From Spirosoma fluviale (lineage in GTDB: Bacteria; Bacteroidota; Bacteroidia; Cytophagales; Spirosomataceae): 64,000 nt of DNA. The translations under genes and the position numbers were made by a program. Numbering within the stretch: position 1 is the first letter of the stretch; every line of letters starts with the position of its first letter. The notes beneath the pieces are model-generated. The model was not told where the DNA came from. It saw only the letters and a list, made by a program, of their open reading frames with translations, and searched no databases. Of the stretch, positions 1 through 64,000 are shown piece after piece. The DNA lies in the NCBI GenBank assembly GCA_945906795.1, contig CAMDRO010000001.1, positions 82,591 to 146,590 on the forward strand. The letters are read 5' to 3'.

Positions 1-1023
<1,023 letters not shown>

Positions 1024-1040
1024 ATTTTAAATTCAATTTA

Positions 1041-1080
1041 AGGCTCTGTTTAGTGTAATTACTAAATAGAGCCTTTTTTT
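1041..1080. terminator. Rho-independent terminator after katG (possibly bidirectional)
   Basis: AGGCTCTGTTTAGT-GTAATT-ACTAAATAGAGCCT followed by a T-run; overlaps the 3' end of the convergent gene. Confidence 0.85.
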
Positions 1081-1828
1081 ATTTTAATATTTTCAATATG
1101 TATTGATTTAGGTTGATCCTAAATAATATTAATTCTTTCAAACTTTGCCAGCACACCTGAAGTAATTTCATGTGCTGTATCGATACTTCTCCAGTTTCTC
1201 TTTCCTTGTGAATAACCGGAATATTAAATAATTTCTGATTCGTTTTTTTTGCTAAAACTGATAAAAATATATTGGGAGCAAAAGGAATAGGATTAGGTAA
1301 TACAGCTAGTAATTTTCTTAAAAAAGACGTCTTATATAACCTGAAGGGTATATTAGCATCGTTTATATAAGTACCATATATGAATAATAAAGAGAATTTC
1401 AATATTTTAGTAATGAGTAAGCGAAATGGGTCATCATGACGAATTTGCCTAAATCCTAAAATGAATTCTGATTGATCTTTTAAATCCCAAAAATGTTTGA
1501 AATCTTCAGGTATAAATTGGTCATCTGAATCTGTTTGAAAAATGAAATCTGGATTCATTTCAACCGCAAATTTGTACCCATTTACAACTGCATTGCCGTG
1601 GCCTCCATTAAGTTGGTGCTTAGCCATTAAAAAATTATTTTTCGACGCGATTTGATCTAATATCGCACCCGTATTATCTTTTGAACCATCATTAATGACC
1701 AATATTTTAAAATTTTCATTTTTTAAAACATTAGATATCCCCTGTGTCCATAATTCAATCACATTTTCAATACACCCTTCCTCATTATAGGCTGGAATTA
1801 CAAGAACTAGGCTTAATTTATTGAGCAT
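1079..1828 (-). CDS. Glycosyltransferase family 2 protein
   Basis: LVIPAYNEEGCIENVI, NDGSKDNT and QTDSDDQF motifs of GT2. Confidence 0.85.
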   Translation of the reverse strand: MLNKLSLVLVIPAYNEEGCIENVIELWTQGISNVLKNENFKILVINDGSKDNTGAILDQIASKNNFLMAKHQLNGGHGNAVVNGYKFAVEMNPDFIFQTDSDDQFIPEDFKHFWDLKDQSEFILGFRQIRHDDPFRLLITKILKFSLLFIYGTYINDANIPFRLYKTSFLRKLLAVLPNPIPFAPNIFLSVLAKKTNQKLFNIPVIHKERETGEVSIQHMKLLQVCWQSLKELILFRINLNQYILKILK

Positions 1829-2952
1829 TATATCCTGTTTTTAAATTTGCTTATTGGTTTCTCAATGTAGTACCAAGAAAAACTTGCTATACCTATAAGT
1901 ATTAAAAAATTTATTGAAAATTTAAGAATGATTAATTTGGAATTTAGTGAATTTATATAGCTGAAATTATTTGATAAGTAGCCCCAAATTGTATTTTCAT
2001 TTAGGTGATAGTAATTGAAAACTAAATTGTGGTACAAATAAATACCATAAGATATGGATCCCAAATACATAACGAAACTGTTTTCTAACAACTTACCTAA
2101 ATAATTATCTTTTTCCATTAATGCTGTCATAATTAAAAAATAGGCAAATATGGCTGATATAGATCTTTCAATAACACTGAACCATAAATTATCATAGGTG
2201 TATTTTGAAAAATGTGATAAAAGTATTGAAATAAATACAGTTGATATGGCGATTGTTAACAAATATTTCTTTTCAGCTAGGTTTAAAAAATAGGTATAAT
2301 CATAATGATAATAATAAGCTAATAAACCTCCAAGACCAAAACAATCAATGGCACTAATGGGATTCACATAGGAAAACATCCAGTATTTTTCTATGGTATC
2401 GTGAGGCAAAATAATATAAAATATCAATCGGGAGATTATGCCTAGGCCAATCATAATAACAAATAAACGTATATAGTTTTTCTTATTAAAAAATAATATG
2501 AAATAAGGGAAGATTAAATAATATTGCTCCTCAACTGCTAAGGACCACAAGTGATCCCAAGTTCCTAACCATTGCCCTTTTAACATAATATAAATATTTG
2601 GGCTATAGCTTAAAAGCCAAGGCCATAATTCTTTAAAATTTGATATGTTGAAAATAAAGCCAATGATTAATAATATAAAGTAAATAGGGAAAATACGTAA
2701 TGATCTTCGATAAATAAATCGAATAATTTTAGGCCATGCACTCGATTTAGTGCTTTCAATTTCGTCAGCATTCAAAAATAAAATTCTAGTGATTAAAAAG
2801 CCGCTCAACACAAAAAATATAACTACTCCAAGGTGACCTAAGGGGATAGGCAATATAGGCACCAACCAGTGGTCTAATAAGACTAAAAAAACGGCAATGA
2901 ACCGAATTCCATTTAGTTGTTTAAAATATACATCAGTCGATGATTTCGTCAT
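1828..2952 (-). CDS. Acyltransferase family 3 (OafA/YrhL-like) membrane protein
   Basis: LNGIRFIAVFLVLLDHW N-terminal motif, multiple TM segments, WSLAVEEQYYLIFP motif. Confidence 0.88.
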   Translation of the reverse strand: MTKSSTDVYFKQLNGIRFIAVFLVLLDHWLVPILPIPLGHLGVVIFFVLSGFLITRILFLNADEIESTKSSAWPKIIRFIYRRSLRIFPIYFILLIIGFIFNISNFKELWPWLLSYSPNIYIMLKGQWLGTWDHLWSLAVEEQYYLIFPYFILFFNKKNYIRLFVIMIGLGIISRLIFYIILPHDTIEKYWMFSYVNPISAIDCFGLGGLLAYYYHYDYTYFLNLAEKKYLLTIAISTVFISILLSHFSKYTYDNLWFSVIERSISAIFAYFLIMTALMEKDNYLGKLLENSFVMYLGSISYGIYLYHNLVFNYYHLNENTIWGYLSNNFSYINSLNSKLIILKFSINFLILIGIASFSWYYIEKPISKFKNRI

Positions 2953-4979
2953 TATTGGGCAAACAAAGTAAATTCTACTCTTCTATTTAATTTACGTCTA
3001 TTCTCGGTCATATTACTCATTAAGGGCTTTATACCTCCCCAACCTTTTGTCTGTATTCGATCTTTAGAGATCCCCTTCATAACTAAATAATCTCGCACAC
3101 TTTCCACTCGGTTTAATGACAGCTTTAAATTTTCATTCCAATCTCCTTGATTGTCCGTATGACCTTCTAATAAAATGCCATAATCAACATTTTCCTTCAA
3201 AATATTGACAATATTATTTAATTCATCATAAGTTTCTGGTAAAATTTCGAATTTACTTTGTTCAAAATTTATAATAGGTAAATTATATTGTTTGTCGAAT
3301 CGCAAAGGTAATAGATTAATATTTTTATTGATGGATTTGTAAAAAGCCTCCTTAGTAAAATTGTACCGATCAACTTTTGAAATAAATCCTTTTGATTTTA
3401 CTTCCATTGTGAATGGAAATTTAGTTGGCCACATAAATTCAAAATCACCATTGTAAGGATCAAATTCCAAATACAATGAATCTTTTGTAGACAGTGATTT
3501 AACTAGTATTTTACCATCAATAATCTCCTTGGTTTCTTCATTAATTATTTTTCCTGAAAACTGAATTAAAGTCAATGGTTTTATTTTAGGTGGAATTTTT
3601 ATACGATAAATATCCTCGGCGCCAATTGAATTTTCTACTGAACTGAAATAGGCATAATCTCCTTGAGCTGCAACTGAAAAATACCCATCCCACTGTGGAG
3701 TGTTTATGATGGCTCCCAGGTTTTCGGGTGTAGACCAATTTAACCAACTATCATCTAATCGTCGAGTTAAAAATATGTCATTACTACCATAGCCAACATG
3801 ACCGCTAGAAGAAAAGTACATGGTAACACCATCAGGAGCTATAAATGGGGTACTTTCCGACTCTCCTGTATTTACTTTATTACCTATATTTTTTGGTTCT
3901 GTCCATTTATCATCCGTTCGAAGAAAAGAAACATATATATCCTTTCCCCCATAAGAATCTTTCATTTCGGTCGTCATTAATAATACTTTTCCATTTGGCG
4001 CAAGCGTATATTCCGAAAACTCAGATTTATTTTTGAAATTCAAAATCTGAAGAGGCTTTGGAAAGCTAAAATCCCCAGTTCTTAGTAAATAAGAAACAGA
4101 AACCCCTTTCTCCATTTTACCATCTTTCCCATAAACATTGTTTAATAAAATGGTCTTCCCATTTAATGAAATCCCACAAACTGCATTATTTTCATCGTTG
4201 TTGATAGGTCGACTAAATAGCTCTGCCTTACTCCAAGAATTATCATCTTTTAATCTAGAAAACCAAATATCTTGATTTTTATCTTTGCCAAGATTGTCGG
4301 GATGTTTCCAACGCGTAAAATACAATCTTTTCCCATCTGGACTGACTACTGGGCAGATTTCATTATAAATTGAGTTTATTGTAGTCCCCATGTTTTCCTT
4401 AAAATAAATAGCATTAGGTTCTTCCTGTAATTTTATGCTTTCTTCTATTGGAACTTCAGATTCAGATATTGCTATGGCATCTATTTGTGAAAAACCAACA
4501 ACTCTATTGGAATTCAAACCTATTTTTATCGCTCTAACTTTAAATGAAGTTAGTTTGGATAAATTTACATACGTTATTTGACCGTTACTTTTTGCATAAC
4601 CATTCGAAAATTCTTTTAAAGTATATATTTTGTTGTTTTCATCTAATGCATCTATTTTTACTATACTTCCTGCGCCAAAGTTTTCAAAAATGGCTACTTG
4701 TTTGACATTTTGAATCGTATCAAAACCAACGATGATATATTCACCCGTAGGATTGTCAGGAGTTAACGATTGCCATGCACTAGGGCTGTTTGCAAACTTT
4801 GGGTATTTACTTGGCCTTCCAAGAGCATGAATGGCTCTATATTCATTTCCCAATAAAGGATCTGAATACTCACTTGAAACTGAAATTATTTTAGATGCCC
4901 ATAGAATTTTTTGAGCAGAATTTTTAAATGCTAAGAACAAGCAGAAAAATAATAAGAGTATTATTTTTATAAATTTCAT
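2952..4979 (-). CDS. OmpA-family protein with PD40/WD40-like propeller and N-terminal discoidin-like segment
   Basis: Signal peptide; repeated SPDGKRLYFTRW / APDGVTMYFSSSGHVGYGSNDIF PD40 repeats; C-terminal OmpA motif LLEGHTDNQGDWNENLKLSLNRVESVRDYL. Confidence 0.85.
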   Translation of the reverse strand: MKFIKIILLLFFCLFLAFKNSAQKILWASKIISVSSEYSDPLLGNEYRAIHALGRPSKYPKFANSPSAWQSLTPDNPTGEYIIVGFDTIQNVKQVAIFENFGAGSIVKIDALDENNKIYTLKEFSNGYAKSNGQITYVNLSKLTSFKVRAIKIGLNSNRVVGFSQIDAIAISESEVPIEESIKLQEEPNAIYFKENMGTTINSIYNEICPVVSPDGKRLYFTRWKHPDNLGKDKNQDIWFSRLKDDNSWSKAELFSRPINNDENNAVCGISLNGKTILLNNVYGKDGKMEKGVSVSYLLRTGDFSFPKPLQILNFKNKSEFSEYTLAPNGKVLLMTTEMKDSYGGKDIYVSFLRTDDKWTEPKNIGNKVNTGESESTPFIAPDGVTMYFSSSGHVGYGSNDIFLTRRLDDSWLNWSTPENLGAIINTPQWDGYFSVAAQGDYAYFSSVENSIGAEDIYRIKIPPKIKPLTLIQFSGKIINEETKEIIDGKILVKSLSTKDSLYLEFDPYNGDFEFMWPTKFPFTMEVKSKGFISKVDRYNFTKEAFYKSINKNINLLPLRFDKQYNLPIINFEQSKFEILPETYDELNNIVNILKENVDYGILLEGHTDNQGDWNENLKLSLNRVESVRDYLVMKGISKDRIQTKGWGGIKPLMSNMTENRRKLNRRVEFTLFAQ

Positions 4980-4986
4980 TTATAAC

Positions 4987-5649
4987 TTATTCTCCAAGTT
5001 TTAATAAATCGGAAATAGCAGATTTCGGGTTTTTAGACTTGAAAATAAAATTGCCGGCTACCAATACATTCGCTCCAGCAGTAATTAAATCTTTAGCATT
5101 TGCACTGGAAACTCCACCGTCAATTTCAATCTTAAGAGTCATATTTCCACATTGATTAGCTAATGCTTTGACATCTTTCGTTTTCTGAATACTATTGGGT
5201 ATAAATTCTTGCCCCCCAAAACCTGGATTGACTGACATAATTAATACTAAATCAACAAGTCCAATGATCTCATTTAATACCATGACGGGCGTTCCAGGAT
5301 TAATAGCTATACCCACTTGGCAACCTAATGATTTTATTTCTTGAATTGTTCTATGAATATGAGTACAAGCTTCATAATGAACAGTAATTAAATTGGCTCC
5401 TGCATTTTTAAATTGTGTTACATACCTTTCTGGTTTTTCGATCATCAAATGAACATCTAAAAACTTTTTAGATATTTTATTAATCGATTCTAACACAGGG
5501 AATCCGAAAGAAATGTTTGGCACAAACATACCGTCCATGATATCTATATGTATCCATTGTGCATCAGATTCATTTAACATAAGTATTTCAGAACCTAAAC
5601 TAGCGAAATCAGCAGATAATACAGATGGGGCAATGATCAACTTTTCCAT
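4987..5649 (-). CDS. rpe: Ribulose-phosphate 3-epimerase
   Basis: IAPSVLSADFASL, HIDIMDGMFVPNISFG, MSVNPGFGGQ, EIDGGV motifs. Confidence 0.96.
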   Translation of the reverse strand: MEKLIIAPSVLSADFASLGSEILMLNESDAQWIHIDIMDGMFVPNISFGFPVLESINKISKKFLDVHLMIEKPERYVTQFKNAGANLITVHYEACTHIHRTIQEIKSLGCQVGIAINPGTPVMVLNEIIGLVDLVLIMSVNPGFGGQEFIPNSIQKTKDVKALANQCGNMTLKIEIDGGVSSANAKDLITAGANVLVAGNFIFKSKNPKSAISDLLKLGE

Positions 5650-5728
5650 ATTACAAAGGTATGAAAATAATTTACTAAGGTATATTTCTATGGGTATTCC
5701 AATTAACTTTATAAAATAATTTTTTAAT

Positions 5729-7729
5729 ATGGATATTAGAAAACGAATGGATGAACTTATTAACCTAATTAATAAGTATAATGAAGCATATTATCAAAAT
5801 AACGAAAGCCTCATTTCTGATTTGGCCTTTGATCAACTTTTACAAGAATTGCAAAAACTGGAACTTGAAAATCCACTTTTTGCATTAAATGATAGTCCCA
5901 CTCAACTAGTAGGAGGTACCATAACTAAGCAATTTAAAAGTGTTAATCATCGTTTTCCTATGTTATCATTAGGAAATACGTATAATGAAAATGATTTAAA
6001 AGAATTTGATTCCCGAATTAAAAAAGCATTGGGCGACGAAAAGTATGAATATATCTGTGAATTAAAATTCGATGGAGTTGCATTATCATTTTGGTATCAA
6101 AATGGGAAATTAATTAAAGGTGTAACTCGTGGCGATGGAATTAGAGGAGATGATATTACTAATAATGTTAAAACGATCAAATCAATCCCTCAATTTACTC
6201 ATGACAATACTCTTCCCATTGAGTTTGAAATAAGAGGTGAGGGATTTATGCCCAATCATATTTTTGAACAAATTAATCATGAGCGATTACTAATAGGAGA
6301 GGCTTTACTAGCAAATCCGAGAAATTCAGCCTCAGGTACTTTTAAAATGCAGGATTCAGCTGTTGTAGCAAAGCGAAATTTAGATTGCTACATTTATGCC
6401 TACTTGGGATTTGATAATCCATTTCAAACGCATGAAGAAAGCTTAATCAAACTCTTTAATTTAGGTTTTCCGGTTAGTCAAACTTGGGAGAAATGTTCTT
6501 CTATCGAATCGGTTTTAGCCTACATTGAAAAATGGGCTTTAAAACGAAATGATTTACCACTTAACACGGATGGCATAGTTATTAAAATAAATGACTATGG
6601 CCAACAAGAAAGGCTTGGATTTACTGCAAAATCACCTAGATGGGCGATATCCTTTAAATACCCATCTGAAATTGCCAAAACAGAAATTTTGAGTATTAGC
6701 TATCAAGTTGGCAGAACTGGGAACATAACTCCTGTTGCAAATTTAGCTCCTGTTTATTTAGCCGGTACCATGATAAAACGAGCTTCGATTCATAATGCGA
6801 ATGAAATGACCCGTTTAGATTTACATGAAGGTGATATGGTATTTGTAGAAAAAGGGGGGGAGATTATTCCTAAGATTACTGGAGTAGATGTGTCAATCAG
6901 AAACCCGGAAAAACCTATTTATATATTTCCAACCCACTGTCCAGATTGCAATAGTGAATTAATTAGAGTCGAAGGGGAAGCAAATCATTATTGTTTAAAT
7001 GATCTTTTTTGCCCTACTCAAATAAAAGGAAAAATAGAACATTTTATTCAACGAAAAGCATTAAATATTGAAAATTTAGGTGTTGAAACGATTGATCTAC
7101 TCTATGAAAAATCAATTATTAAAGATGTTGGCGATTTATATAAATTAACTGCTCTCGATTTTGTGGAACTAGATGGATTTCAATCCAAATCCATTCAGAA
7201 TATATTAAGCTCTGTCGAAAAATCTAAATCAGTTCCCTTCAGAAAGGTATTGTTTGGCCTTGGAATTAGGCATGTAGGAGCGACCATTGCAGAAAAATTA
7301 GTCATCGAGTTTAAATCGATACATCATTTAATGAAAGCAAATTATGAAGAATTAATAGCTGTACCCGAAATAGGGGATCGAATTGCACTTAGTATCATCT
7401 CATTTTTTAGCAAACCCGATAATATTAATTTAATTGATCGTTTAGAACAATGTAATGTGCAGTTGAGCGAAGAAATTTTAGAACTAGAACGAGAAAGTAT
7501 AAGTTTAGAAGGTAAAAGTTTCGTAATTTCAGGTGTTTTTCAGAATTTTGACCGAGATGGATTAAGGGATAAGATTGTTTGGAATGGAGGAAAAGTAGTA
7601 TCTAGTATTTCATCAAAATTAGATTATTTAATTGCCGGTGATAATATGGGACCATCTAAATTAGAAAAGGCAAATCAATTAGCTATTAAAATTATAACGG
7701 AAGAAGAGTTTTTAAACCTTCTAAAATAA
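5729..7729 (+). CDS. ligA: NAD-dependent DNA ligase LigA
   Basis: CELKFDGVALSFWY adenylation motif, Cys4 zinc site, HhH and C-terminal BRCT. Confidence 0.98.
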   Translation: MDIRKRMDELINLINKYNEAYYQNNESLISDLAFDQLLQELQKLELENPLFALNDSPTQLVGGTITKQFKSVNHRFPMLSLGNTYNENDLKEFDSRIKKALGDEKYEYICELKFDGVALSFWYQNGKLIKGVTRGDGIRGDDITNNVKTIKSIPQFTHDNTLPIEFEIRGEGFMPNHIFEQINHERLLIGEALLANPRNSASGTFKMQDSAVVAKRNLDCYIYAYLGFDNPFQTHEESLIKLFNLGFPVSQTWEKCSSIESVLAYIEKWALKRNDLPLNTDGIVIKINDYGQQERLGFTAKSPRWAISFKYPSEIAKTEILSISYQVGRTGNITPVANLAPVYLAGTMIKRASIHNANEMTRLDLHEGDMVFVEKGGEIIPKITGVDVSIRNPEKPIYIFPTHCPDCNSELIRVEGEANHYCLNDLFCPTQIKGKIEHFIQRKALNIENLGVETIDLLYEKSIIKDVGDLYKLTALDFVELDGFQSKSIQNILSSVEKSKSVPFRKVLFGLGIRHVGATIAEKLVIEFKSIHHLMKANYEELIAVPEIGDRIALSIISFFSKPDNINLIDRLEQCNVQLSEEILELERESISLEGKSFVISGVFQNFDRDGLRDKIVWNGGKVVSSISSKLDYLIAGDNMGPSKLEKANQLAIKIITEEEFLNLLK

Positions 7730-7730
7730 T

Positions 7731-8627
7731 ATGCAAGTAAATAAATTACCCAAATTTCATGGAGTGGCTCCTGCTTTGGTAACACCCATGCTCCAGGAAA
7801 GAAGTATTGATTGGACTGCGCTAAGCGCCTTAATAAATCATGTTAGCGAAGGTGGTGTTGATTATTTAGTCGTTCAAGGCACTACAGGTGAATCTGCCAC
7901 CACCACTTCCGATGAGAAGAAAAAAATTATTGAGACCATAAAAGAATCAAATGCAAACCATTTGCCAATAGTTTATGGAATCGGTGGAAATGACACCGAG
8001 TCTTTAATAACACAAATAAATAATACATCTTTTAAAGGAATTGACGCAATATTATCAGTTTCTCCCTATTATAACAAACCAAGTTCTAGGGGAGTTATTG
8101 AGCATTTTAACGCGATTGCCGATGCTTGCCCTGTCCCAGTAATTTTATATAACATACCGGGTAGAACAGGGATCAATTTATCTCCAGAAACGGTATTACA
8201 ATTAGCTGAACATCCTAATATTATAGGTATTAAGGAGGCTTCTTGTATTATTGAACAGTGTATTGAAATTGCATTTAATAAACCTAAGGATTTTTTATTA
8301 ATATCTGGAGATGACGTTCAAGCCGTACCCATTATTTCTATTGGTGGAGTAGGGGTAATGTCAGTGATTGCTAATGCATTGCCAAATAAATTTTCAGAAA
8401 TGATTCATGCTGCTTTAAAAGGAGATTTTGTATCAGCTCAAAAAATATTGGGTCATTTTTTAGCCATTGATTCTTATCTATATGAAGAAGGCAATCCCGT
8501 AGGCGTAAAGCTCATATTAGAACATTTAGGTTTAATGGAATCCCAAGTTAGAAGGCCACTGGCAAGTGGTTCTGATGAATTAAGAATTAAGTTGGTCAAT
8601 CGTTGTAAACAAGAAAAATTAATTTAA
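7731..8627 (+). CDS. dapA: 4-hydroxy-tetrahydrodipicolinate synthase
   Basis: GTTGESATTTSDEK, SPYYNKPSSRG, YNIPGRTG, GIKEAS motifs. Confidence 0.96.
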   Translation: MQVNKLPKFHGVAPALVTPMLQERSIDWTALSALINHVSEGGVDYLVVQGTTGESATTTSDEKKKIIETIKESNANHLPIVYGIGGNDTESLITQINNTSFKGIDAILSVSPYYNKPSSRGVIEHFNAIADACPVPVILYNIPGRTGINLSPETVLQLAEHPNIIGIKEASCIIEQCIEIAFNKPKDFLLISGDDVQAVPIISIGGVGVMSVIANALPNKFSEMIHAALKGDFVSAQKILGHFLAIDSYLYEEGNPVGVKLILEHLGLMESQVRRPLASGSDELRIKLVNRCKQEKLI

Positions 8628-8629
8628 AT

Positions 8630-8932
8630 ATGTTTGTTCACGTAGTAAATTTTTGGATGAAAAAGTCATTAAATACGGATGAAATCAACTTTTTCGAAAA
8701 AGAGGTTCAATTATTATCTAAAATTAAAACCATTGTACATTTTAATGTCGGTGTACCTGCACGTACGGATCGTCCGGTTATAGATCGATCATATAGTTAT
8801 TGTTTATTAACTACCTTTAATGATGAGGCTGGACATGATTTTTATCAAGTAGCGCCGGAACATTTAGAATTCATAAAAAATTGTGCACATCTTTGGGAAA
8901 AAGTAATTATTTATGATTCAGAAACCATTTAA
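8630..8932 (+). CDS. Dabb family (stress-responsive alpha-beta barrel) protein
   Basis: About 100 aa, MFVHVVNFWMKKSL and conserved SYCLLTTFNDEAGHDFYQVAPEHLEF. Confidence 0.8.
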   Translation: MFVHVVNFWMKKSLNTDEINFFEKEVQLLSKIKTIVHFNVGVPARTDRPVIDRSYSYCLLTTFNDEAGHDFYQVAPEHLEFIKNCAHLWEKVIIYDSETI

Positions 8933-9374
8933 TTTTTTACAACTCTCGGCAGTAATTGTAATCATTGGCTTAGGCTTTTCTTGTAAGAATCAATTAAAAC
9001 AAACTACGTATTATAGCCCAAATTTTAAAGATGGGTCAACTGAAAGGCATGATGGCTTAGGTTTTGAAATCCCTCGAAAATATGAAATAGATGTAGTCTA
9101 TTTTAATGAATCTCCCAAACAGAAATTTGAGATAATCGAACCGCTAAGTCTAACTCAAGAAATTCCACTTGAAGAAAAGCAAACGCAAAATGGTAAAATG
9201 CTTTATCGAGGAAATCATCAAACTGAGAAACAAAATCTCTTGAATAAAATGATTGAATCTGCATTAGCCCTTGGTGCAAGTGCATTAATTGATGTTAAAT
9301 ATCAAGTTTTTAGTACAAGTACAACGACTGGGTATACATTTACTGGTAAAGCGGTTCGTTACGTGTTGAAATAA
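8913..9374 (+). CDS. Hypothetical lipoprotein (YbjQ/heavy-metal-binding-like C-terminus)
   Basis: Lipobox-like ...GLGFSCKN; C-terminal ALALGASALIDVKYQ. Confidence 0.55.
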   Translation: MIQKPFNFLQLSAVIVIIGLGFSCKNQLKQTTYYSPNFKDGSTERHDGLGFEIPRKYEIDVVYFNESPKQKFEIIEPLSLTQEIPLEEKQTQNGKMLYRGNHQTEKQNLLNKMIESALALGASALIDVKYQVFSTSTTTGYTFTGKAVRYVLK

Positions 9375-10770
9375 GATGTAAAACTTCCACATTAGAAATA
9401 AGAACTTGTCCTCTTGATTTCAAAAAATCAATTTCAATATTTTTTACTTTTTTCTGCTTAAATGTAACGATGCGTTTATTGCCTATTGTCTGGCAAAATA
9501 TTTCCTCTTTAGCTCCATTTTCATCTGTCAGTGTCACTTTAAATTGAATAATTCTTTGTCCCATAAATATCGGCTCCTGTACTAATAAGGCATTAATCAT
9601 TTTTGGAGTCTGTAATTTAATTGAAATTTTAGGAGCTTGATCTTCAATATTTGCGGCCCAAAAAGTTTTACTATTTTTATCAATTAGCCCAGAATTAGGT
9701 TTTCCTGAATGATTAGACGACGTATTAATGTGGTCCTTAGTAGTCAATAAATTGACGAGTCCCTTATCTCTTAATTGTTTAAAACCTATCATAGATGTTG
9801 AATCATTAGGATGAATTAGCCCTCTTCTGTCAACAGGTATATTGAGTAATAAATTTGAATTTTTACCTACAGAAGCCACATAAATTTTCATTAATGAATC
9901 AGGCGACTTTACTTTTAAATCCTGGTCAGCATGATAATACCAACCAGGTCTAATGGATACATCCACTTCAGGTGAAACCCAATGACTTCCATCTTGTTGC
10001 CCATTTCGATATAAATTAAATTTCGGAAATCCTGGATAAATCTCGTCCCGGTTAATTGGGCTCCATGTCTTGTCATAAGCAAAACCTCGCTCATTCCCCA
10101 CCCACCTTATATCAGGGCCTGAATCAGAAAATTGTATGGCATTAGGCTGATATTTTAAGACGGTATTATGGAACAAAGGCCAATCATAAATTTGTTTTTT
10201 CCCGTTTGGCCCTTCACCATTAGCTCCATCATACCAAAATTCAAAGATGGGTCCATAATTGGTTAATAATTCTTTCTGCATTTCTGCATAGATCAAATTG
10301 TATTTATCTGTTCCATAATCCGGATGATTTCTGTCCCAGGGAGATAAATAAATCCCTAATTTAATTCCATATTTTTTACATGCCTCCGATAATTCTTTAA
10401 CAACATCTCCCTTGCCATTTTTCCAGTTTGATTTTGCTACTGTGTGTGCTGTAAATTTTGATGGGTATAAAGCAAACCCATCATGATGCTTAACAGTTAA
10501 AATTAAACCCTTCATACCCGCATTTTTTGCAATTCTAGCCCATTGATTGCAATCTAAATTTGTCGGATTAAAGTTTACTGGATTTTCTTGTCCTTCACCC
10601 CATTCTAAATTTGTAAACGTATTCATGTTGAAATGAATAAAGCCGTAATATTCTAATGCTTGCCAATCCACTTGTTTTTTACTCGGTATAGGGTTAATTA
10701 CAGGAATATTTTGAGCAGAAGCTAGCCAATGCATATATAACAAAGATGAAATAAAGATTAGTTTTTTCAT
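9340..10770 (-). CDS. Alpha-L-fucosidase (GH29), secreted
   Basis: Signal peptide; FGFIHFNMNTF, LTVKHHDGFALYPS, GPIFEFWYDGANGEGP, NLLLNIPVDRRG motifs. Confidence 0.92.
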   Translation of the reverse strand: MKKLIFISSLLYMHWLASAQNIPVINPIPSKKQVDWQALEYYGFIHFNMNTFTNLEWGEGQENPVNFNPTNLDCNQWARIAKNAGMKGLILTVKHHDGFALYPSKFTAHTVAKSNWKNGKGDVVKELSEACKKYGIKLGIYLSPWDRNHPDYGTDKYNLIYAEMQKELLTNYGPIFEFWYDGANGEGPNGKKQIYDWPLFHNTVLKYQPNAIQFSDSGPDIRWVGNERGFAYDKTWSPINRDEIYPGFPKFNLYRNGQQDGSHWVSPEVDVSIRPGWYYHADQDLKVKSPDSLMKIYVASVGKNSNLLLNIPVDRRGLIHPNDSTSMIGFKQLRDKGLVNLLTTKDHINTSSNHSGKPNSGLIDKNSKTFWAANIEDQAPKISIKLQTPKMINALLVQEPIFMGQRIIQFKVTLTDENGAKEEIFCQTIGNKRIVTFKQKKVKNIEIDFLKSRGQVLISNVEVLHLISTRNEPLYQ

Positions 10771-10867
10771 TTGGAAAAGGTAAGAATTAAATTGATTAAG
10801 GATGTTTTTACATTTATTCTATAAAATAAACCGTGTGCAAATTTAAAATTAAAAAAAAGAAGGTATA

Positions 10868-10890
10868 TTGAAAGAATTTTATCCTTTCAA
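10868..10890. promoter_or_regulatory. Inverted repeat upstream of fucP (candidate operator or 5' hairpin)
   Basis: TTGAAAG-N9-CTTTCAA, perfect 7-bp arms, ending about 17 nt before the ATG. Confidence 0.4.
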
Positions 10891-10907
10891 ATAATAAAAA
10901 CAATCCT

Positions 10908-12254
10908 ATGGCATTACCAACCTATGAAAATGAAAATTTAGAGGTATCTCAATCTACTAAAATAAACTACCTAATTCCATTTAGTTTAGTGACTAGCTTA
11001 TTCTTTCTTTGGGGATTGGCCAATAGTTTAAATGGAACATTAGTTAAACAATTTCAAACAGCTCTTGACTTGCAACGTTGGCAAGCCAATATTGTCGAAA
11101 CTGCTTTCTATTTAGGATATTTTATCATGGCACTTCCTGCAGGATATGTAATGAAAAAGTTAGGTTATAAAATGGGGATATTAATAGGATTAATATTATA
11201 TGCAGCCGGTGCGTTTTTATTTTATCCTGCAGCAGAAGTTAGATTGTATTCCTTCTTTTTAGCGGCATTATTTTTAATTGCAAGTGGAATAGCGTTTTTA
11301 GAAACTGCGGCTAATTTATATGTTACGGTATTGGGTGACCCTAAATCAGGGGATTTTAGGTTAAATTTTGCTCAATCGTTTAATGGGATTAGTATCATTT
11401 TAGGACCTGTCATAGGCGGTTTTTTTATATTTTCTGACAAAGAATATAGCCGAGAATTATTAAATAGTCTTCCTGCAGCTGAGGCGGAAGCCATTCGCAT
11501 TTCTCAAGCTAATTCGGTTCAATTACCGTATTTAATTATCGGCATCATAGTTGCCATAGTGGCTGTATTATTTGCCATAACTAAAATGCCTGAAGTAACA
11601 GAAACGACCAATAAGGTTGTTACTCAGACTAAAATAACTATAGCAAGTTTGTTAAAAAACAGGCATTTAACATTAGGGATTATAGCTCAATTTTGTAATG
11701 TAGGGGCTCAAGTATCATTATGGGGTAATTTCGTTGATTTGAAAATTGATTTAGCTAGTGATACAAATTTATGGATTGTTCAAAAAATATATCAAACTAC
11801 TAGTGAAATGTCGCCAACTCAAATAGCAAGTTTTCATGCCTCTTTTGCATTTGTACTCTTTATGTTTGGTAGATTCATTGGTACCTATTTCATGAGTAAA
11901 AATGATTCAAATAAAATTTTGGGAATCTATTCCATCGGGGCTGTGATATCGATTCTTATATCCATTTTTGGAGGAGGAGTGTATGCGCTAGTCGCATTAA
12001 TGATGGTATATTTCTTTCAATCGATAATGTTTCCAACTATATTTGCTTTAGCATGTAAAGACTTAGGTGAAGGTTCTAAATTAGCTTCGTCTTTAATTAT
12101 TATGTCAATAGTAGGAGGGGCTATTGTTCCGCCAATTACTGCAGCATTATTTAAGGTAAGTACTTCTGTAGCTCTTATAATCCCTTTAATGTGTTTTATT
12201 TACATCGTATTTTATTCGTACAGTGGGTATAAATTGCCAGTTAAAAAAATATAA
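10908..12254 (+). CDS. fucP: L-fucose:H+ symporter-type MFS transporter
   Basis: 12-TM MFS; SLFFLWGLANSLNGTLVKQFQTALDL and GPVIGGFFIF typical of FucP. Confidence 0.9.
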   Translation: MALPTYENENLEVSQSTKINYLIPFSLVTSLFFLWGLANSLNGTLVKQFQTALDLQRWQANIVETAFYLGYFIMALPAGYVMKKLGYKMGILIGLILYAAGAFLFYPAAEVRLYSFFLAALFLIASGIAFLETAANLYVTVLGDPKSGDFRLNFAQSFNGISIILGPVIGGFFIFSDKEYSRELLNSLPAAEAEAIRISQANSVQLPYLIIGIIVAIVAVLFAITKMPEVTETTNKVVTQTKITIASLLKNRHLTLGIIAQFCNVGAQVSLWGNFVDLKIDLASDTNLWIVQKIYQTTSEMSPTQIASFHASFAFVLFMFGRFIGTYFMSKNDSNKILGIYSIGAVISILISIFGGGVYALVALMMVYFFQSIMFPTIFALACKDLGEGSKLASSLIIMSIVGGAIVPPITAALFKVSTSVALIIPLMCFIYIVFYSYSGYKLPVKKI

Positions 12255-12583
12255 TGAAAAAATATATTTTATTTTTAGATTTAATTAATGAAGAAAAATT
12301 GATTTTAGAATATATAAATTACCATAAAGAGATTCCCTTGGCCATTAAAAAGAGTATTTTTGATTCTGGAATTATTTCTATGGAAATATATAGGTTTTGT
12401 GACCGATTAGCTATGGAAATTATAGCTAATGAAGATTTCAGTTTTGAACATAAAAATTACTTAGATACGAATAATTCTCATGTGATTGCTTGGGAAAAAC
12501 TCATGTCTACTTATCAAAAAAACATTCCAGGTGCTCCTGAAAATGTTAAGTGGGTTTTGGCCGAAAATATTTTTAAATTATAA
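12254..12583 (+). CDS. L-rhamnose/L-fucose mutarotase-like (RhaM-fold) protein
   Basis: About 109 aa; YINYHKEIPLAIKKSIFDSGIISMEIYRFCDRLAMEI resembles the RhaM family; operon context. Confidence 0.7.
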   Translation: MKKYILFLDLINEEKLILEYINYHKEIPLAIKKSIFDSGIISMEIYRFCDRLAMEIIANEDFSFEHKNYLDTNNSHVIAWEKLMSTYQKNIPGAPENVKWVLAENIFKL

Positions 12584-12586
12584 ATA

Positions 12587-14251
12587 ATGATTACGAAAAG
12601 AAAGGCTTTTCTGCAAATTAATGACGTTGACAATTTATTAGTAGCGTTACAAAATTTGAAAAAAGGCACTGAAATTATTCACAATGGTAACAGTATTATT
12701 TTGCAAGATGATATTGATGCTAAACATAAATTTACCACAGAGACAATTCCAATTAATGGAGAAGCTGTAATGTATGGAGTTTTAGTAGGTATAGCCAAAC
12801 AAGAAATTCCCCAAGGTGGCTTAGTTCATACATTTAATTTGCATCACGCATCACAAGAATTTAAAGGTAAAATCAAAGATTATCATTGGTCTCCACCTAA
12901 TGTCGATCCATGGAAAGAATTATCTTTTAATGGTTACCATAGATCCGATGGCCAAGTAGGCACTCAAAATTTTTGGCTTGTTATTCCTTTAGTATTTTGT
13001 GAGAACAGAAATATTGAATTATTGAAAAATGCTTTTATCAATGGTTTAGGTTTTCAAAAAAATGACCCATTTACAGAGCAAGTAGTTTTATTTAAAAACC
13101 AAATTCAAAATGGAGAAAAGTTAAAAAAGCCTGAATTTAATAAGTCTAAGAAAACGACATTGGTTCATAAAAGTGATTTGTTTAAGAATATAGATGGAAT
13201 AAAATTTTTGACTCATGAGAGTGGTTGTGGAGAAAACAAAGATGAATCAGATAATTTATGTTCATTATTGGCAGGTTATTGCTTGAACCCCAATGTAGGA
13301 GGGATAACCTTATTAAGTTTAGGTTGTCAAAATTCACAAATTAGCTTATTCCAACAAAAATTAAAGGAAAAAGATCCTGATTTTTCTAAGCCATTATATA
13401 TTTTTGAACAGCAACAAGATGAAGGAAGTGGCGTAGAACAAATGTTAAATGAAGTTATTCATAAGACTTTTGAAGGTTTAATCGAGATTAATAAATGTAA
13501 GAGAACTCCTGCTCCATTGTCCAAATTACGTGTTGGGGTCAAGTGTGGTGGCTCAGATGGATTTTCGGGTATTTCTGCTAATCCAGCGATTGGGCATACC
13601 GCCGATTTAATCGTGTCATTAGGTGGAACCGTCATGATTGCTGAGTTTCCTGAATTATGTGGAGTTGAACAGGAACTTCAAAATAGATCAATCAATAGCC
13701 AAGTAGCAGATGATTTTGGACTAATGATGCGGGAATATGCTAAAAGAGCAGCAGCTGTAGGAGCTGGATTTGATATGAATCCTTCACCTGGTAACATTAA
13801 AGATGGATTGATCACAGATGCCATAAAATCAGCAGGGGCGGCAAAAAAAGCAGGATCATCCCCTATAGTAGCCTCCCTAGGATATGGGCAATATGTTACG
13901 AAAAGTGGTTTAAATTTAGTTTGTACCCCTGGAAATGATGTATTAGCTACTACCGGTATGGCTGGGGCTGGAGCTACCATTCAATTGTTTACTACGGGTT
14001 TAGGAACGCCAACAGGAAATCCTATCTGCCCTATGGTTAAATTATCTACGAATACAAGGTTAGCTGAAAAGTTGCCTGAAATTATCGATATCGACTGTGG
14101 ACCAATCATTTCTGGTGATAAATCAGTGGAAGAAGTAGGAGAAGAGGTTTTAAATTACATCATCAAATTAGCTTCAGGTGAAATTAATACCAAAGCAATG
14201 GATTTAGGACAAGATGATTTTATGTTTTGGAGAAGAGGCGTTAAATTATAA
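12587..14251 (+). CDS. UxaA/altronate-dehydratase family sugar-acid dehydratase
   Basis: N-terminal SAF-like domain; FNGYHRSDGQVGTQNFWLV, THESGCGENKDES, KCGGSDGFSGISANPAIG, GNPICPMVKLSTN. Confidence 0.88.
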   Translation: MITKRKAFLQINDVDNLLVALQNLKKGTEIIHNGNSIILQDDIDAKHKFTTETIPINGEAVMYGVLVGIAKQEIPQGGLVHTFNLHHASQEFKGKIKDYHWSPPNVDPWKELSFNGYHRSDGQVGTQNFWLVIPLVFCENRNIELLKNAFINGLGFQKNDPFTEQVVLFKNQIQNGEKLKKPEFNKSKKTTLVHKSDLFKNIDGIKFLTHESGCGENKDESDNLCSLLAGYCLNPNVGGITLLSLGCQNSQISLFQQKLKEKDPDFSKPLYIFEQQQDEGSGVEQMLNEVIHKTFEGLIEINKCKRTPAPLSKLRVGVKCGGSDGFSGISANPAIGHTADLIVSLGGTVMIAEFPELCGVEQELQNRSINSQVADDFGLMMREYAKRAAAVGAGFDMNPSPGNIKDGLITDAIKSAGAAKKAGSSPIVASLGYGQYVTKSGLNLVCTPGNDVLATTGMAGAGATIQLFTTGLGTPTGNPICPMVKLSTNTRLAEKLPEIIDIDCGPIISGDKSVEEVGEEVLNYIIKLASGEINTKAMDLGQDDFMFWRRGVKL

Positions 14252-14259
14252 TATTATTT

Positions 14260-15027
14260 ATGATTTTTTCATTAAAAAACAAAGTTGCGATTATTACAGG
14301 GGGTAGTTCGGGTATCGGAAGAGCTATAGCTATACTTTTTGCTCAACAAGGAGCGGAGGTTCATATATTTGATTTTAAAAGTTCACTAAGTGATGAAACT
14401 ATTGCCGAAGTAAAAAAGTATCAACCTAATTCCAATTTTCATTCAGTAGATATTACAAACGAAGCATTAGTTTTACATGAAATAAGCTTATTTAATACCA
14501 TTAATATTTTAATCAATAATGCAGGGATAGCTCAAATTGGGAATGTAGAAAATACAAGTTCGGAAGACTTTCAGAAAATTTTTGATGTCAATGTAAAAGG
14601 AGCTTTTAACTGTATTAAAGCAGTTATCCCTATTATGGTCAACCATCAATCGGGTGTCATTTTAAATATGGCTTCGGTAGCTTCGTCCGTAGGTATTCCA
14701 GATCGATTTGGATATTCTATGACAAAGGGAGCCATAAAATCTATGACTCAGTCCATCGCCAAAGATTATATTTCAAAAGGGATTCGATGCAATTGTATTT
14801 CTCCAGCCAGGGTTCATACGCCATTTGTGGATGGATTTATTCAGAAAAATTACCCTAATAATCAAGCAGAAATGTACGAAAAACTTTCTGCTTCTCAACC
14901 TATAGGAAGGATGGCTAAACCTATAGAAATTGCTCATTTGGCTTTATATTTATGTTCTGATGAAGCATCTTTTGCTACAGGTTGCGACTACCCATTAGAT
15001 GGAGGTTTTTTATACTTAAACAATTAA
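14260..15027 (+). CDS. SDR family oxidoreductase, candidate 2-keto-3-deoxy-L-fuconate dehydrogenase
   Basis: GGSSGIGRAIA, NNAG, YSMTKGA catalytic motif; BDH2-like GIRCNCISPARVHTPF. Confidence 0.8.
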   Translation: MIFSLKNKVAIITGGSSGIGRAIAILFAQQGAEVHIFDFKSSLSDETIAEVKKYQPNSNFHSVDITNEALVLHEISLFNTINILINNAGIAQIGNVENTSSEDFQKIFDVNVKGAFNCIKAVIPIMVNHQSGVILNMASVASSVGIPDRFGYSMTKGAIKSMTQSIAKDYISKGIRCNCISPARVHTPFVDGFIQKNYPNNQAEMYEKLSASQPIGRMAKPIEIAHLALYLCSDEASFATGCDYPLDGGFLYLNN

Positions 15028-15032
15028 ATACC

Positions 15033-15707
15033 ATGAAATTAAAACTAATTTTCACCTTGTTATTAACATCAACTCTATTTTCGTTCAAAGCTGATAATCC
15101 AATTAAAATTTTATTTTTTGGCGATTCCATTACACAAGCGGGTATCGGAAAAACAGGCTATATAACTAAAATGGCAGAAATGCTTTCTTCCAAAGGTTTA
15201 TCAGGAAAATATGAATTAATTGGGGCAGGTATAGGCGGCAACAAGATATATGATTTGTACCTACGACATGAAGAAGATGTGATTGCCAAGAAACCTAATG
15301 TTGTTGTGATTTACATTGGAATTAATGACGCATGGCATAAAACTTCCTCTAGAACAGGAACAGATTATGACAAGTTTGAAAAGTTTTATCATGCTTTAAT
15401 TCAGAGGATACAAAAATCTGGCAGTCAAGTAGTTATCTGTACGCCTACATTAATTGGTGAGAAGTATGACTCAACCAATGAGAATGATGGGGATTTGAAT
15501 TATTTTTCAACGGTTATACGAAAAATAGCTTTAGATGAAAAATGCAAATTGATTGATTTACGTAAGGCTTTTATCGAGTATGAAACTAAATTTAATACTG
15601 AAAATAAAGCGTTAGGTATTTTAACTTCAGATCGAGTTCACTTAAATGAAGCAGGAAATATTTTCTTAGCGGAAGTTATGTGGGATGTATTAAAAGACAT
15701 AAAATAA
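15033..15707 (+). CDS. SGNH/GDSL hydrolase (secreted)
   Basis: FFGDSITQAG block I, IGINDAWH block III, DRVHLNEAG block V; ATG at 15033 gives a signal peptide, so this is preferred over the ORF-track start. Confidence 0.85.
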   Translation: MKLKLIFTLLLTSTLFSFKADNPIKILFFGDSITQAGIGKTGYITKMAEMLSSKGLSGKYELIGAGIGGNKIYDLYLRHEEDVIAKKPNVVVIYIGINDAWHKTSSRTGTDYDKFEKFYHALIQRIQKSGSQVVICTPTLIGEKYDSTNENDGDLNYFSTVIRKIALDEKCKLIDLRKAFIEYETKFNTENKALGILTSDRVHLNEAGNIFLAEVMWDVLKDIK

Positions 15708-15712
15708 AAAAG

Positions 15713-16558
15713 ATGAAATTAGTAAGAATTGGAAAGCTTAATGAAGAAAAACCAGCTGTATTTGTCGATAACAAATACTTTGATGTTTCAGATTATATCC
15801 ATGATTTCAATGAATCGTTTTTTGAAAACGATGGCATTAAAAAATTAGAAAATATCGTTTTAACTAAGACATTAAACGAAATACAACATCCAGAAAGGAT
15901 TGGTTCTTGTGTAGCTCGCCCATCAAAAATTATATGTGTAGGTTTAAACTATATAGATCATGCAAAGGAAACCGGAGCTGAAATACCGAAAGAACCCATA
16001 TTGTTTTTTAAAAGTACCACTGCATTAAATGGCCCATTTGATGATGTAGTCATACCTAAGAATTCTTCGAAAACAGATTGGGAGGTTGAGTTAGCCATTG
16101 TAATTGGTAAAAAAGCTCAATATGTATCTGAAGAACAAGCTTATGATTATATCGCAGGATATTGTTTGCATAATGATTATTCCGAAAGAGAGTTTCAATT
16201 AGAAAGGGGAGGAAATTGGTCAAAAGGAAAAGGTTGTGATACATTTGCTCCCTTAGGGCCATTCTTGGTTACTAAAGATGAAATTAAGGATGTTCATGAT
16301 TTAAATATGTGGTTAGATGTCAATGGCAAGAGATTTCAAGTGAGCAATACGAATCAGTTAATATTTAATGTACCCCAAGTGGTATCTTATATTTCTCAAT
16401 TTATGACATTGTTGCCAGGGGATGTAATTAGCACAGGTACTCCGCATGGTGTTGGACTTGGTTTAAAGCCACCTGTGTTTTTACAATCAGGAGATTGTGT
16501 AACTTTAGGTATGGATGGCTTGGGAGAGCAGAAGCAAATATTAGTCGCTTATTCTTGA
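15713..16558 (+). CDS. Fumarylacetoacetate hydrolase family protein, candidate 2,4-diketo-3-deoxy-L-fuconate hydrolase
   Basis: KIICVGLNYIDHAKETG, DWEVELAIVIGK, GDVISTGTPHGVG motifs; start at 15713 preferred. Confidence 0.85.
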   Translation: MKLVRIGKLNEEKPAVFVDNKYFDVSDYIHDFNESFFENDGIKKLENIVLTKTLNEIQHPERIGSCVARPSKIICVGLNYIDHAKETGAEIPKEPILFFKSTTALNGPFDDVVIPKNSSKTDWEVELAIVIGKKAQYVSEEQAYDYIAGYCLHNDYSEREFQLERGGNWSKGKGCDTFAPLGPFLVTKDEIKDVHDLNMWLDVNGKRFQVSNTNQLIFNVPQVVSYISQFMTLLPGDVISTGTPHGVGLGLKPPVFLQSGDCVTLGMDGLGEQKQILVAYS

Positions 16559-17388
16559 TGATTGATTCACATCAACATTTTTGGACTTATCAGGTAAATC
16601 GAGATGCTTGGATTACGGAAGATATGGCAAGAATTCGTAAAAATTTTTATCCCAACGATTCACATGAATTATTTGTCAATAATGATATAGATTGTTGCAT
16701 TGCCGTGCAGGCAGATTCATCTGAAGATGAAACATTGTTCTTGATTTCATTAGCTGAACAATCTAAATTCATTAAAGGTATTGTTGGTTGGGTCGATTTG
16801 CAAGCTAAAAATATAGAAAGTCGCCTAACTTACTTTTCTCAATTTGAACTAATTGTTGGGTTTAGGCATGTAGTTCAGTCAGAAACGGATCCTGATTTTT
16901 TAGTTAGACCTGATTTTTTAAGAGGAGTGCAATTACTTGAATCGTTTGATTTTACTTATGATTTGTTAATTTATCCGAATCAATTAAATGCTGGAATTGA
17001 ATTTTGTAAGAAAAATTCGAATCAAAAGATTGTATTAGATCATTTGGCTAAGCCACCTATTAAAACTGGGGATATTTCAGAATGGAAAAAGTATATTAAA
17101 AAGTTCAAAGAATTAGAAAACGTATCTGCTAAAATTTCCGGATTAATTACAGAGGCCGAATGGTTTAATTGGAATGAAAAAGACATTTTTGATATCATTG
17201 AAATATCTTTAGACGTATTTGGCAGAGATCGATTGATGTTCGGTACTGATTATCCTGTTGTACTGGTAGCAGAAGAATTGTCGAGTTGGATTAGTACATT
17301 TAAGAAATCTATAGCTAAATTATCTTCTGATGAAATAAAAAAAATCACTATTGATAATTGTGTTCAATTTTATAAAATAGAATTATAA
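16558..17388 (+). CDS. Amidohydrolase (COG3618), candidate L-fucono-1,5-lactonase
   Basis: MIDSHQHFW N-terminus, FRHVVQ, LDHLAKPPI, MFGTDYPV motifs; start at 16558 overlaps the preceding stop. Confidence 0.85.
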   Translation: MIDSHQHFWTYQVNRDAWITEDMARIRKNFYPNDSHELFVNNDIDCCIAVQADSSEDETLFLISLAEQSKFIKGIVGWVDLQAKNIESRLTYFSQFELIVGFRHVVQSETDPDFLVRPDFLRGVQLLESFDFTYDLLIYPNQLNAGIEFCKKNSNQKIVLDHLAKPPIKTGDISEWKKYIKKFKELENVSAKISGLITEAEWFNWNEKDIFDIIEISLDVFGRDRLMFGTDYPVVLVAEELSSWISTFKKSIAKLSSDEIKKITIDNCVQFYKIEL

Positions 17389-18170
17389 TGAACTTAGGAT
17401 TAAAAGAGAAAGTAATCATAGTCACAGGAGGAGCAAAAGGTATTGGTGAAGGAATAAGTGAAAGTTTAGCACTTGAAAGCGCCATGGTAGCAATTGTAGG
17501 TCGAAACGAAATTGACAATTTAAAATGTATTGAAAAAATTCAAGCCACAGGAGGACTGGCTTTTTCATTTATCGCCGAATTAAGTGATCCTAATGAATGT
17601 AAAAGAGTTATCGAGGATATTTACACTAAATTTGGAAGAATCGATGGATTAGTCAATAATGCTGGAATAAATGATGGCGTGGGCTTAGCTAACGGCACCT
17701 ATGAAAAATTTCTTCAATCATTACATTCGAATTTAATTCACTATTATTTATTGGCGCAGGCTTGCTTACCGTATTTAATTAAGACAAAAGGTTCCATTGT
17801 TAACATAGGTTCGAAAGTAGCAGAAACTGGCCAGGGCGGCACATCCGCTTATGCAGCTTCTAATGGCGGTAGAAATGCGTTAACTCGCGAATGGGCCGTT
17901 GAGTTATTGCCGCATGGTATACGAGTTAATGCAGTCATTGTAGCAGAGTGTTATACACCCATGTATGATAAATGGGTAAAAACATTACCTAATCCTGCAA
18001 AAACTCTTATTGAAATAGAAAATCGGATTCCATTAGGAAAGCGTATGACAACAAAAGAGGAGTTGGGTGCGATGGTCACTTTTTTATTATCGAGTAAATC
18101 TAGTCACACTACGGGCCAATTAATTCATGTAGATGGTGGTTATGTACATTTAGACCGTTCTTTAATTTGA
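17388..18170 (+). CDS. SDR family oxidoreductase, candidate L-fucose dehydrogenase
   Basis: TGGAKGIGEGIS, NNAGI, YAASNGG; AECYTPMYDKWVKTLPNP segment recalled from the HSD17B14/fucose-dehydrogenase-like group. Confidence 0.8.
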   Translation: MNLGLKEKVIIVTGGAKGIGEGISESLALESAMVAIVGRNEIDNLKCIEKIQATGGLAFSFIAELSDPNECKRVIEDIYTKFGRIDGLVNNAGINDGVGLANGTYEKFLQSLHSNLIHYYLLAQACLPYLIKTKGSIVNIGSKVAETGQGGTSAYAASNGGRNALTREWAVELLPHGIRVNAVIVAECYTPMYDKWVKTLPNPAKTLIEIENRIPLGKRMTTKEELGAMVTFLLSSKSSHTTGQLIHVDGGYVHLDRSLI

Positions 18171-18174
18171 TCTT

Positions 18175-19257
18175 ATGGATTATAGTCATATTGAAAGCCC
18201 GGGGTTAATTGTATTTCCTGAAATAGTGAAATCAAACATTAACCTGGCTATTGACATGGTTGAAGGAAATGTAGATCGATTAAGGCCCCATATAAAGACT
18301 CATAAAACCCAAGAGGTCAATGAATTATTCATGGACGCCGGGATATTTAAATTTAAATGCGCTACGATTGCTGAAGCAGAATTGTTAGCTATATCGAATG
18401 TAAAAGATATATTATTATCTATTCAACCTACCGGAACTAGCCTTACAAGATTTTTAGAATTATTACTTAATTATCAGAATAGCCAATTTTCATGTCTTAT
18501 TGATGATTATAATGCTGCTGATAAAATTAATGATTTAGCCATAAAACATCATGTGAACATTCCTATTTTTATTGATGTGAATGTTGGCATGAATAGGACG
18601 GGCATTATTCCTAAAGAAGCATTTACATTGATCGAGAAAATTTCTAAAAATTTAAACCATCTTAAAATAAAAGGATTACATGCCTATGATGGACATATTC
18701 GCGATGTTAATATACAAAAGCGTATTGAACATGTTCAACATGATTTTATTGATTTTTATGCATTAATTGATAAAATAGATACAGACACGTATGAATTAGT
18801 AGTCGGTGGAACGCCTAGCTTTTTAGTTCATCGTACAAACAATCGCTTTGTTTGCAGTCCTGGAACCTTTGTATTTTTTGATATTGGTTATAGTAATTTG
18901 TTTCCTGAAAATACTTTTAAAATGGCTGTTCAACTAATTTCAAGAGTCATTTCTAAACCCACAAATTCGACTATTTGCATTGATTTAGGCCATAAATCGG
19001 TTGCAGCAGAAAATTCAATAGATAATCGAGTTCGGTTTATTGATTTTCCACATTGGACGCTTAAAAGTCAAAGTGAAGAACATGGAATTATAGAAGTTCA
19101 AGATCATTCGAACATTGAAATTGGTCAAATTATTCGCATGTATCCATATCATATTTGTCCTACAGTGGCGCTTCACCAATATTTGCAGGTCATTGAAGGT
19201 GACAAATTAAAAGGGGAGTGGATTGTAAAAGCCCGTAATCGTAAAATAAACATATAA
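18175..19257 (+). CDS. D-threonine aldolase-like (alanine racemase N-terminal fold) PLP enzyme
   Basis: LRPHIKTHKTQEV PLP-lysine motif; VNVGMNRTGI; C-terminal HICPTVALHQ metal-site motif. Confidence 0.85.
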   Translation: MDYSHIESPGLIVFPEIVKSNINLAIDMVEGNVDRLRPHIKTHKTQEVNELFMDAGIFKFKCATIAEAELLAISNVKDILLSIQPTGTSLTRFLELLLNYQNSQFSCLIDDYNAADKINDLAIKHHVNIPIFIDVNVGMNRTGIIPKEAFTLIEKISKNLNHLKIKGLHAYDGHIRDVNIQKRIEHVQHDFIDFYALIDKIDTDTYELVVGGTPSFLVHRTNNRFVCSPGTFVFFDIGYSNLFPENTFKMAVQLISRVISKPTNSTICIDLGHKSVAAENSIDNRVRFIDFPHWTLKSQSEEHGIIEVQDHSNIEIGQIIRMYPYHICPTVALHQYLQVIEGDKLKGEWIVKARNRKINI

Positions 19258-19258
19258 T

Positions 19259-20326
19259 ATGCTACTCTTTGACGCTCATTTAGACTTAAGCATGAATGCG
19301 CTAGAATGGAATAGAGATTTGCGCTCCTCTATATCTGAAATAAATTCTAGAGAATATGGAATGACAGATAAATTTGACAGAGGCAATGCAACGGTGTCAT
19401 TAGAAGAGCTCCGAAAAGGTAATATAGGCATGGTGGTGGCCACTCAAATAGCGAGATACGTTTCAAAATCATCTGTTTTACCTGGTTGGAATTCTCCTGA
19501 ACAGGCTTGGGCACAAACGCAAGGTCAATTAGCTTATTATAAGGCATTAGAATCATTAGGAGAGCTATCTCCCATTAGAAATGCGGTCGAATTAGAAAAC
19601 CATATAAAATATTGGAATAGTAGCAAGGATATTAAAAAAAGCATTGGGTATATATTAAGTTTAGAAGGTGCTGATTCAATAGTTTCTGTAGAATATTTAG
19701 ATATAGCATACAGTTATGGATTAAGAGCTTTAGGACCAGCTCATTATGGCCCTGGCAGATATGCCCAAGGAACAAATGCCACAGGCGGTTTAGGACTAAA
19801 TGGTAAAGATTTATTAGTAAAAATGGAATCCTTAGGGATCATCTTAGATGCTACACATTTATGTGATGACAGTTTTTGGGAAGCCATGGAAATTTTTAAT
19901 GGATCCGTTTGGGCAAGTCATCAAAATAGCAGATCGCTCGTAAATCATAATCGTCAATTCACGGATGAACAATTTAAAGAAATTATTCGACGGGGAGCTG
20001 TGATTGGTTTACCTTTAGATACTTGGATGATGGTACCTAATTGGGTTAGAGGTGTATCGGATCCGATCACCATGAAAGTAGATTTAAATGTAATGATAGA
20101 TCATCTCGTACATATTTGTGACCTTGCAGGCAATACAAATCATGTTGGAATTGGTACCGATTTAGATGGTGGATTTGGTACTGAACAATCACCCATGGAT
20201 ATTAAAACCATAGCTGACTTACAAAAAATCCCTGATTTGTTATTGAAAAGAGGTTTTTCTAATGACGATATCACTAAAATTTGCCATCAAAATTGGATTG
20301 ATTTTTTAATGAATCATTGGAGTTAA
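19259..20326 (+). CDS. Membrane dipeptidase family (M19) peptidase
   Basis: DAHLDLSMNALEWNRDLR, ILSLEGAD, DATHLCDDSFWEAM, NHVGIGTDLDGGFG. Confidence 0.88.
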   Translation: MLLFDAHLDLSMNALEWNRDLRSSISEINSREYGMTDKFDRGNATVSLEELRKGNIGMVVATQIARYVSKSSVLPGWNSPEQAWAQTQGQLAYYKALESLGELSPIRNAVELENHIKYWNSSKDIKKSIGYILSLEGADSIVSVEYLDIAYSYGLRALGPAHYGPGRYAQGTNATGGLGLNGKDLLVKMESLGIILDATHLCDDSFWEAMEIFNGSVWASHQNSRSLVNHNRQFTDEQFKEIIRRGAVIGLPLDTWMMVPNWVRGVSDPITMKVDLNVMIDHLVHICDLAGNTNHVGIGTDLDGGFGTEQSPMDIKTIADLQKIPDLLLKRGFSNDDITKICHQNWIDFLMNHWS

Positions 20327-21082
20327 TCATACTGAACCTGGGGGAGGACTGTATGAAGTCCAACCACCATCTACAATTAAGGTTTGTCCTGTAATTTGCC
20401 TTGAATTTTCAGAAAGCATAAATGATATAGCATTTGAGATATCAGATACATCTGCTATTCTACCCATTGGGGTAATTTTAGTCCATTGACTTTCAAAATC
20501 ACTTATTAAAGCTGTTCTTTCTGTAAGGGTAGCACCAGGTGAAACGGCATTTATTCGAATACCTAATGGAGATAATTCCACAACTAAATTTCTAACAAGC
20601 TGGATTAAAGCTCCTTTTGTCATACCATAAGCCACTAAATCAGGATGAGCTTGATGACCAGTAACTGAGGTTGTAACCACAATAGATCCTTTTGTTCTAC
20701 TTTCTTTTAATAATTTGGCAATGAATTGTATTAAAAAGAAGGTGCCTGAAACATTAACTTTTAACAATATATCCATGGATTCTCTCGAATAATCAAGAAA
20801 ATTGCCAAAAGTTGTAATACCACTATTACAAACACAACCATATAAAGTACCTGGTGTATTATGGATCGTTTTAGACAAATCATTTAGAAATAAATCACTA
20901 CTTGAATCACCTAAAATCCCCAATTGATTAGTTAATAAATGTTTCTCTAGTTGCAATGAAGCCGATTTGAAAACGGAAGGATCAATTTCATTCCATATGA
21001 CAAAATAACCTTCTTTGCATAATTGTAAAACTACTTCTAATCCAATTCCTTGACCGGCACCTGTGACAATTACTTTCTTCAT
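20327..21082 (-). CDS. SDR family oxidoreductase
   Basis: VTGAGQGIGLEV, NSGITTFGN, YGMTKGA motif. Confidence 0.85.
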   Translation of the reverse strand: MKKVIVTGAGQGIGLEVVLQLCKEGYFVIWNEIDPSVFKSASLQLEKHLLTNQLGILGDSSSDLFLNDLSKTIHNTPGTLYGCVCNSGITTFGNFLDYSRESMDILLKVNVSGTFFLIQFIAKLLKESRTKGSIVVTTSVTGHQAHPDLVAYGMTKGALIQLVRNLVVELSPLGIRINAVSPGATLTERTALISDFESQWTKITPMGRIADVSDISNAISFMLSENSRQITGQTLIVDGGWTSYSPPPGSV

Positions 21083-21083
21083 T

Positions 21084-22805
21084 CTAATGTGAGTCTCGAG
21101 TTACTTTTGATCCTGAGCCACCCTTTAAAAAATCAAAATCAGCACCTACATGCGCTTGCTCAACGCGATCAATAAATAAGCCCACATATCCTCTTATTTG
21201 TTTTACAGGAATAAATGGTTGGGATACTTTTCTTTTCGCTAATTCTTCTTCACTAACTTCCCAATTAATACTTCGATTATTTAAGTCTAAAGCGATGAAA
21301 TCTCCATTTTCTACCCAGTTTAAGGGTCCACCCGCAGCAGATTCTGGACTCACATGTAAAATTACGGTTCCATAGCCAGTTCCACTCATCCGTCCATCTG
21401 AAATTCTAACCATATCTTTTACTCCTCGCTCCAACAATTTTTTTGGAATACCCATGTTACCCACTTCGGCCATACCTGGATAACCTTTAGGACCTACATT
21501 TTTCAACACCATGACTGAATTTTCGTCTATGTCTAAATCAGGCAAGTCAATTCGAGCATGATAATCTTCAATATTTTCAAATACAACGGCTTTGCCTCTA
21601 TGTTTAAATAATGATACAGAAGCTGCAGATGGTTTTACAACAGCTCCATTAGGAGCTAAATTCCCTCTAACCACCGCTATGCCTGAATCTAGTTTAAATG
21701 GTTCCTCGAAAGTTGAGATTATATTACTATCATAAATAGGGGTATTTTCAATGTTTTCACCGACAGTCTTTCCATTTACTGTAATAGCATCTGTATTTAA
21801 AAACTTTTTCATTTGATTCATTAAAGCGGGGAGGCCACCTGCGTAATATAAATCTTCCATAAAATGTTCTCCAGAGGGTTGAATATTAGCTAATAAGGGT
21901 ATCTGCCTAGAAAATTTATCAAAATCATTTAAATCTAATTCCACTCCAATTCTCCCTGCAATGGCCAATAAATGAATCACAAAATTTGTTGAACCTCCAG
22001 TAGCCGCATTCACTCTAATCGCATTTTCAAAAGCTTGTCTTGTTAAAACTTTTGAAATTTTTTGATCTTCATTAACCATTTCGACGATGCGTCTACCTGA
22101 ATGTTGGGCTAATACTTTTCTTCGTACATCAGCTGCTGGAATAGCCGCATTTTGTGGCAAACTTAAACCTAAAGCTTCCACCATCGTAGCCATCGTCGAA
22201 GCCGTACCCATCACAGCACAATGCCCTGGAGTTCTTGTCATACAAGCTTCCGCTTCCACAAATTCTTTTTGTGTTAATTCTCCTAATTTATATGCTTCTG
22301 CAAATCGCCAAACATCAGAGGTGCCAATATCTTTACCTTTAAATTTACCCTTCATCATAGGTCCTCCTGAAATGACTAAAGTGGGTAAATCCACACTACA
22401 AGCTCCCATCACTAAGGAAGGTGTAGTCTTGTCGCATCCACACATAAGTACGACTCCATCGATCGGATTCGCCCTAATGGACTCCTCCACATCCATACTA
22501 GCTAAATTTCTATATAACATAGCGGTAGGCTTAATTAATGTTTCTCCTAAAGACATCACGGGAAATTCTACCGGGAATCCACCAGCTTCTATAACTCCTT
22601 TTTTTACAAACTCAGCAAGTTCTCTAAAATGCGCATTGCATGGAGTCAATTCAGACCAAGTATTGCAAATACCAATGACAGGTTTACCTTGAAAATACTC
22701 ATCTGGAATACCCTGATTTTTCATCCAGGCTCTATATATAAAGCCATCTTTTCCGGTTTTACCAAACCATTGTTGCGAGCGTAAATTTTCTTTATTCATT
22801 TTCAA
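21084..22805 (-). CDS. IlvD/Edd family dehydratase (sugar-acid dehydratase type)
   Basis: GICNTWSELTPCNAHFRELAE, LMCGCDKTTPS, ATGGSTNFVIHLLAIA, ISDGRMSGTGYGTVILHVSPESAAGGP; resembles L-arabonate dehydratase more than amino-acid IlvD. Confidence 0.9.
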   Translation of the reverse strand: MKMNKENLRSQQWFGKTGKDGFIYRAWMKNQGIPDEYFQGKPVIGICNTWSELTPCNAHFRELAEFVKKGVIEAGGFPVEFPVMSLGETLIKPTAMLYRNLASMDVEESIRANPIDGVVLMCGCDKTTPSLVMGACSVDLPTLVISGGPMMKGKFKGKDIGTSDVWRFAEAYKLGELTQKEFVEAEACMTRTPGHCAVMGTASTMATMVEALGLSLPQNAAIPAADVRRKVLAQHSGRRIVEMVNEDQKISKVLTRQAFENAIRVNAATGGSTNFVIHLLAIAGRIGVELDLNDFDKFSRQIPLLANIQPSGEHFMEDLYYAGGLPALMNQMKKFLNTDAITVNGKTVGENIENTPIYDSNIISTFEEPFKLDSGIAVVRGNLAPNGAVVKPSAASVSLFKHRGKAVVFENIEDYHARIDLPDLDIDENSVMVLKNVGPKGYPGMAEVGNMGIPKKLLERGVKDMVRISDGRMSGTGYGTVILHVSPESAAGGPLNWVENGDFIALDLNNRSINWEVSEEELAKRKVSQPFIPVKQIRGYVGLFIDRVEQAHVGADFDFLKGGSGSKVTRDSH

Positions 22806-23448
22806 AGTCTAAGGTTTTTTTTAAAACAAAGCTATTATCCGGACCTAATGAATAATAGCATTCTCTAATACCATTTTCTAATTCGGCATAAGGATCATTC
22901 TTAAATTGAAAGGAACGAACGATATCAGATTTAACAAAATATAAAGAGTCCTTTCCCGAATAACCAAATTCTTGTCTACCCTTTAAATTAGGAAATTTTA
23001 TCAAATTAAAAGAATTTTTATGGTATTCATACCCATAAATTTTGAACTTATGAGCATTATCATCGCCAAAAATCCAAAATTCAGGTTGTTGGTTATTGTT
23101 CAAATCAGAACTTATTAAATTTTTTATTTTAAAGTTTTTCATTTTTTTATCAAATATTAATTGATGACTCATAAATATTTGAAAATGAATGTAATCAGTA
23201 TTTATCTCAGCCTTAGCCTCAAAATCCTCAACCTGCGTAGCATAAATAGGTATAATTTGACCTATTGTATCCATCACATTTTCGATGCGTGAGATTGAAT
23301 CCATAGCTGAGTTAACTATTTTTTCATCGTTGAAGTCATAGGCTATTTTATGATCGTCACTAAGATCTTGATTCATTATAAAATATATAAGACCAAAAAG
23401 CAACATAATAATTCCAATAAATAATAAAGATCTAATGTGTCTCATCAA
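22792..23448 (-). CDS. Hypothetical membrane-anchored protein
   Basis: N-terminal TM; overlaps both flanking genes in the same operon; no family recognised. Confidence 0.6.
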   Translation of the reverse strand: MMRHIRSLLFIGIIMLLFGLIYFIMNQDLSDDHKIAYDFNDEKIVNSAMDSISRIENVMDTIGQIIPIYATQVEDFEAKAEINTDYIHFQIFMSHQLIFDKKMKNFKIKNLISSDLNNNQQPEFWIFGDDNAHKFKIYGYEYHKNSFNLIKFPNLKGRQEFGYSGKDSLYFVKSDIVRSFQFKNDPYAELENGIRECYYSLGPDNSFVLKKTLDFENE

Positions 23449-24583
23449 CAGTTTTCTTTATGATCCATAAGGCCTTTTCTAAGGACTTTTGAGTGCAGGC
23501 AATATTCATTCGAATAAAATTTTGACCTAAAAATTGATCCCCCCGTAAAACATGTAGCCCATTATTAAATAACCTTTGTTGGAAATCACCTAAAATATCC
23601 GCGTCATATTGAATCCAAGCTAAATAGGTAGCATCCAAGCGAAACATTTTTAATCCATTCACTTGATTAATGAATGAAATAAGTAACTCATGATTGTTTC
23701 TTAAATAAATAAGCAAATTCTCAACCCATTCATTATTCATAGTTAAACTAGTGTGCATAATTTCAATGCTATGTCTCGATAACATAGGAAAAACACCTTG
23801 TATAGACTTGATGTATTCCTCCCTGATATTCGAATTAGGAATAATCGCCATAGCGCCACCCATTCCAGCTGTATTATATGTTTTTGAGGTTGCGAAAAAT
23901 GTAATTGCAGGAAAATCCATGGGTAAATGCTTGCCTATACAAATATGTTTTAAACTAGTTTGTAATTGTAAATCAGCGTGAATTTCATCTGATAATATCA
24001 TGCAATCATATTTCTTACATAAAAATATGATACGAGATATTTCGTCATTAGTAAAAACCGTTCCACCTGGATTATGTGGATTGCAAAATAAAAATACCCC
24101 AGGATTTTTTTTTAATTGTTCTTCAAATTCAATAAAATCATATACCCATCTTTCTTCTTTTTCAACCATATTAAAGGTTAATAGTGGTCTATCTACCCAT
24201 TTAGAAACCAAATGAAATGGATGATAAACAGGTATAGGAGTCAAAATGCTTTGTATGGATGATACAAAAGTAGAGCAAGCCTTAGTTAAACCGGGTACTA
24301 TTCCTGGAATCCAAACTTGCCATTCTAATTTTGTATCCCAATCAAATGATTCTTTTATCTTTTTTTGATATGCCAGCTTTAATGTTTTAGGTACCAAGGA
24401 GTAACCCAATACACCGTGATCATTGATGTTTTTAAGGGTCTCTATTAATTCATCTGCGATACGAAAATCCATATCAGCTACAGGCATAGGTAACATATCT
24501 CGACCTTCATACAATGGGTTATCCCATTTAAAACTATTCGTATACTTACGATCTATTTCTTGATCAAAATTATATTTCGACAT
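23432..24583 (-). CDS. MalY/PatB-type PLP-dependent C-S lyase/aminotransferase
   Basis: DRKYTNSFKWDNPLYEGRDMLPMPVADMDFR, FCNPHNPGG, SDEIHADL, SKTYNTAGM motifs. Confidence 0.88.
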   Translation of the reverse strand: MSKYNFDQEIDRKYTNSFKWDNPLYEGRDMLPMPVADMDFRIADELIETLKNINDHGVLGYSLVPKTLKLAYQKKIKESFDWDTKLEWQVWIPGIVPGLTKACSTFVSSIQSILTPIPVYHPFHLVSKWVDRPLLTFNMVEKEERWVYDFIEFEEQLKKNPGVFLFCNPHNPGGTVFTNDEISRIIFLCKKYDCMILSDEIHADLQLQTSLKHICIGKHLPMDFPAITFFATSKTYNTAGMGGAMAIIPNSNIREEYIKSIQGVFPMLSRHSIEIMHTSLTMNNEWVENLLIYLRNNHELLISFINQVNGLKMFRLDATYLAWIQYDADILGDFQQRLFNNGLHVLRGDQFLGQNFIRMNIACTQKSLEKALWIIKKTVDETH

Positions 24584-25375
24584 TTATATATTGGGTCTGT
24601 AAATTTGAAATCCTATTATTTTCTTATTTTTCAATATGTATTTATCAATAGTTAATTCTGAAATGCAAACTATTTTTTTTTCTTGAGAAGCATGAAGGAT
24701 ATACTTTTTATTGTTTTTAATATAAACAAAACCAACATGATTGAAATCCAAGTCATTACGCGAGGATAAAAATGCTATGACATCTCCGTTTTTGATTAAG
24801 TTATCAATTTCAGGCTGATGAATAGAATCAAAGTAGTATATATATTTTTGGCTAATTGATTTTACTATTTTGACCAATTTAGAATTATCCATATACTTAT
24901 TATTTACATGTGTAGATAAAAAGTTAATGTTTTTTTGAATATGATGCGAGTTTAGCTCATTATTAATAGGCAGGAGAAATTTCAGCTTCACAAGTTTTTC
25001 TAATCCAGAAGTTAAATAATGATTTCGAGTTTCATAGCTGACTGAATCGATGTATCGAATATTAATTAAATTTTCCCTAAACTTAATATTTGAACCATCC
25101 GAATAATACAAGGCTAAAACATTTTCTAAATACGTAACACAATCGAAATCGTTGAATGAAAAATAAAGTTTCTCTGGATTTGATTTCGATAATCTATAGG
25201 CTAAATAGGGGGCTCCCATAAAATATTCACCAATCAGCAACGGATTTTTCAAAGAAATACTATTTTTAACAACATTCCTTAGTTTAAATGAAATGCCCTT
25301 AAAGGATTGTGCATTAAGAAAATACATGGGTGCCCACAACAAAAAAAACACCATTTTGTATATTACTTTTTTCAT
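24584..25375 (-). CDS. DUF1460 / N-acetylmuramoyl-L-alanine amidase-like protein
   Basis: Signal peptide; FNDFDCVTYLENVLAL catalytic Cys region and HVGFVYIKNNKKYILHAS. Confidence 0.75.
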   Translation of the reverse strand: MKKVIYKMVFFLLWAPMYFLNAQSFKGISFKLRNVVKNSISLKNPLLIGEYFMGAPYLAYRLSKSNPEKLYFSFNDFDCVTYLENVLALYYSDGSNIKFRENLINIRYIDSVSYETRNHYLTSGLEKLVKLKFLLPINNELNSHHIQKNINFLSTHVNNKYMDNSKLVKIVKSISQKYIYYFDSIHQPEIDNLIKNGDVIAFLSSRNDLDFNHVGFVYIKNNKKYILHASQEKKIVCISELTIDKYILKNKKIIGFQIYRPNI

Positions 25376-27084
25376 TAAATTGCTCTAAATATTAATGTAC
25401 TATTAGGAAAAATATCTACCTGCATATTTTCAGAAATCCCATATTTATCAGACAATAGGGTGGGTGGAGTAAATAATTTTTCAATCTCCCAAATTATCTG
25501 ATAAGTACCCATTAACTCAAAAGCTAAATCAGGGATCTTAATTTTAAAACTCAAAGTGTCCGTTGGGTGAAAATTATTTATAAACAATAATTTTTCATCA
25601 TTGGAATAACGTAAATAGGAGTAAACAAATTTACTTGGGTAACTTTCATTTTGAGCATATTGCAAGTCAAAAAATTGACCTATTTGAACCGCAGTTGAAT
25701 TCTTGGCAAACTTAAATAATTGTTGGTAAAAATAATCTAATTCTATTTCCTGACTGGTTAATAATTGATTATTCAAGGCGCCATGATTAAACCATCGTTG
25801 GTGCGTATCGATTCGCCAAAAATCAAACATGGTAGTTCGATCATCCGCATCATTAAAACCTTCAATTTCATTAGCTTTTTCACCAAATTCTTGTCCAGAA
25901 TAAATCATAAAAGGTCCTCCATGTAATGTGGCGGTAATCAACATCGCTGGGATTGTGGACCAAATATTATGTGCTGCAAAACCGGCAGAATTGATTCTTG
26001 TTTCATCGTGATTCTCTAAAAATCGCAACATTTTATTAGAAAATTCACCGGATTCTTGTTGCCAAACTCTAGTGATAGAACTTGTGTGTGCCTCATTATT
26101 TTGTTCCATTAAATTTCTTAATGAATCATATAAACCTACTTTGTCATACAAATAATCAAAATGACCCTTGTAGATATAATTAGCATATAAGTTAGGCTGG
26201 TATATTTCAGCTATAAAAATCAATTCGGGATTAATCACTTTTATTTTAGGAATTACAAAGGCCCAAAATTCTATGGGAACCATTTCAGCCATATCGCAAC
26301 GAAATCCATCCACCCCCAAATTTGTCCAATAAGTTAATACTTCCAGCATTTTATACCAAGTATTGGGTATTGGGTCAAAATGAATATGCCCCTCATTATG
26401 ATAATCTATGCCATAATTTAATTTAACCGTTTCAAACCAATCGTGAATAGTAGGCTGAGCAGAAAATACATTATTTCCACTGGCTTTCGCTGGTATTTCA
26501 ACATAAGCCTGAGTATTTTCATCAATTTCAGCGTGATAGGGTACGGTAAATTGTGTCCCAGGCAAATAATAAAAATTATTTTGTGGTGAAAATTCCACAT
26601 CATTTCGATCATTAAAACCAAAATCAACCACTCCTTCAGGTTTATTATCAGATTGATAATTTCTAGCTAAATGATTCGGCACAAAATCCAGTATAATTTT
26701 TAATTTATTTTCATGAATCCGTTTAACCATTAGATTGAATTCATCTAAACGATTTTCTACATTGCTAGCTAAAAAAGGGTTTACATCAAAATAATCTTTG
26801 ATGGCAAATGGTGAACCACAATTTCCCTTAACGATCGATGAGTGATCTAAAGGAATACCCAACTTGGTATAATCTTCCTTAGTGGCATGTTCAATAATTC
26901 CAGTGGTGTATAAATGCGTATAACCTTTGGCATATAAACAAACTAACGCCTTATTCGAAACATCATTAAATTTAGTGGTACCATTGGTTAGAGAATTTCC
27001 ATTCTTTCGAGGATTTAGATTTGTATTTCCCCAAAGATGAAACATCATCTGGTAAATAATTAATTTATTTGATTCGATTGGCAT
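25375..27084 (-). CDS. Alpha-amylase family (GH13) protein
   Basis: LDFVPNHLA, GVDGFRCDMAEMVP, FIAEIYQ, FLENHDETR: the four GH13 conserved regions. Confidence 0.9.
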   Translation of the reverse strand: MPIESNKLIIYQMMFHLWGNTNLNPRKNGNSLTNGTTKFNDVSNKALVCLYAKGYTHLYTTGIIEHATKEDYTKLGIPLDHSSIVKGNCGSPFAIKDYFDVNPFLASNVENRLDEFNLMVKRIHENKLKIILDFVPNHLARNYQSDNKPEGVVDFGFNDRNDVEFSPQNNFYYLPGTQFTVPYHAEIDENTQAYVEIPAKASGNNVFSAQPTIHDWFETVKLNYGIDYHNEGHIHFDPIPNTWYKMLEVLTYWTNLGVDGFRCDMAEMVPIEFWAFVIPKIKVINPELIFIAEIYQPNLYANYIYKGHFDYLYDKVGLYDSLRNLMEQNNEAHTSSITRVWQQESGEFSNKMLRFLENHDETRINSAGFAAHNIWSTIPAMLITATLHGGPFMIYSGQEFGEKANEIEGFNDADDRTTMFDFWRIDTHQRWFNHGALNNQLLTSQEIELDYFYQQLFKFAKNSTAVQIGQFFDLQYAQNESYPSKFVYSYLRYSNDEKLLFINNFHPTDTLSFKIKIPDLAFELMGTYQIIWEIEKLFTPPTLLSDKYGISENMQVDIFPNSTLIFRAI

Positions 27085-27193
27085 TATTTAAATAAAAGTC
27101 TTTTAGATACTTAACATACATTTAAATATTTTAAGCGACGTAAAGCTTTAAAATAAACTCAAAACTTATTATAAATCCCAAACCAAAAATCAA

Positions 27194-28204
27194 TTATTTA
27201 ATAAAATCGATATCGGGAGTTGATTGATCCACTAAAGAAACTCCACCTCGATCTTTTCTGGCTATTCTTGAATACAGGCCAATTTCTTGACTAAATATGA
27301 AAGTGAAAAATAATTTTACAAAAGACGTATGATAGTGTAAGTTATTGTAAAATTCAGGGGCAATATTTTTCAATTTAGGCAAATTATTCCATGGGATGGA
27401 TGGCATATCATGATGTTCATTGTGGTATCCAACATTCATATTAATTGAATTTAAACCGCCATAATAACTAAAGGTTTCTTGTTTTTTATCTAAAACTAAA
27501 AAATGCTCCTGAATCCACCTAGCCCCAAGCGGATGTAGTCCCACAGAAAATAAAAAACTAAATCCTAAATAAGCTAACGCTGACCAACCCCAAAAATAAA
27601 CGATAGCTGTATCAAATAATAGTTGAACGGCGATATTCAAAATGACATATCGGTCAATGATGGCCAATTCAACACATCGATACGTTCGGATGCCTTGAAA
27701 AAAAGGAAATAAGGCTAACCATATCATCTTGCCGATAAAGTAATTATTAATCAATTTAGCTTCCCAATAATCAGGTAAATCGGCATCAAGCTCATGTACA
27801 CCTTGAAATGAATGATGTTTTAGATGAAAATTTTTGAAAGAAATAGCTGTAGGCGCTAAAGAGGGAAGGTTTGCTATGATTCCAGCAAAAACATTCCATG
27901 ATTTCTTTTTATAAATTAAATTATGAGCCGATTCATGAATACAAACAAATAAAGTATGTACTGGAAAAGCTCCTATAAACCAGGCGGTTCCTAAGATGAT
28001 CCACCAAGAATAATCTTTTATAAAAAAGGCGATACCAATTTGTAAAAAAACGCAGGTTAAAATCCAATACATGGTATTTGGATTCTTGCCAATTAGTTTT
28101 TTTACTTCAGGGTGTTTTTTGATGATTTCACGTGTTCTATTACGATGTGGCTCGGAATCATTAACCCAAATAAAATCTTTTACTTCCTCCATTTTTAATA
28201 TCAT
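27194..28204 (-). CDS. Fatty acid desaturase superfamily, DEGS/DES1-like (sphingolipid delta-4 desaturase-like); start may be the internal ATG at 28192
   Basis: Three His boxes [24 protein letters not shown]-terminal [28 protein letters not shown] and C-terminal [24 protein letters not shown] look colinear with eukaryotic DEGS1. Confidence 0.88.
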   Translation of the reverse strand: [336 protein letters not shown]

Positions 28205-28261
28205 TTAGATTACAAATATAATAAGAGAAATATACATTCTACCTAAGAAAATATAACTATG

Positions 28262-28274
28262 TGACAATATGTCA
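28262..28274. promoter_or_regulatory. Inverted repeat TGACA-ATA-TGTCA in the desaturase/dnaK divergent intergenic region
   Basis: Perfect 5-bp arms with 3-bp spacer, upstream of the dnaK promoter candidate. Confidence 0.5.
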
Positions 28275-28297
28275 TAAATTCATAGGCATTTATTTTA

Positions 28298-28313
28298 TGG
28301 CATTATCCTTGTA
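28298..28313 (+). promoter_or_regulatory. Candidate sigma54-like -24/-12 promoter of dnaK
   Basis: TGGCATTATCCTTGTA against consensus TGGCACRNNNNTTGCW: correct spacing, but -12 is GT instead of GC. Confidence 0.45.
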
Positions 28314-28343
28314 GAATGTTGCCAAAATTAAATAAAATTAATC

Positions 28344-30230
28344 ATGGGAAAAATTATTGGAATTGATTTAGGTACCACCAACTCATGTGTGGCGGTTATG
28401 GAAGGTAGCGAGGCTGTTGTTATTGCGAATTCTGAAGGACGAAGAACAACACCTTCAATCGTTGCATTTTTGGATAATGGTGAACGCAAAGTAGGGGATC
28501 CTGCAAAACGACAAGCCATTACAAATCCACAAAATACTATTTCGTCTGTAAAAAGATTTATGGGCAAAAAATACTCAGAAGTTAGTTCAGAGTTAAAAAC
28601 TATTTCATATTCTGTTGAGAAAGGAAATAACGATACATCACGAGTAAGAATTGGTGATCGACTTTATACTCCTCAAGAAATATCAGCTCAGATTTTGACT
28701 AAAATGAAGCAAACAGCTGAAGATTATTTAGGACAAACCGTAACAGAAGCTGTTATCACGGTTCCGGCTTATTTTAATGATGCTGAACGTCAAGCTACCA
28801 AAGAGGCTGGTCAAATTGCTGGACTTGAAGTTAAAAGAATTATCAATGAACCTACAGCAGCTGCTTTAGCCTACGGAGTTGACAAGAAAGGACAAGATAT
28901 GAAAATAGCTGTCTTTGATTTAGGTGGAGGTACTTTCGACGTATCTATTTTAGAATTAGGAGATGGAGTATTTGAAGTGAAGTCGACCGATGGCGATACC
29001 CATTTAGGTGGAGATGATTTTGATCAAGTAATTATTAACTGGCTTGCAGAAGAATTTATTTCTGATGAAAATATAGATCTACGTAAAGATCCGATGGCGC
29101 TCCAACGGTTAAAAGAAGCCGCTGAAAAGGCAAAAATTGAATTGAGTTCTAGTGCCACAACAGAAATCAATTTACCTTATATTATGCCTGTTGATGGTAT
29201 TCCAAAACACTTAGTTTGTTCATTAACACGAGCTAAATTTGAAAAATTAGCAGATAGTTTAATTCGCCGTACATTAGAACCTTGTAAGCGTGCTATGAAA
29301 AACGCTTCTTATACTAATGCGGATATAGACGAAGTTATTTTAGTTGGTGGCTCAACACGTATCCCTAGAATTCAAGAAGAAGTTGAGAAATTCTTTGGCA
29401 AAAAGCCATCAAAAGGAGTTAATCCTGATGAAGTGGTAGCTATAGGTGCTGCTATTCAAGGTGGAGTTTTAACAGGAGAAGTTAAAGATGTTTTATTATT
29501 AGATGTGACACCTTTATCTTTGGGCATTGAAACTATGGGTGGTGTATTCACTAAATTAATAGAATCAAATACCACGATACCAACAAAAAAATCGGAGACT
29601 TTCTCTACCGCAGCTGATAACCAACCTTCCGTTGAACTTAATGTGTTGCAAGGAGAAAGACCTATGGCTAAGGATAATCGTTCTTTAGGTCGTTTTCATT
29701 TAGATGGATTACCACCGGCGGCTCGAGGAATTCCTCAAATCGAAGTAACTTTTGACATCGATGCTAATGGAATATTGCAAGTTTCAGCTAAAGAAAAAGG
29801 TACGGGTAAGGAGCAAAAAATTAGAATTGAAGCTTCTAGCGGTTTGACCGATGAAGAAATTGAAAAAATGAGGAATGAGGCAAAAGCAAATGAAGCAACG
29901 GATAAGATTGAAAAAGATCGCGTTGAAAAAATCAATCAAGCAGATGCTTTAATTTTTCAATCTGAAAAGCAATTGAAAGAATATGGAGAAAAGTTATCAG
30001 AAGGTAACAAAACAGCCATAGAAACAGCTTTATCTGAATTGAAGATTGCTCATGCATCTCAAGATTTAACTTCGATTGACTCAGGCATCGAAAAGTTGAA
30101 TACTGCATGGACTGCGGCTTCACAAGAAATGTATGCAAATACGCAAGAGGGTGGTGATCAAACTACCCAAAATACGGAAACACCCTCAGATGATTCAGCT
30201 GAAGACGTTGCTTTTGAAGAAGTAAAATAA
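28344..30230 (+). CDS. dnaK: Molecular chaperone DnaK
   Basis: [21 protein letters not shown], complete Hsp70. Confidence 0.99.
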
Positions 30231-30247
30231 AATCAATGTTAGTATGT

Positions 30248-30282
30248 AAAAGGTTCCTTTTTTCAAAGGAACCTTTTTTTTT
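30248..30282. terminator. Rho-independent terminator after dnaK (bidirectional)
   Basis: AAAGGTTCC-TTTTTTCAA-AGGAACCTTT-type hairpin with T-run. Confidence 0.85.
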
Positions 30283-31045
30283 AAATTTTTGCAGCCACTA
30301 TTCCATCCCAAAGTTTTATTCTTGCCTTTAAGGAATTGATAGCAGCCTGTGTGGCACGATCCCAAGCTTTAAGATCATCTTGGCATAATTGAGAAACCAT
30401 GGATATGGCTAATTGAGAATGATGGCCACCATCCACTTCGATATGTCTCTCTAAATAATAGGTTAATGTTTTCACCTTATCAGGGGATTGCAATCTCAAT
30501 TGATTTAATATTAATTGAAACATTTCTGGTATCAAATCTTCCCGCCCAAAAGTAAAAATAGCAGCAATTTCCTCTGTTTCTCCATTTAAAATACTTGAGA
30601 ATGTAAACGTCAAGAACTCACTAATGCTTTGTGGCAAATTAAACGAAGGAAGCGCAATGAGAAATTCTTCAATAGATTTGAATTGCCTAAAAGCTTTTAG
30701 GGCAGGAGGGGGCATAATGGCTAATTCATCCATAGCTCTCAAATACAAATCAAAATGACTAATATAACCCCCGGTGGGATCTATATCAGACTCTTCCCCT
30801 AGTACAATTTCATTGATTAAATACCTAGTTTCACCCGATCCTTTTGGAAACCATAATGAATCAACCGACGTTAACTCTACTTGCAACTTTTTCACGAGAG
30901 ACATAAAATCCCAAACTGCAAAAATATGATTTTGCATAAATATAGATAAATGTTCCTGTGATGTGATATAGGAATTAATGGGATGATTTCTTAAAATCTT
31001 TTTGAAAGGGTCAATGCTTTTTTGTAATTCGATTAAATGCGACAT
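30281..31045 (-). CDS. DUF3050 domain protein (heme-oxygenase-like fold family)
   Basis: IDPFKKILRNHPINSYITSQEHLSIFMQNHIFAVWDFMSLVKKLQ; IVLGEESD; ERHIEVDGGHHSQLA. Confidence 0.8.
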   Translation of the reverse strand: MSHLIELQKSIDPFKKILRNHPINSYITSQEHLSIFMQNHIFAVWDFMSLVKKLQVELTSVDSLWFPKGSGETRYLINEIVLGEESDIDPTGGYISHFDLYLRAMDELAIMPPPALKAFRQFKSIEEFLIALPSFNLPQSISEFLTFTFSSILNGETEEIAAIFTFGREDLIPEMFQLILNQLRLQSPDKVKTLTYYLERHIEVDGGHHSQLAISMVSQLCQDDLKAWDRATQAAINSLKARIKLWDGIVAAKI

Positions 31046-31048
31046 TTT

Positions 31049-32089
31049 TTAATTAGAATGAATGGATTTATTTCTATTTTTCAATGAACTTCCCTCTCTA
31101 GAGCTATTAAAAGCAATGATTTCAGAAATTATTGATACCGCAATTTCATTAGGACCTTCCGCTCCAATATCTAAACCTATAGGACCAAAAAAAACACAAT
31201 CTGCAATATTAACAGGCAATAATTCTAATTGTTTTATAATTTTTTGCATTCTTTTCAATGGCCCTAACACACCTATATAACCTTGGAATTGGATTGAATT
31301 CAAATAGGTTAAAATTGCCACATCTCGATCAAAGTCATGTGTCATTAGGACAATAGCATCATTGTTTTTTATGGTACAGATGTCATCCCAATGGAAAAAG
31401 GATTGAACTTTATTCTTTAGCAAAGAATTCATTTTTAATGGGTTCCCAACCCAGCAAACATCCCAAGAAAGAAAATCACAAAGTTCAATCAGACTTGTGG
31501 AATCAAATAAATGACCATAGAGTACAATTCTTGGTATTGCTGGCAAATATTCTATAAATAATATCTCATTTTCTTTTACGTCAACCTTAGACTGATGTTG
31601 AATCGATACCTGTTCTGTTTCTTTATTTAAGAAAGTAGAAACAAATGGTTTCGTCGATTTTAGATTTACTAAACCAGTATGTAAATGAAAATTATGTACT
31701 AAGATTGAAGGCTCCGAACTTTGAATATGTGAATTAAATATTTCCAATAAATATTTAGCATATTCTAAATCAGGACTAATTAAAATTTCAATAAGGCCAT
31801 TGCATCCTAATCCTATCCCTAATTCAAATGGGTCATCTTCGCGAGTATCATATTTAACCAATTTATTTTGATTACTAAATATAGACATTTGAGCCTTTTT
31901 CAGCATATCTCCTTCAAGACAACCGCCACTGATGCCTCCGTGCCAATCACCATTTTCATTAATTAACATCCTAGCACCGGGTCTCCTATAAGCTGAACCA
32001 TCCACATGTATAACAGTCGCAATGGCAAATTTGACACCCGATTGAATATAGATTGAAAGTTGGCCTACAAATAATTTTATCTCTTTCAC
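31049..32089 (-). CDS. XdhC/CoxF family protein (molybdenum hydroxylase maturation factor)
   Basis: FAIATVIHVDGSAYRRPGARMLINENGDWHGGISGGCLEGD N-terminal XdhC_CoxI motif; C-terminal Rossmann-like GPIGLDIGAEGPNEIAVSIISEI. Confidence 0.85.
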   Translation of the reverse strand: MKEIKLFVGQLSIYIQSGVKFAIATVIHVDGSAYRRPGARMLINENGDWHGGISGGCLEGDMLKKAQMSIFSNQNKLVKYDTREDDPFELGIGLGCNGLIEILISPDLEYAKYLLEIFNSHIQSSEPSILVHNFHLHTGLVNLKSTKPFVSTFLNKETEQVSIQHQSKVDVKENEILFIEYLPAIPRIVLYGHLFDSTSLIELCDFLSWDVCWVGNPLKMNSLLKNKVQSFFHWDDICTIKNNDAIVLMTHDFDRDVAILTYLNSIQFQGYIGVLGPLKRMQKIIKQLELLPVNIADCVFFGPIGLDIGAEGPNEIAVSIISEIIAFNSSREGSSLKNRNKSIHSN

Positions 32090-33216
32090 GCCAATAGTTT
32101 ATCTAATTTTTCTTGTAAATAATGAATCAAAAAATCAATATCTTTTTCTGTTGTCAAGTAACTTAATGAAATCCTTAACGTGCTTAAGGCTAAATCTCTT
32201 GGGTGACCCAAAGCCGTTAAAACATGAGATGGGTTGGTAGCCTTCACATTACAAGCTGAACCATTAGAAATAGCAATGGTCGTTAGTGAATTAAACAAAT
32301 CTTCCCAATGAACTCCATGTACGGATATACTAAGAATGGATGAGATATTGCTTGGACTTTTAGCATTAATCAAGATGTTATTTTTGAAGCTATTTAAAAG
32401 TGCTTCCTTAATCCTGTGGCTAAAACGAAGAAGAGAATCTTCAAAACTTAATATCTCCGGTATAAAGGTAAAAGCATAACCAAGACCTACGATGAGTGGT
32501 ACAGGTAAAGTTCCTGACCTAATTCCTCGTTCTTGGCCACCTCCATCAAAAATAGGGCTAATATTAATATTGTTGTTGACCAATAAGCCCCCTATACCTT
32601 TAGGAGCATAAATCTTATGTCCAGAAAAACTCATTAAGTGCGGTAAACAAGTAAAATCCAATTGGATTTTACCGATGGCTTGTGTCGCGTCAGAATGAAA
32701 ACATATAGCATGTGAGTCACATATATTTTTAAACGCTACATAATCAGAAATAGTCCCAATTTCGTTATTCACCATCATTAAAGACACTAATACAGTGTCT
32801 ATCTGTATGGCACTTTTTAAATTATCTTTGGTTATTTGACCCTCTTCATCAGGGCTTAAATAGGTAACAGCATATCCTTCATTCTCCAACTGGCCAAATA
32901 TTTCAAGCACTGCTTTATGTTCAATTGTGGAAGTAATTAAATGACCCTTTGATTTACCTTTTAAATAACCTTTTATAGCTAGGTTATTAGATTCCGTTGC
33001 ACCAGATGTATAAATGATCGAACTAGGCTTTACATTAAAATAATCAGCAATTTGATTTCTAGATAAATCGATGGCTTCTTGAGCTAACCAACCATAATGA
33101 TGCAAATTCGAACCTGCATTGCCATATAGCGTAGAAAAATAGGGCAACATCTTATCTAATACTTCGGAACGAACTGGAGTAGTAGAAGCGTAATCGAAAT
33201 ATAAAGGTAAATTCAT
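32086..33216 (-). CDS. Cysteine desulfurase (NifS/IscS-like)
   Basis: YFDYASTTPV, TSGATESNNLAIKG, SFSGHKIYAPKGIGGL, SNGSACNVKATNPSHVL. Confidence 0.92.
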   Translation of the reverse strand: MNLPLYFDYASTTPVRSEVLDKMLPYFSTLYGNAGSNLHHYGWLAQEAIDLSRNQIADYFNVKPSSIIYTSGATESNNLAIKGYLKGKSKGHLITSTIEHKAVLEIFGQLENEGYAVTYLSPDEEGQITKDNLKSAIQIDTVLVSLMMVNNEIGTISDYVAFKNICDSHAICFHSDATQAIGKIQLDFTCLPHLMSFSGHKIYAPKGIGGLLVNNNINISPIFDGGGQERGIRSGTLPVPLIVGLGYAFTFIPEILSFEDSLLRFSHRIKEALLNSFKNNILINAKSPSNISSILSISVHGVHWEDLFNSLTTIAISNGSACNVKATNPSHVLTALGHPRDLALSTLRISLSYLTTEKDIDFLIHYLQEKLDKLLA

Positions 33217-33234
33217 TTGTTACAGAATGTGCAA

Positions 33235-33242
33235 CAAAGATA
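33235..33242 (-). promoter_or_regulatory. Candidate -7 element of the cysteine desulfurase operon
   Basis: TATCTTTG on the minus strand fits Bacteroidota TAnnTTTG; no convincing -33 element. Confidence 0.4.
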
Positions 33243-33247
33243 AGTGT

Positions 33248-33284
33248 AAAAAAAAAGTCCCGAATGTTTACGGGACTTTTTTTT
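33248..33284 (-). terminator. Rho-independent terminator of the thrS-infC-rpmI-rplT operon
   Basis: AAAAGTCCCG-AATGTTTA-CGGGACTTTT flanked by A/T runs. Confidence 0.85.
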
Positions 33285-33627
33285 ATGATAATTTGGATAA
33301 AACGGCTTTGAAAGCGTCCGGATGATTCATAGCTAAATCGGCAAGTACTTTGCGATTTAACGTCATGCCTGATTTGTTATATTTACCCATAAAAGCTGAA
33401 TAAGATAAACCTTCTTGTCTTGCAGCTGCATTAATACGCTGAATCCACAGTCCACGAAAATCTCTTTTCTTAACTTTACGATCGCGATATGCATATTGCA
33501 AACCTTTCTCTACTTTGTTTTTAGCGACTGTCCAAACATTTTTTCCTCTTCCGAAAAATCCCTTCGCTAATTTTAAAATCTTTTTCCTCCTAGCTCTTGA
33601 AGCTACATGATTGACACTACGTGGCAT
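33283..33627 (-). CDS. rplT: 50S ribosomal protein L20
   Basis: [32 protein letters not shown]. Confidence 0.98.
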
Positions 33628-33710
33628 AACTAAATTTGTTTTTTGAATCGAGGCGGCTCATTATGAACACTTTTTGGCCTTAATTCTGGTTGAACAATAA
33701 CTAAAACTGA

Positions 33711-33908
33711 TTATTTAAGTCCTAATAATAAACTTACTCTACCCATATCAGAAGGGGAAACTAAAGTAGCATGAACTAAATTACGCTTTTGTTTAGTTGT
33801 TTTTTTTGTTAGGATATGGCTATGGAAAGCGTGCTTACGCTTTATTTTTCCAGTTCCTGTAACTTTGAAACGCTTTTTTGCTCCAGAGTTGGTTTTAATT
33901 TTTGGCAT
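33711..33908 (-). CDS. rpmI: 50S ribosomal protein L35
   Basis: [36 protein letters not shown]; start at 33908 gives a normal 65-aa L35, shorter than the ORF-track entry. Confidence 0.96.
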
Positions 33909-33983
33909 TCTATTATGTATTAAATGTAAAAATTGGAATGCAAAAGTAGAAAAATTACCTTGAAATTCCACTATATAAAAAAA

Positions 33984-34544
33984 TTATTTCTTTTGAGCTT
34001 TCGGTGTAAATATGATGCTCATTCGCTTTCCTTCTAATTTTGGCATATCATCAGGTTTACCTACCTCTTCAAGTCTTTTTGCAAAATTCAATAATAGCAT
34101 TTCACCTCTTTCTTTAAATACAATGGTCCTACCTACAAAATGTACATATGCCTTAACCTTAGCACCATCCTTAAGAAAATTAACAGCATGTTTTAATTTA
34201 AAATTAAAGTCATGTTCATCTGTGTTAGGGCCAAATCGAATTTCTTTAATGACTGTTTTGGTTGCATTTGCCTTAATTTCCTTTTGCTTTTTCTTTTGAT
34301 CATACTTAAATTTAGCATAATCAATAACTTTGCAAACTGGGGGGACAGCATTTGGGGAGATTTCTACTAAGTCTAAGCTTTGTGCTTCTGCTAGTTCAAT
34401 AGCTTTGGAGAATGGATACACACCTTGTTCAATGTTTTCTCCTACTAATCTTACTTCTTCTACTCCGCGAATTAATTGATTAATTCGATAAGGTTCTTCT
34501 TCTCTTCTATTTCCTCGGTAATTGTTATTGGGGCGTAAAGCCAT
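33984..34544 (-). CDS. infC: Translation initiation factor IF-3
   Basis: [58 protein letters not shown]. Confidence 0.97.
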
Positions 34545-34651
34545 AAATTATTGTTTATTTTTAATGTTCAATTAAATCAATTCGAAATTTAACTCAAAAA
34601 TCATGTATTTGCAAACTTAATACCAAGTAACGTAGGTAAAATAAAAAATTA

Positions 34652-36592
34652 TCAATTTTCATAAGTTAGTTGGCTCATTTCTTCTTGAGCCAAATTCATA
34701 AATGCTTCGATAGTCATTGAGCCTAAATCTCCTTGATTCTTTTTTCTTACGCTAATCATTCCTTCAGCTTGTTCTTTATCGCCTACAATGATCATAAAAG
34801 GCACTTTATTAACTTCGGCATCACGAATTTTTCGACCTATTTTCTCATCCCGATGATCTACATACCCACGTAAATCTTTTTCTTGAAGCCTTAAATAAAT
34901 CTCATTGGCATAGTCCTCATACTTTTCTGAAATAGGTAATACGGCTAATTGATCCGGCGAAAGCCATAATGGGAAATTACCTGCTGTATTTTCTATTAAA
35001 ATAGCTACAAATCGTTCAAGAGAACCAAATGGGGCTCTATGTATCATAACAGGTCTATGCTTTTGATTATCAGAACCTGTATACTCTAATTCAAATCGTT
35101 GAGGTAATTGGTAATCCACTTGAATGGTGCCCAACTGCCAATTTCTGCCTAGCGCATCTTTGACCATAAAATCTAACTTTGGACCATAAAAAGCTGCCTC
35201 ACCGTATGCTATGGTGGTAGGCAATCCTTTTTCTTTAGCAGATTTTATAATCGATTCTTCAGCACGATTCCAATCATCATCATTTCCTATGTATTTTTCC
35301 CTGTTAACCTTATCTCTTAATGATATTTGCGCAGAATATTGATCAAAACCAAGCGCCTTAAATACATACAAAACTAAATCTATTACCTTCATAAACTCGT
35401 CCTCCACTTGGTCCGGACGACAAAAAATATGAGCATCATCTTGTGTAAATCCCCTAACTCGGGTCAATCCATGCAATTCACCCGATTGTTCATAACGATA
35501 CACTGTGCCAAATTCTGCTAAGCGTAAGGGTAAGTCTTTATAACTCCTTGGCTTAGTTTTATAGATCTCGCAATGATGCGGGCAATTCATTGGTTTTAGA
35601 AAAAATTCTTCATTTTCATCAGGCGTATGTATGGGCTGAAATGAATCTTTTCCGTATTTAGCATAATGACCTGAAGTAACATAAAGTTCTTTACTAGCAA
35701 TATGCGGTGTAATTACAGGAGAATATCCAGCACGAACTTGGGCTCGTCTTAAAAAATTCTCTAATCTTTCACGTAAGATAGTACCTTTAGGAAGCCACAA
35801 AGGCAAGCCTAAGCCTACTTTTTCTGAAAAAGCGAATAATTCCAGTTCCTTACCTAATTTTCTATGGTCACGCTTTTTTGCTTCTTCCAATAAATTTAAG
35901 TGCTCTTCTAGTTCCTTGGCCTTTGGAAATGTAATCGCATAAATTCGAGTCATTTGTTTACGCTTTTCATCTCCACGCCAATAGGCTCCTGCCACACTTA
36001 AAATTTTGACTGCTTTAATAAAACTAGTGCTTGGAATATGGGGTCCTTTACATAAATCAGTGAAATTCCCTTGTGAATAAAAAGTAATATCTCCATCAGT
36101 CAAGCCTTCCAAAAGCTCTAACTTATACTCATCATTCTTTATCGTAAAATATTGAACCGCATCTTTTTTTGAAATTTCTTTTCGAACGTAAGCCAATTTC
36201 AGTCGAGCTAATTCTAGCATTTTATCTTCTATTGCCTTGAATTGTTCTTGTCCAAACTCTTGATCCCCTAAGTCAATATCATAATAGAATCCATTTTCAA
36301 TTGCTGGACCAATTCCAAATTTTGTTCCGGGGTTCAACAATTCGATCGCCTCAGCTAATAAATGAGCTGAGGAATGCCAAAAGATTTTTTTCCCCTCTAG
36401 GTCATTCCAAGTAAGTAATTGTAAATTAGAATCTGTGACAATAGGAGTGGAGGAATCGACCACTTGATCATTTAATTTGGCTGCTAACACATTTCGTGCT
36501 AATCCTTCTGATATACTTAATGCAATATCCATCGGTGTAATTCCTTTTGAATATTCTTTAACTTGTCCGTCTGGAAAAATAATTTTAATCAT
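34652..36592 (-). CDS. thrS: Threonine--tRNA ligase
   Basis: TGS domain, [23 protein letters not shown], class II motifs. Confidence 0.98.
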
Positions 36593-36633
36593 CCTATCTA
36601 ATTTTACGCAAGTTACAAATTTACCCCCAAAAA

Positions 36634-37725
36634 TTAAGGCTTAATCGTCAACAAAGAATCTTTGGCCACTAAGTTGGTATCCATTGAAATCCCAAAAAAC
36701 TTCATTTTTAATTGATAAAACCTTTGATCATTTTTCAAAACCAATTGAACTGAATCCATCATTGATTTATAGCGAATTTTATCTCCCAAGTTTAAATAAC
36801 AGGTTGATTTTAAAAATGGTACGTCTGTGAAAGATTCTAAGTCAGGTTTGATTTTATCAAAATAAAATAGAGCTGAGGTGTAATTTCTATTATGCATATA
36901 AAAAGAACCTATTTCCAAATATAAATTATCGTTATGTTCAAATAAATTGAAGACTTTTTGATACGCCAATTCAGCCATTTTAAATTGATTTATCTTACTT
37001 AAAAATCGAGCCCAAAACCGGAGAAGATGTGGGTCATTTGGATGATCATTGATTAATTTCAACAATTGATTTTGATACAAATATTTAGAAGTATGGTCCA
37101 ATGCATTTTCTAAATAGAATCTTTGCAACCTAACATCTTGCATACTTTTTTGATCTAAGCTATTCCATATATTAAGATTCGGAATTGGGTTAATTGAACA
37201 TAAATGACGTAAAATAGAATAATATACCTGATCCGTCACAGTCAAATCATTTATTCTAATTTGATTTAAATAATAAGTAGCCAATGTGTACTTATTAAGT
37301 TGGATTGATGCCTCCGCTAATAAAAACAAGATAAATGATTGTTTTTTTTCACTAGGTTGAATCAAATTAAAATAATTTAAAGCGATGTTATAATTTTCTA
37401 AATCCAAAGCAATCTGCCCAGCTAACAATAAATAATCACTTTCTCTAGGAGAGGATTTAAGTACATGCTGAATATCTACATTAGCTTTTTTATATTGGCG
37501 CGATTCATATAAATATTTAGCGCGTAAATAATACCAATGGGAAGATGAACCATTATCAATTATTTGATTTAAAAAAGAAATAACTTTTTGATTTTGAACT
37601 TTATCCGTATTTAAAAGAGCCGATATATATTTTTGTTCGGGAATGATTTCTCCTTTAAAATCCTGCGTAGGTTCACAAGAGATAAAACCAAAGATGACAA
37701 AAAATACTAGATATTTTCCCCTCAT
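36634..37725 (-). CDS. TPR-containing lipoprotein
   Basis: [10 protein letters not shown] lipobox; repeated TPR-like helices. Confidence 0.7.
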
Positions 37726-40556
37726 TAAAAACCTAAATCTAAGACTAGTGGATAAAATTCATATTGATTTAATCGAGGCTTATATAAAAGCCTGATTCCA
37801 AGTTCAAAACCTTGTGAAAAGCGTAAAACATGGAAATTAGATGAAACATCTAAGCCCACCGATTCATAAGATTTATACAATTCTGATTTTTTAAAATCGG
37901 GAATACCTTGGCTTAAATCCATAAATACATTTCCCTTAAATCGGGTAAAATACAATAAGCGTCCCAATTTTATCGACGTATTAGCAATGGGAAATTTATA
38001 ATCTAATGACAAATTTGTCCAGCGCTGATTAACCTCATAAAGATAGCCTCTTGTAAAAACAAAAGGACTATTAAAGTTATAATTCCCCTTCATGTCTTGT
38101 TGGAATGATGCTTTTATCAATACCCCATGATTTTTAAAGAAACCAGGCAAATAAATTTTCGCTTGCATTCCCCATAATTCGGACTGCAGAGATTGTTTAA
38201 AAGGCATCCCATTCCAATAAAAATTCAATTGATACCCTAATCTAGATTGAAGATCCCAAAGAGATTTATTCAATAATTTAGAATAATTAATTTGGTAGAT
38301 CATGGACGAATAGGTCCCATCGAAAGCTTCAGATTTATATCGCAAGGGAAGATTATAACCGTCCACCTTAAATATTGAATAGGTACTTGACACATATAAT
38401 TGTTCTTGGAACGCTCCACGAGTAAGTAACAATGGAATCCGAATGCCAATATCCATTTTAGTTTGATTCCATTGATCCGATCTTAAACTATCCAAAGGGC
38501 TTTTTTTATCAATATAAAGGGATGTATTTCTAGGACCTTGCTGGAAAGAAAAATCCAAGACGGGAAACCAACCTTGATATGATGCCCGGATGTATTTAGT
38601 TCCGGTTTGCTCACTTGCATCATAAATATAACCCATTCCAATTTGGAGTGTATTGGTCAAATTTTTTGACAAAAGACCTAAATCCAATTTATTGAATTGA
38701 GAATTTATAAGGGGACCCCAGGCATATGGATTAAGTAAATTCCAACGACTATACGAAGTCACTGCAAAATTCTCCTGTTTAATCTCACGGGGAGCCACCG
38801 CTGAATGATCAATAAAATTAATTGAGTGAGATTCATTTACCCGCCCTACACCAATTTGATTTCCAGCTGCGGAATAATTAGAAAAAACAAAAGACTCTGA
38901 TGTTCCATTTAAAAAAGAAATAGAATAAGCGCCAAACTGAGTTTTGGTTACATAGGATAATGAATTGTTCTTAAAATTCCAACGGGCTAATTGATCCACT
39001 TGGCCTACGGGCAAATTAAAATACACAAAATCATCCTGTATAAAAGTAGCTGCTATATTATTTGAACCAAAATCACGTCGAGCAATCACTTGTTTCAACA
39101 AATAATTATAAATAACTATTTCTTTATGGCCATTATGAAGTGAAATGTAGGACAATAATCCACCTGAAGATATTCTGGGTTGGATTACCTGAACAAAGGA
39201 ATCAAAACGAATGCTGTCGATCAATACTTTTGTCTCCTTCTCAAGAATTTTTATCATAGATTCCCCATTATTCTGCAATTCTAAATAGGATACGTACTTA
39301 GAATCCGGACTAATACTTGGACATATCCATTTTTTATGATCGCTCCAAAATGTTTTTAAATGACGCCTAAGATCATAAAAAACTATTTTAGTATGTTGTT
39401 TTTGAGTCCATCTTGGGTTAAACAGTATTTCCGACCAAACTACAAATTGATCCGAAGCTGATAGCATATTACTTGGATAAACAGGACCTAATACACACAA
39501 TTTTCTTTCTTTAAAATTTTCAATCTCAACTAATGAGGGGATATCTTGAAAGCTTGATTTGATGGTGACGACTTTGCCATTCCCCATATTTTGCGGATAG
39601 TCATAGCTTGTAAATCCACTTTTGATTTTAGGTGAAATAATAGTGTAAGAAGAATCAACATCTTTTTGTCTTAGCGTATCCAATTGTTTTTGCAAGATCT
39701 GTTCGACATATTGGTCAATTTGTAAACCAAATTTCTTTTTTACTTGGTTCGAAAATGAAAATATGCCAGGTTTATTCAGTGTATTTTGCCATAATGAGCC
39801 AATCTCTTTAAATCCATTATTCGAAGTTAATTTATGAGTAATAAACTGGCCAAAAACATAATGATTAGGCATATTTTCCTTAAAGTTCCTAGACATTAAT
39901 TTGCTGTAATTTGGGACACCATATTGCCATAAATACGCATTTAACGTGTTGGAAAACTGTGGTATGTTGCCTCTACCAATCTGATTATTTAATCGTGTTT
40001 CGGTTTCTATGGCATCGCCTTCCCATAACCAGTTAGGAATCATCAAATTACTATAAAGAGCTTGGCCATTGCTCCCCCAAAATAGTTTGAAAATACGACT
40101 GATTCCCGTGGTAGCTAATTCATTTTGATATATGTGCCTAGTTTCGTGAATAGCTAATAAATTGAGCCAATCGTTCGTCGATTGAAGACTTGCTTCTTGG
40201 CTAGGGGTCGTATAAAATTCGCCTCTAGGAGCAAAAAGACTTATAAACCCATTTGAAATTAATCCTTGATTTTGCAGAATAATAGACCATTGATGATCTA
40301 TACTTTTATTCGATATTTTTGCAGCTGGCCATTGGATTGACAGTGATCTAGCCGTGGAAAAAGCTAAAGAATCAGCTCCATCAGGATAAATAATGCGAAC
40401 AGCTTTACCTAGGATATTAATCTGTTTAAAGCGTAAATTAGATGAATTTTGCTCTAATATTGGGTATAATATTTGTGAAAATCCAGAAAATGAAATTACA
40501 ATTAAAAAGGAAAAAATAATTCTTAAAACCATTTTAAGACTTGCTCGATGAGCCAT
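37725..40556 (-). CDS. Secreted/outer-membrane protein: gluzincin-like HExxH domain, TolB/WD40-like propeller, C-terminal barrel-like region
   Basis: Signal peptide; LLAIHETRHIYQNEL...PNWLWEGDAIETE; SPDSKYVSYLEL propeller repeats; alternating aromatic C-terminus. Confidence 0.65.
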   Translation of the reverse strand: MAHRASLKMVLRIIFSFLIVISFSGFSQILYPILEQNSSNLRFKQINILGKAVRIIYPDGADSLAFSTARSLSIQWPAAKISNKSIDHQWSIILQNQGLISNGFISLFAPRGEFYTTPSQEASLQSTNDWLNLLAIHETRHIYQNELATTGISRIFKLFWGSNGQALYSNLMIPNWLWEGDAIETETRLNNQIGRGNIPQFSNTLNAYLWQYGVPNYSKLMSRNFKENMPNHYVFGQFITHKLTSNNGFKEIGSLWQNTLNKPGIFSFSNQVKKKFGLQIDQYVEQILQKQLDTLRQKDVDSSYTIISPKIKSGFTSYDYPQNMGNGKVVTIKSSFQDIPSLVEIENFKERKLCVLGPVYPSNMLSASDQFVVWSEILFNPRWTQKQHTKIVFYDLRRHLKTFWSDHKKWICPSISPDSKYVSYLELQNNGESMIKILEKETKVLIDSIRFDSFVQVIQPRISSGGLLSYISLHNGHKEIVIYNYLLKQVIARRDFGSNNIAATFIQDDFVYFNLPVGQVDQLARWNFKNNSLSYVTKTQFGAYSISFLNGTSESFVFSNYSAAGNQIGVGRVNESHSINFIDHSAVAPREIKQENFAVTSYSRWNLLNPYAWGPLINSQFNKLDLGLLSKNLTNTLQIGMGYIYDASEQTGTKYIRASYQGWFPVLDFSFQQGPRNTSLYIDKKSPLDSLRSDQWNQTKMDIGIRIPLLLTRGAFQEQLYVSSTYSIFKVDGYNLPLRYKSEAFDGTYSSMIYQINYSKLLNKSLWDLQSRLGYQLNFYWNGMPFKQSLQSELWGMQAKIYLPGFFKNHGVLIKASFQQDMKGNYNFNSPFVFTRGYLYEVNQRWTNLSLDYKFPIANTSIKLGRLLYFTRFKGNVFMDLSQGIPDFKKSELYKSYESVGLDVSSNFHVLRFSQGFELGIRLLYKPRLNQYEFYPLVLDLGF

Positions 40557-41947
40557 TTAGTTTTAAAAGTGTAAGGAGGATAAAAATTCTTTAACAGATT
40601 AGTATATTGTTTTAAAACTGATTTTTGATTTGAAAATTCTTGAAAACCAAATTTACCCCCTGATTTACCAATACCTGAATTATTGACTCCTCCAAAGGGT
40701 AGATTAGAATGACCAAACTGTATCAGGCAATCATTGACCACACTAGTTCCTGAACTCGTATTACTTAAAATATAATCTGAAAATGAGGTGTCTTTTGAAA
40801 AAACATAGAGCGCCAAAGGCTTTTCCTCATGTAATAATTTCGTTACCACCTCATTCTCATCTTTGAACGTTAATATGGGTAAAATAGGTCCAAATATTTC
40901 TTCCTGCATAATTAACATGTCATCCGTGCAATTCGCTAGAAGCGTGGGACCAATAAAACACGAGGCTTCATCTATTTCACCTCCATAAATAATGGTAGCT
41001 CCTTTAGATTTGGCATCATCCAATAAATGACATATTCGACTAAAATGTTTCGTATTAACGATTCGAGCGTAGTCGCTACTATTTTGAATGCCCTTATTAT
41101 CTGAATTATAAAATAACTTGATCGTATCTTCTAATGCGCCAATAAAAGAATAATATACTTTTTCATGTACATATAAATAATCCGGTGCGATACATGTTTG
41201 GCCATTATTCAAAAATTTACCCCAGGCGATTTTTTTAGCCGTCGAAATTATGTCCACATTCGAATCAATAATAGCAGGTGATTTGCCCCCTAATTCAAGT
41301 GTAACTGAGGTTAAATGCTTAGCCGCAGCCCGCATAACTACCTTGCCAATAGCAGGACTACCTGTAAAAAAGATATGGTCAAATTTTTGATCCAACAAAT
41401 AAGTGGACACGGCGGCATCCCCTTCAAATACGGCCACTTCGCTTTCATCAAACAAAGACAATATCATTTTTTTTATGAACGATGATGTGTTAGGACTTAA
41501 TTCAGACGGCTTTAAAATAACGGCATTGCCTGCAGCAATAGCATGAACAAGCGGATTAATCGCTAAATTAAATGGATAATTCCATGGTGCTATAATTAAA
41601 CAAAGACCTTTAGCTTCTGACATGATGTAACCCTGGGTTCCTAATAATAAGAGTGGCGTCCCTACTTTTTGGGGCTTCATCCAAGATTTCAAATGGGTCA
41701 TTATATGAGCTATTTCTCTTTTCACACCTAGCAACTCGCCTATAATTACCTCCGAACTGGGCTTTTTAAAATCAGAAAACAAGGCGTCGTATAAATCTTG
41801 TTTATGCGAGAGCATATATTTTTCGATTGTTTTTAATTTAGCTATGCGCTCTTCTGGGCTAGAATTTTTTAACCGTTGGCGTGATGATTTTTGTAAGAAA
41901 AAAACTTTATCAATGGCCTGTTCCATACTAAATGCTTCGTTCATCAT
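40523..41947 (-). CDS. Aldehyde dehydrogenase family protein (ALDH3-like)
   Basis: IIAPWNYPFNLAINPLVHAIAAGNAVILKPSE, FFTGSPAIGK, LELGGKSP, NNGQTCIAPDY. Confidence 0.92.
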   Translation of the reverse strand: MMNEAFSMEQAIDKVFFLQKSSRQRLKNSSPEERIAKLKTIEKYMLSHKQDLYDALFSDFKKPSSEVIIGELLGVKREIAHIMTHLKSWMKPQKVGTPLLLLGTQGYIMSEAKGLCLIIAPWNYPFNLAINPLVHAIAAGNAVILKPSELSPNTSSFIKKMILSLFDESEVAVFEGDAAVSTYLLDQKFDHIFFTGSPAIGKVVMRAAAKHLTSVTLELGGKSPAIIDSNVDIISTAKKIAWGKFLNNGQTCIAPDYLYVHEKVYYSFIGALEDTIKLFYNSDNKGIQNSSDYARIVNTKHFSRICHLLDDAKSKGATIIYGGEIDEASCFIGPTLLANCTDDMLIMQEEIFGPILPILTFKDENEVVTKLLHEEKPLALYVFSKDTSFSDYILSNTSSGTSVVNDCLIQFGHSNLPFGGVNNSGIGKSGGKFGFQEFSNQKSVLKQYTNLLKNFYPPYTFKTKWLIEQVLKWF

Positions 41948-41952
41948 AAATT

Positions 41953-42711
41953 TTATTGGAATAAATCCCTTAATTTCATTTCTAATATATCAAAATAATT
42001 TGTGTTTCCACTAGGTTTTCTAAGTGAATCTCCCGCAATATACCAAAAACCATCGCCCGGAAATATAGCAAATGCACTCGATTTTTTCAAGTCCTCCAAC
42101 GCTTTATCCGTAATAAATTCAGCTATAAAAATCGTGTTGACCAAATCTTGTAACTTATCCCAGTCCGATATCGTTTCTACCTGCCCATTTGAACCCGAAT
42201 ACGTAAAATTAAGATTAGCGAAGGACATTTCGCCTTGATATTTATTCCAAGAATCGTTCAAATCCTTAAACTGAAAACCTAAAAACAAAGGATATTCTTT
42301 TCCAGCCATTTCAAAAATGGCTTGCATTAATTCTTGAACTAGGTTTTCTTCAAATTCTAAAAATCTAGGAACATAGGTCGAAGCATTAGCCGCTTCAATC
42401 GCAATAAAAGGTTCCGCGTCTTTAGGGTCACAGGACCCTGACTTGTATTTTGAGAAACTAATGGCTAATCTATTTTTCCAAATGAGGGGTAATTCACCCG
42501 ACCATTCAAATTTATCTTCCACACTTAAACCTTCTGATATTAATTCTTCACTTGAAAAATCTTCTCTTTCCAAATATTGTATGTGTAAAGAAAGGGCCAA
42601 TACATCATTTTCGAAACCTTTAAAATCAAATAAAGCCTCAAAATGGTAAGGGGCTGGAATATCACTAGGACTTTCATAGAAAAGTTTGAAATCTTGATTT
42701 AAAAAATCCAT
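41953..42711 (-). CDS. Hypothetical protein
   Basis: 252-aa intact ORF in tight operon context; no family recognised. Confidence 0.6.
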   Translation of the reverse strand: MDFLNQDFKLFYESPSDIPAPYHFEALFDFKGFENDVLALSLHIQYLEREDFSSEELISEGLSVEDKFEWSGELPLIWKNRLAISFSKYKSGSCDPKDAEPFIAIEAANASTYVPRFLEFEENLVQELMQAIFEMAGKEYPLFLGFQFKDLNDSWNKYQGEMSFANLNFTYSGSNGQVETISDWDKLQDLVNTIFIAEFITDKALEDLKKSSAFAIFPGDGFWYIAGDSLRKPSGNTNYFDILEMKLRDLFQ

Positions 42712-42713
42712 GT

Positions 42714-43778
42714 TTATGATTTTAAATTATTTAAATACAAAGTTAATGTATTTGATCGATCAATTTTCCCTGAATTTGTATATATAAATTGAGGTAAACG
42801 AATGACTTCTTTAGGTATTTCCCAGGAATTTAAATTAATTTTTACGTGTTGAATTAATTCAGATTGAAAATCAATTCCAACTTTAGTTTCGATAAATAAA
42901 ACCAATTTTTGACCAAAAAAAGGATCATCTAGACCCCAGGCAAATAGTTTACATTCGAATGATTTTTTGGCAAAAAAGATTTGACAACAATTTTCAATTA
43001 TTTCAGGTTGAATTTTTCTTCCCCCAGAATTGATTACAAAATCTTTCCTGCCTAATACCCGAAAACGATTCTTATCAACTAGCTCAACCCGATCATTTGT
43101 TTCAATCCATTGATTTAGGGTACTAGGTGAATTTATGCATAAACAACCTTGATCATTCATTTTAATCTTTACATGAGCCAAGCATTGATATGTAAAAGCC
43201 TCCGAACTGATAGGTCTAAATGCTATATGAGATGAAGTTTCTGTCATTCCATATGTTTGAAAAATAGGCAATTGGATGTTTTTCGTTTTTAATTCCAAGG
43301 AAGACGTTAATTCTGAGCCGCCGATTAAAATACCTTTAACTTTAGAGAAAAAGGTAAATAAATTAATGTTTGATTGAAGAATCGTAGACCACTGTGTCGT
43401 AACAAAAGAGGCTAAATGAATATTCATGGGTTTTGCAATGCTTTCTAAAGGATTTTGACAAGGTTCTATGAGTACAACTGTTAGTTTTAAAACTAATGCT
43501 CGGACAAGCATCATAGCCCCAGCTATATATTCAATAGGTAAACAAAGTAAAACATGATCTCCCTCTTGTAAATTAAGCCATTCCTTGGTCATATTAGCCG
43601 ATTCAATCATACTGATTCGAGACAAATAAATAGACTTAGGCTTTCCTGTGGAACCACTTGTATGGAATAAAAACTCATCTTTACCCGAGTTCCACAGTTG
43701 ACAAAAATCAAATACTTCTTTTTGAAAAGAATTTAATGGTTCAGGATAATTAGAAAGATGTGGATTAAATACAAGCAT
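42714..43778 (-). CDS. menE: AMP-binding protein, o-succinylbenzoate--CoA ligase-like
   Basis: FLFHTSGSTGKPKSIYLS, GGSELTSSLE, YGMTETSSHIAFR; short MenE-type length; menB nearby. Confidence 0.8.
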   Translation of the reverse strand: MLVFNPHLSNYPEPLNSFQKEVFDFCQLWNSGKDEFLFHTSGSTGKPKSIYLSRISMIESANMTKEWLNLQEGDHVLLCLPIEYIAGAMMLVRALVLKLTVVLIEPCQNPLESIAKPMNIHLASFVTTQWSTILQSNINLFTFFSKVKGILIGGSELTSSLELKTKNIQLPIFQTYGMTETSSHIAFRPISSEAFTYQCLAHVKIKMNDQGCLCINSPSTLNQWIETNDRVELVDKNRFRVLGRKDFVINSGGRKIQPEIIENCCQIFFAKKSFECKLFAWGLDDPFFGQKLVLFIETKVGIDFQSELIQHVKINLNSWEIPKEVIRLPQFIYTNSGKIDRSNTLTLYLNNLKS

Positions 43779-43862
43779 AAATTTATATTCTCTCCAAAAT
43801 TAGCCAAACATTCTCTAATTTTGTGGGTTAATAAGGGGTTCAATCATAATTTACATTTATTC

Positions 43863-44318
43863 ATGTCAGAAGAAGCGTTTTTAAATCCCATAAATCCAGA
43901 AAAGGTTGCTCAAAATCCTGGACTGCTTCCTTATGCCCACACCGCTGGCGGTGCGATCATAAGACCAGAAGATATGGGCAAAGCAAAGGGGAGATCGGTT
44001 AAAGCCATGCGCCAACAAACCGATCGACAAATGAATCAATTATATGAACAAATGGAGGTTTTAGCTAAACAAGCGAAACTTTTATCTGAACGTAAAGAAA
44101 TTTCAGAACGGATTTATGATGCGGCTATGGGTTTTGAGCCCATCATTAGCGAGACCTATTATTTATATGAAAAAGAAACTGGACTTGATTTATTATCTTT
44201 AGTGGCTCCTGAAGAATGGGGTCGCTCTTTTAAGTATAGTCGGTTTTTGGCCAAAGTAACCTTGCTAGCAGACCATACTTGGGATGTAATGTATAATGAT
44301 GATTTAAACAATGAGTAA
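43863..44318 (+). CDS. DUF2452 domain-containing protein
   Basis: [43 protein letters not shown]; start at 43863 preferred. Confidence 0.75.
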
Positions 44319-45144
44319 AATGAATACAAAAGTGAATTGGGAAACCATCAAAGAATACCAAGATATTTTATTTCAATTTCATCAAGGAATTGGTAAAATT
44401 TCTATCAATAGGCCGCATAAGCACAATGCATTTACGCCTCTGACGGTTCAAGAAATGTCTGAAGCTATGGAATTAGCTCGACAAGATACCCGAATAGGCG
44501 TGATTATTTTAACGGGAGAAGGGGGAAAAGCCTTTTGTTCTGGAGGTGATCAAAGCGTTCGTGGCGATGGAGGTTATGTAGGAAAAGACCAAGTGCCTAG
44601 ATTAAATGTGTTGGATCTGCAAAGACAGATTCGAACTATTCCAAAACCTGTTATTGCCATGGTGGCGGGTTGGGCCATAGGTGGAGGGCACGTTTTGCAT
44701 GTGATTTGTGACTTAAGTATTGCCGCTGATAATGCTCGTTTTGGGCAAACTGGACCTAATGTAGGTTCATTCGATGGCGGTTTTGGCGCATCCTATTTAG
44801 CTCGAGTAGTAGGACAAAAAAAAGCAAGAGAAATTTGGTATTTATGTGACCAATATGATGCGAAAGAAGCTTATGAAATGGGCCTCGTGAATAAAGTAGT
44901 TCCCTTAGAAGAATTAGAAAGTACGACAATTTCATGGTGTGAAAGAATTTTAGAAAAAAGTCCCTTAGCCTTAAGAATGTTAAAATCTTCATTTAATGCT
45001 GAGTTAGATGGCCAAGCAGGCATTCAAGAACTAGCGGGCAATGCCACATTATTATATTATTTATCAGATGAAGCGAAAGAAGGCAAAAATGCGTTCCTAG
45101 AAAAGCGGAAACCCGATTTTTCAAAATTCCCTAAATTTCCTTAA
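44311..45144 (+). CDS. menB: 1,4-dihydroxy-2-naphthoyl-CoA synthase
   Basis: [48 protein letters not shown]. Confidence 0.95.
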
Positions 45145-45145
45145 T

Positions 45146-45550
45146 ATGAATTATTGGTTAGTTAAATCAGAGCCTTTCAAATATTCTTGGGATGATTTCG
45201 TTAAAGAAGGTAAATCCGTTTGGGATGGGGTAAGAAATTATCAAGCGAGAAATAATTTGAAAGAAATGAAAAAAGGAGATTGGGTCTTTTTTTATCATTC
45301 CAATGAAGGGATGGAGGTCATAGGACTTGCAGAAGTAAAAAAAGAATTTTTTCAGGATCCTACTACAGAAGATCCAAGGTGGGTGGTCGTAGAAATTGTA
45401 CCCATTAAAAAATTCAATAAAACAGTTACATTGAAAATGATGAAATCCGACGATCGATTGACTAATTTAGCTTTAATAAAACAATCTAGGTTGTCCGTAA
45501 CTCCTGTTGGGAAACAAGAATTTGACATTATATTAAGTTTAGCCGAGTAG
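45146..45550 (+). CDS. EVE domain-containing protein
   Basis: MNYWLVKSEPFKYSWDDFVKEGKSVWDGVRNYQARNNLKEMKKGDWVFFYHSN. Confidence 0.92.
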   Translation: MNYWLVKSEPFKYSWDDFVKEGKSVWDGVRNYQARNNLKEMKKGDWVFFYHSNEGMEVIGLAEVKKEFFQDPTTEDPRWVVVEIVPIKKFNKTVTLKMMKSDDRLTNLALIKQSRLSVTPVGKQEFDIILSLAE

Positions 45551-45554
45551 TACT

Positions 45555-47171
45555 ATGAAAAATCTATTTTTAACTATTGTTTTACAAATTGTAGCGATGC
45601 AAATCGGATATGGTCAAATCAATAATAAAAGAATAGAATTTCCCATTCAAGGAACTGATATAGAATCATTTAATATCCCCATTGGTGAACAAGGAGTTAT
45701 TGTCTTATCACAATTAAATAAACAATCGTTCAACATTCGGAAATTTTCTACTGATTTAGATCAATTGTGGAGTAATAATACCAATTTGGAGTCCAACTTA
45801 GATTATGTTACTTATAGTTTTGACGGAACGGTATTATCGCTGCTATTTAGCCGATTTAGAAGTAATTCCTATGTTATTTTCAGAGTAACGGTTAATTCGG
45901 GCGAAATAACAAAATACCAAATTTATTCTGTAGACCGAATCGAAATTTCAAATTTCAAAGCCTTAAATTATTCTTTGTTCATTGGAGGAATGGTGAATAA
46001 CCAACCGATCATTTTGTTTACTAATTTAAAAGAAAGAAAAACAAGGATATTACCTGCCGTAGTCAAAGGGCAAGCTGAAATCCAATCCATGGATTTAGAT
46101 ACGCTTCAACAACAAATTAATGTCACTTATTCGGTAGGAAGTAAGGCCAAAGATTATCAATTAATTATTAAATCATTTGATGAGGATGGGAATCAAATAG
46201 GCCAAGTTTACATGAATCCAAGTGAAGAATTTGCCATGATGAATGGTAAATTAAACCAAATCAATGACTCATTACAAGTCATCGTAGGAACCTATGGGCA
46301 TAAAAATAGTATTGGGTCATCAAGAGGCCCTAGTTCGCAGGGTTTATATTTTAACTCATTTATTGATGGGAATATCATCAAATCTACCTATTACAGTTTT
46401 ACTAAGTTTGCTGACTTTTTTAATTTTCTGTCACCTAAACAAAAAGAAAGACAGGATAAAAAAATAAAAGATAAAGAAATTAAAGGAGAAGATTTGAGAT
46501 TGGATTATCGATTGCTCATGCATGATATTATAAAAAACGGAGAAAATTATATCATTATCGCTGAAGCCTTTTATCCCGATTATAAGTATAATAATTATAG
46601 TCCTTTTGGCGGATCTATGTTGATGGGTGGCCTCGGAGGATTCTATTCCCCATATTGGACCATGATGAATCCTTATCGTTGGGGTTATGGAAATTATGGC
46701 ATGTATTCTCCATTTTCAAGTTATTACAGTCCCTGGGGTTACCGTGGATATAATTCGTATGGCAATCAGCAACAATTTGACGGTTGGGTATATACGCATG
46801 CTGTTATAGCTGAATTAGATAAGGATGGTAAATTACTTTGGGATCATTGCATCGATTTAAATGATAATAAAGAATCGAAACTGATACAAAAAATTAAAGC
46901 TTCTGTATTAAATAATACAGTTTATTTATCCTACCATCAAAATGACCAAATTATTACCAAATCAATTTCAAATGATGGAAAAGATGAGGCATTAAGGGTT
47001 CAAGAAATTGTTCCTGAAGATAAATTAGACAAGGTTAGAAGAACTGTAAAATCCGAAATTAATTATTGGTATGGCCCATACTTCGTTGTCAACGGATATC
47101 AAACCATAAGCAATCAAGAAGAAGGCAGACGAAATGTGTTCTTTTTAAACAAAATTCAAATCAATCCATAA
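45555..47171 (+). CDS. Hypothetical secreted protein with Tyr/Gly/Pro-rich segment
   Basis: Signal peptide MKNLFLTIVLQIVAMQIGYGQ; YSPFGG...YSPYWTMMNPYRWGYGNYGMYSPF low-complexity region. Confidence 0.65.
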   Translation: MKNLFLTIVLQIVAMQIGYGQINNKRIEFPIQGTDIESFNIPIGEQGVIVLSQLNKQSFNIRKFSTDLDQLWSNNTNLESNLDYVTYSFDGTVLSLLFSRFRSNSYVIFRVTVNSGEITKYQIYSVDRIEISNFKALNYSLFIGGMVNNQPIILFTNLKERKTRILPAVVKGQAEIQSMDLDTLQQQINVTYSVGSKAKDYQLIIKSFDEDGNQIGQVYMNPSEEFAMMNGKLNQINDSLQVIVGTYGHKNSIGSSRGPSSQGLYFNSFIDGNIIKSTYYSFTKFADFFNFLSPKQKERQDKKIKDKEIKGEDLRLDYRLLMHDIIKNGENYIIIAEAFYPDYKYNNYSPFGGSMLMGGLGGFYSPYWTMMNPYRWGYGNYGMYSPFSSYYSPWGYRGYNSYGNQQQFDGWVYTHAVIAELDKDGKLLWDHCIDLNDNKESKLIQKIKASVLNNTVYLSYHQNDQIITKSISNDGKDEALRVQEIVPEDKLDKVRRTVKSEINYWYGPYFVVNGYQTISNQEEGRRNVFFLNKIQINP

Positions 47172-47172
47172 A

Positions 47173-48081
47173 TTGAAAAATACAGCTAGTATTGCTACCG
47201 ATACCCCAGAATTTTGGGGTAAATCGTATGAATTAATTGATTCAGGGGGATTTGAAAAGTTAGAGCAATTTGGAAATTTTTGTGTTAGAAGGCCTGAGCC
47301 ACAAGCTGTTTGGGGAAAATCTTTATCAGATGAAATATGGGTTTCTAAAACAGACGCCTATTTTAAAAAAGAAAAGGGAAGTTCTGAAAAAGGATTTTGG
47401 GATATACAAAAGAATACTCCTGAAAAATGGTTTATAAATTATAAATCGGACGTATTGAATTTAAATTTTAAAATTTCTTTGTCCTCATTTAAGCATGTAG
47501 GCATATTTCCTGAGCAAGCATCCAACTGGGAATTTTTAGCTGAAAATATTCCAAAACTTAAAAACAATAAACCAAAATTTTTAAATCTCTTTGCCTACAC
47601 GGGTGGGGCGAGTTTGGTATGCCGACAAATGGGTGCAGATGTAACACATGTAGATTCGGTAAAACCTGTATTGTCTTGGGCTAGGGAAAACATGGAAGTC
47701 TCCAATTTAGACTCCATTCGTTGGATGGCAGAAGACGCATTGAAGTTTGTTAAAAGAGAAGCTAGGCGGGGAAATTTTTATCAAGGAATTTTATTAGATC
47801 CCCCCGCTTATGGGAGAGGTCCTGATGGTGAAAAGTGGGTATTAGAAGAACAAATTGGTGATATGCTAAAGTCCGTGAAAGAAATATTAGATCCTAAAGA
47901 ACATATTTTATTGACCAACGTGTATTCTCTAGGATTTTCAACATTGGTAGTAGAAAATCTGATGAATGGTCTATTTAATGTACCTCATGATGCTGAATTT
48001 GGAGAGATTTATTTGAACGATTCCTTCAACAAAAAGCTCCCATTAGGAGTGTTTCATCGGTACTTATATCAAGAAAATTAA
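47173..48081 (+). CDS. Class I SAM-dependent methyltransferase (RlmI/RlmK-like), TTG start
   Basis: [48 protein letters not shown]. Confidence 0.85.
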
Positions 48082-48962
48082 GGATAAATAACACCTTTAG
48101 CTGCCAATAATGTGTTTTTCATTAGGGAAACGATGGTCATAGGACCGACCCCTTTAGGAACAGGAGTTATATAGGAACATTTTTCAATTACATCATTAAA
48201 ATCAACATCACCTTTAAGAGCAAATCCTGACTTTTTTGTTTCGTCAATCACGCGCGTTAAACCCACGTCAATAATAACCGCACCTTCTTTTACATACGAG
48301 GCGTTTAAAAATTCGGGCTTTCCTAAAGCAGCAATAAGAATATCAGCTTGTTGGCAAATTTCAACTAAATTTTTAGTTTTAGAATGAGTTAACGTCACTG
48401 TACAATTGCCAATTGGATGATTTCGCTGCATTAGAATAGACATGGGTAAACCTACAATTTGGCTTCTACCTACAACCACGCAATGTTTTCCAGTGGTTTC
48501 AATCTTGTAATAAGCTAATAAATCTAAAACACCTTGGGGCGTGGCAGAAATATAAGCAGGTAATCCTTTAGCCATTCGACCTATGTTGATCGGGTGAAAA
48601 CCGTCCACATCCTTACGTGGGTCGATTGTCTCCATAATTCGGTCTGGATTAATATGGTCAGGTAAGGGTAATTGGACAATTAATCCGTCCATTTCAGCAT
48701 TAGTGTTGATTTTTACAACTTGTTCAAGTAATTCATTTTCCGAAATAGAGGGAGGGAAGCGTAGTAAAGTAGAAATAAAGCCTAATTCTTCGCAAGATTT
48801 AACTTTATTGGCCACATACGTTTCTGAAGCGCCATTATTTCCAACTAAAATCGCTACTAAATGAGGAGGTCTTTTACCCGCATTAATGAGTTCAGAAACT
48901 TCTAACGCTATAGCTGACTTCATTGATTCAGCAACCTGTTTTCCATCAATTATTTGACCCAT
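48078..48962 (-). CDS. folD: Bifunctional methylenetetrahydrofolate dehydrogenase/cyclohydrolase
   Basis: [48 protein letters not shown]. Confidence 0.97.
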
Positions 48963-48970
48963 CTTTTAAT

Positions 48971-51460
48971 CTATTTTTTCCGTTTTTTTAATGTGACTGG
49001 GGTACTATCTCCTAAAGCCAAACATTCTTCTAGTGTTAAATCTTCTGGCTTTTGACCTTTAGGGATTTTCACATTTCTCTTTCCAATCTGAATATAAGGC
49101 CCATACATTCCATTGACAATTTTGACCATATCATTTTCCGAAAATTCTTTTATGAATTTATTGGCTTCTAAAGTTCTTTTTGCTAAAATCAATTCGATGG
49201 CTCGCTCTTGGGTGATACTCGTTAAATTATCTGTTTTTCCTAATGAGTAATATTTACCGTTATGCTTGACATAGGGGCCAAAACGACCTTTACCGGTTTC
49301 AATCAAATTTTCTTCAAAAAAGCCTAATCCAGCAGATTCAGCAGCCAATGCCGCACTTTTAATGACAAGCAATGCAGTTTCTAAATCAATGGTAAAAGGA
49401 TCAAAATCAATGGGTAAACTCGTGAATTTACCATCCATTTTAATATAAGGTCCTAATTTCCCCGCACCGATGATGACAGCTTGATCTTCAAAAACACCTA
49501 TTTCTCTTGGTAATTTAGGTCGAGCTAAAAGTAAAATTGCTTCATCCAAAGTTAATGTAGCTATATTATGATTGTTACTTAAATTGGCAAATATTGGTTT
49601 ATCTTCCTCTCCGGATTCGCCTAATTGAACAAAAGGACCAAATTTTCCTAGTCGAACTGAAATTTTCTTGCTTGTTTCAGGATCTAAACCTAGTTCTCTT
49701 CCACCGCCAATAGAAGTTCGAGTGATCGACTTACTATCTTCAATAGTCTGATGAAAACTTGAATAAAAACTTTTCATTAAAACGGTCCATTCTAACTTAC
49801 CCTTGGCAATATTGTCGAACTGATTCTCCATTTCTGCCGTAAAGGTATAATCCACCACATTTTCAAAGTTATCAACTAAAAATTCAGTGACTAAAATACC
49901 TATGTGAGTAGGAAACAATTTGGCTTTTTCTGTTCCTACCATTTCAGAATTTAATGACCCTGATATTTCATCATCTTTTAAAATCCAAGTTTGGAATTTC
50001 CTTTCTTTCCCATCTCGATCTTCCTTAACGACGTAAGCACGCTTAATGATGGTTGAAATAGTAGGAGCATAAGTAGAAGGACGACCAATTCCTCTTTCCT
50101 CTAGAGCTTTGACTAAACTGGCTTCTGTGTAACGTGCAGAAGGTCTGGTAAACCTTTCTGAGGCTTTTAATTCATTTATATTTAATATTTGGCCTATATT
50201 TAATGGAGGCAACATATCTTTATTTTCATCCTCTTCGTCCTCGTCTTTTCCTTCTAAATAGGCTTTTAAAAATCCTTCAAATGCAATGACTTCTCCTTGT
50301 GCGACTAAAATTTCTGATGTAGTTGAAATATCTATTTGAGCTGTCGTTCTTTCAATTTTCGCATCAGCCATTTGAGAAGCTATGGCTCGTTTCCAAATCA
50401 ATTCATACAGCCGTTTTTCTCTCGCATCGCCAGAAATGGTACTCAATTCGAAATCCGTAGGACGTATGGCCTCATGGGCTTCTTGCGCATTTTCTGATTT
50501 GGTTTTAAACTGCCTTTCTAGATGAAACTTAGATCCATAAGAAACTTCAATAGCTATTTTAGCTTTATCTCTTGCTTCTTGGGATAGCATGGTAGAATCA
50601 GTTCTCATGTAAGAAATACGACCTGACTCATATAATTTTTGCGCAATTGACATGGTTGTTGCCACCGCATAACCTAATTTTCTCGAAGCTTCTTGTTGTA
50701 AGGTAGAGGTGGTAAAAGGAGCGGCAGGTGTCTTAGTGGCCGGTTTAGTCTCTAAATTTTTAATCGAAAAAGTAGCTCCGACACATTTTTTCAAAAACTC
50801 AACTGCGTCATTTTCTTTGGAAAATGATTTAGACAATTCCGCTTTCAACACTTTATTTCCAGGCAAATCAAATATAGCAACCGCTTTGAAACTAGAAATA
50901 GCTTGATGATTGTCTATTTCTTTTTCTCGCTCTACAATTAATCGAACTGCCACGGATTGAACTCGACCTGCCGATAAACCCCTTTGTACTTTAGACCATA
51001 AAACAGGGGATAATTCAAAGCCAATCAGGCGATCCATAATTCTGCGAGCTTGTTGGGCATTCACTAAATCCATATCTATTTCTCTTGGATTTAGAATAGC
51101 CTTTTTAATGGCACTTTCTGTTATTTCTCTGAAAACGATACGTTTGGTTGTATTTTTTAATCCTAAGGCTTCTTTTAAATGCCAAGAAATAGATTCTCCT
51201 TCACGGTCGTCGTCAGTCGCTAACCAAACTTCTTCGGATGATTTTGCTAAGCTTTTCAGCTCAGATATCACTTTCGTTTTATCAGGGGAAATTACATAAG
51301 TTGGCGTAAAATCATTATCAACATCAATAACTTTGTCACCTTTTGTAGGCAAATCTCTAACATGTCCAAAGGACGATTTTACTATAAAATCACGACCTAA
51401 ATAACCTTCAATTGTTTTAGCTTTTGCCGGGGACTCTACGATGACTAAATTTTTTGCCAT
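48971..51460 (-). CDS. topA: DNA topoisomerase I
   Basis: VIVESPAKAKTIEGYLG, ATDDDREGE, ISYMRTDST; four C-terminal GxxGPYxx repeats. Confidence 0.97.
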   Translation of the reverse strand: MAKNLVIVESPAKAKTIEGYLGRDFIVKSSFGHVRDLPTKGDKVIDVDNDFTPTYVISPDKTKVISELKSLAKSSEEVWLATDDDREGESISWHLKEALGLKNTTKRIVFREITESAIKKAILNPREIDMDLVNAQQARRIMDRLIGFELSPVLWSKVQRGLSAGRVQSVAVRLIVEREKEIDNHQAISSFKAVAIFDLPGNKVLKAELSKSFSKENDAVEFLKKCVGATFSIKNLETKPATKTPAAPFTTSTLQQEASRKLGYAVATTMSIAQKLYESGRISYMRTDSTMLSQEARDKAKIAIEVSYGSKFHLERQFKTKSENAQEAHEAIRPTDFELSTISGDAREKRLYELIWKRAIASQMADAKIERTTAQIDISTTSEILVAQGEVIAFEGFLKAYLEGKDEDEEDENKDMLPPLNIGQILNINELKASERFTRPSARYTEASLVKALEERGIGRPSTYAPTISTIIKRAYVVKEDRDGKERKFQTWILKDDEISGSLNSEMVGTEKAKLFPTHIGILVTEFLVDNFENVVDYTFTAEMENQFDNIAKGKLEWTVLMKSFYSSFHQTIEDSKSITRTSIGGGRELGLDPETSKKISVRLGKFGPFVQLGESGEEDKPIFANLSNNHNIATLTLDEAILLLARPKLPREIGVFEDQAVIIGAGKLGPYIKMDGKFTSLPIDFDPFTIDLETALLVIKSAALAAESAGLGFFEENLIETGKGRFGPYVKHNGKYYSLGKTDNLTSITQERAIELILAKRTLEANKFIKEFSENDMVKIVNGMYGPYIQIGKRNVKIPKGQKPEDLTLEECLALGDSTPVTLKKRKK

Positions 51461-51495
51461 TTCAAATTTTGAAAATATGTAATTTTTAAAGACCG

Positions 51496-51527
51496 CAAAT
51501 ATAAGGGCTTAAAATGTATTTATTCAA
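51496..51527 (-). promoter_or_regulatory. topA promoter, Bacteroidota type
   Basis: Minus strand TTG-N21-TATATTTG fits TTG-N(19-21)-TAnnTTTG, about 36 nt upstream of the start codon. Confidence 0.65.
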
Positions 51528-51561
51528 ATTGATTTTTTAACCGTTCAAAATAATCAAAAAA

Positions 51562-53862
51562 TCATTCAGGAATATTACCAATTCTAATTCTTGAATTTAT
51601 ATTTATTCGCAAACCTACATAATTAAATTGGCCATTATTAAAATTAGCTATTGCTTCTAATCGTAATACTTTCATAACCCCATCTAAACCATAGCCAATT
51701 TCATTGTAAAAAAGGTTTTGATTGTTAATGTAATAAGCATTGGCGATCAATAATTCCTTCACGTAGGCTTTCTTAAAACCTAATAAAGGTTTTAACCATA
51801 AATTTGAAAATTGGAATTGGGATAGAGCTTCTACATAATTACCCGAGGTGCTATATGCGTAATGATTGACATTCAATCGTTGATTTGCTCCACTAGTCAA
51901 ATTTTGATAATAACCTACCAATCGATGCGAAGCTAGCATTTCCCCCGTTTGAACTAAGCTAATCCCTCCATTAAAATGTTTGTAGTCTTGAAAATAAATC
52001 GGTTTACCCCCAATAAATGTACCTGTATTTAGAATGAACCCTGTTTTAATCCAAGGACTTAAGCTTATATTTTGAATATAGGAGAGCTCTAAGAGTTGAA
52101 AATTAATACTCGATTTAAATACATTAGGCCAACCCGCCCGGTATTTAAAAATGAATAATGGCGACGAACCCCAGTCGCTCACTCGTAAACTATTGACATA
52201 GGAATAGGACAAAAATGGCCTAAATACCAATTGAACTTGGGAAACAAATGAATAGTGAGAATCAAAGCCTTCTCTTGTGTTTTCCGTATTAGTAGGATTA
52301 TTGCTACTAAAGGTTCGATTCATGTAATTAACCCAATAATAATCAGTCGTATTATCCATTTGACTTTGCCTGGAAGATTCTAAAAGAGCTTTCAAATAAA
52401 ACCGAGATGAAAAACGATTAATCAATGAAAGGCCCCAAAATTCTTTTCGATAAATCTTCATTTGATTATTTTTAAAAAATAATGTGGCCAAAGAATTCAT
52501 TTCAGATGAAATGGTATTATCTGGGTTAAATTGAGCTATATAGTCTCCATTGGTCAATTGAACATCAAAATAATCTGTTTTATACCTTAGTTTTAAATAG
52601 CCTGTATTTCGATTTAAACCAAAAGAACGTCTACCTAAAGCTTCAAATTCTAGGTATTTATAGGGCGCCCAGCGACGTCTAAGTACGATGGCTGAATTAG
52701 CAACAAAACCTTCTACGGTATTAAAATTAGAATCAAAAACCGGGGATTTATAATAAATTTCAAATGGATAATAATCTTTTTTCCTTTGCCCAAAATAAAA
52801 TGATTTACTGAAAATCAATTGGCTTGGGTTAAAAGGTGTTTTTCTAAGTGCATCAAAAGCTGCGATGGAAGTTTCAACGGTTGATTCTCGAATTTCATCA
52901 ACTAAATCTGATTTTTCTGGAACTATATCAAGATCATTATAAAGGACGGAATCAATTTCTATCCGATCAACTGTAGGCCTTAATTTCCATTTTCTAACAA
53001 GACTAAGATGTAAATTCTTAAGTAATTGGGATGCGAATACTTCATCAAAAGCAATTTCCGATATATTTAATTTTTCTTTTTTATCGGCAGGCCGACTAAA
53101 AGCCAACGGTGGCATAGCCCAATTTTCCACAGGACCTATAATATTTTGATTCAGCAAAAACTCTCCAACAATACCTAAAACTCCTCCTTTAACGATAATA
53201 TTTGATTGCTTTGGTATCCACTTACCCTTAAAGTAAGCATTATTCAAATCCATCAAGTACAAAATGTCATCCGATAATACGCTGCCTTCCCAACGAACAA
53301 TCCAACCATCTTGACTAAGCGTTAATTTCCCATGAAAAAATCGATCTGTTTTAAATTTAGGCTCAATTAAGTACTGTTTGCAAATTTGCTTATCGACAAG
53401 CGTATCCGAAAGAAAAGAATAATTATAATAATAAAATCCATCGTAATTCAACGGAGATATACATTGAGTACCTATAAAATCTTGATACAAATCTGGCCAA
53501 AAGAAAAGAGTAGGGTTCCCATTTTTTTTTCGATAAGGTTTGAAATAATTGATTTCGTGAATCATTTGACTCAAATTACCCAAATAAACTTTTGAAATGG
53601 TTTCATTCCCGTACCATTGACCCTCTTTAATTCCTTCTATATTTTGTAATCTTTGCTTTCCTATGCCGATAAATTTTGAAAACCTTGCTTTTTCAATTGA
53701 GTGAACATTGAATATCAATTTGTTTATGTCGAAACTATGCTGTGCAGCTGCGTTAATGGCTAATTTTATGAGAGAATCGGATTTTGATAATTGAGCATAC
53801 ACATGTACTTGTCCCGTAAGAAAAAATATGATAACGAGAAATTTAATACGCAATTGAATCAC
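51562..53862 (-). CDS. DUF5686-like outer membrane protein
   Basis: Signal peptide; DUF5686-like WIPKQSNIIVKGGVLGIVGEF and long beta-barrel-like C-terminus. Confidence 0.7.
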   Translation of the reverse strand: MIQLRIKFLVIIFFLTGQVHVYAQLSKSDSLIKLAINAAAQHSFDINKLIFNVHSIEKARFSKFIGIGKQRLQNIEGIKEGQWYGNETISKVYLGNLSQMIHEINYFKPYRKKNGNPTLFFWPDLYQDFIGTQCISPLNYDGFYYYNYSFLSDTLVDKQICKQYLIEPKFKTDRFFHGKLTLSQDGWIVRWEGSVLSDDILYLMDLNNAYFKGKWIPKQSNIIVKGGVLGIVGEFLLNQNIIGPVENWAMPPLAFSRPADKKEKLNISEIAFDEVFASQLLKNLHLSLVRKWKLRPTVDRIEIDSVLYNDLDIVPEKSDLVDEIRESTVETSIAAFDALRKTPFNPSQLIFSKSFYFGQRKKDYYPFEIYYKSPVFDSNFNTVEGFVANSAIVLRRRWAPYKYLEFEALGRRSFGLNRNTGYLKLRYKTDYFDVQLTNGDYIAQFNPDNTISSEMNSLATLFFKNNQMKIYRKEFWGLSLINRFSSRFYLKALLESSRQSQMDNTTDYYWVNYMNRTFSSNNPTNTENTREGFDSHYSFVSQVQLVFRPFLSYSYVNSLRVSDWGSSPLFIFKYRAGWPNVFKSSINFQLLELSYIQNISLSPWIKTGFILNTGTFIGGKPIYFQDYKHFNGGISLVQTGEMLASHRLVGYYQNLTSGANQRLNVNHYAYSTSGNYVEALSQFQFSNLWLKPLLGFKKAYVKELLIANAYYINNQNLFYNEIGYGLDGVMKVLRLEAIANFNNGQFNYVGLRININSRIRIGNIPE

Positions 53863-53993
53863 TAAGAGAAAATTTAACTAGAAAAATTACAGAAAAAAAA
53901 TAGAATTATGATATCCAATTCTTTATTCGGTAAAAATTACAATCACAAAGTAAATCATATTTCTAATTAGTGGCAAAATTGAAGCTAATCTAT

Positions 53994-54001
53994 TAATTTT
54001 G
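53994..54001 (+). promoter_or_regulatory. Candidate -7 element of the aconitase gene
   Basis: TAATTTTG matches TAnnTTTG; -33 region has only TGG at the right distance. Confidence 0.4.
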
Positions 54002-54030
54002 GAGACGATTTTATAAACCAAAATAATCTT

Positions 54031-56295
54031 ATGGCCTTTGACATTGAAATGATTAAAGCTGTTTACAGCAAAATGCCAGCTCGAATAGCAGCAGCACGTG
54101 CTCTAACAGGAAAAGCACTGACATTAACTGAAAAAATTCTTTACAGTCATTTATGGGAAGGTACTCCTACAAATACGTTTACAAGAGGAAATTCTTATGT
54201 AGATTTTGCACCTGATCGAGTAGCCATGCAAGATGCAACAGCTCAAATGGCCTTATTACAATTTATGCAAGCAGGAAGACCGCAAGTTGCGGTACCTTCG
54301 ACGGTTCACTGTGACCACTTGATTGAAGCAAAAGTAGCGTCAACGACCGATTTAAAAGTAGCGGTTGATAAAAATAAAGAAGTTTATGATTTTCTTTCAT
54401 CTGTATCAGATAAATATGGTATTGGATTTTGGAAGCCGGGAGCAGGTATTATTCACCAAGTAGTTTTAGAAAATTATGCTTTCCCTGGAGGAATGATGAT
54501 CGGTACAGATTCTCATACCGTCAATGCAGGTGGTTTAGGAATGATTGCCATAGGCGTGGGTGGTGCAGATGCCTGTGATGTGATGGCTGGTTTGGCATGG
54601 GAACTTAAGTTTCCAAAGCTTATTGGCGTAAAATTAACAGGTAAATTAAATGGCTGGACTTCTGCTAAAGACGTTATTTTAAAAGTAGCGGGCATATTAA
54701 CCGTTAAAGGTGGAACTGGCTGTGTGGTTGAGTATTTTGGAGATGGGGCCACTTCCATGTCATGCACGGGAAAGGGAACTATTTGTAACATGGGTGCGGA
54801 AATTGGGGCCACAACTTCTACATTTGGATATGATGATTCCATGGCTCGTTATTTAGAATCGACAGACCGAGCAGATGTGGCATCCTTGGCGAACCAAGTT
54901 AGAGAACATTTAACAGGTGATCCTGAAGTATATGCCAATCCTGAAAAATATTTTGACCAAGTAATTGAAATCGATTTAGATACGTTAGAACCTTATTTAA
55001 ATGGTCCATTTACACCAGATTTAGCTACGCCAATTTCGAAAATGAAAGAAATGGCTGAAAAAAATGGTTGGCCCACCAAGGTTGAAGTAGGTTTAATTGG
55101 ATCTTGTACCAATTCATCTTATGAAGATATCGCCAGAGCAGCTTCTTTAGCGAAACAAGTATCAGCAAAAGGTTTAAAAACGAAAGCACAATTTACCATC
55201 ACACCAGGTTCCGAGTTAGTACGTCACACGATAGAAAGAGATGGTTTTATTGACACATTTAATTCAATCGGCGCTACGGTATTTTCGAATGCTTGTGGAC
55301 CCTGCATTGGACAATGGGCTAGACCGGGTGCAGAAAAAGCAGAAAGAAACACAATCGTTCACTCATTTAACCGAAACTTTGCTAAGCGTGCAGATGGCAA
55401 TCCAAATACCTTTGCATTTGTTGCGTCTCCGGAAATTGTAACGGCATTAGCTATTGCCGGTGATTTAACTTTCAATCCTTTGACCGATTATTTAGTTAAC
55501 GAAAATGGAGAAAAAGTGTATTTAGAGGCACCAACAGGGGATGAATTACCGAAACAAGGATTTAGCGTAGAAGATGCGGGTTATCAAGCACCGGCTGAAG
55601 ATGGATCTCAAGTTCAGGTTAAAGTATCGCCTACTTCAGATCGGTTGCAGTTATTAGATCCATTCTCAGCTTGGGAAGGATCCGATTTAACTGATTTGAA
55701 ATTATTAATCAAAGCGAAAGGCAAATGTACCACAGATCATATTTCTATGGCAGGTCCTTGGTTAAAATATAGGGGCCACTTAGATAATATTTCAAATAAT
55801 ATGTTAATCGGTGCCGTAAATTTCTTCAATGAAAAAACAGACAACGTTAAAAGTCAATTATCAGGAACTTACGATACAGTACCTAATACTCAAAGAGCTT
55901 ATAAAGCTGCTGGAGTAGGTACCATTGTAGTCGGTGATACCAATTACGGAGAAGGATCTTCCCGTGAGCATGCGGCCATGGAGCCTAGGCATCTTGGCGT
56001 ACGAGCTGTATTGGTAAAGTCATTTGCTCGTATTCATGAAACAAATTTGAAGAAACAAGGAATGTTAGCTTTAACTTTTTCAAACGATTCAGATTATGAT
56101 AAAATTCAAGAAAATGATACTATCTCAATTAAAGGATTAACTTCTTTTGCATCAGATAAACCTTTGACTATTGAATTATCACATGCGGATGGTTCAAAAG
56201 ATGAATTTTTAGTGAATCATACCTATAATGATCAACAAATAGAGTGGTTCAAAGCGGGTGGAGCATTAAACATTATTAGAGCATCTGTAAAATAA
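54031..56295 (+). CDS. Aconitate hydratase (mitochondrial-ACO2-like type)
   Basis: [74 protein letters not shown]. Confidence 0.96.
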
Positions 56296-56297
56296 AC

Positions 56298-56328
56298 TTG
56301 TTTTTCGCGGTATAATAATCTAATTTTG
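56298..56328 (+). promoter_or_regulatory. prs promoter, Bacteroidota type
   Basis: TTG-N20-TAATTTTG, 35 nt upstream of the ATG. Confidence 0.7.
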
Positions 56329-56362
56329 CACCTCTATTTAATATAAATTTATCGAACACATT

Positions 56363-57304
56363 ATGGCGGCCATCAATGCGGTTAAAATTTTTTCAGGATC
56401 TGCTTCAAATTATTTAGCGAAGGATATTGCTAAGTTTTACGGAAAAGATTTGGGTGCTGCGACCATTTTGAAATTTTCTGATGGGGAAATGTCTCCAAGT
56501 TTTGATGAATCAGTAAGGGGATGTGATGTATTTATTATTCAATCCACTTTTCCTAGTTCGGACAATTTGATGGAATTATTACTCATGATAGATGCGGCAA
56601 GAAGGGCATCGGCTCATTACGTAACTGCTGTAATGCCATACTTTGGCTATTCTAGGCAAGATCGTAAAGATAGACCACGTGTTGGAATAGGGGCAAAACT
56701 AATTGGCAACTTATTAACGGCTGCTGGAGCAGATCGATTAATGACGATCGATTTACATGCAGGTCAAATACAAGGGTTCATGGATTTTCCAGTGGATCAT
56801 CTAGAAGGGAATGCCATATTTGTTCCTTATTTAAAAACATTAAATATAGACAATTTAGTATTTGCTTCTCCTGACGTTGGGGGTGTGGTAAGGACTAGAA
56901 ACATGGCTAAATTTTTTAATGCAGACATGGTTATCTGCGATAAACATAGAAAACGTGCCAATGAAATCGCTTCGATGCAATTAATTGGAGATGTTAAAGG
57001 GGCGGATGTTATTTTAGTTGATGATTTAATTGACACCGGAGGTACATTATGTAAAGCGGCACAATTAATTATGGACAAAGGAGCCAAATCTGTTCGAGCG
57101 GTGGTTACTCATCCCGTTTTATCTGGAAAAGCCTACGAAAACATTTCAAATTCTGTATTAACTGAATTATTAGTCACAGATACTATTCCGCAAAAACAGG
57201 CTTGCGAAAAAATTAAAGTACTTTCAGTCGCAGAATTATTTGCAAAGGCGATTGGAAGAATCAGAGATCACGAATCAATCAGTTCATTATTTATTAAATA
57301 TTAA
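56363..57304 (+). CDS. prs: Ribose-phosphate pyrophosphokinase
   Basis: MPYFGYSRQDRKDRPRVGIGAKL, TIDLHAGQIQGFMDFPVDHL, DVILVDDLIDTGGTL. Confidence 0.98.
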   Translation: MAAINAVKIFSGSASNYLAKDIAKFYGKDLGAATILKFSDGEMSPSFDESVRGCDVFIIQSTFPSSDNLMELLLMIDAARRASAHYVTAVMPYFGYSRQDRKDRPRVGIGAKLIGNLLTAAGADRLMTIDLHAGQIQGFMDFPVDHLEGNAIFVPYLKTLNIDNLVFASPDVGGVVRTRNMAKFFNADMVICDKHRKRANEIASMQLIGDVKGADVILVDDLIDTGGTLCKAAQLIMDKGAKSVRAVVTHPVLSGKAYENISNSVLTELLVTDTIPQKQACEKIKVLSVAELFAKAIGRIRDHESISSLFIKY

Positions 57305-57364
57305 TTTCAACCGTTTTTAGGGGATAGCCAAAGCGAAAGACTAAAAACATTAACAAAAAACAAA

Positions 57365-57931
57365 ATGAAAAAATTAGAGATTGTAGGGTTTAAAAGAGCG
57401 AATCTCGGTAGTAAAGGCGCAAAAGATCTACGTGCTGAAGCTTTAGCTCCTTGTGTATTGTATGGTGGAAAAGAGCAGGTGCACTTTGCGGTACCTATGA
57501 TATTATTTCGTGAATTATTATATTCTGTGGATGTGTATGAAGTAGAATTAAATGTAGAAGGTGATAAGTATAGAGCCGTATTGCAAGATGCTCAATTTCA
57601 TCCAGTAAATGAGATGATACTTCACGTTGATTTCCTTGAAATTATTGAAGGAAATCCAATTAAAATTGCTGTGCCAATCAAAGTCATTGGAAATTCTCCA
57701 GGAGTAATTAAAGGAGGTAAAATGATTCAAAAATTACGTAAGGTGACTTTAAAGGGTTTATCTGAAAATATTCCTGATTTCGTAACTGTAGATATTTCTG
57801 GACTTGACTTAGGTCAAACTGTAAAAGTTAACAAATTAGTTGTTGAAGGATGTGAAATTTTGAATCCAATGTCAAATCCAGTTGCAACCATTGAAATCCC
57901 TAGAGCATTAAGAGGCAAATTAACCGCTTAA
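57365..57931 (+). CDS. rplY: 50S ribosomal protein L25/general stress protein Ctc
   Basis: GSKGAKDLRAEALAPCVLYGG; L25 beta-barrel plus TL5/Ctc C-terminal domain. Confidence 0.93.
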   Translation: MKKLEIVGFKRANLGSKGAKDLRAEALAPCVLYGGKEQVHFAVPMILFRELLYSVDVYEVELNVEGDKYRAVLQDAQFHPVNEMILHVDFLEIIEGNPIKIAVPIKVIGNSPGVIKGGKMIQKLRKVTLKGLSENIPDFVTVDISGLDLGQTVKVNKLVVEGCEILNPMSNPVATIEIPRALRGKLTA

Positions 57932-57954
57932 AATAGCTCTATTTGAATTTTTAT

Positions 57955-57982
57955 AAGCCTTCCAAATGGAAGGCTTTTTTTA
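57955..57982 (+). terminator. Rho-independent terminator of rplY
   Basis: AAGCCTTCC-AAAT-GGAAGGCTT followed by T-run. Confidence 0.9.
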
Positions 57983-58059
57983 TGACAAGCAGGTAAAATA
58001 TGATGTCAGCATAAACTATTTTCTAAAAGTTTTTTTTACAATAATCATTAGGATAAAAA

Positions 58060-58089
58060 CAAAAAAAAGAGGCACATAAAAGTGCCTCT
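58060..58089 (-). terminator. Rho-independent terminator of hppA
   Basis: AGAGGCAC-TTTTAT-GTGCCTCT followed by T-run on the minus strand. Confidence 0.88.
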
Positions 58090-58111
58090 AAAAACGAATA
58101 AATAACTAAAC

Positions 58112-60289
58112 TTATTTCTTTGCAATCACTTTAACAATAGGTGCTTTTTCCAACTTAGAAACATGATTAGAATCGCCAACATGTATATAAGGCGCAATCA
58201 CCAAAGAAACAATTGACATCAATTTAATTAAAATGTTCATAGATGGACCGGAGGTATCTTTAAACGGATCACCTACCGTATCACCAGTAACTGCTGCCTT
58301 ATGTGGTTCAGAACCTTTTTTATAGGTTACTCCGTCAATTAAAACACCCTTCTCGAAAGATTTTTTCGCATTATCCCAAGCACCACCGGCATTTGATTGA
58401 AATATACCCATCAAAACACCAGACACAGTTACTCCAGCTAATAAACCTCCTAATACTTCAGGTCCCATCGTAAAACCAACCAACACAGGAACCGTTAATG
58501 CTATGGCTCCAGGCAAAATCATTTGGCGAATAGAAGCTTCTGTTGAAATAGCTACGCATTTCTCATATTCAGGTTTAGCTTTATATTCCATAATTCCTGG
58601 AATTTCTCTGAATTGACGTCTTACCTCATTCACCATTTCCATCGCTGCTTTACCAACAGCTGAGATACATAAGGCAGAGAAGATAAAAGGAATCATTCCT
58701 CCAACAAATAAACCAGCTAAAACATCTGCTTTATAAATATCAATTTGAGTAATTCCTGAGATTCCAACAAATGCAGCAAACAATGCTAATGAAGTTAATG
58801 CTGCAGAAGCGATCGCAAAACCTTTTCCCGTAGCAGCTGTCGTATTACCGACCGCGTCTAAATTATCCGTACGCTCACGAACCTCAGCTGGTAATTGAGC
58901 CATCTCAGCAATACCACCTGCATTATCTGCAATAGGACCAAAGGCATCAATCGCCAATTGCATCGCCGTGGTAGCCATCATTCCTGCTGCGGCTATAGAA
59001 ACTCCATAAATACCGGCAAAATGATATGATCCAATAATACCAGCGGCTAAAACTAAAATAGGCAACACTGTTGACTCCATTCCCACAGCTAATCCGCCAA
59101 TGATGTTAGTCGCATGTCCTGTACCCGACTTTTGAACAATTGAATCGACCGGACGCTTACCCATAGCTGTGTAATACTCCGTAATGATTGACATTAATGT
59201 TCCAACGATCAATCCTACAATGATGGCATAAAATACATCCATCGAAGAAAATTCTCTACCTCTTAAAATCAATGTTTCTGGTAATATATTGGTCACCAAA
59301 AAATAAGAAGTTACAAAAGTGATTGCGATAGAAATGTAGTTACCTAAATTCAACGCATTTTGAACTGAAGATGTTTCACTTGATATACGAACAAAAAATG
59401 TACTTACAAGGGAAGCCAATAAACCAACACCCGCAATGAGCATTGGTAATAAAACAGGGGAGAAGCCGCCAAAATTATCATTAACTGATATTTCTTGACC
59501 TAATACCATCGTAGCTAAAATAGTCGCTACATAAGAGCCAAACAAATCAGCTCCCATACCAGCCACATCACCCACATTATCACCCACGTTATCCGCAATA
59601 GTGGCAGGATTACGCACATCATCTTCTGGAATACCCGCTTCTACTTTACCAACTAAATCCGCTCCCACATCAGCAGCTTTGGTATAAATACCTCCACCTA
59701 CACGAGCAAACAAGGCAATCGATTCAGCTCCTAATGAAAAACCAGCTAATACTTCGATAGCAGTTCTCATTTCCATCGAAGTTAAGGCTTTGCCTTCAGC
59801 AAAAATTTGATAGAACGCGATAAATAAACCTCCTAAACCTAAAATAGCCAATCCAGCCACTCCCATACCCATCACTGAACCTCCAGTAAAAGACACATTT
59901 AAAGCTTTAGCCAAAGAAGTTCGAGCTGCTTCAGCAGTACGAACGTTTGCTTTCGTAGCCACAATCATTCCTATATAACCAGCGGTAGCAGAAAATATAG
60001 CTCCTATTAAAAAAGCAACTGCAATTAAAGGAGATGAATGAATTGGATTATCTGGCGTTCCTTCTTGGGATCCCAACCATGCCAATAAAATAGCAGTAGG
60101 TATAGCGAAATAAGTTAAAATTTTCCATTCAGCTTTTAAAAAGGCTATAGCTCCATCAGCAATATAACCTGCTAATTCCTGCATTTTTTCATTTCCAGCA
60201 TCTTGCTTCGATACCCAACTAAATTTCCACGCTGTGTACAGCAAACCCACTAAACCAAAAGCAGGAACTAAATAAACAATTGAATTCAT
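58112..60289 (-). CDS. hppA: Membrane-bound cation-translocating inorganic pyrophosphatase
   Basis: [46 protein letters not shown]; multi-TM M-PPase. Confidence 0.97.
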
Positions 60290-60325
60290 AAATCTGTATT
60301 TATATTATTCTAAATAAATTTGTCA

Positions 60326-60356
60326 CAAAAATAAGGAATAGCCCCTGAAAAAACAA
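60326..60356 (-). promoter_or_regulatory. hppA promoter, Bacteroidota type
   Basis: Minus strand TTG-N20-TATTTTTG, 37 nt upstream of the start codon. Confidence 0.7.
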
Positions 60357-62966
60357 TTAAAAGGGTAATCTGAAAACTAATTTCAGCCTTTCTGGAACCC
60401 AATTACCCATCGGATAAACAAGATCCATTGAGATAATTTTAGCTATACCGCTTATCCCGTATGAAATTTCGTGATAATCTTGTTTATAAATAGGAGCATA
60501 AATTTTTAAATAATTATATCCCACATGTTCCCTTATTCCATATAGATTTAACAAATTAATTTGCGAAAAGAATAATTTACGGGGTTCCCAATGAATATGA
60601 GCTCTTATATGTGAACTACTTGTACTAAATAAATAATTGGGTAAAGCATAAAACATTCTGCGGTCATTGCTTACCACATCCATTTCATTTCCTTTAAAAT
60701 GCTGATAATCTAAAAAAGAGGTCGGTTTCTCTAAAAATTCAGAATAATTTATAAAATAACTTAACCGACCTAAACGATTAAGTGAAATAGTTTGATTGGC
60801 ACTAATACTAATTTTAGAAAAAGGTTGATTGATGAAGCCATTTTCTAGTTGCAAGTTGAAAGTAGGCCCCTCGTTATTTGATAATCTACGGACTTGATTA
60901 AATCTTCGCCAACTAGATAAAGGCTGCCAACGCATATTAAACCTAGCATGAAACTGGTTATTGTCTTGAAATGAAGTGTTCCCGAATTCATTATTCATTG
61001 GTGTGTTCGACGCAAAAAAGGTAGAATTGCTAAACAAACCTTGATCAACATGATTAGATAAACCTTTACGATATCTAAATTCAAAAAATCCACTGAAACG
61101 AATTTTAGATGACACTTGGTATTCATATCCCACATTCAAAAAATTCTTTTGATATAATTTTAAGTAATTTTCATTCAATAACAAAGCGTAAAACTTATTA
61201 TATACATCCGAAACTGGACTAGTCGCATTTATTTGATACACATTACTCCCAGCACCCAAGATTAAACGCCGCCTATTTTCATCAAAATTTCTTGTGTAAC
61301 CAAGATCTCCATTAAAAGCCTTTCTGGCTAATGCATATCGAAAATTCGCATTAATAGAATAAAAATTAGATAAACTAAATGTATGCCGGAACTCAATATT
61401 TCTTTGAATAACATATCCATCTACAGGGTTAAAGCCCCCAGACAAGGAACTTAACCTTAAACTTGGACCCAAATTCCTCTTTTCATACAAATAGGTTCGA
61501 GCACGAATCAAATCAGTCCAACGAAATACGGGCAAGTTTCTTAATGAATCCTTTGTCAATTTATTCCGATCTAGTAACTGAAGGCTATCGGCTTGTTTAT
61601 ACCCGATTACCTCCGCTTCAGTGAGAGGAACCTGACGTTCAGACACCCAAAATGATTCTTCATGTTTAGAAGCCATTGAATCAACCTCAAAAACATAGTC
61701 CGAAGTAAATATTTCCTTTTCTTCCGATTTTTCAAGAAATTCTATTTTTTCAGTTTTGTCAACCTGCCGTAAAATCTTCTTTAATTTATTTCTAGTTACT
61801 TCTGATGATAATGCGGATTTCGGATCTTTAACTTTTTCTCGATCTATTTCCTTGGCTAAAGATTTATTTAACCGCTCTTCGATGATATTGGGTTTAACAA
61901 CAAGAACAGGGTTTACCTTGATTTTATATTCTTTTATTTGCGTAATATATCGAAACGTGGCACCAAAGCCCATCGCATCAAAATTAATATTCACATCATA
62001 ATTTATGGGCATCCAAACACCTTGGAACAAAGAATTTTGTTGTTGCATTCTAAACTGACCTGATGAATTTTTAAAATTCAAACTGAACGAATATATACTC
62101 CAAGTATCTTCAACAACTGAAATAACTCCTTCAAACAAATCTTGATAAGTCGACTTAGGAGTGATTTGAATTTTACTGATGGTTTGACCATTGACAATAA
62201 AACTACCTATATAGGCAAATTTATAAAATTGAAACGCATTGGGCGAAACTGGCGAAATCAAATATCCCCAAATTTTAGGCGAATAGAAATTTGTTTGAGT
62301 CACGCGTAAATTTGGAGCATCTGCATTTCTCAATACCGCCGGTAAATTGTTGCGATTTGACAATACTTTTTCCGTTATTTTATTAGGCTTTTGATAATTA
62401 ACTTGGTTTATCCCTTCCAATAAATAGGTAGAACCCACTTTTATCCCTGCTTCCTTTTCCATTTTCTTGCCAACTAAAGCATTCATCATTTTCGAAATAG
62501 AAGTGATTTTACCAACTCCTTTCACATAGGCCTTAGCGCTGTATTGATCCACTTCCTTCGTATGAAATGGAGCCATGGAAATCATTCTTCGCATGATCCC
62601 AATCGCTGGATCCTCTTTTAAACCTCCTACGTTAACTTCCGCTAATGAAACTGCTTGTTCCTCTAGAACAACATTTATCTCTATTTTATCCGTACTTTTT
62701 TCAATAGTAACTTTTTTTGAATATGGACTATGCCCCAAAAACCGAAACACTAATTCATGATTTCCTATGGGAACTTGTACAGCATATTGACCATCTTCAT
62801 TGGCCAAAGTACCTTTGTTTATATCGGAAACCCAAACGGTAGCAAATGGAAGCGGATCACCCTTTTTATCTTTGATGGAACCACTGACCGTTTGGCTAAA
62901 AGTGTTAATAGATAAAAAGCAAAAAAGAATAATTAAATATTTAAACATAGACAAAAATAGATACAT
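60357..62966 (-). CDS. DUF5686 and carboxypeptidase-like regulatory domain outer membrane protein
   Basis: Signal peptide; TVSGSIKDKKGDPLPFATVWVSDINKGTLANEDGQYAVQVP; long barrel-like C-terminus. Confidence 0.8.
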   Translation of the reverse strand: MYLFLSMFKYLIILFCFLSINTFSQTVSGSIKDKKGDPLPFATVWVSDINKGTLANEDGQYAVQVPIGNHELVFRFLGHSPYSKKVTIEKSTDKIEINVVLEEQAVSLAEVNVGGLKEDPAIGIMRRMISMAPFHTKEVDQYSAKAYVKGVGKITSISKMMNALVGKKMEKEAGIKVGSTYLLEGINQVNYQKPNKITEKVLSNRNNLPAVLRNADAPNLRVTQTNFYSPKIWGYLISPVSPNAFQFYKFAYIGSFIVNGQTISKIQITPKSTYQDLFEGVISVVEDTWSIYSFSLNFKNSSGQFRMQQQNSLFQGVWMPINYDVNINFDAMGFGATFRYITQIKEYKIKVNPVLVVKPNIIEERLNKSLAKEIDREKVKDPKSALSSEVTRNKLKKILRQVDKTEKIEFLEKSEEKEIFTSDYVFEVDSMASKHEESFWVSERQVPLTEAEVIGYKQADSLQLLDRNKLTKDSLRNLPVFRWTDLIRARTYLYEKRNLGPSLRLSSLSGGFNPVDGYVIQRNIEFRHTFSLSNFYSINANFRYALARKAFNGDLGYTRNFDENRRRLILGAGSNVYQINATSPVSDVYNKFYALLLNENYLKLYQKNFLNVGYEYQVSSKIRFSGFFEFRYRKGLSNHVDQGLFSNSTFFASNTPMNNEFGNTSFQDNNQFHARFNMRWQPLSSWRRFNQVRRLSNNEGPTFNLQLENGFINQPFSKISISANQTISLNRLGRLSYFINYSEFLEKPTSFLDYQHFKGNEMDVVSNDRRMFYALPNYLFSTSSSHIRAHIHWEPRKLFFSQINLLNLYGIREHVGYNYLKIYAPIYKQDYHEISYGISGIAKIISMDLVYPMGNWVPERLKLVFRLPF

Positions 62967-62971
62967 TTTTA

Positions 62972-62985
62972 ATCAGTAAACTGAT
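62972..62985. promoter_or_regulatory. Palindrome ATCAGT-AA-ACTGAT in divergent intergenic region
   Basis: Perfect 6-bp arms with 2-bp centre between two divergent genes. Confidence 0.35.
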
Positions 62986-63056
62986 AAAGTGATAAGTGGT
63001 TGATATTTTGGATAATTGACATAGTAAAAATAACGAGAACATTGTAATTTTACCCT

Positions 63057-64000
63057 ATGAGGAGTTTTACAAACCGACAGCTTTTTCAAAAATTTCTAGC
63101 ACCAACTTCAGATAGTCCTTTGGCATTAGAAATTGTCAAAGCAAAAGGTATTTATTTATATGACAAAGAAGGTAAGTCCTATATAGATCTGATTTCGGGA
63201 ATTGCTGTGTCGAATGTAGGCCATCGAAATAAAAAGATCATATCAGCGATTAAAAAGCAGTTAGATCTTTACATGCATCTGATGGTGTATGGAGAATATA
63301 TACAATCGCCACAAGTATTACTCGCGCAGGCATTAGTAAATTCAACAAAAATACCCACCTTAAATCAAGTATACTTTACAAATTCAGGGACTGAAGCGGT
63401 GGAAGGAGCGATGAAATTAGCCAAAAGATATACCGGGAGAACTAATTTTATATCCTGCATAAACGCCTATCACGGAAGTACTCAAGGAGCATTATCTCTT
63501 GCAGGTGATGAAAATTTCAAAAATTCATTCAGACCTTTACTACCTAATATAACACATATAAATTATGGATGTGAGGGAGATTTAGTCCATATAAATAATA
63601 AGACTGCTGCCATCATCATCGAAATAATAGGAGGGGAGTCGGGTGTACGAAAAGCCTCAAAATCTTATTTCAAATCTTTGAGAAAGCGTTGCGACGAGAC
63701 AGGAACTTTATTAATTATAGATGAAATTCAAACGGGGTTTGGACGAACAGGAACATTTTGGGCCTATGAGGAAATGGAAATCGTACCTGATGTTCTACTA
63801 ACGGCCAAAGGAATGGGGGGAGGAATGCCTATTGGCGCCTTTATCGCCAATAAAAATTTAATGAAATCACTTAGTTTTGACCCAGTTTTAGGCCATATAA
63901 CAACATTTGGAGGCCATCCAGTAAATTGTGTCGCATCGCTAGCGACTTTAAACTATATTATTGACGAAAATTTAATGGAAAAAGTTCCTTCAAAAAGCCA
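63057..64000 (+). CDS. Class III (acetylornithine/aspartate-type) PLP aminotransferase, truncated by window end
   Basis: ATG at 63057, frame open to the window end: YFTNSGTEAVEGAMKLAKRYTGR, IIDEIQTGFGRTGTFWAYE; absent from ORF track because it has no stop in the window. Confidence 0.92.
   Translation, partial: MRSFTNRQLFQKFLAPTSDSPLALEIVKAKGIYLYDKEGKSYIDLISGIAVSNVGHRNKKIISAIKKQLDLYMHLMVYGEYIQSPQVLLAQALVNSTKIPTLNQVYFTNSGTEAVEGAMKLAKRYTGRTNFISCINAYHGSTQGALSLAGDENFKNSFRPLLPNITHINYGCEGDLVHINNKTAAIIIEIIGGESGVRKASKSYFKSLRKRCDETGTLLIIDEIQTGFGRTGTFWAYEEMEIVPDVLLTAKGMGGGMPIGAFIANKNLMKSLSFDPVLGHITTFGGHPVNCVASLATLNYIIDENLMEKVPSKS

Follow-up and report, generated by a model that had tools for sequence, protein, structure and literature searches.

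DEGS1 and DEGS2 desaturate or hydroxylate the C4 position of an N-acylated long-chain base, and DEGS2-type enzymes, which belong to the same family, are bifunctional. The Δ4 double bond of ceramides is usually regarded as eukaryotic, and the sphingolipids of bacteria as dihydro forms. Flavocristamide A and the Salinibacter sulfonolipid, both natural sulfonolipids, have an allylic double bond adjacent to the hydroxyl of the base. A bacterial membrane desaturase/hydroxylase acting on ceramide has been described in Caulobacter. This enzyme, CCNA_00202, is a ceramide fatty-acyl hydroxylase of the DesA family and differs from DEGS enzymes in that its target is the amide-linked acyl chain and not the base (PMC11324152). 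No desaturase of the capnine base was found in the sulfonolipid literature examined. Similarly, no description of a bacterial DEGS homologue was found in the literature searched, which mostly excluded subscription papers and is therefore weak evidence of novelty.

The window analysed here is the whole 64,000-nucleotide stretch of DNA. From matching gene coordinates, the host's genus is taken as the genus holding Aquirufa aurantiipilula, and its family as that holding Spirosoma and Fibrella (Spirosomataceae). The open reading frame that the first-pass annotation had placed, with no strand given, at 27194-28204 is real. It lies on the minus strand, the plus strand being interrupted by stops throughout, and encodes a protein of 336 residues, P0001. 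The relevant features are as follows.

27194..28204, minus strand: DES/DEGS-family protein P0001, predicted membrane desaturase/hydroxylase, 336 aa (Pfam, BLASTP, homologue alignment)
28190-28192, minus strand: Met5 codon, possible true start (orthologue alignment)
28076..28180, minus strand: Lipid_DES (PF08557) N-terminal domain, residues 9-43, family signature (Pfam)
27329..28009, minus strand: FA_desaturase (PF00487) domain, residues 66-292 (Pfam)
27923..27937, minus strand: His box 1, HESAH, residues 90-94 (sequence, homologue alignment)
27812..27826, minus strand: His box 2, HLKHH, residues 127-131 (sequence, homologue alignment)
27410..27424, minus strand: His box 3, HNEHH, residues 261-265 (sequence, homologue alignment)
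28344..30230, plus strand: dnaK, divergent upstream neighbour, context only (retained in the Aquirufa-type clade)
25375..27084, minus strand: alpha-amylase-family gene, 109 bp downstream of DEGS, context only (ORF position)

Orthologue alignments begin at approximately residue 5 of P0001, and Met5 may thus be the true start. The terminal stretches quoted in the first-pass annotation are present letter for letter, but KDRG, where it had the protein end, is followed by 16 further residues, to ...DIDFIK. The His residues of all three boxes are invariant among the 29 homologues compared. Strong purifying selection acts on the gene, with a dN/dS of 0.038 against its counterpart at locus L041 (92.5% amino-acid and 86% nucleotide identity), and an orthologue is present in 9 of 10 genomes searched within the host's genus. 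Aquirufa aurantiipilula and A. nivalisilvae have the orthologue. Coordinates equate L041 with genome G501, L045 with G407 and L072 with G374. The contig that carries L041 (CAMDJW010000001.1) is titled Spirosoma fluviale; the DEGS encoded there shares 92% identity with the Aquirufa-type form and is distant from that of the type strain (L081), and the entry is probably a mislabelled MAG.

The DEGS gene of the window is solitary: neither SulA nor any lipid gene is linked to it. In the Aquirufa-type clade the adjacent dnaK is conserved beside DEGS at 14 loci, while the alpha-amylase-family gene is not retained there in Aquirufa loci. The aldehyde dehydrogenase at 40523-41947, proposed earlier as relevant to sphingoid-derived aldehydes, is a generic member of its family located 12 kb away, outside the neighbours conserved with DEGS, and the proposed link gained no support.

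Both family domains of P0001 score well above the Pfam cut-offs, with 60.3 bits for PF08557 (cut-off 23) and 75.5 bits for PF00487 (cut-off 29.7). BLASTP against human DEGS1, which like DEGS2 was entered by hand and is not a database record, returned 39% identity over 319 residues (E = 4e-76), nearly full length. P0001 and the two hand-entered human proteins share both domains in the same order, the three His boxes and a colinear sequence at 38-39% identity, which upholds both the homology proposed in the first-pass annotation and the colinearity with animal DEGS1 that it had noted. In contrast, P0001 lacks the N-terminal Met-Gly of the hand-entered DEGS1, which starts MGSRVS, and displays GARWIQEH at the site where DEGS1 has SGHFIAEH. 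Other membrane desaturase-like proteins of the host genome show only short scraps of similarity, the best of 26 residues (E = 0.003). Judged by these comparisons, P0001 is a member of the DES/DEGS family and groups with it, not with the genome's acyl-lipid desaturases. The family tree had a midpoint root and no outgroup, and included the two hand-entered eukaryotic sequences.

A sequence search of the PDB with P0001 revealed no relative among solved structures. The AlphaFold2 model (pTM 0.82, mean pLDDT 78) is considered right in its predicted fold, but confidence in the active-site loops is low (pLDDT <50). The solved structure that best matches the model is a chain of 370 residues from the plastid motor complex 8xks (TM 0.61), with FtAlkB and human stearoyl-CoA desaturase ranking lower. 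In a structural search of viral models only generic giant-virus desaturases matched.

Of 398 genomes sampled across the phylum, 41 have PF08557 above cut-off, against none of 14 controls, and the DEGS gene is therefore not rare in the phylum. A scan of named genomes retrieved at least 570 confirmed relatives, the best among the matches listed belonging to Aquirufa, Arcicella, Pseudarcicella, Spirosoma, Fibrella, Hymenobacter, Mucilaginibacter, Chitinophaga and Saprospiraceae MAGs. The sister clade of the P0001 clade comprises Saprospiraceae and other MAGs, 65-69% identical to P0001 (node support 100/99). Orthologues of this sister clade lie within gene strings containing serine palmitoyltransferase (SPT) and ceramide genes at five Bacteroidota loci (L064, L065, L066, L067 and L069) and at L080, on a contig labelled Acidobacteriota that is possibly mis-binned, in contrast to the solitary window gene in its SPT-less, SulA-containing genome. 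The order in L069 is an FA_hydroxylase (PF04116, FA2H-like), SPT, a 373-residue GNAT protein, an NAD-dependent epimerase-type reductase and DEGS, continuing with myo-inositol-1-phosphate synthase, PgpA, GtrA, a large outer-membrane-type protein, PIP synthase and a PAP2 protein. Against the NCBIfam SPT model NF047600 (equivalog cut-off 640), the scores are 640.9 for L069, 647.0 for L066, 648.7 for L064 and 639.6, just under the cut-off, for L080. The PIP synthase reaches 361 with NF052561 (NCBIfam cut-off 350), and the PAP2 protein scores 316 with the phosphoinositol dihydroceramide synthase model, below its cut-off of 480. Close homologues of the GNAT protein adjoin SPT in the SPT-positive genomes compared, which fits a putative bacterial ceramide synthase. 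The L069 string (positions 3952-16557) and those of L064, L065, L066, L067 and L080 have the appearance of a complete ceramide-to-inositol-phosphoceramide cluster. No alpha-oxoamine synthase was found near DEGS in more distant families (L141-L160) or in Hymenobacter, Mucilaginibacter and Chitinophaga.

The SPT-linked and SPT-less DEGS clades are cleanly distinguished at only four alignment positions, which suggests that the chemistry is probably the same in both. Since sister-clade copies reside in ceramide clusters and so few positions separate the groups, the bacterial DEGS family very likely acts on N-acyl long-chain bases. The same evidence bears on a reading in which P0001, as a generic lipid desaturase or hydroxylase, moved from long-chain bases to ester-linked acyl chains or another substrate. 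The absence of linkage to lipid genes in the window would suit such a shift, as would the diverse roles of FA_desaturase-fold relatives, with weak sub-threshold matches of P0001 to the arginine hydroxylase GntB and the carotene ketolase CrtW. However, P0001 retains the DES-specific N-terminal domain, its sister clade occupies ceramide operons with only those four clean differences, and the host genome has separate acyl-desaturase-like proteins, making this shift of substrate quite unlikely.

The host genome holds only three alpha-oxoamine synthases: KBL, BioF and a cysteate acyltransferase (SulA/CapB). The KBL, on contig C82, adjoins a threonine-dehydrogenase-like gene and scores 696 bits with TIGR01822 (cut-off 493); the BioF-like protein, on C37, adjoins a BioD-like gene. 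The third, at C4:28142-29377, matches the Alistipes SulA structure 7u7h at 604 bits, the cysteate acyltransferase 28eh at 546 and the SPT 3a2b at 233. One clear active-site difference distinguishes SulA from SPT, with Lys281 in place of Ala (PMC9304779). The C4 protein aligns as ...QTYAKALPM against ...FSASM of SPT, with a Lys in diagnostic column 281. Because this protein is SulA-like and has Lys281, the host possesses the condensing enzyme of the sulfonolipid (capnine) pathway and not that of sphingolipids. No match to the cysteate synthase model TIGR03844 was found in the host, but the model is archaeal-type and the result thus uninformative.

No SPT was found in the host genome (94.7% complete, 100 contigs), and none above the equivalog cut-off among the genomes of its genus, most of which are 98-99% complete. 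A search for spt in the genome, as the first-pass annotation had proposed, and in the genus thus came back empty, an outcome that it had itself named as refuting, and the Δ4-unsaturated ceramides it had suggested for this organism are not supported, SulA being present instead. Its broader connection to ceramide survives in part: close relatives of P0001 do belong to complete ceramide operons, but ceramide is not supported as the substrate in this host. P0001 could nevertheless be a dihydroceramide Δ4-desaturase here too if SPT had escaped detection or fell within a gap of the assembly, if SulA also accepted serine, or if ceramide were taken up. Its DES family membership, the sister-clade copies in ceramide operons and the incompleteness of an assembly in 100 contigs are compatible with such a role. 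It is improbable, given that SPT is missing from the genus and from all 45 DEGS-positive genomes of the family, and that the ceramide-synthase-like GNAT adjoining SPT elsewhere is missing as well. The host has no close homologue of this GNAT and only a 28% paralogue. Distant paralogues (26-28%) occur in SulA-only genomes, at C6:37272-38252 of the host (G000) and at C23:565732-566850 of G374, the latter approximately 10 kb from SulA. These are candidate N-acyltransferases of the sulfonolipid pathway.

Among 121 genomes of the host's family, DEGS is present in 45, SPT in 26 and both in none. Fisher's test of this exclusion, which ignores phylogeny, gives p = 1.2e-6 by genome and 0.034 by genus (13 versus 7 of 36 genera). 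SulA is encoded in 120 of the 121 genomes, and DEGS thus sits on a SulA-only background in this family. As SulA is nearly universal there, its co-occurrence with DEGS alone carries no information. Elsewhere in the phylum, DEGS is accompanied by SPT-like enzymes only in families f17, f35 and f43 and by both SPT-like enzymes and SulA in f4 and f24; its presence in genomes with SPT-like enzymes only means that the DEGS family has no general tie to sulfonolipids. Phylum-wide co-occurrence was set aside as evidence: every one of the 41 DEGS-positive genomes has at least one of the two enzyme types, SulA or SPT-like, yet the same holds for an estimated 385 or so of the 398 overall. Eight genomes of genera g192 and g203 (G417, G428, G441, G455, G478, G487, G503 and G511) have two SulA-type proteins each, the second copy being 57-62% identical to the query.

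SPT is absent from the host, unlike the setting of DEGS1 and DEGS2, and SulA/CapB is the only long-chain-base synthase, which points to capnine as the host base. The reading slightly favoured for P0001 is therefore a putative Δ4-desaturase or C4-hydroxylase of N-acylcapnine, a sulfonolipid, and not of ceramide, with substrate, reaction and regiochemistry all at the level of prediction. Weighing against it are the solitary position of the gene, the near-universality of SulA in the family, the modest genus-level p value, the genomes elsewhere in the phylum that combine DEGS with SPT-like enzymes and lack SulA, and the 94.7% completeness of the assembly. P0001 would be an integral membrane, O2-dependent and probably di-iron enzyme acting at C4/C5 of an N-acylated long-chain base. 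Hydrogen abstraction at C4, dependent on O2 and an electron donor, would yield a 4,5 double bond or a 4-hydroxyl group, as in DEGS1 and DEGS2. With capnine as base, the product would be 4,5-unsaturated or 4-hydroxylated N-acylcapnine, and the allylic double bond of flavocristamide A and of the Salinibacter sulfonolipid would match this product. A product restricted to the 4-hydroxy base on the same N-acylcapnine substrate, as expected of a DEGS2-like C4-hydroxylase, is somewhat unlikely. It draws on the established bifunctionality of DEGS2-type enzymes, and the two outcomes are inseparable from sequence alone. In sphingolipid-making relatives the same enzyme would be used on (dihydro)ceramide. 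By extension, there is an even chance that DEGS serves the sulfonolipid pathway in SPT-less Spirosomataceae (Aquirufa, Arcicella, Spirosoma and Fibrella) and that the sister clade modifies ceramides for inositol phosphoceramide.

The presence of DEGS across Bacteroidota, in ceramide/IPC-type operons or in sulfonolipid-only genomes, predicts unsaturated bacterial ceramides and sulfonolipids that could be sought by mass spectrometry in cultured strains. Clusters of the L069 type predict unsaturated, 2-hydroxylated bacterial inositol phosphoceramides. Sulfonolipids are bioactive, as exemplified by the choanoflagellate rosette inducer RIF-1 (PMC3463246), and an enzyme editing their base would thus make structure-activity questions genetically testable.

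In the same midpoint-rooted tree, the hand-entered human DEGS1 and DEGS2 cluster with the bacterial clade L002-L006 (support 100/99), apart from all other bacterial sequences. This grouping prompts the question whether genes passed between bacteria and eukaryotes; such exchange is possible and is offered as a lead only. The DEGS proteins of L002, L003, L004 and L006 (family f24) are 43-49% identical to human DEGS1 and come from hosts that encode a SulA-type as well as an SPT-like enzyme. Elsewhere in the window, positions 9340-20326 likely constitute an L-fucose catabolic locus, with genes for an alpha-L-fucosidase, an MFS sugar transporter, an altronate-dehydratase family protein, SDRs, a fumarylacetoacetase-like protein and an amidohydrolase.
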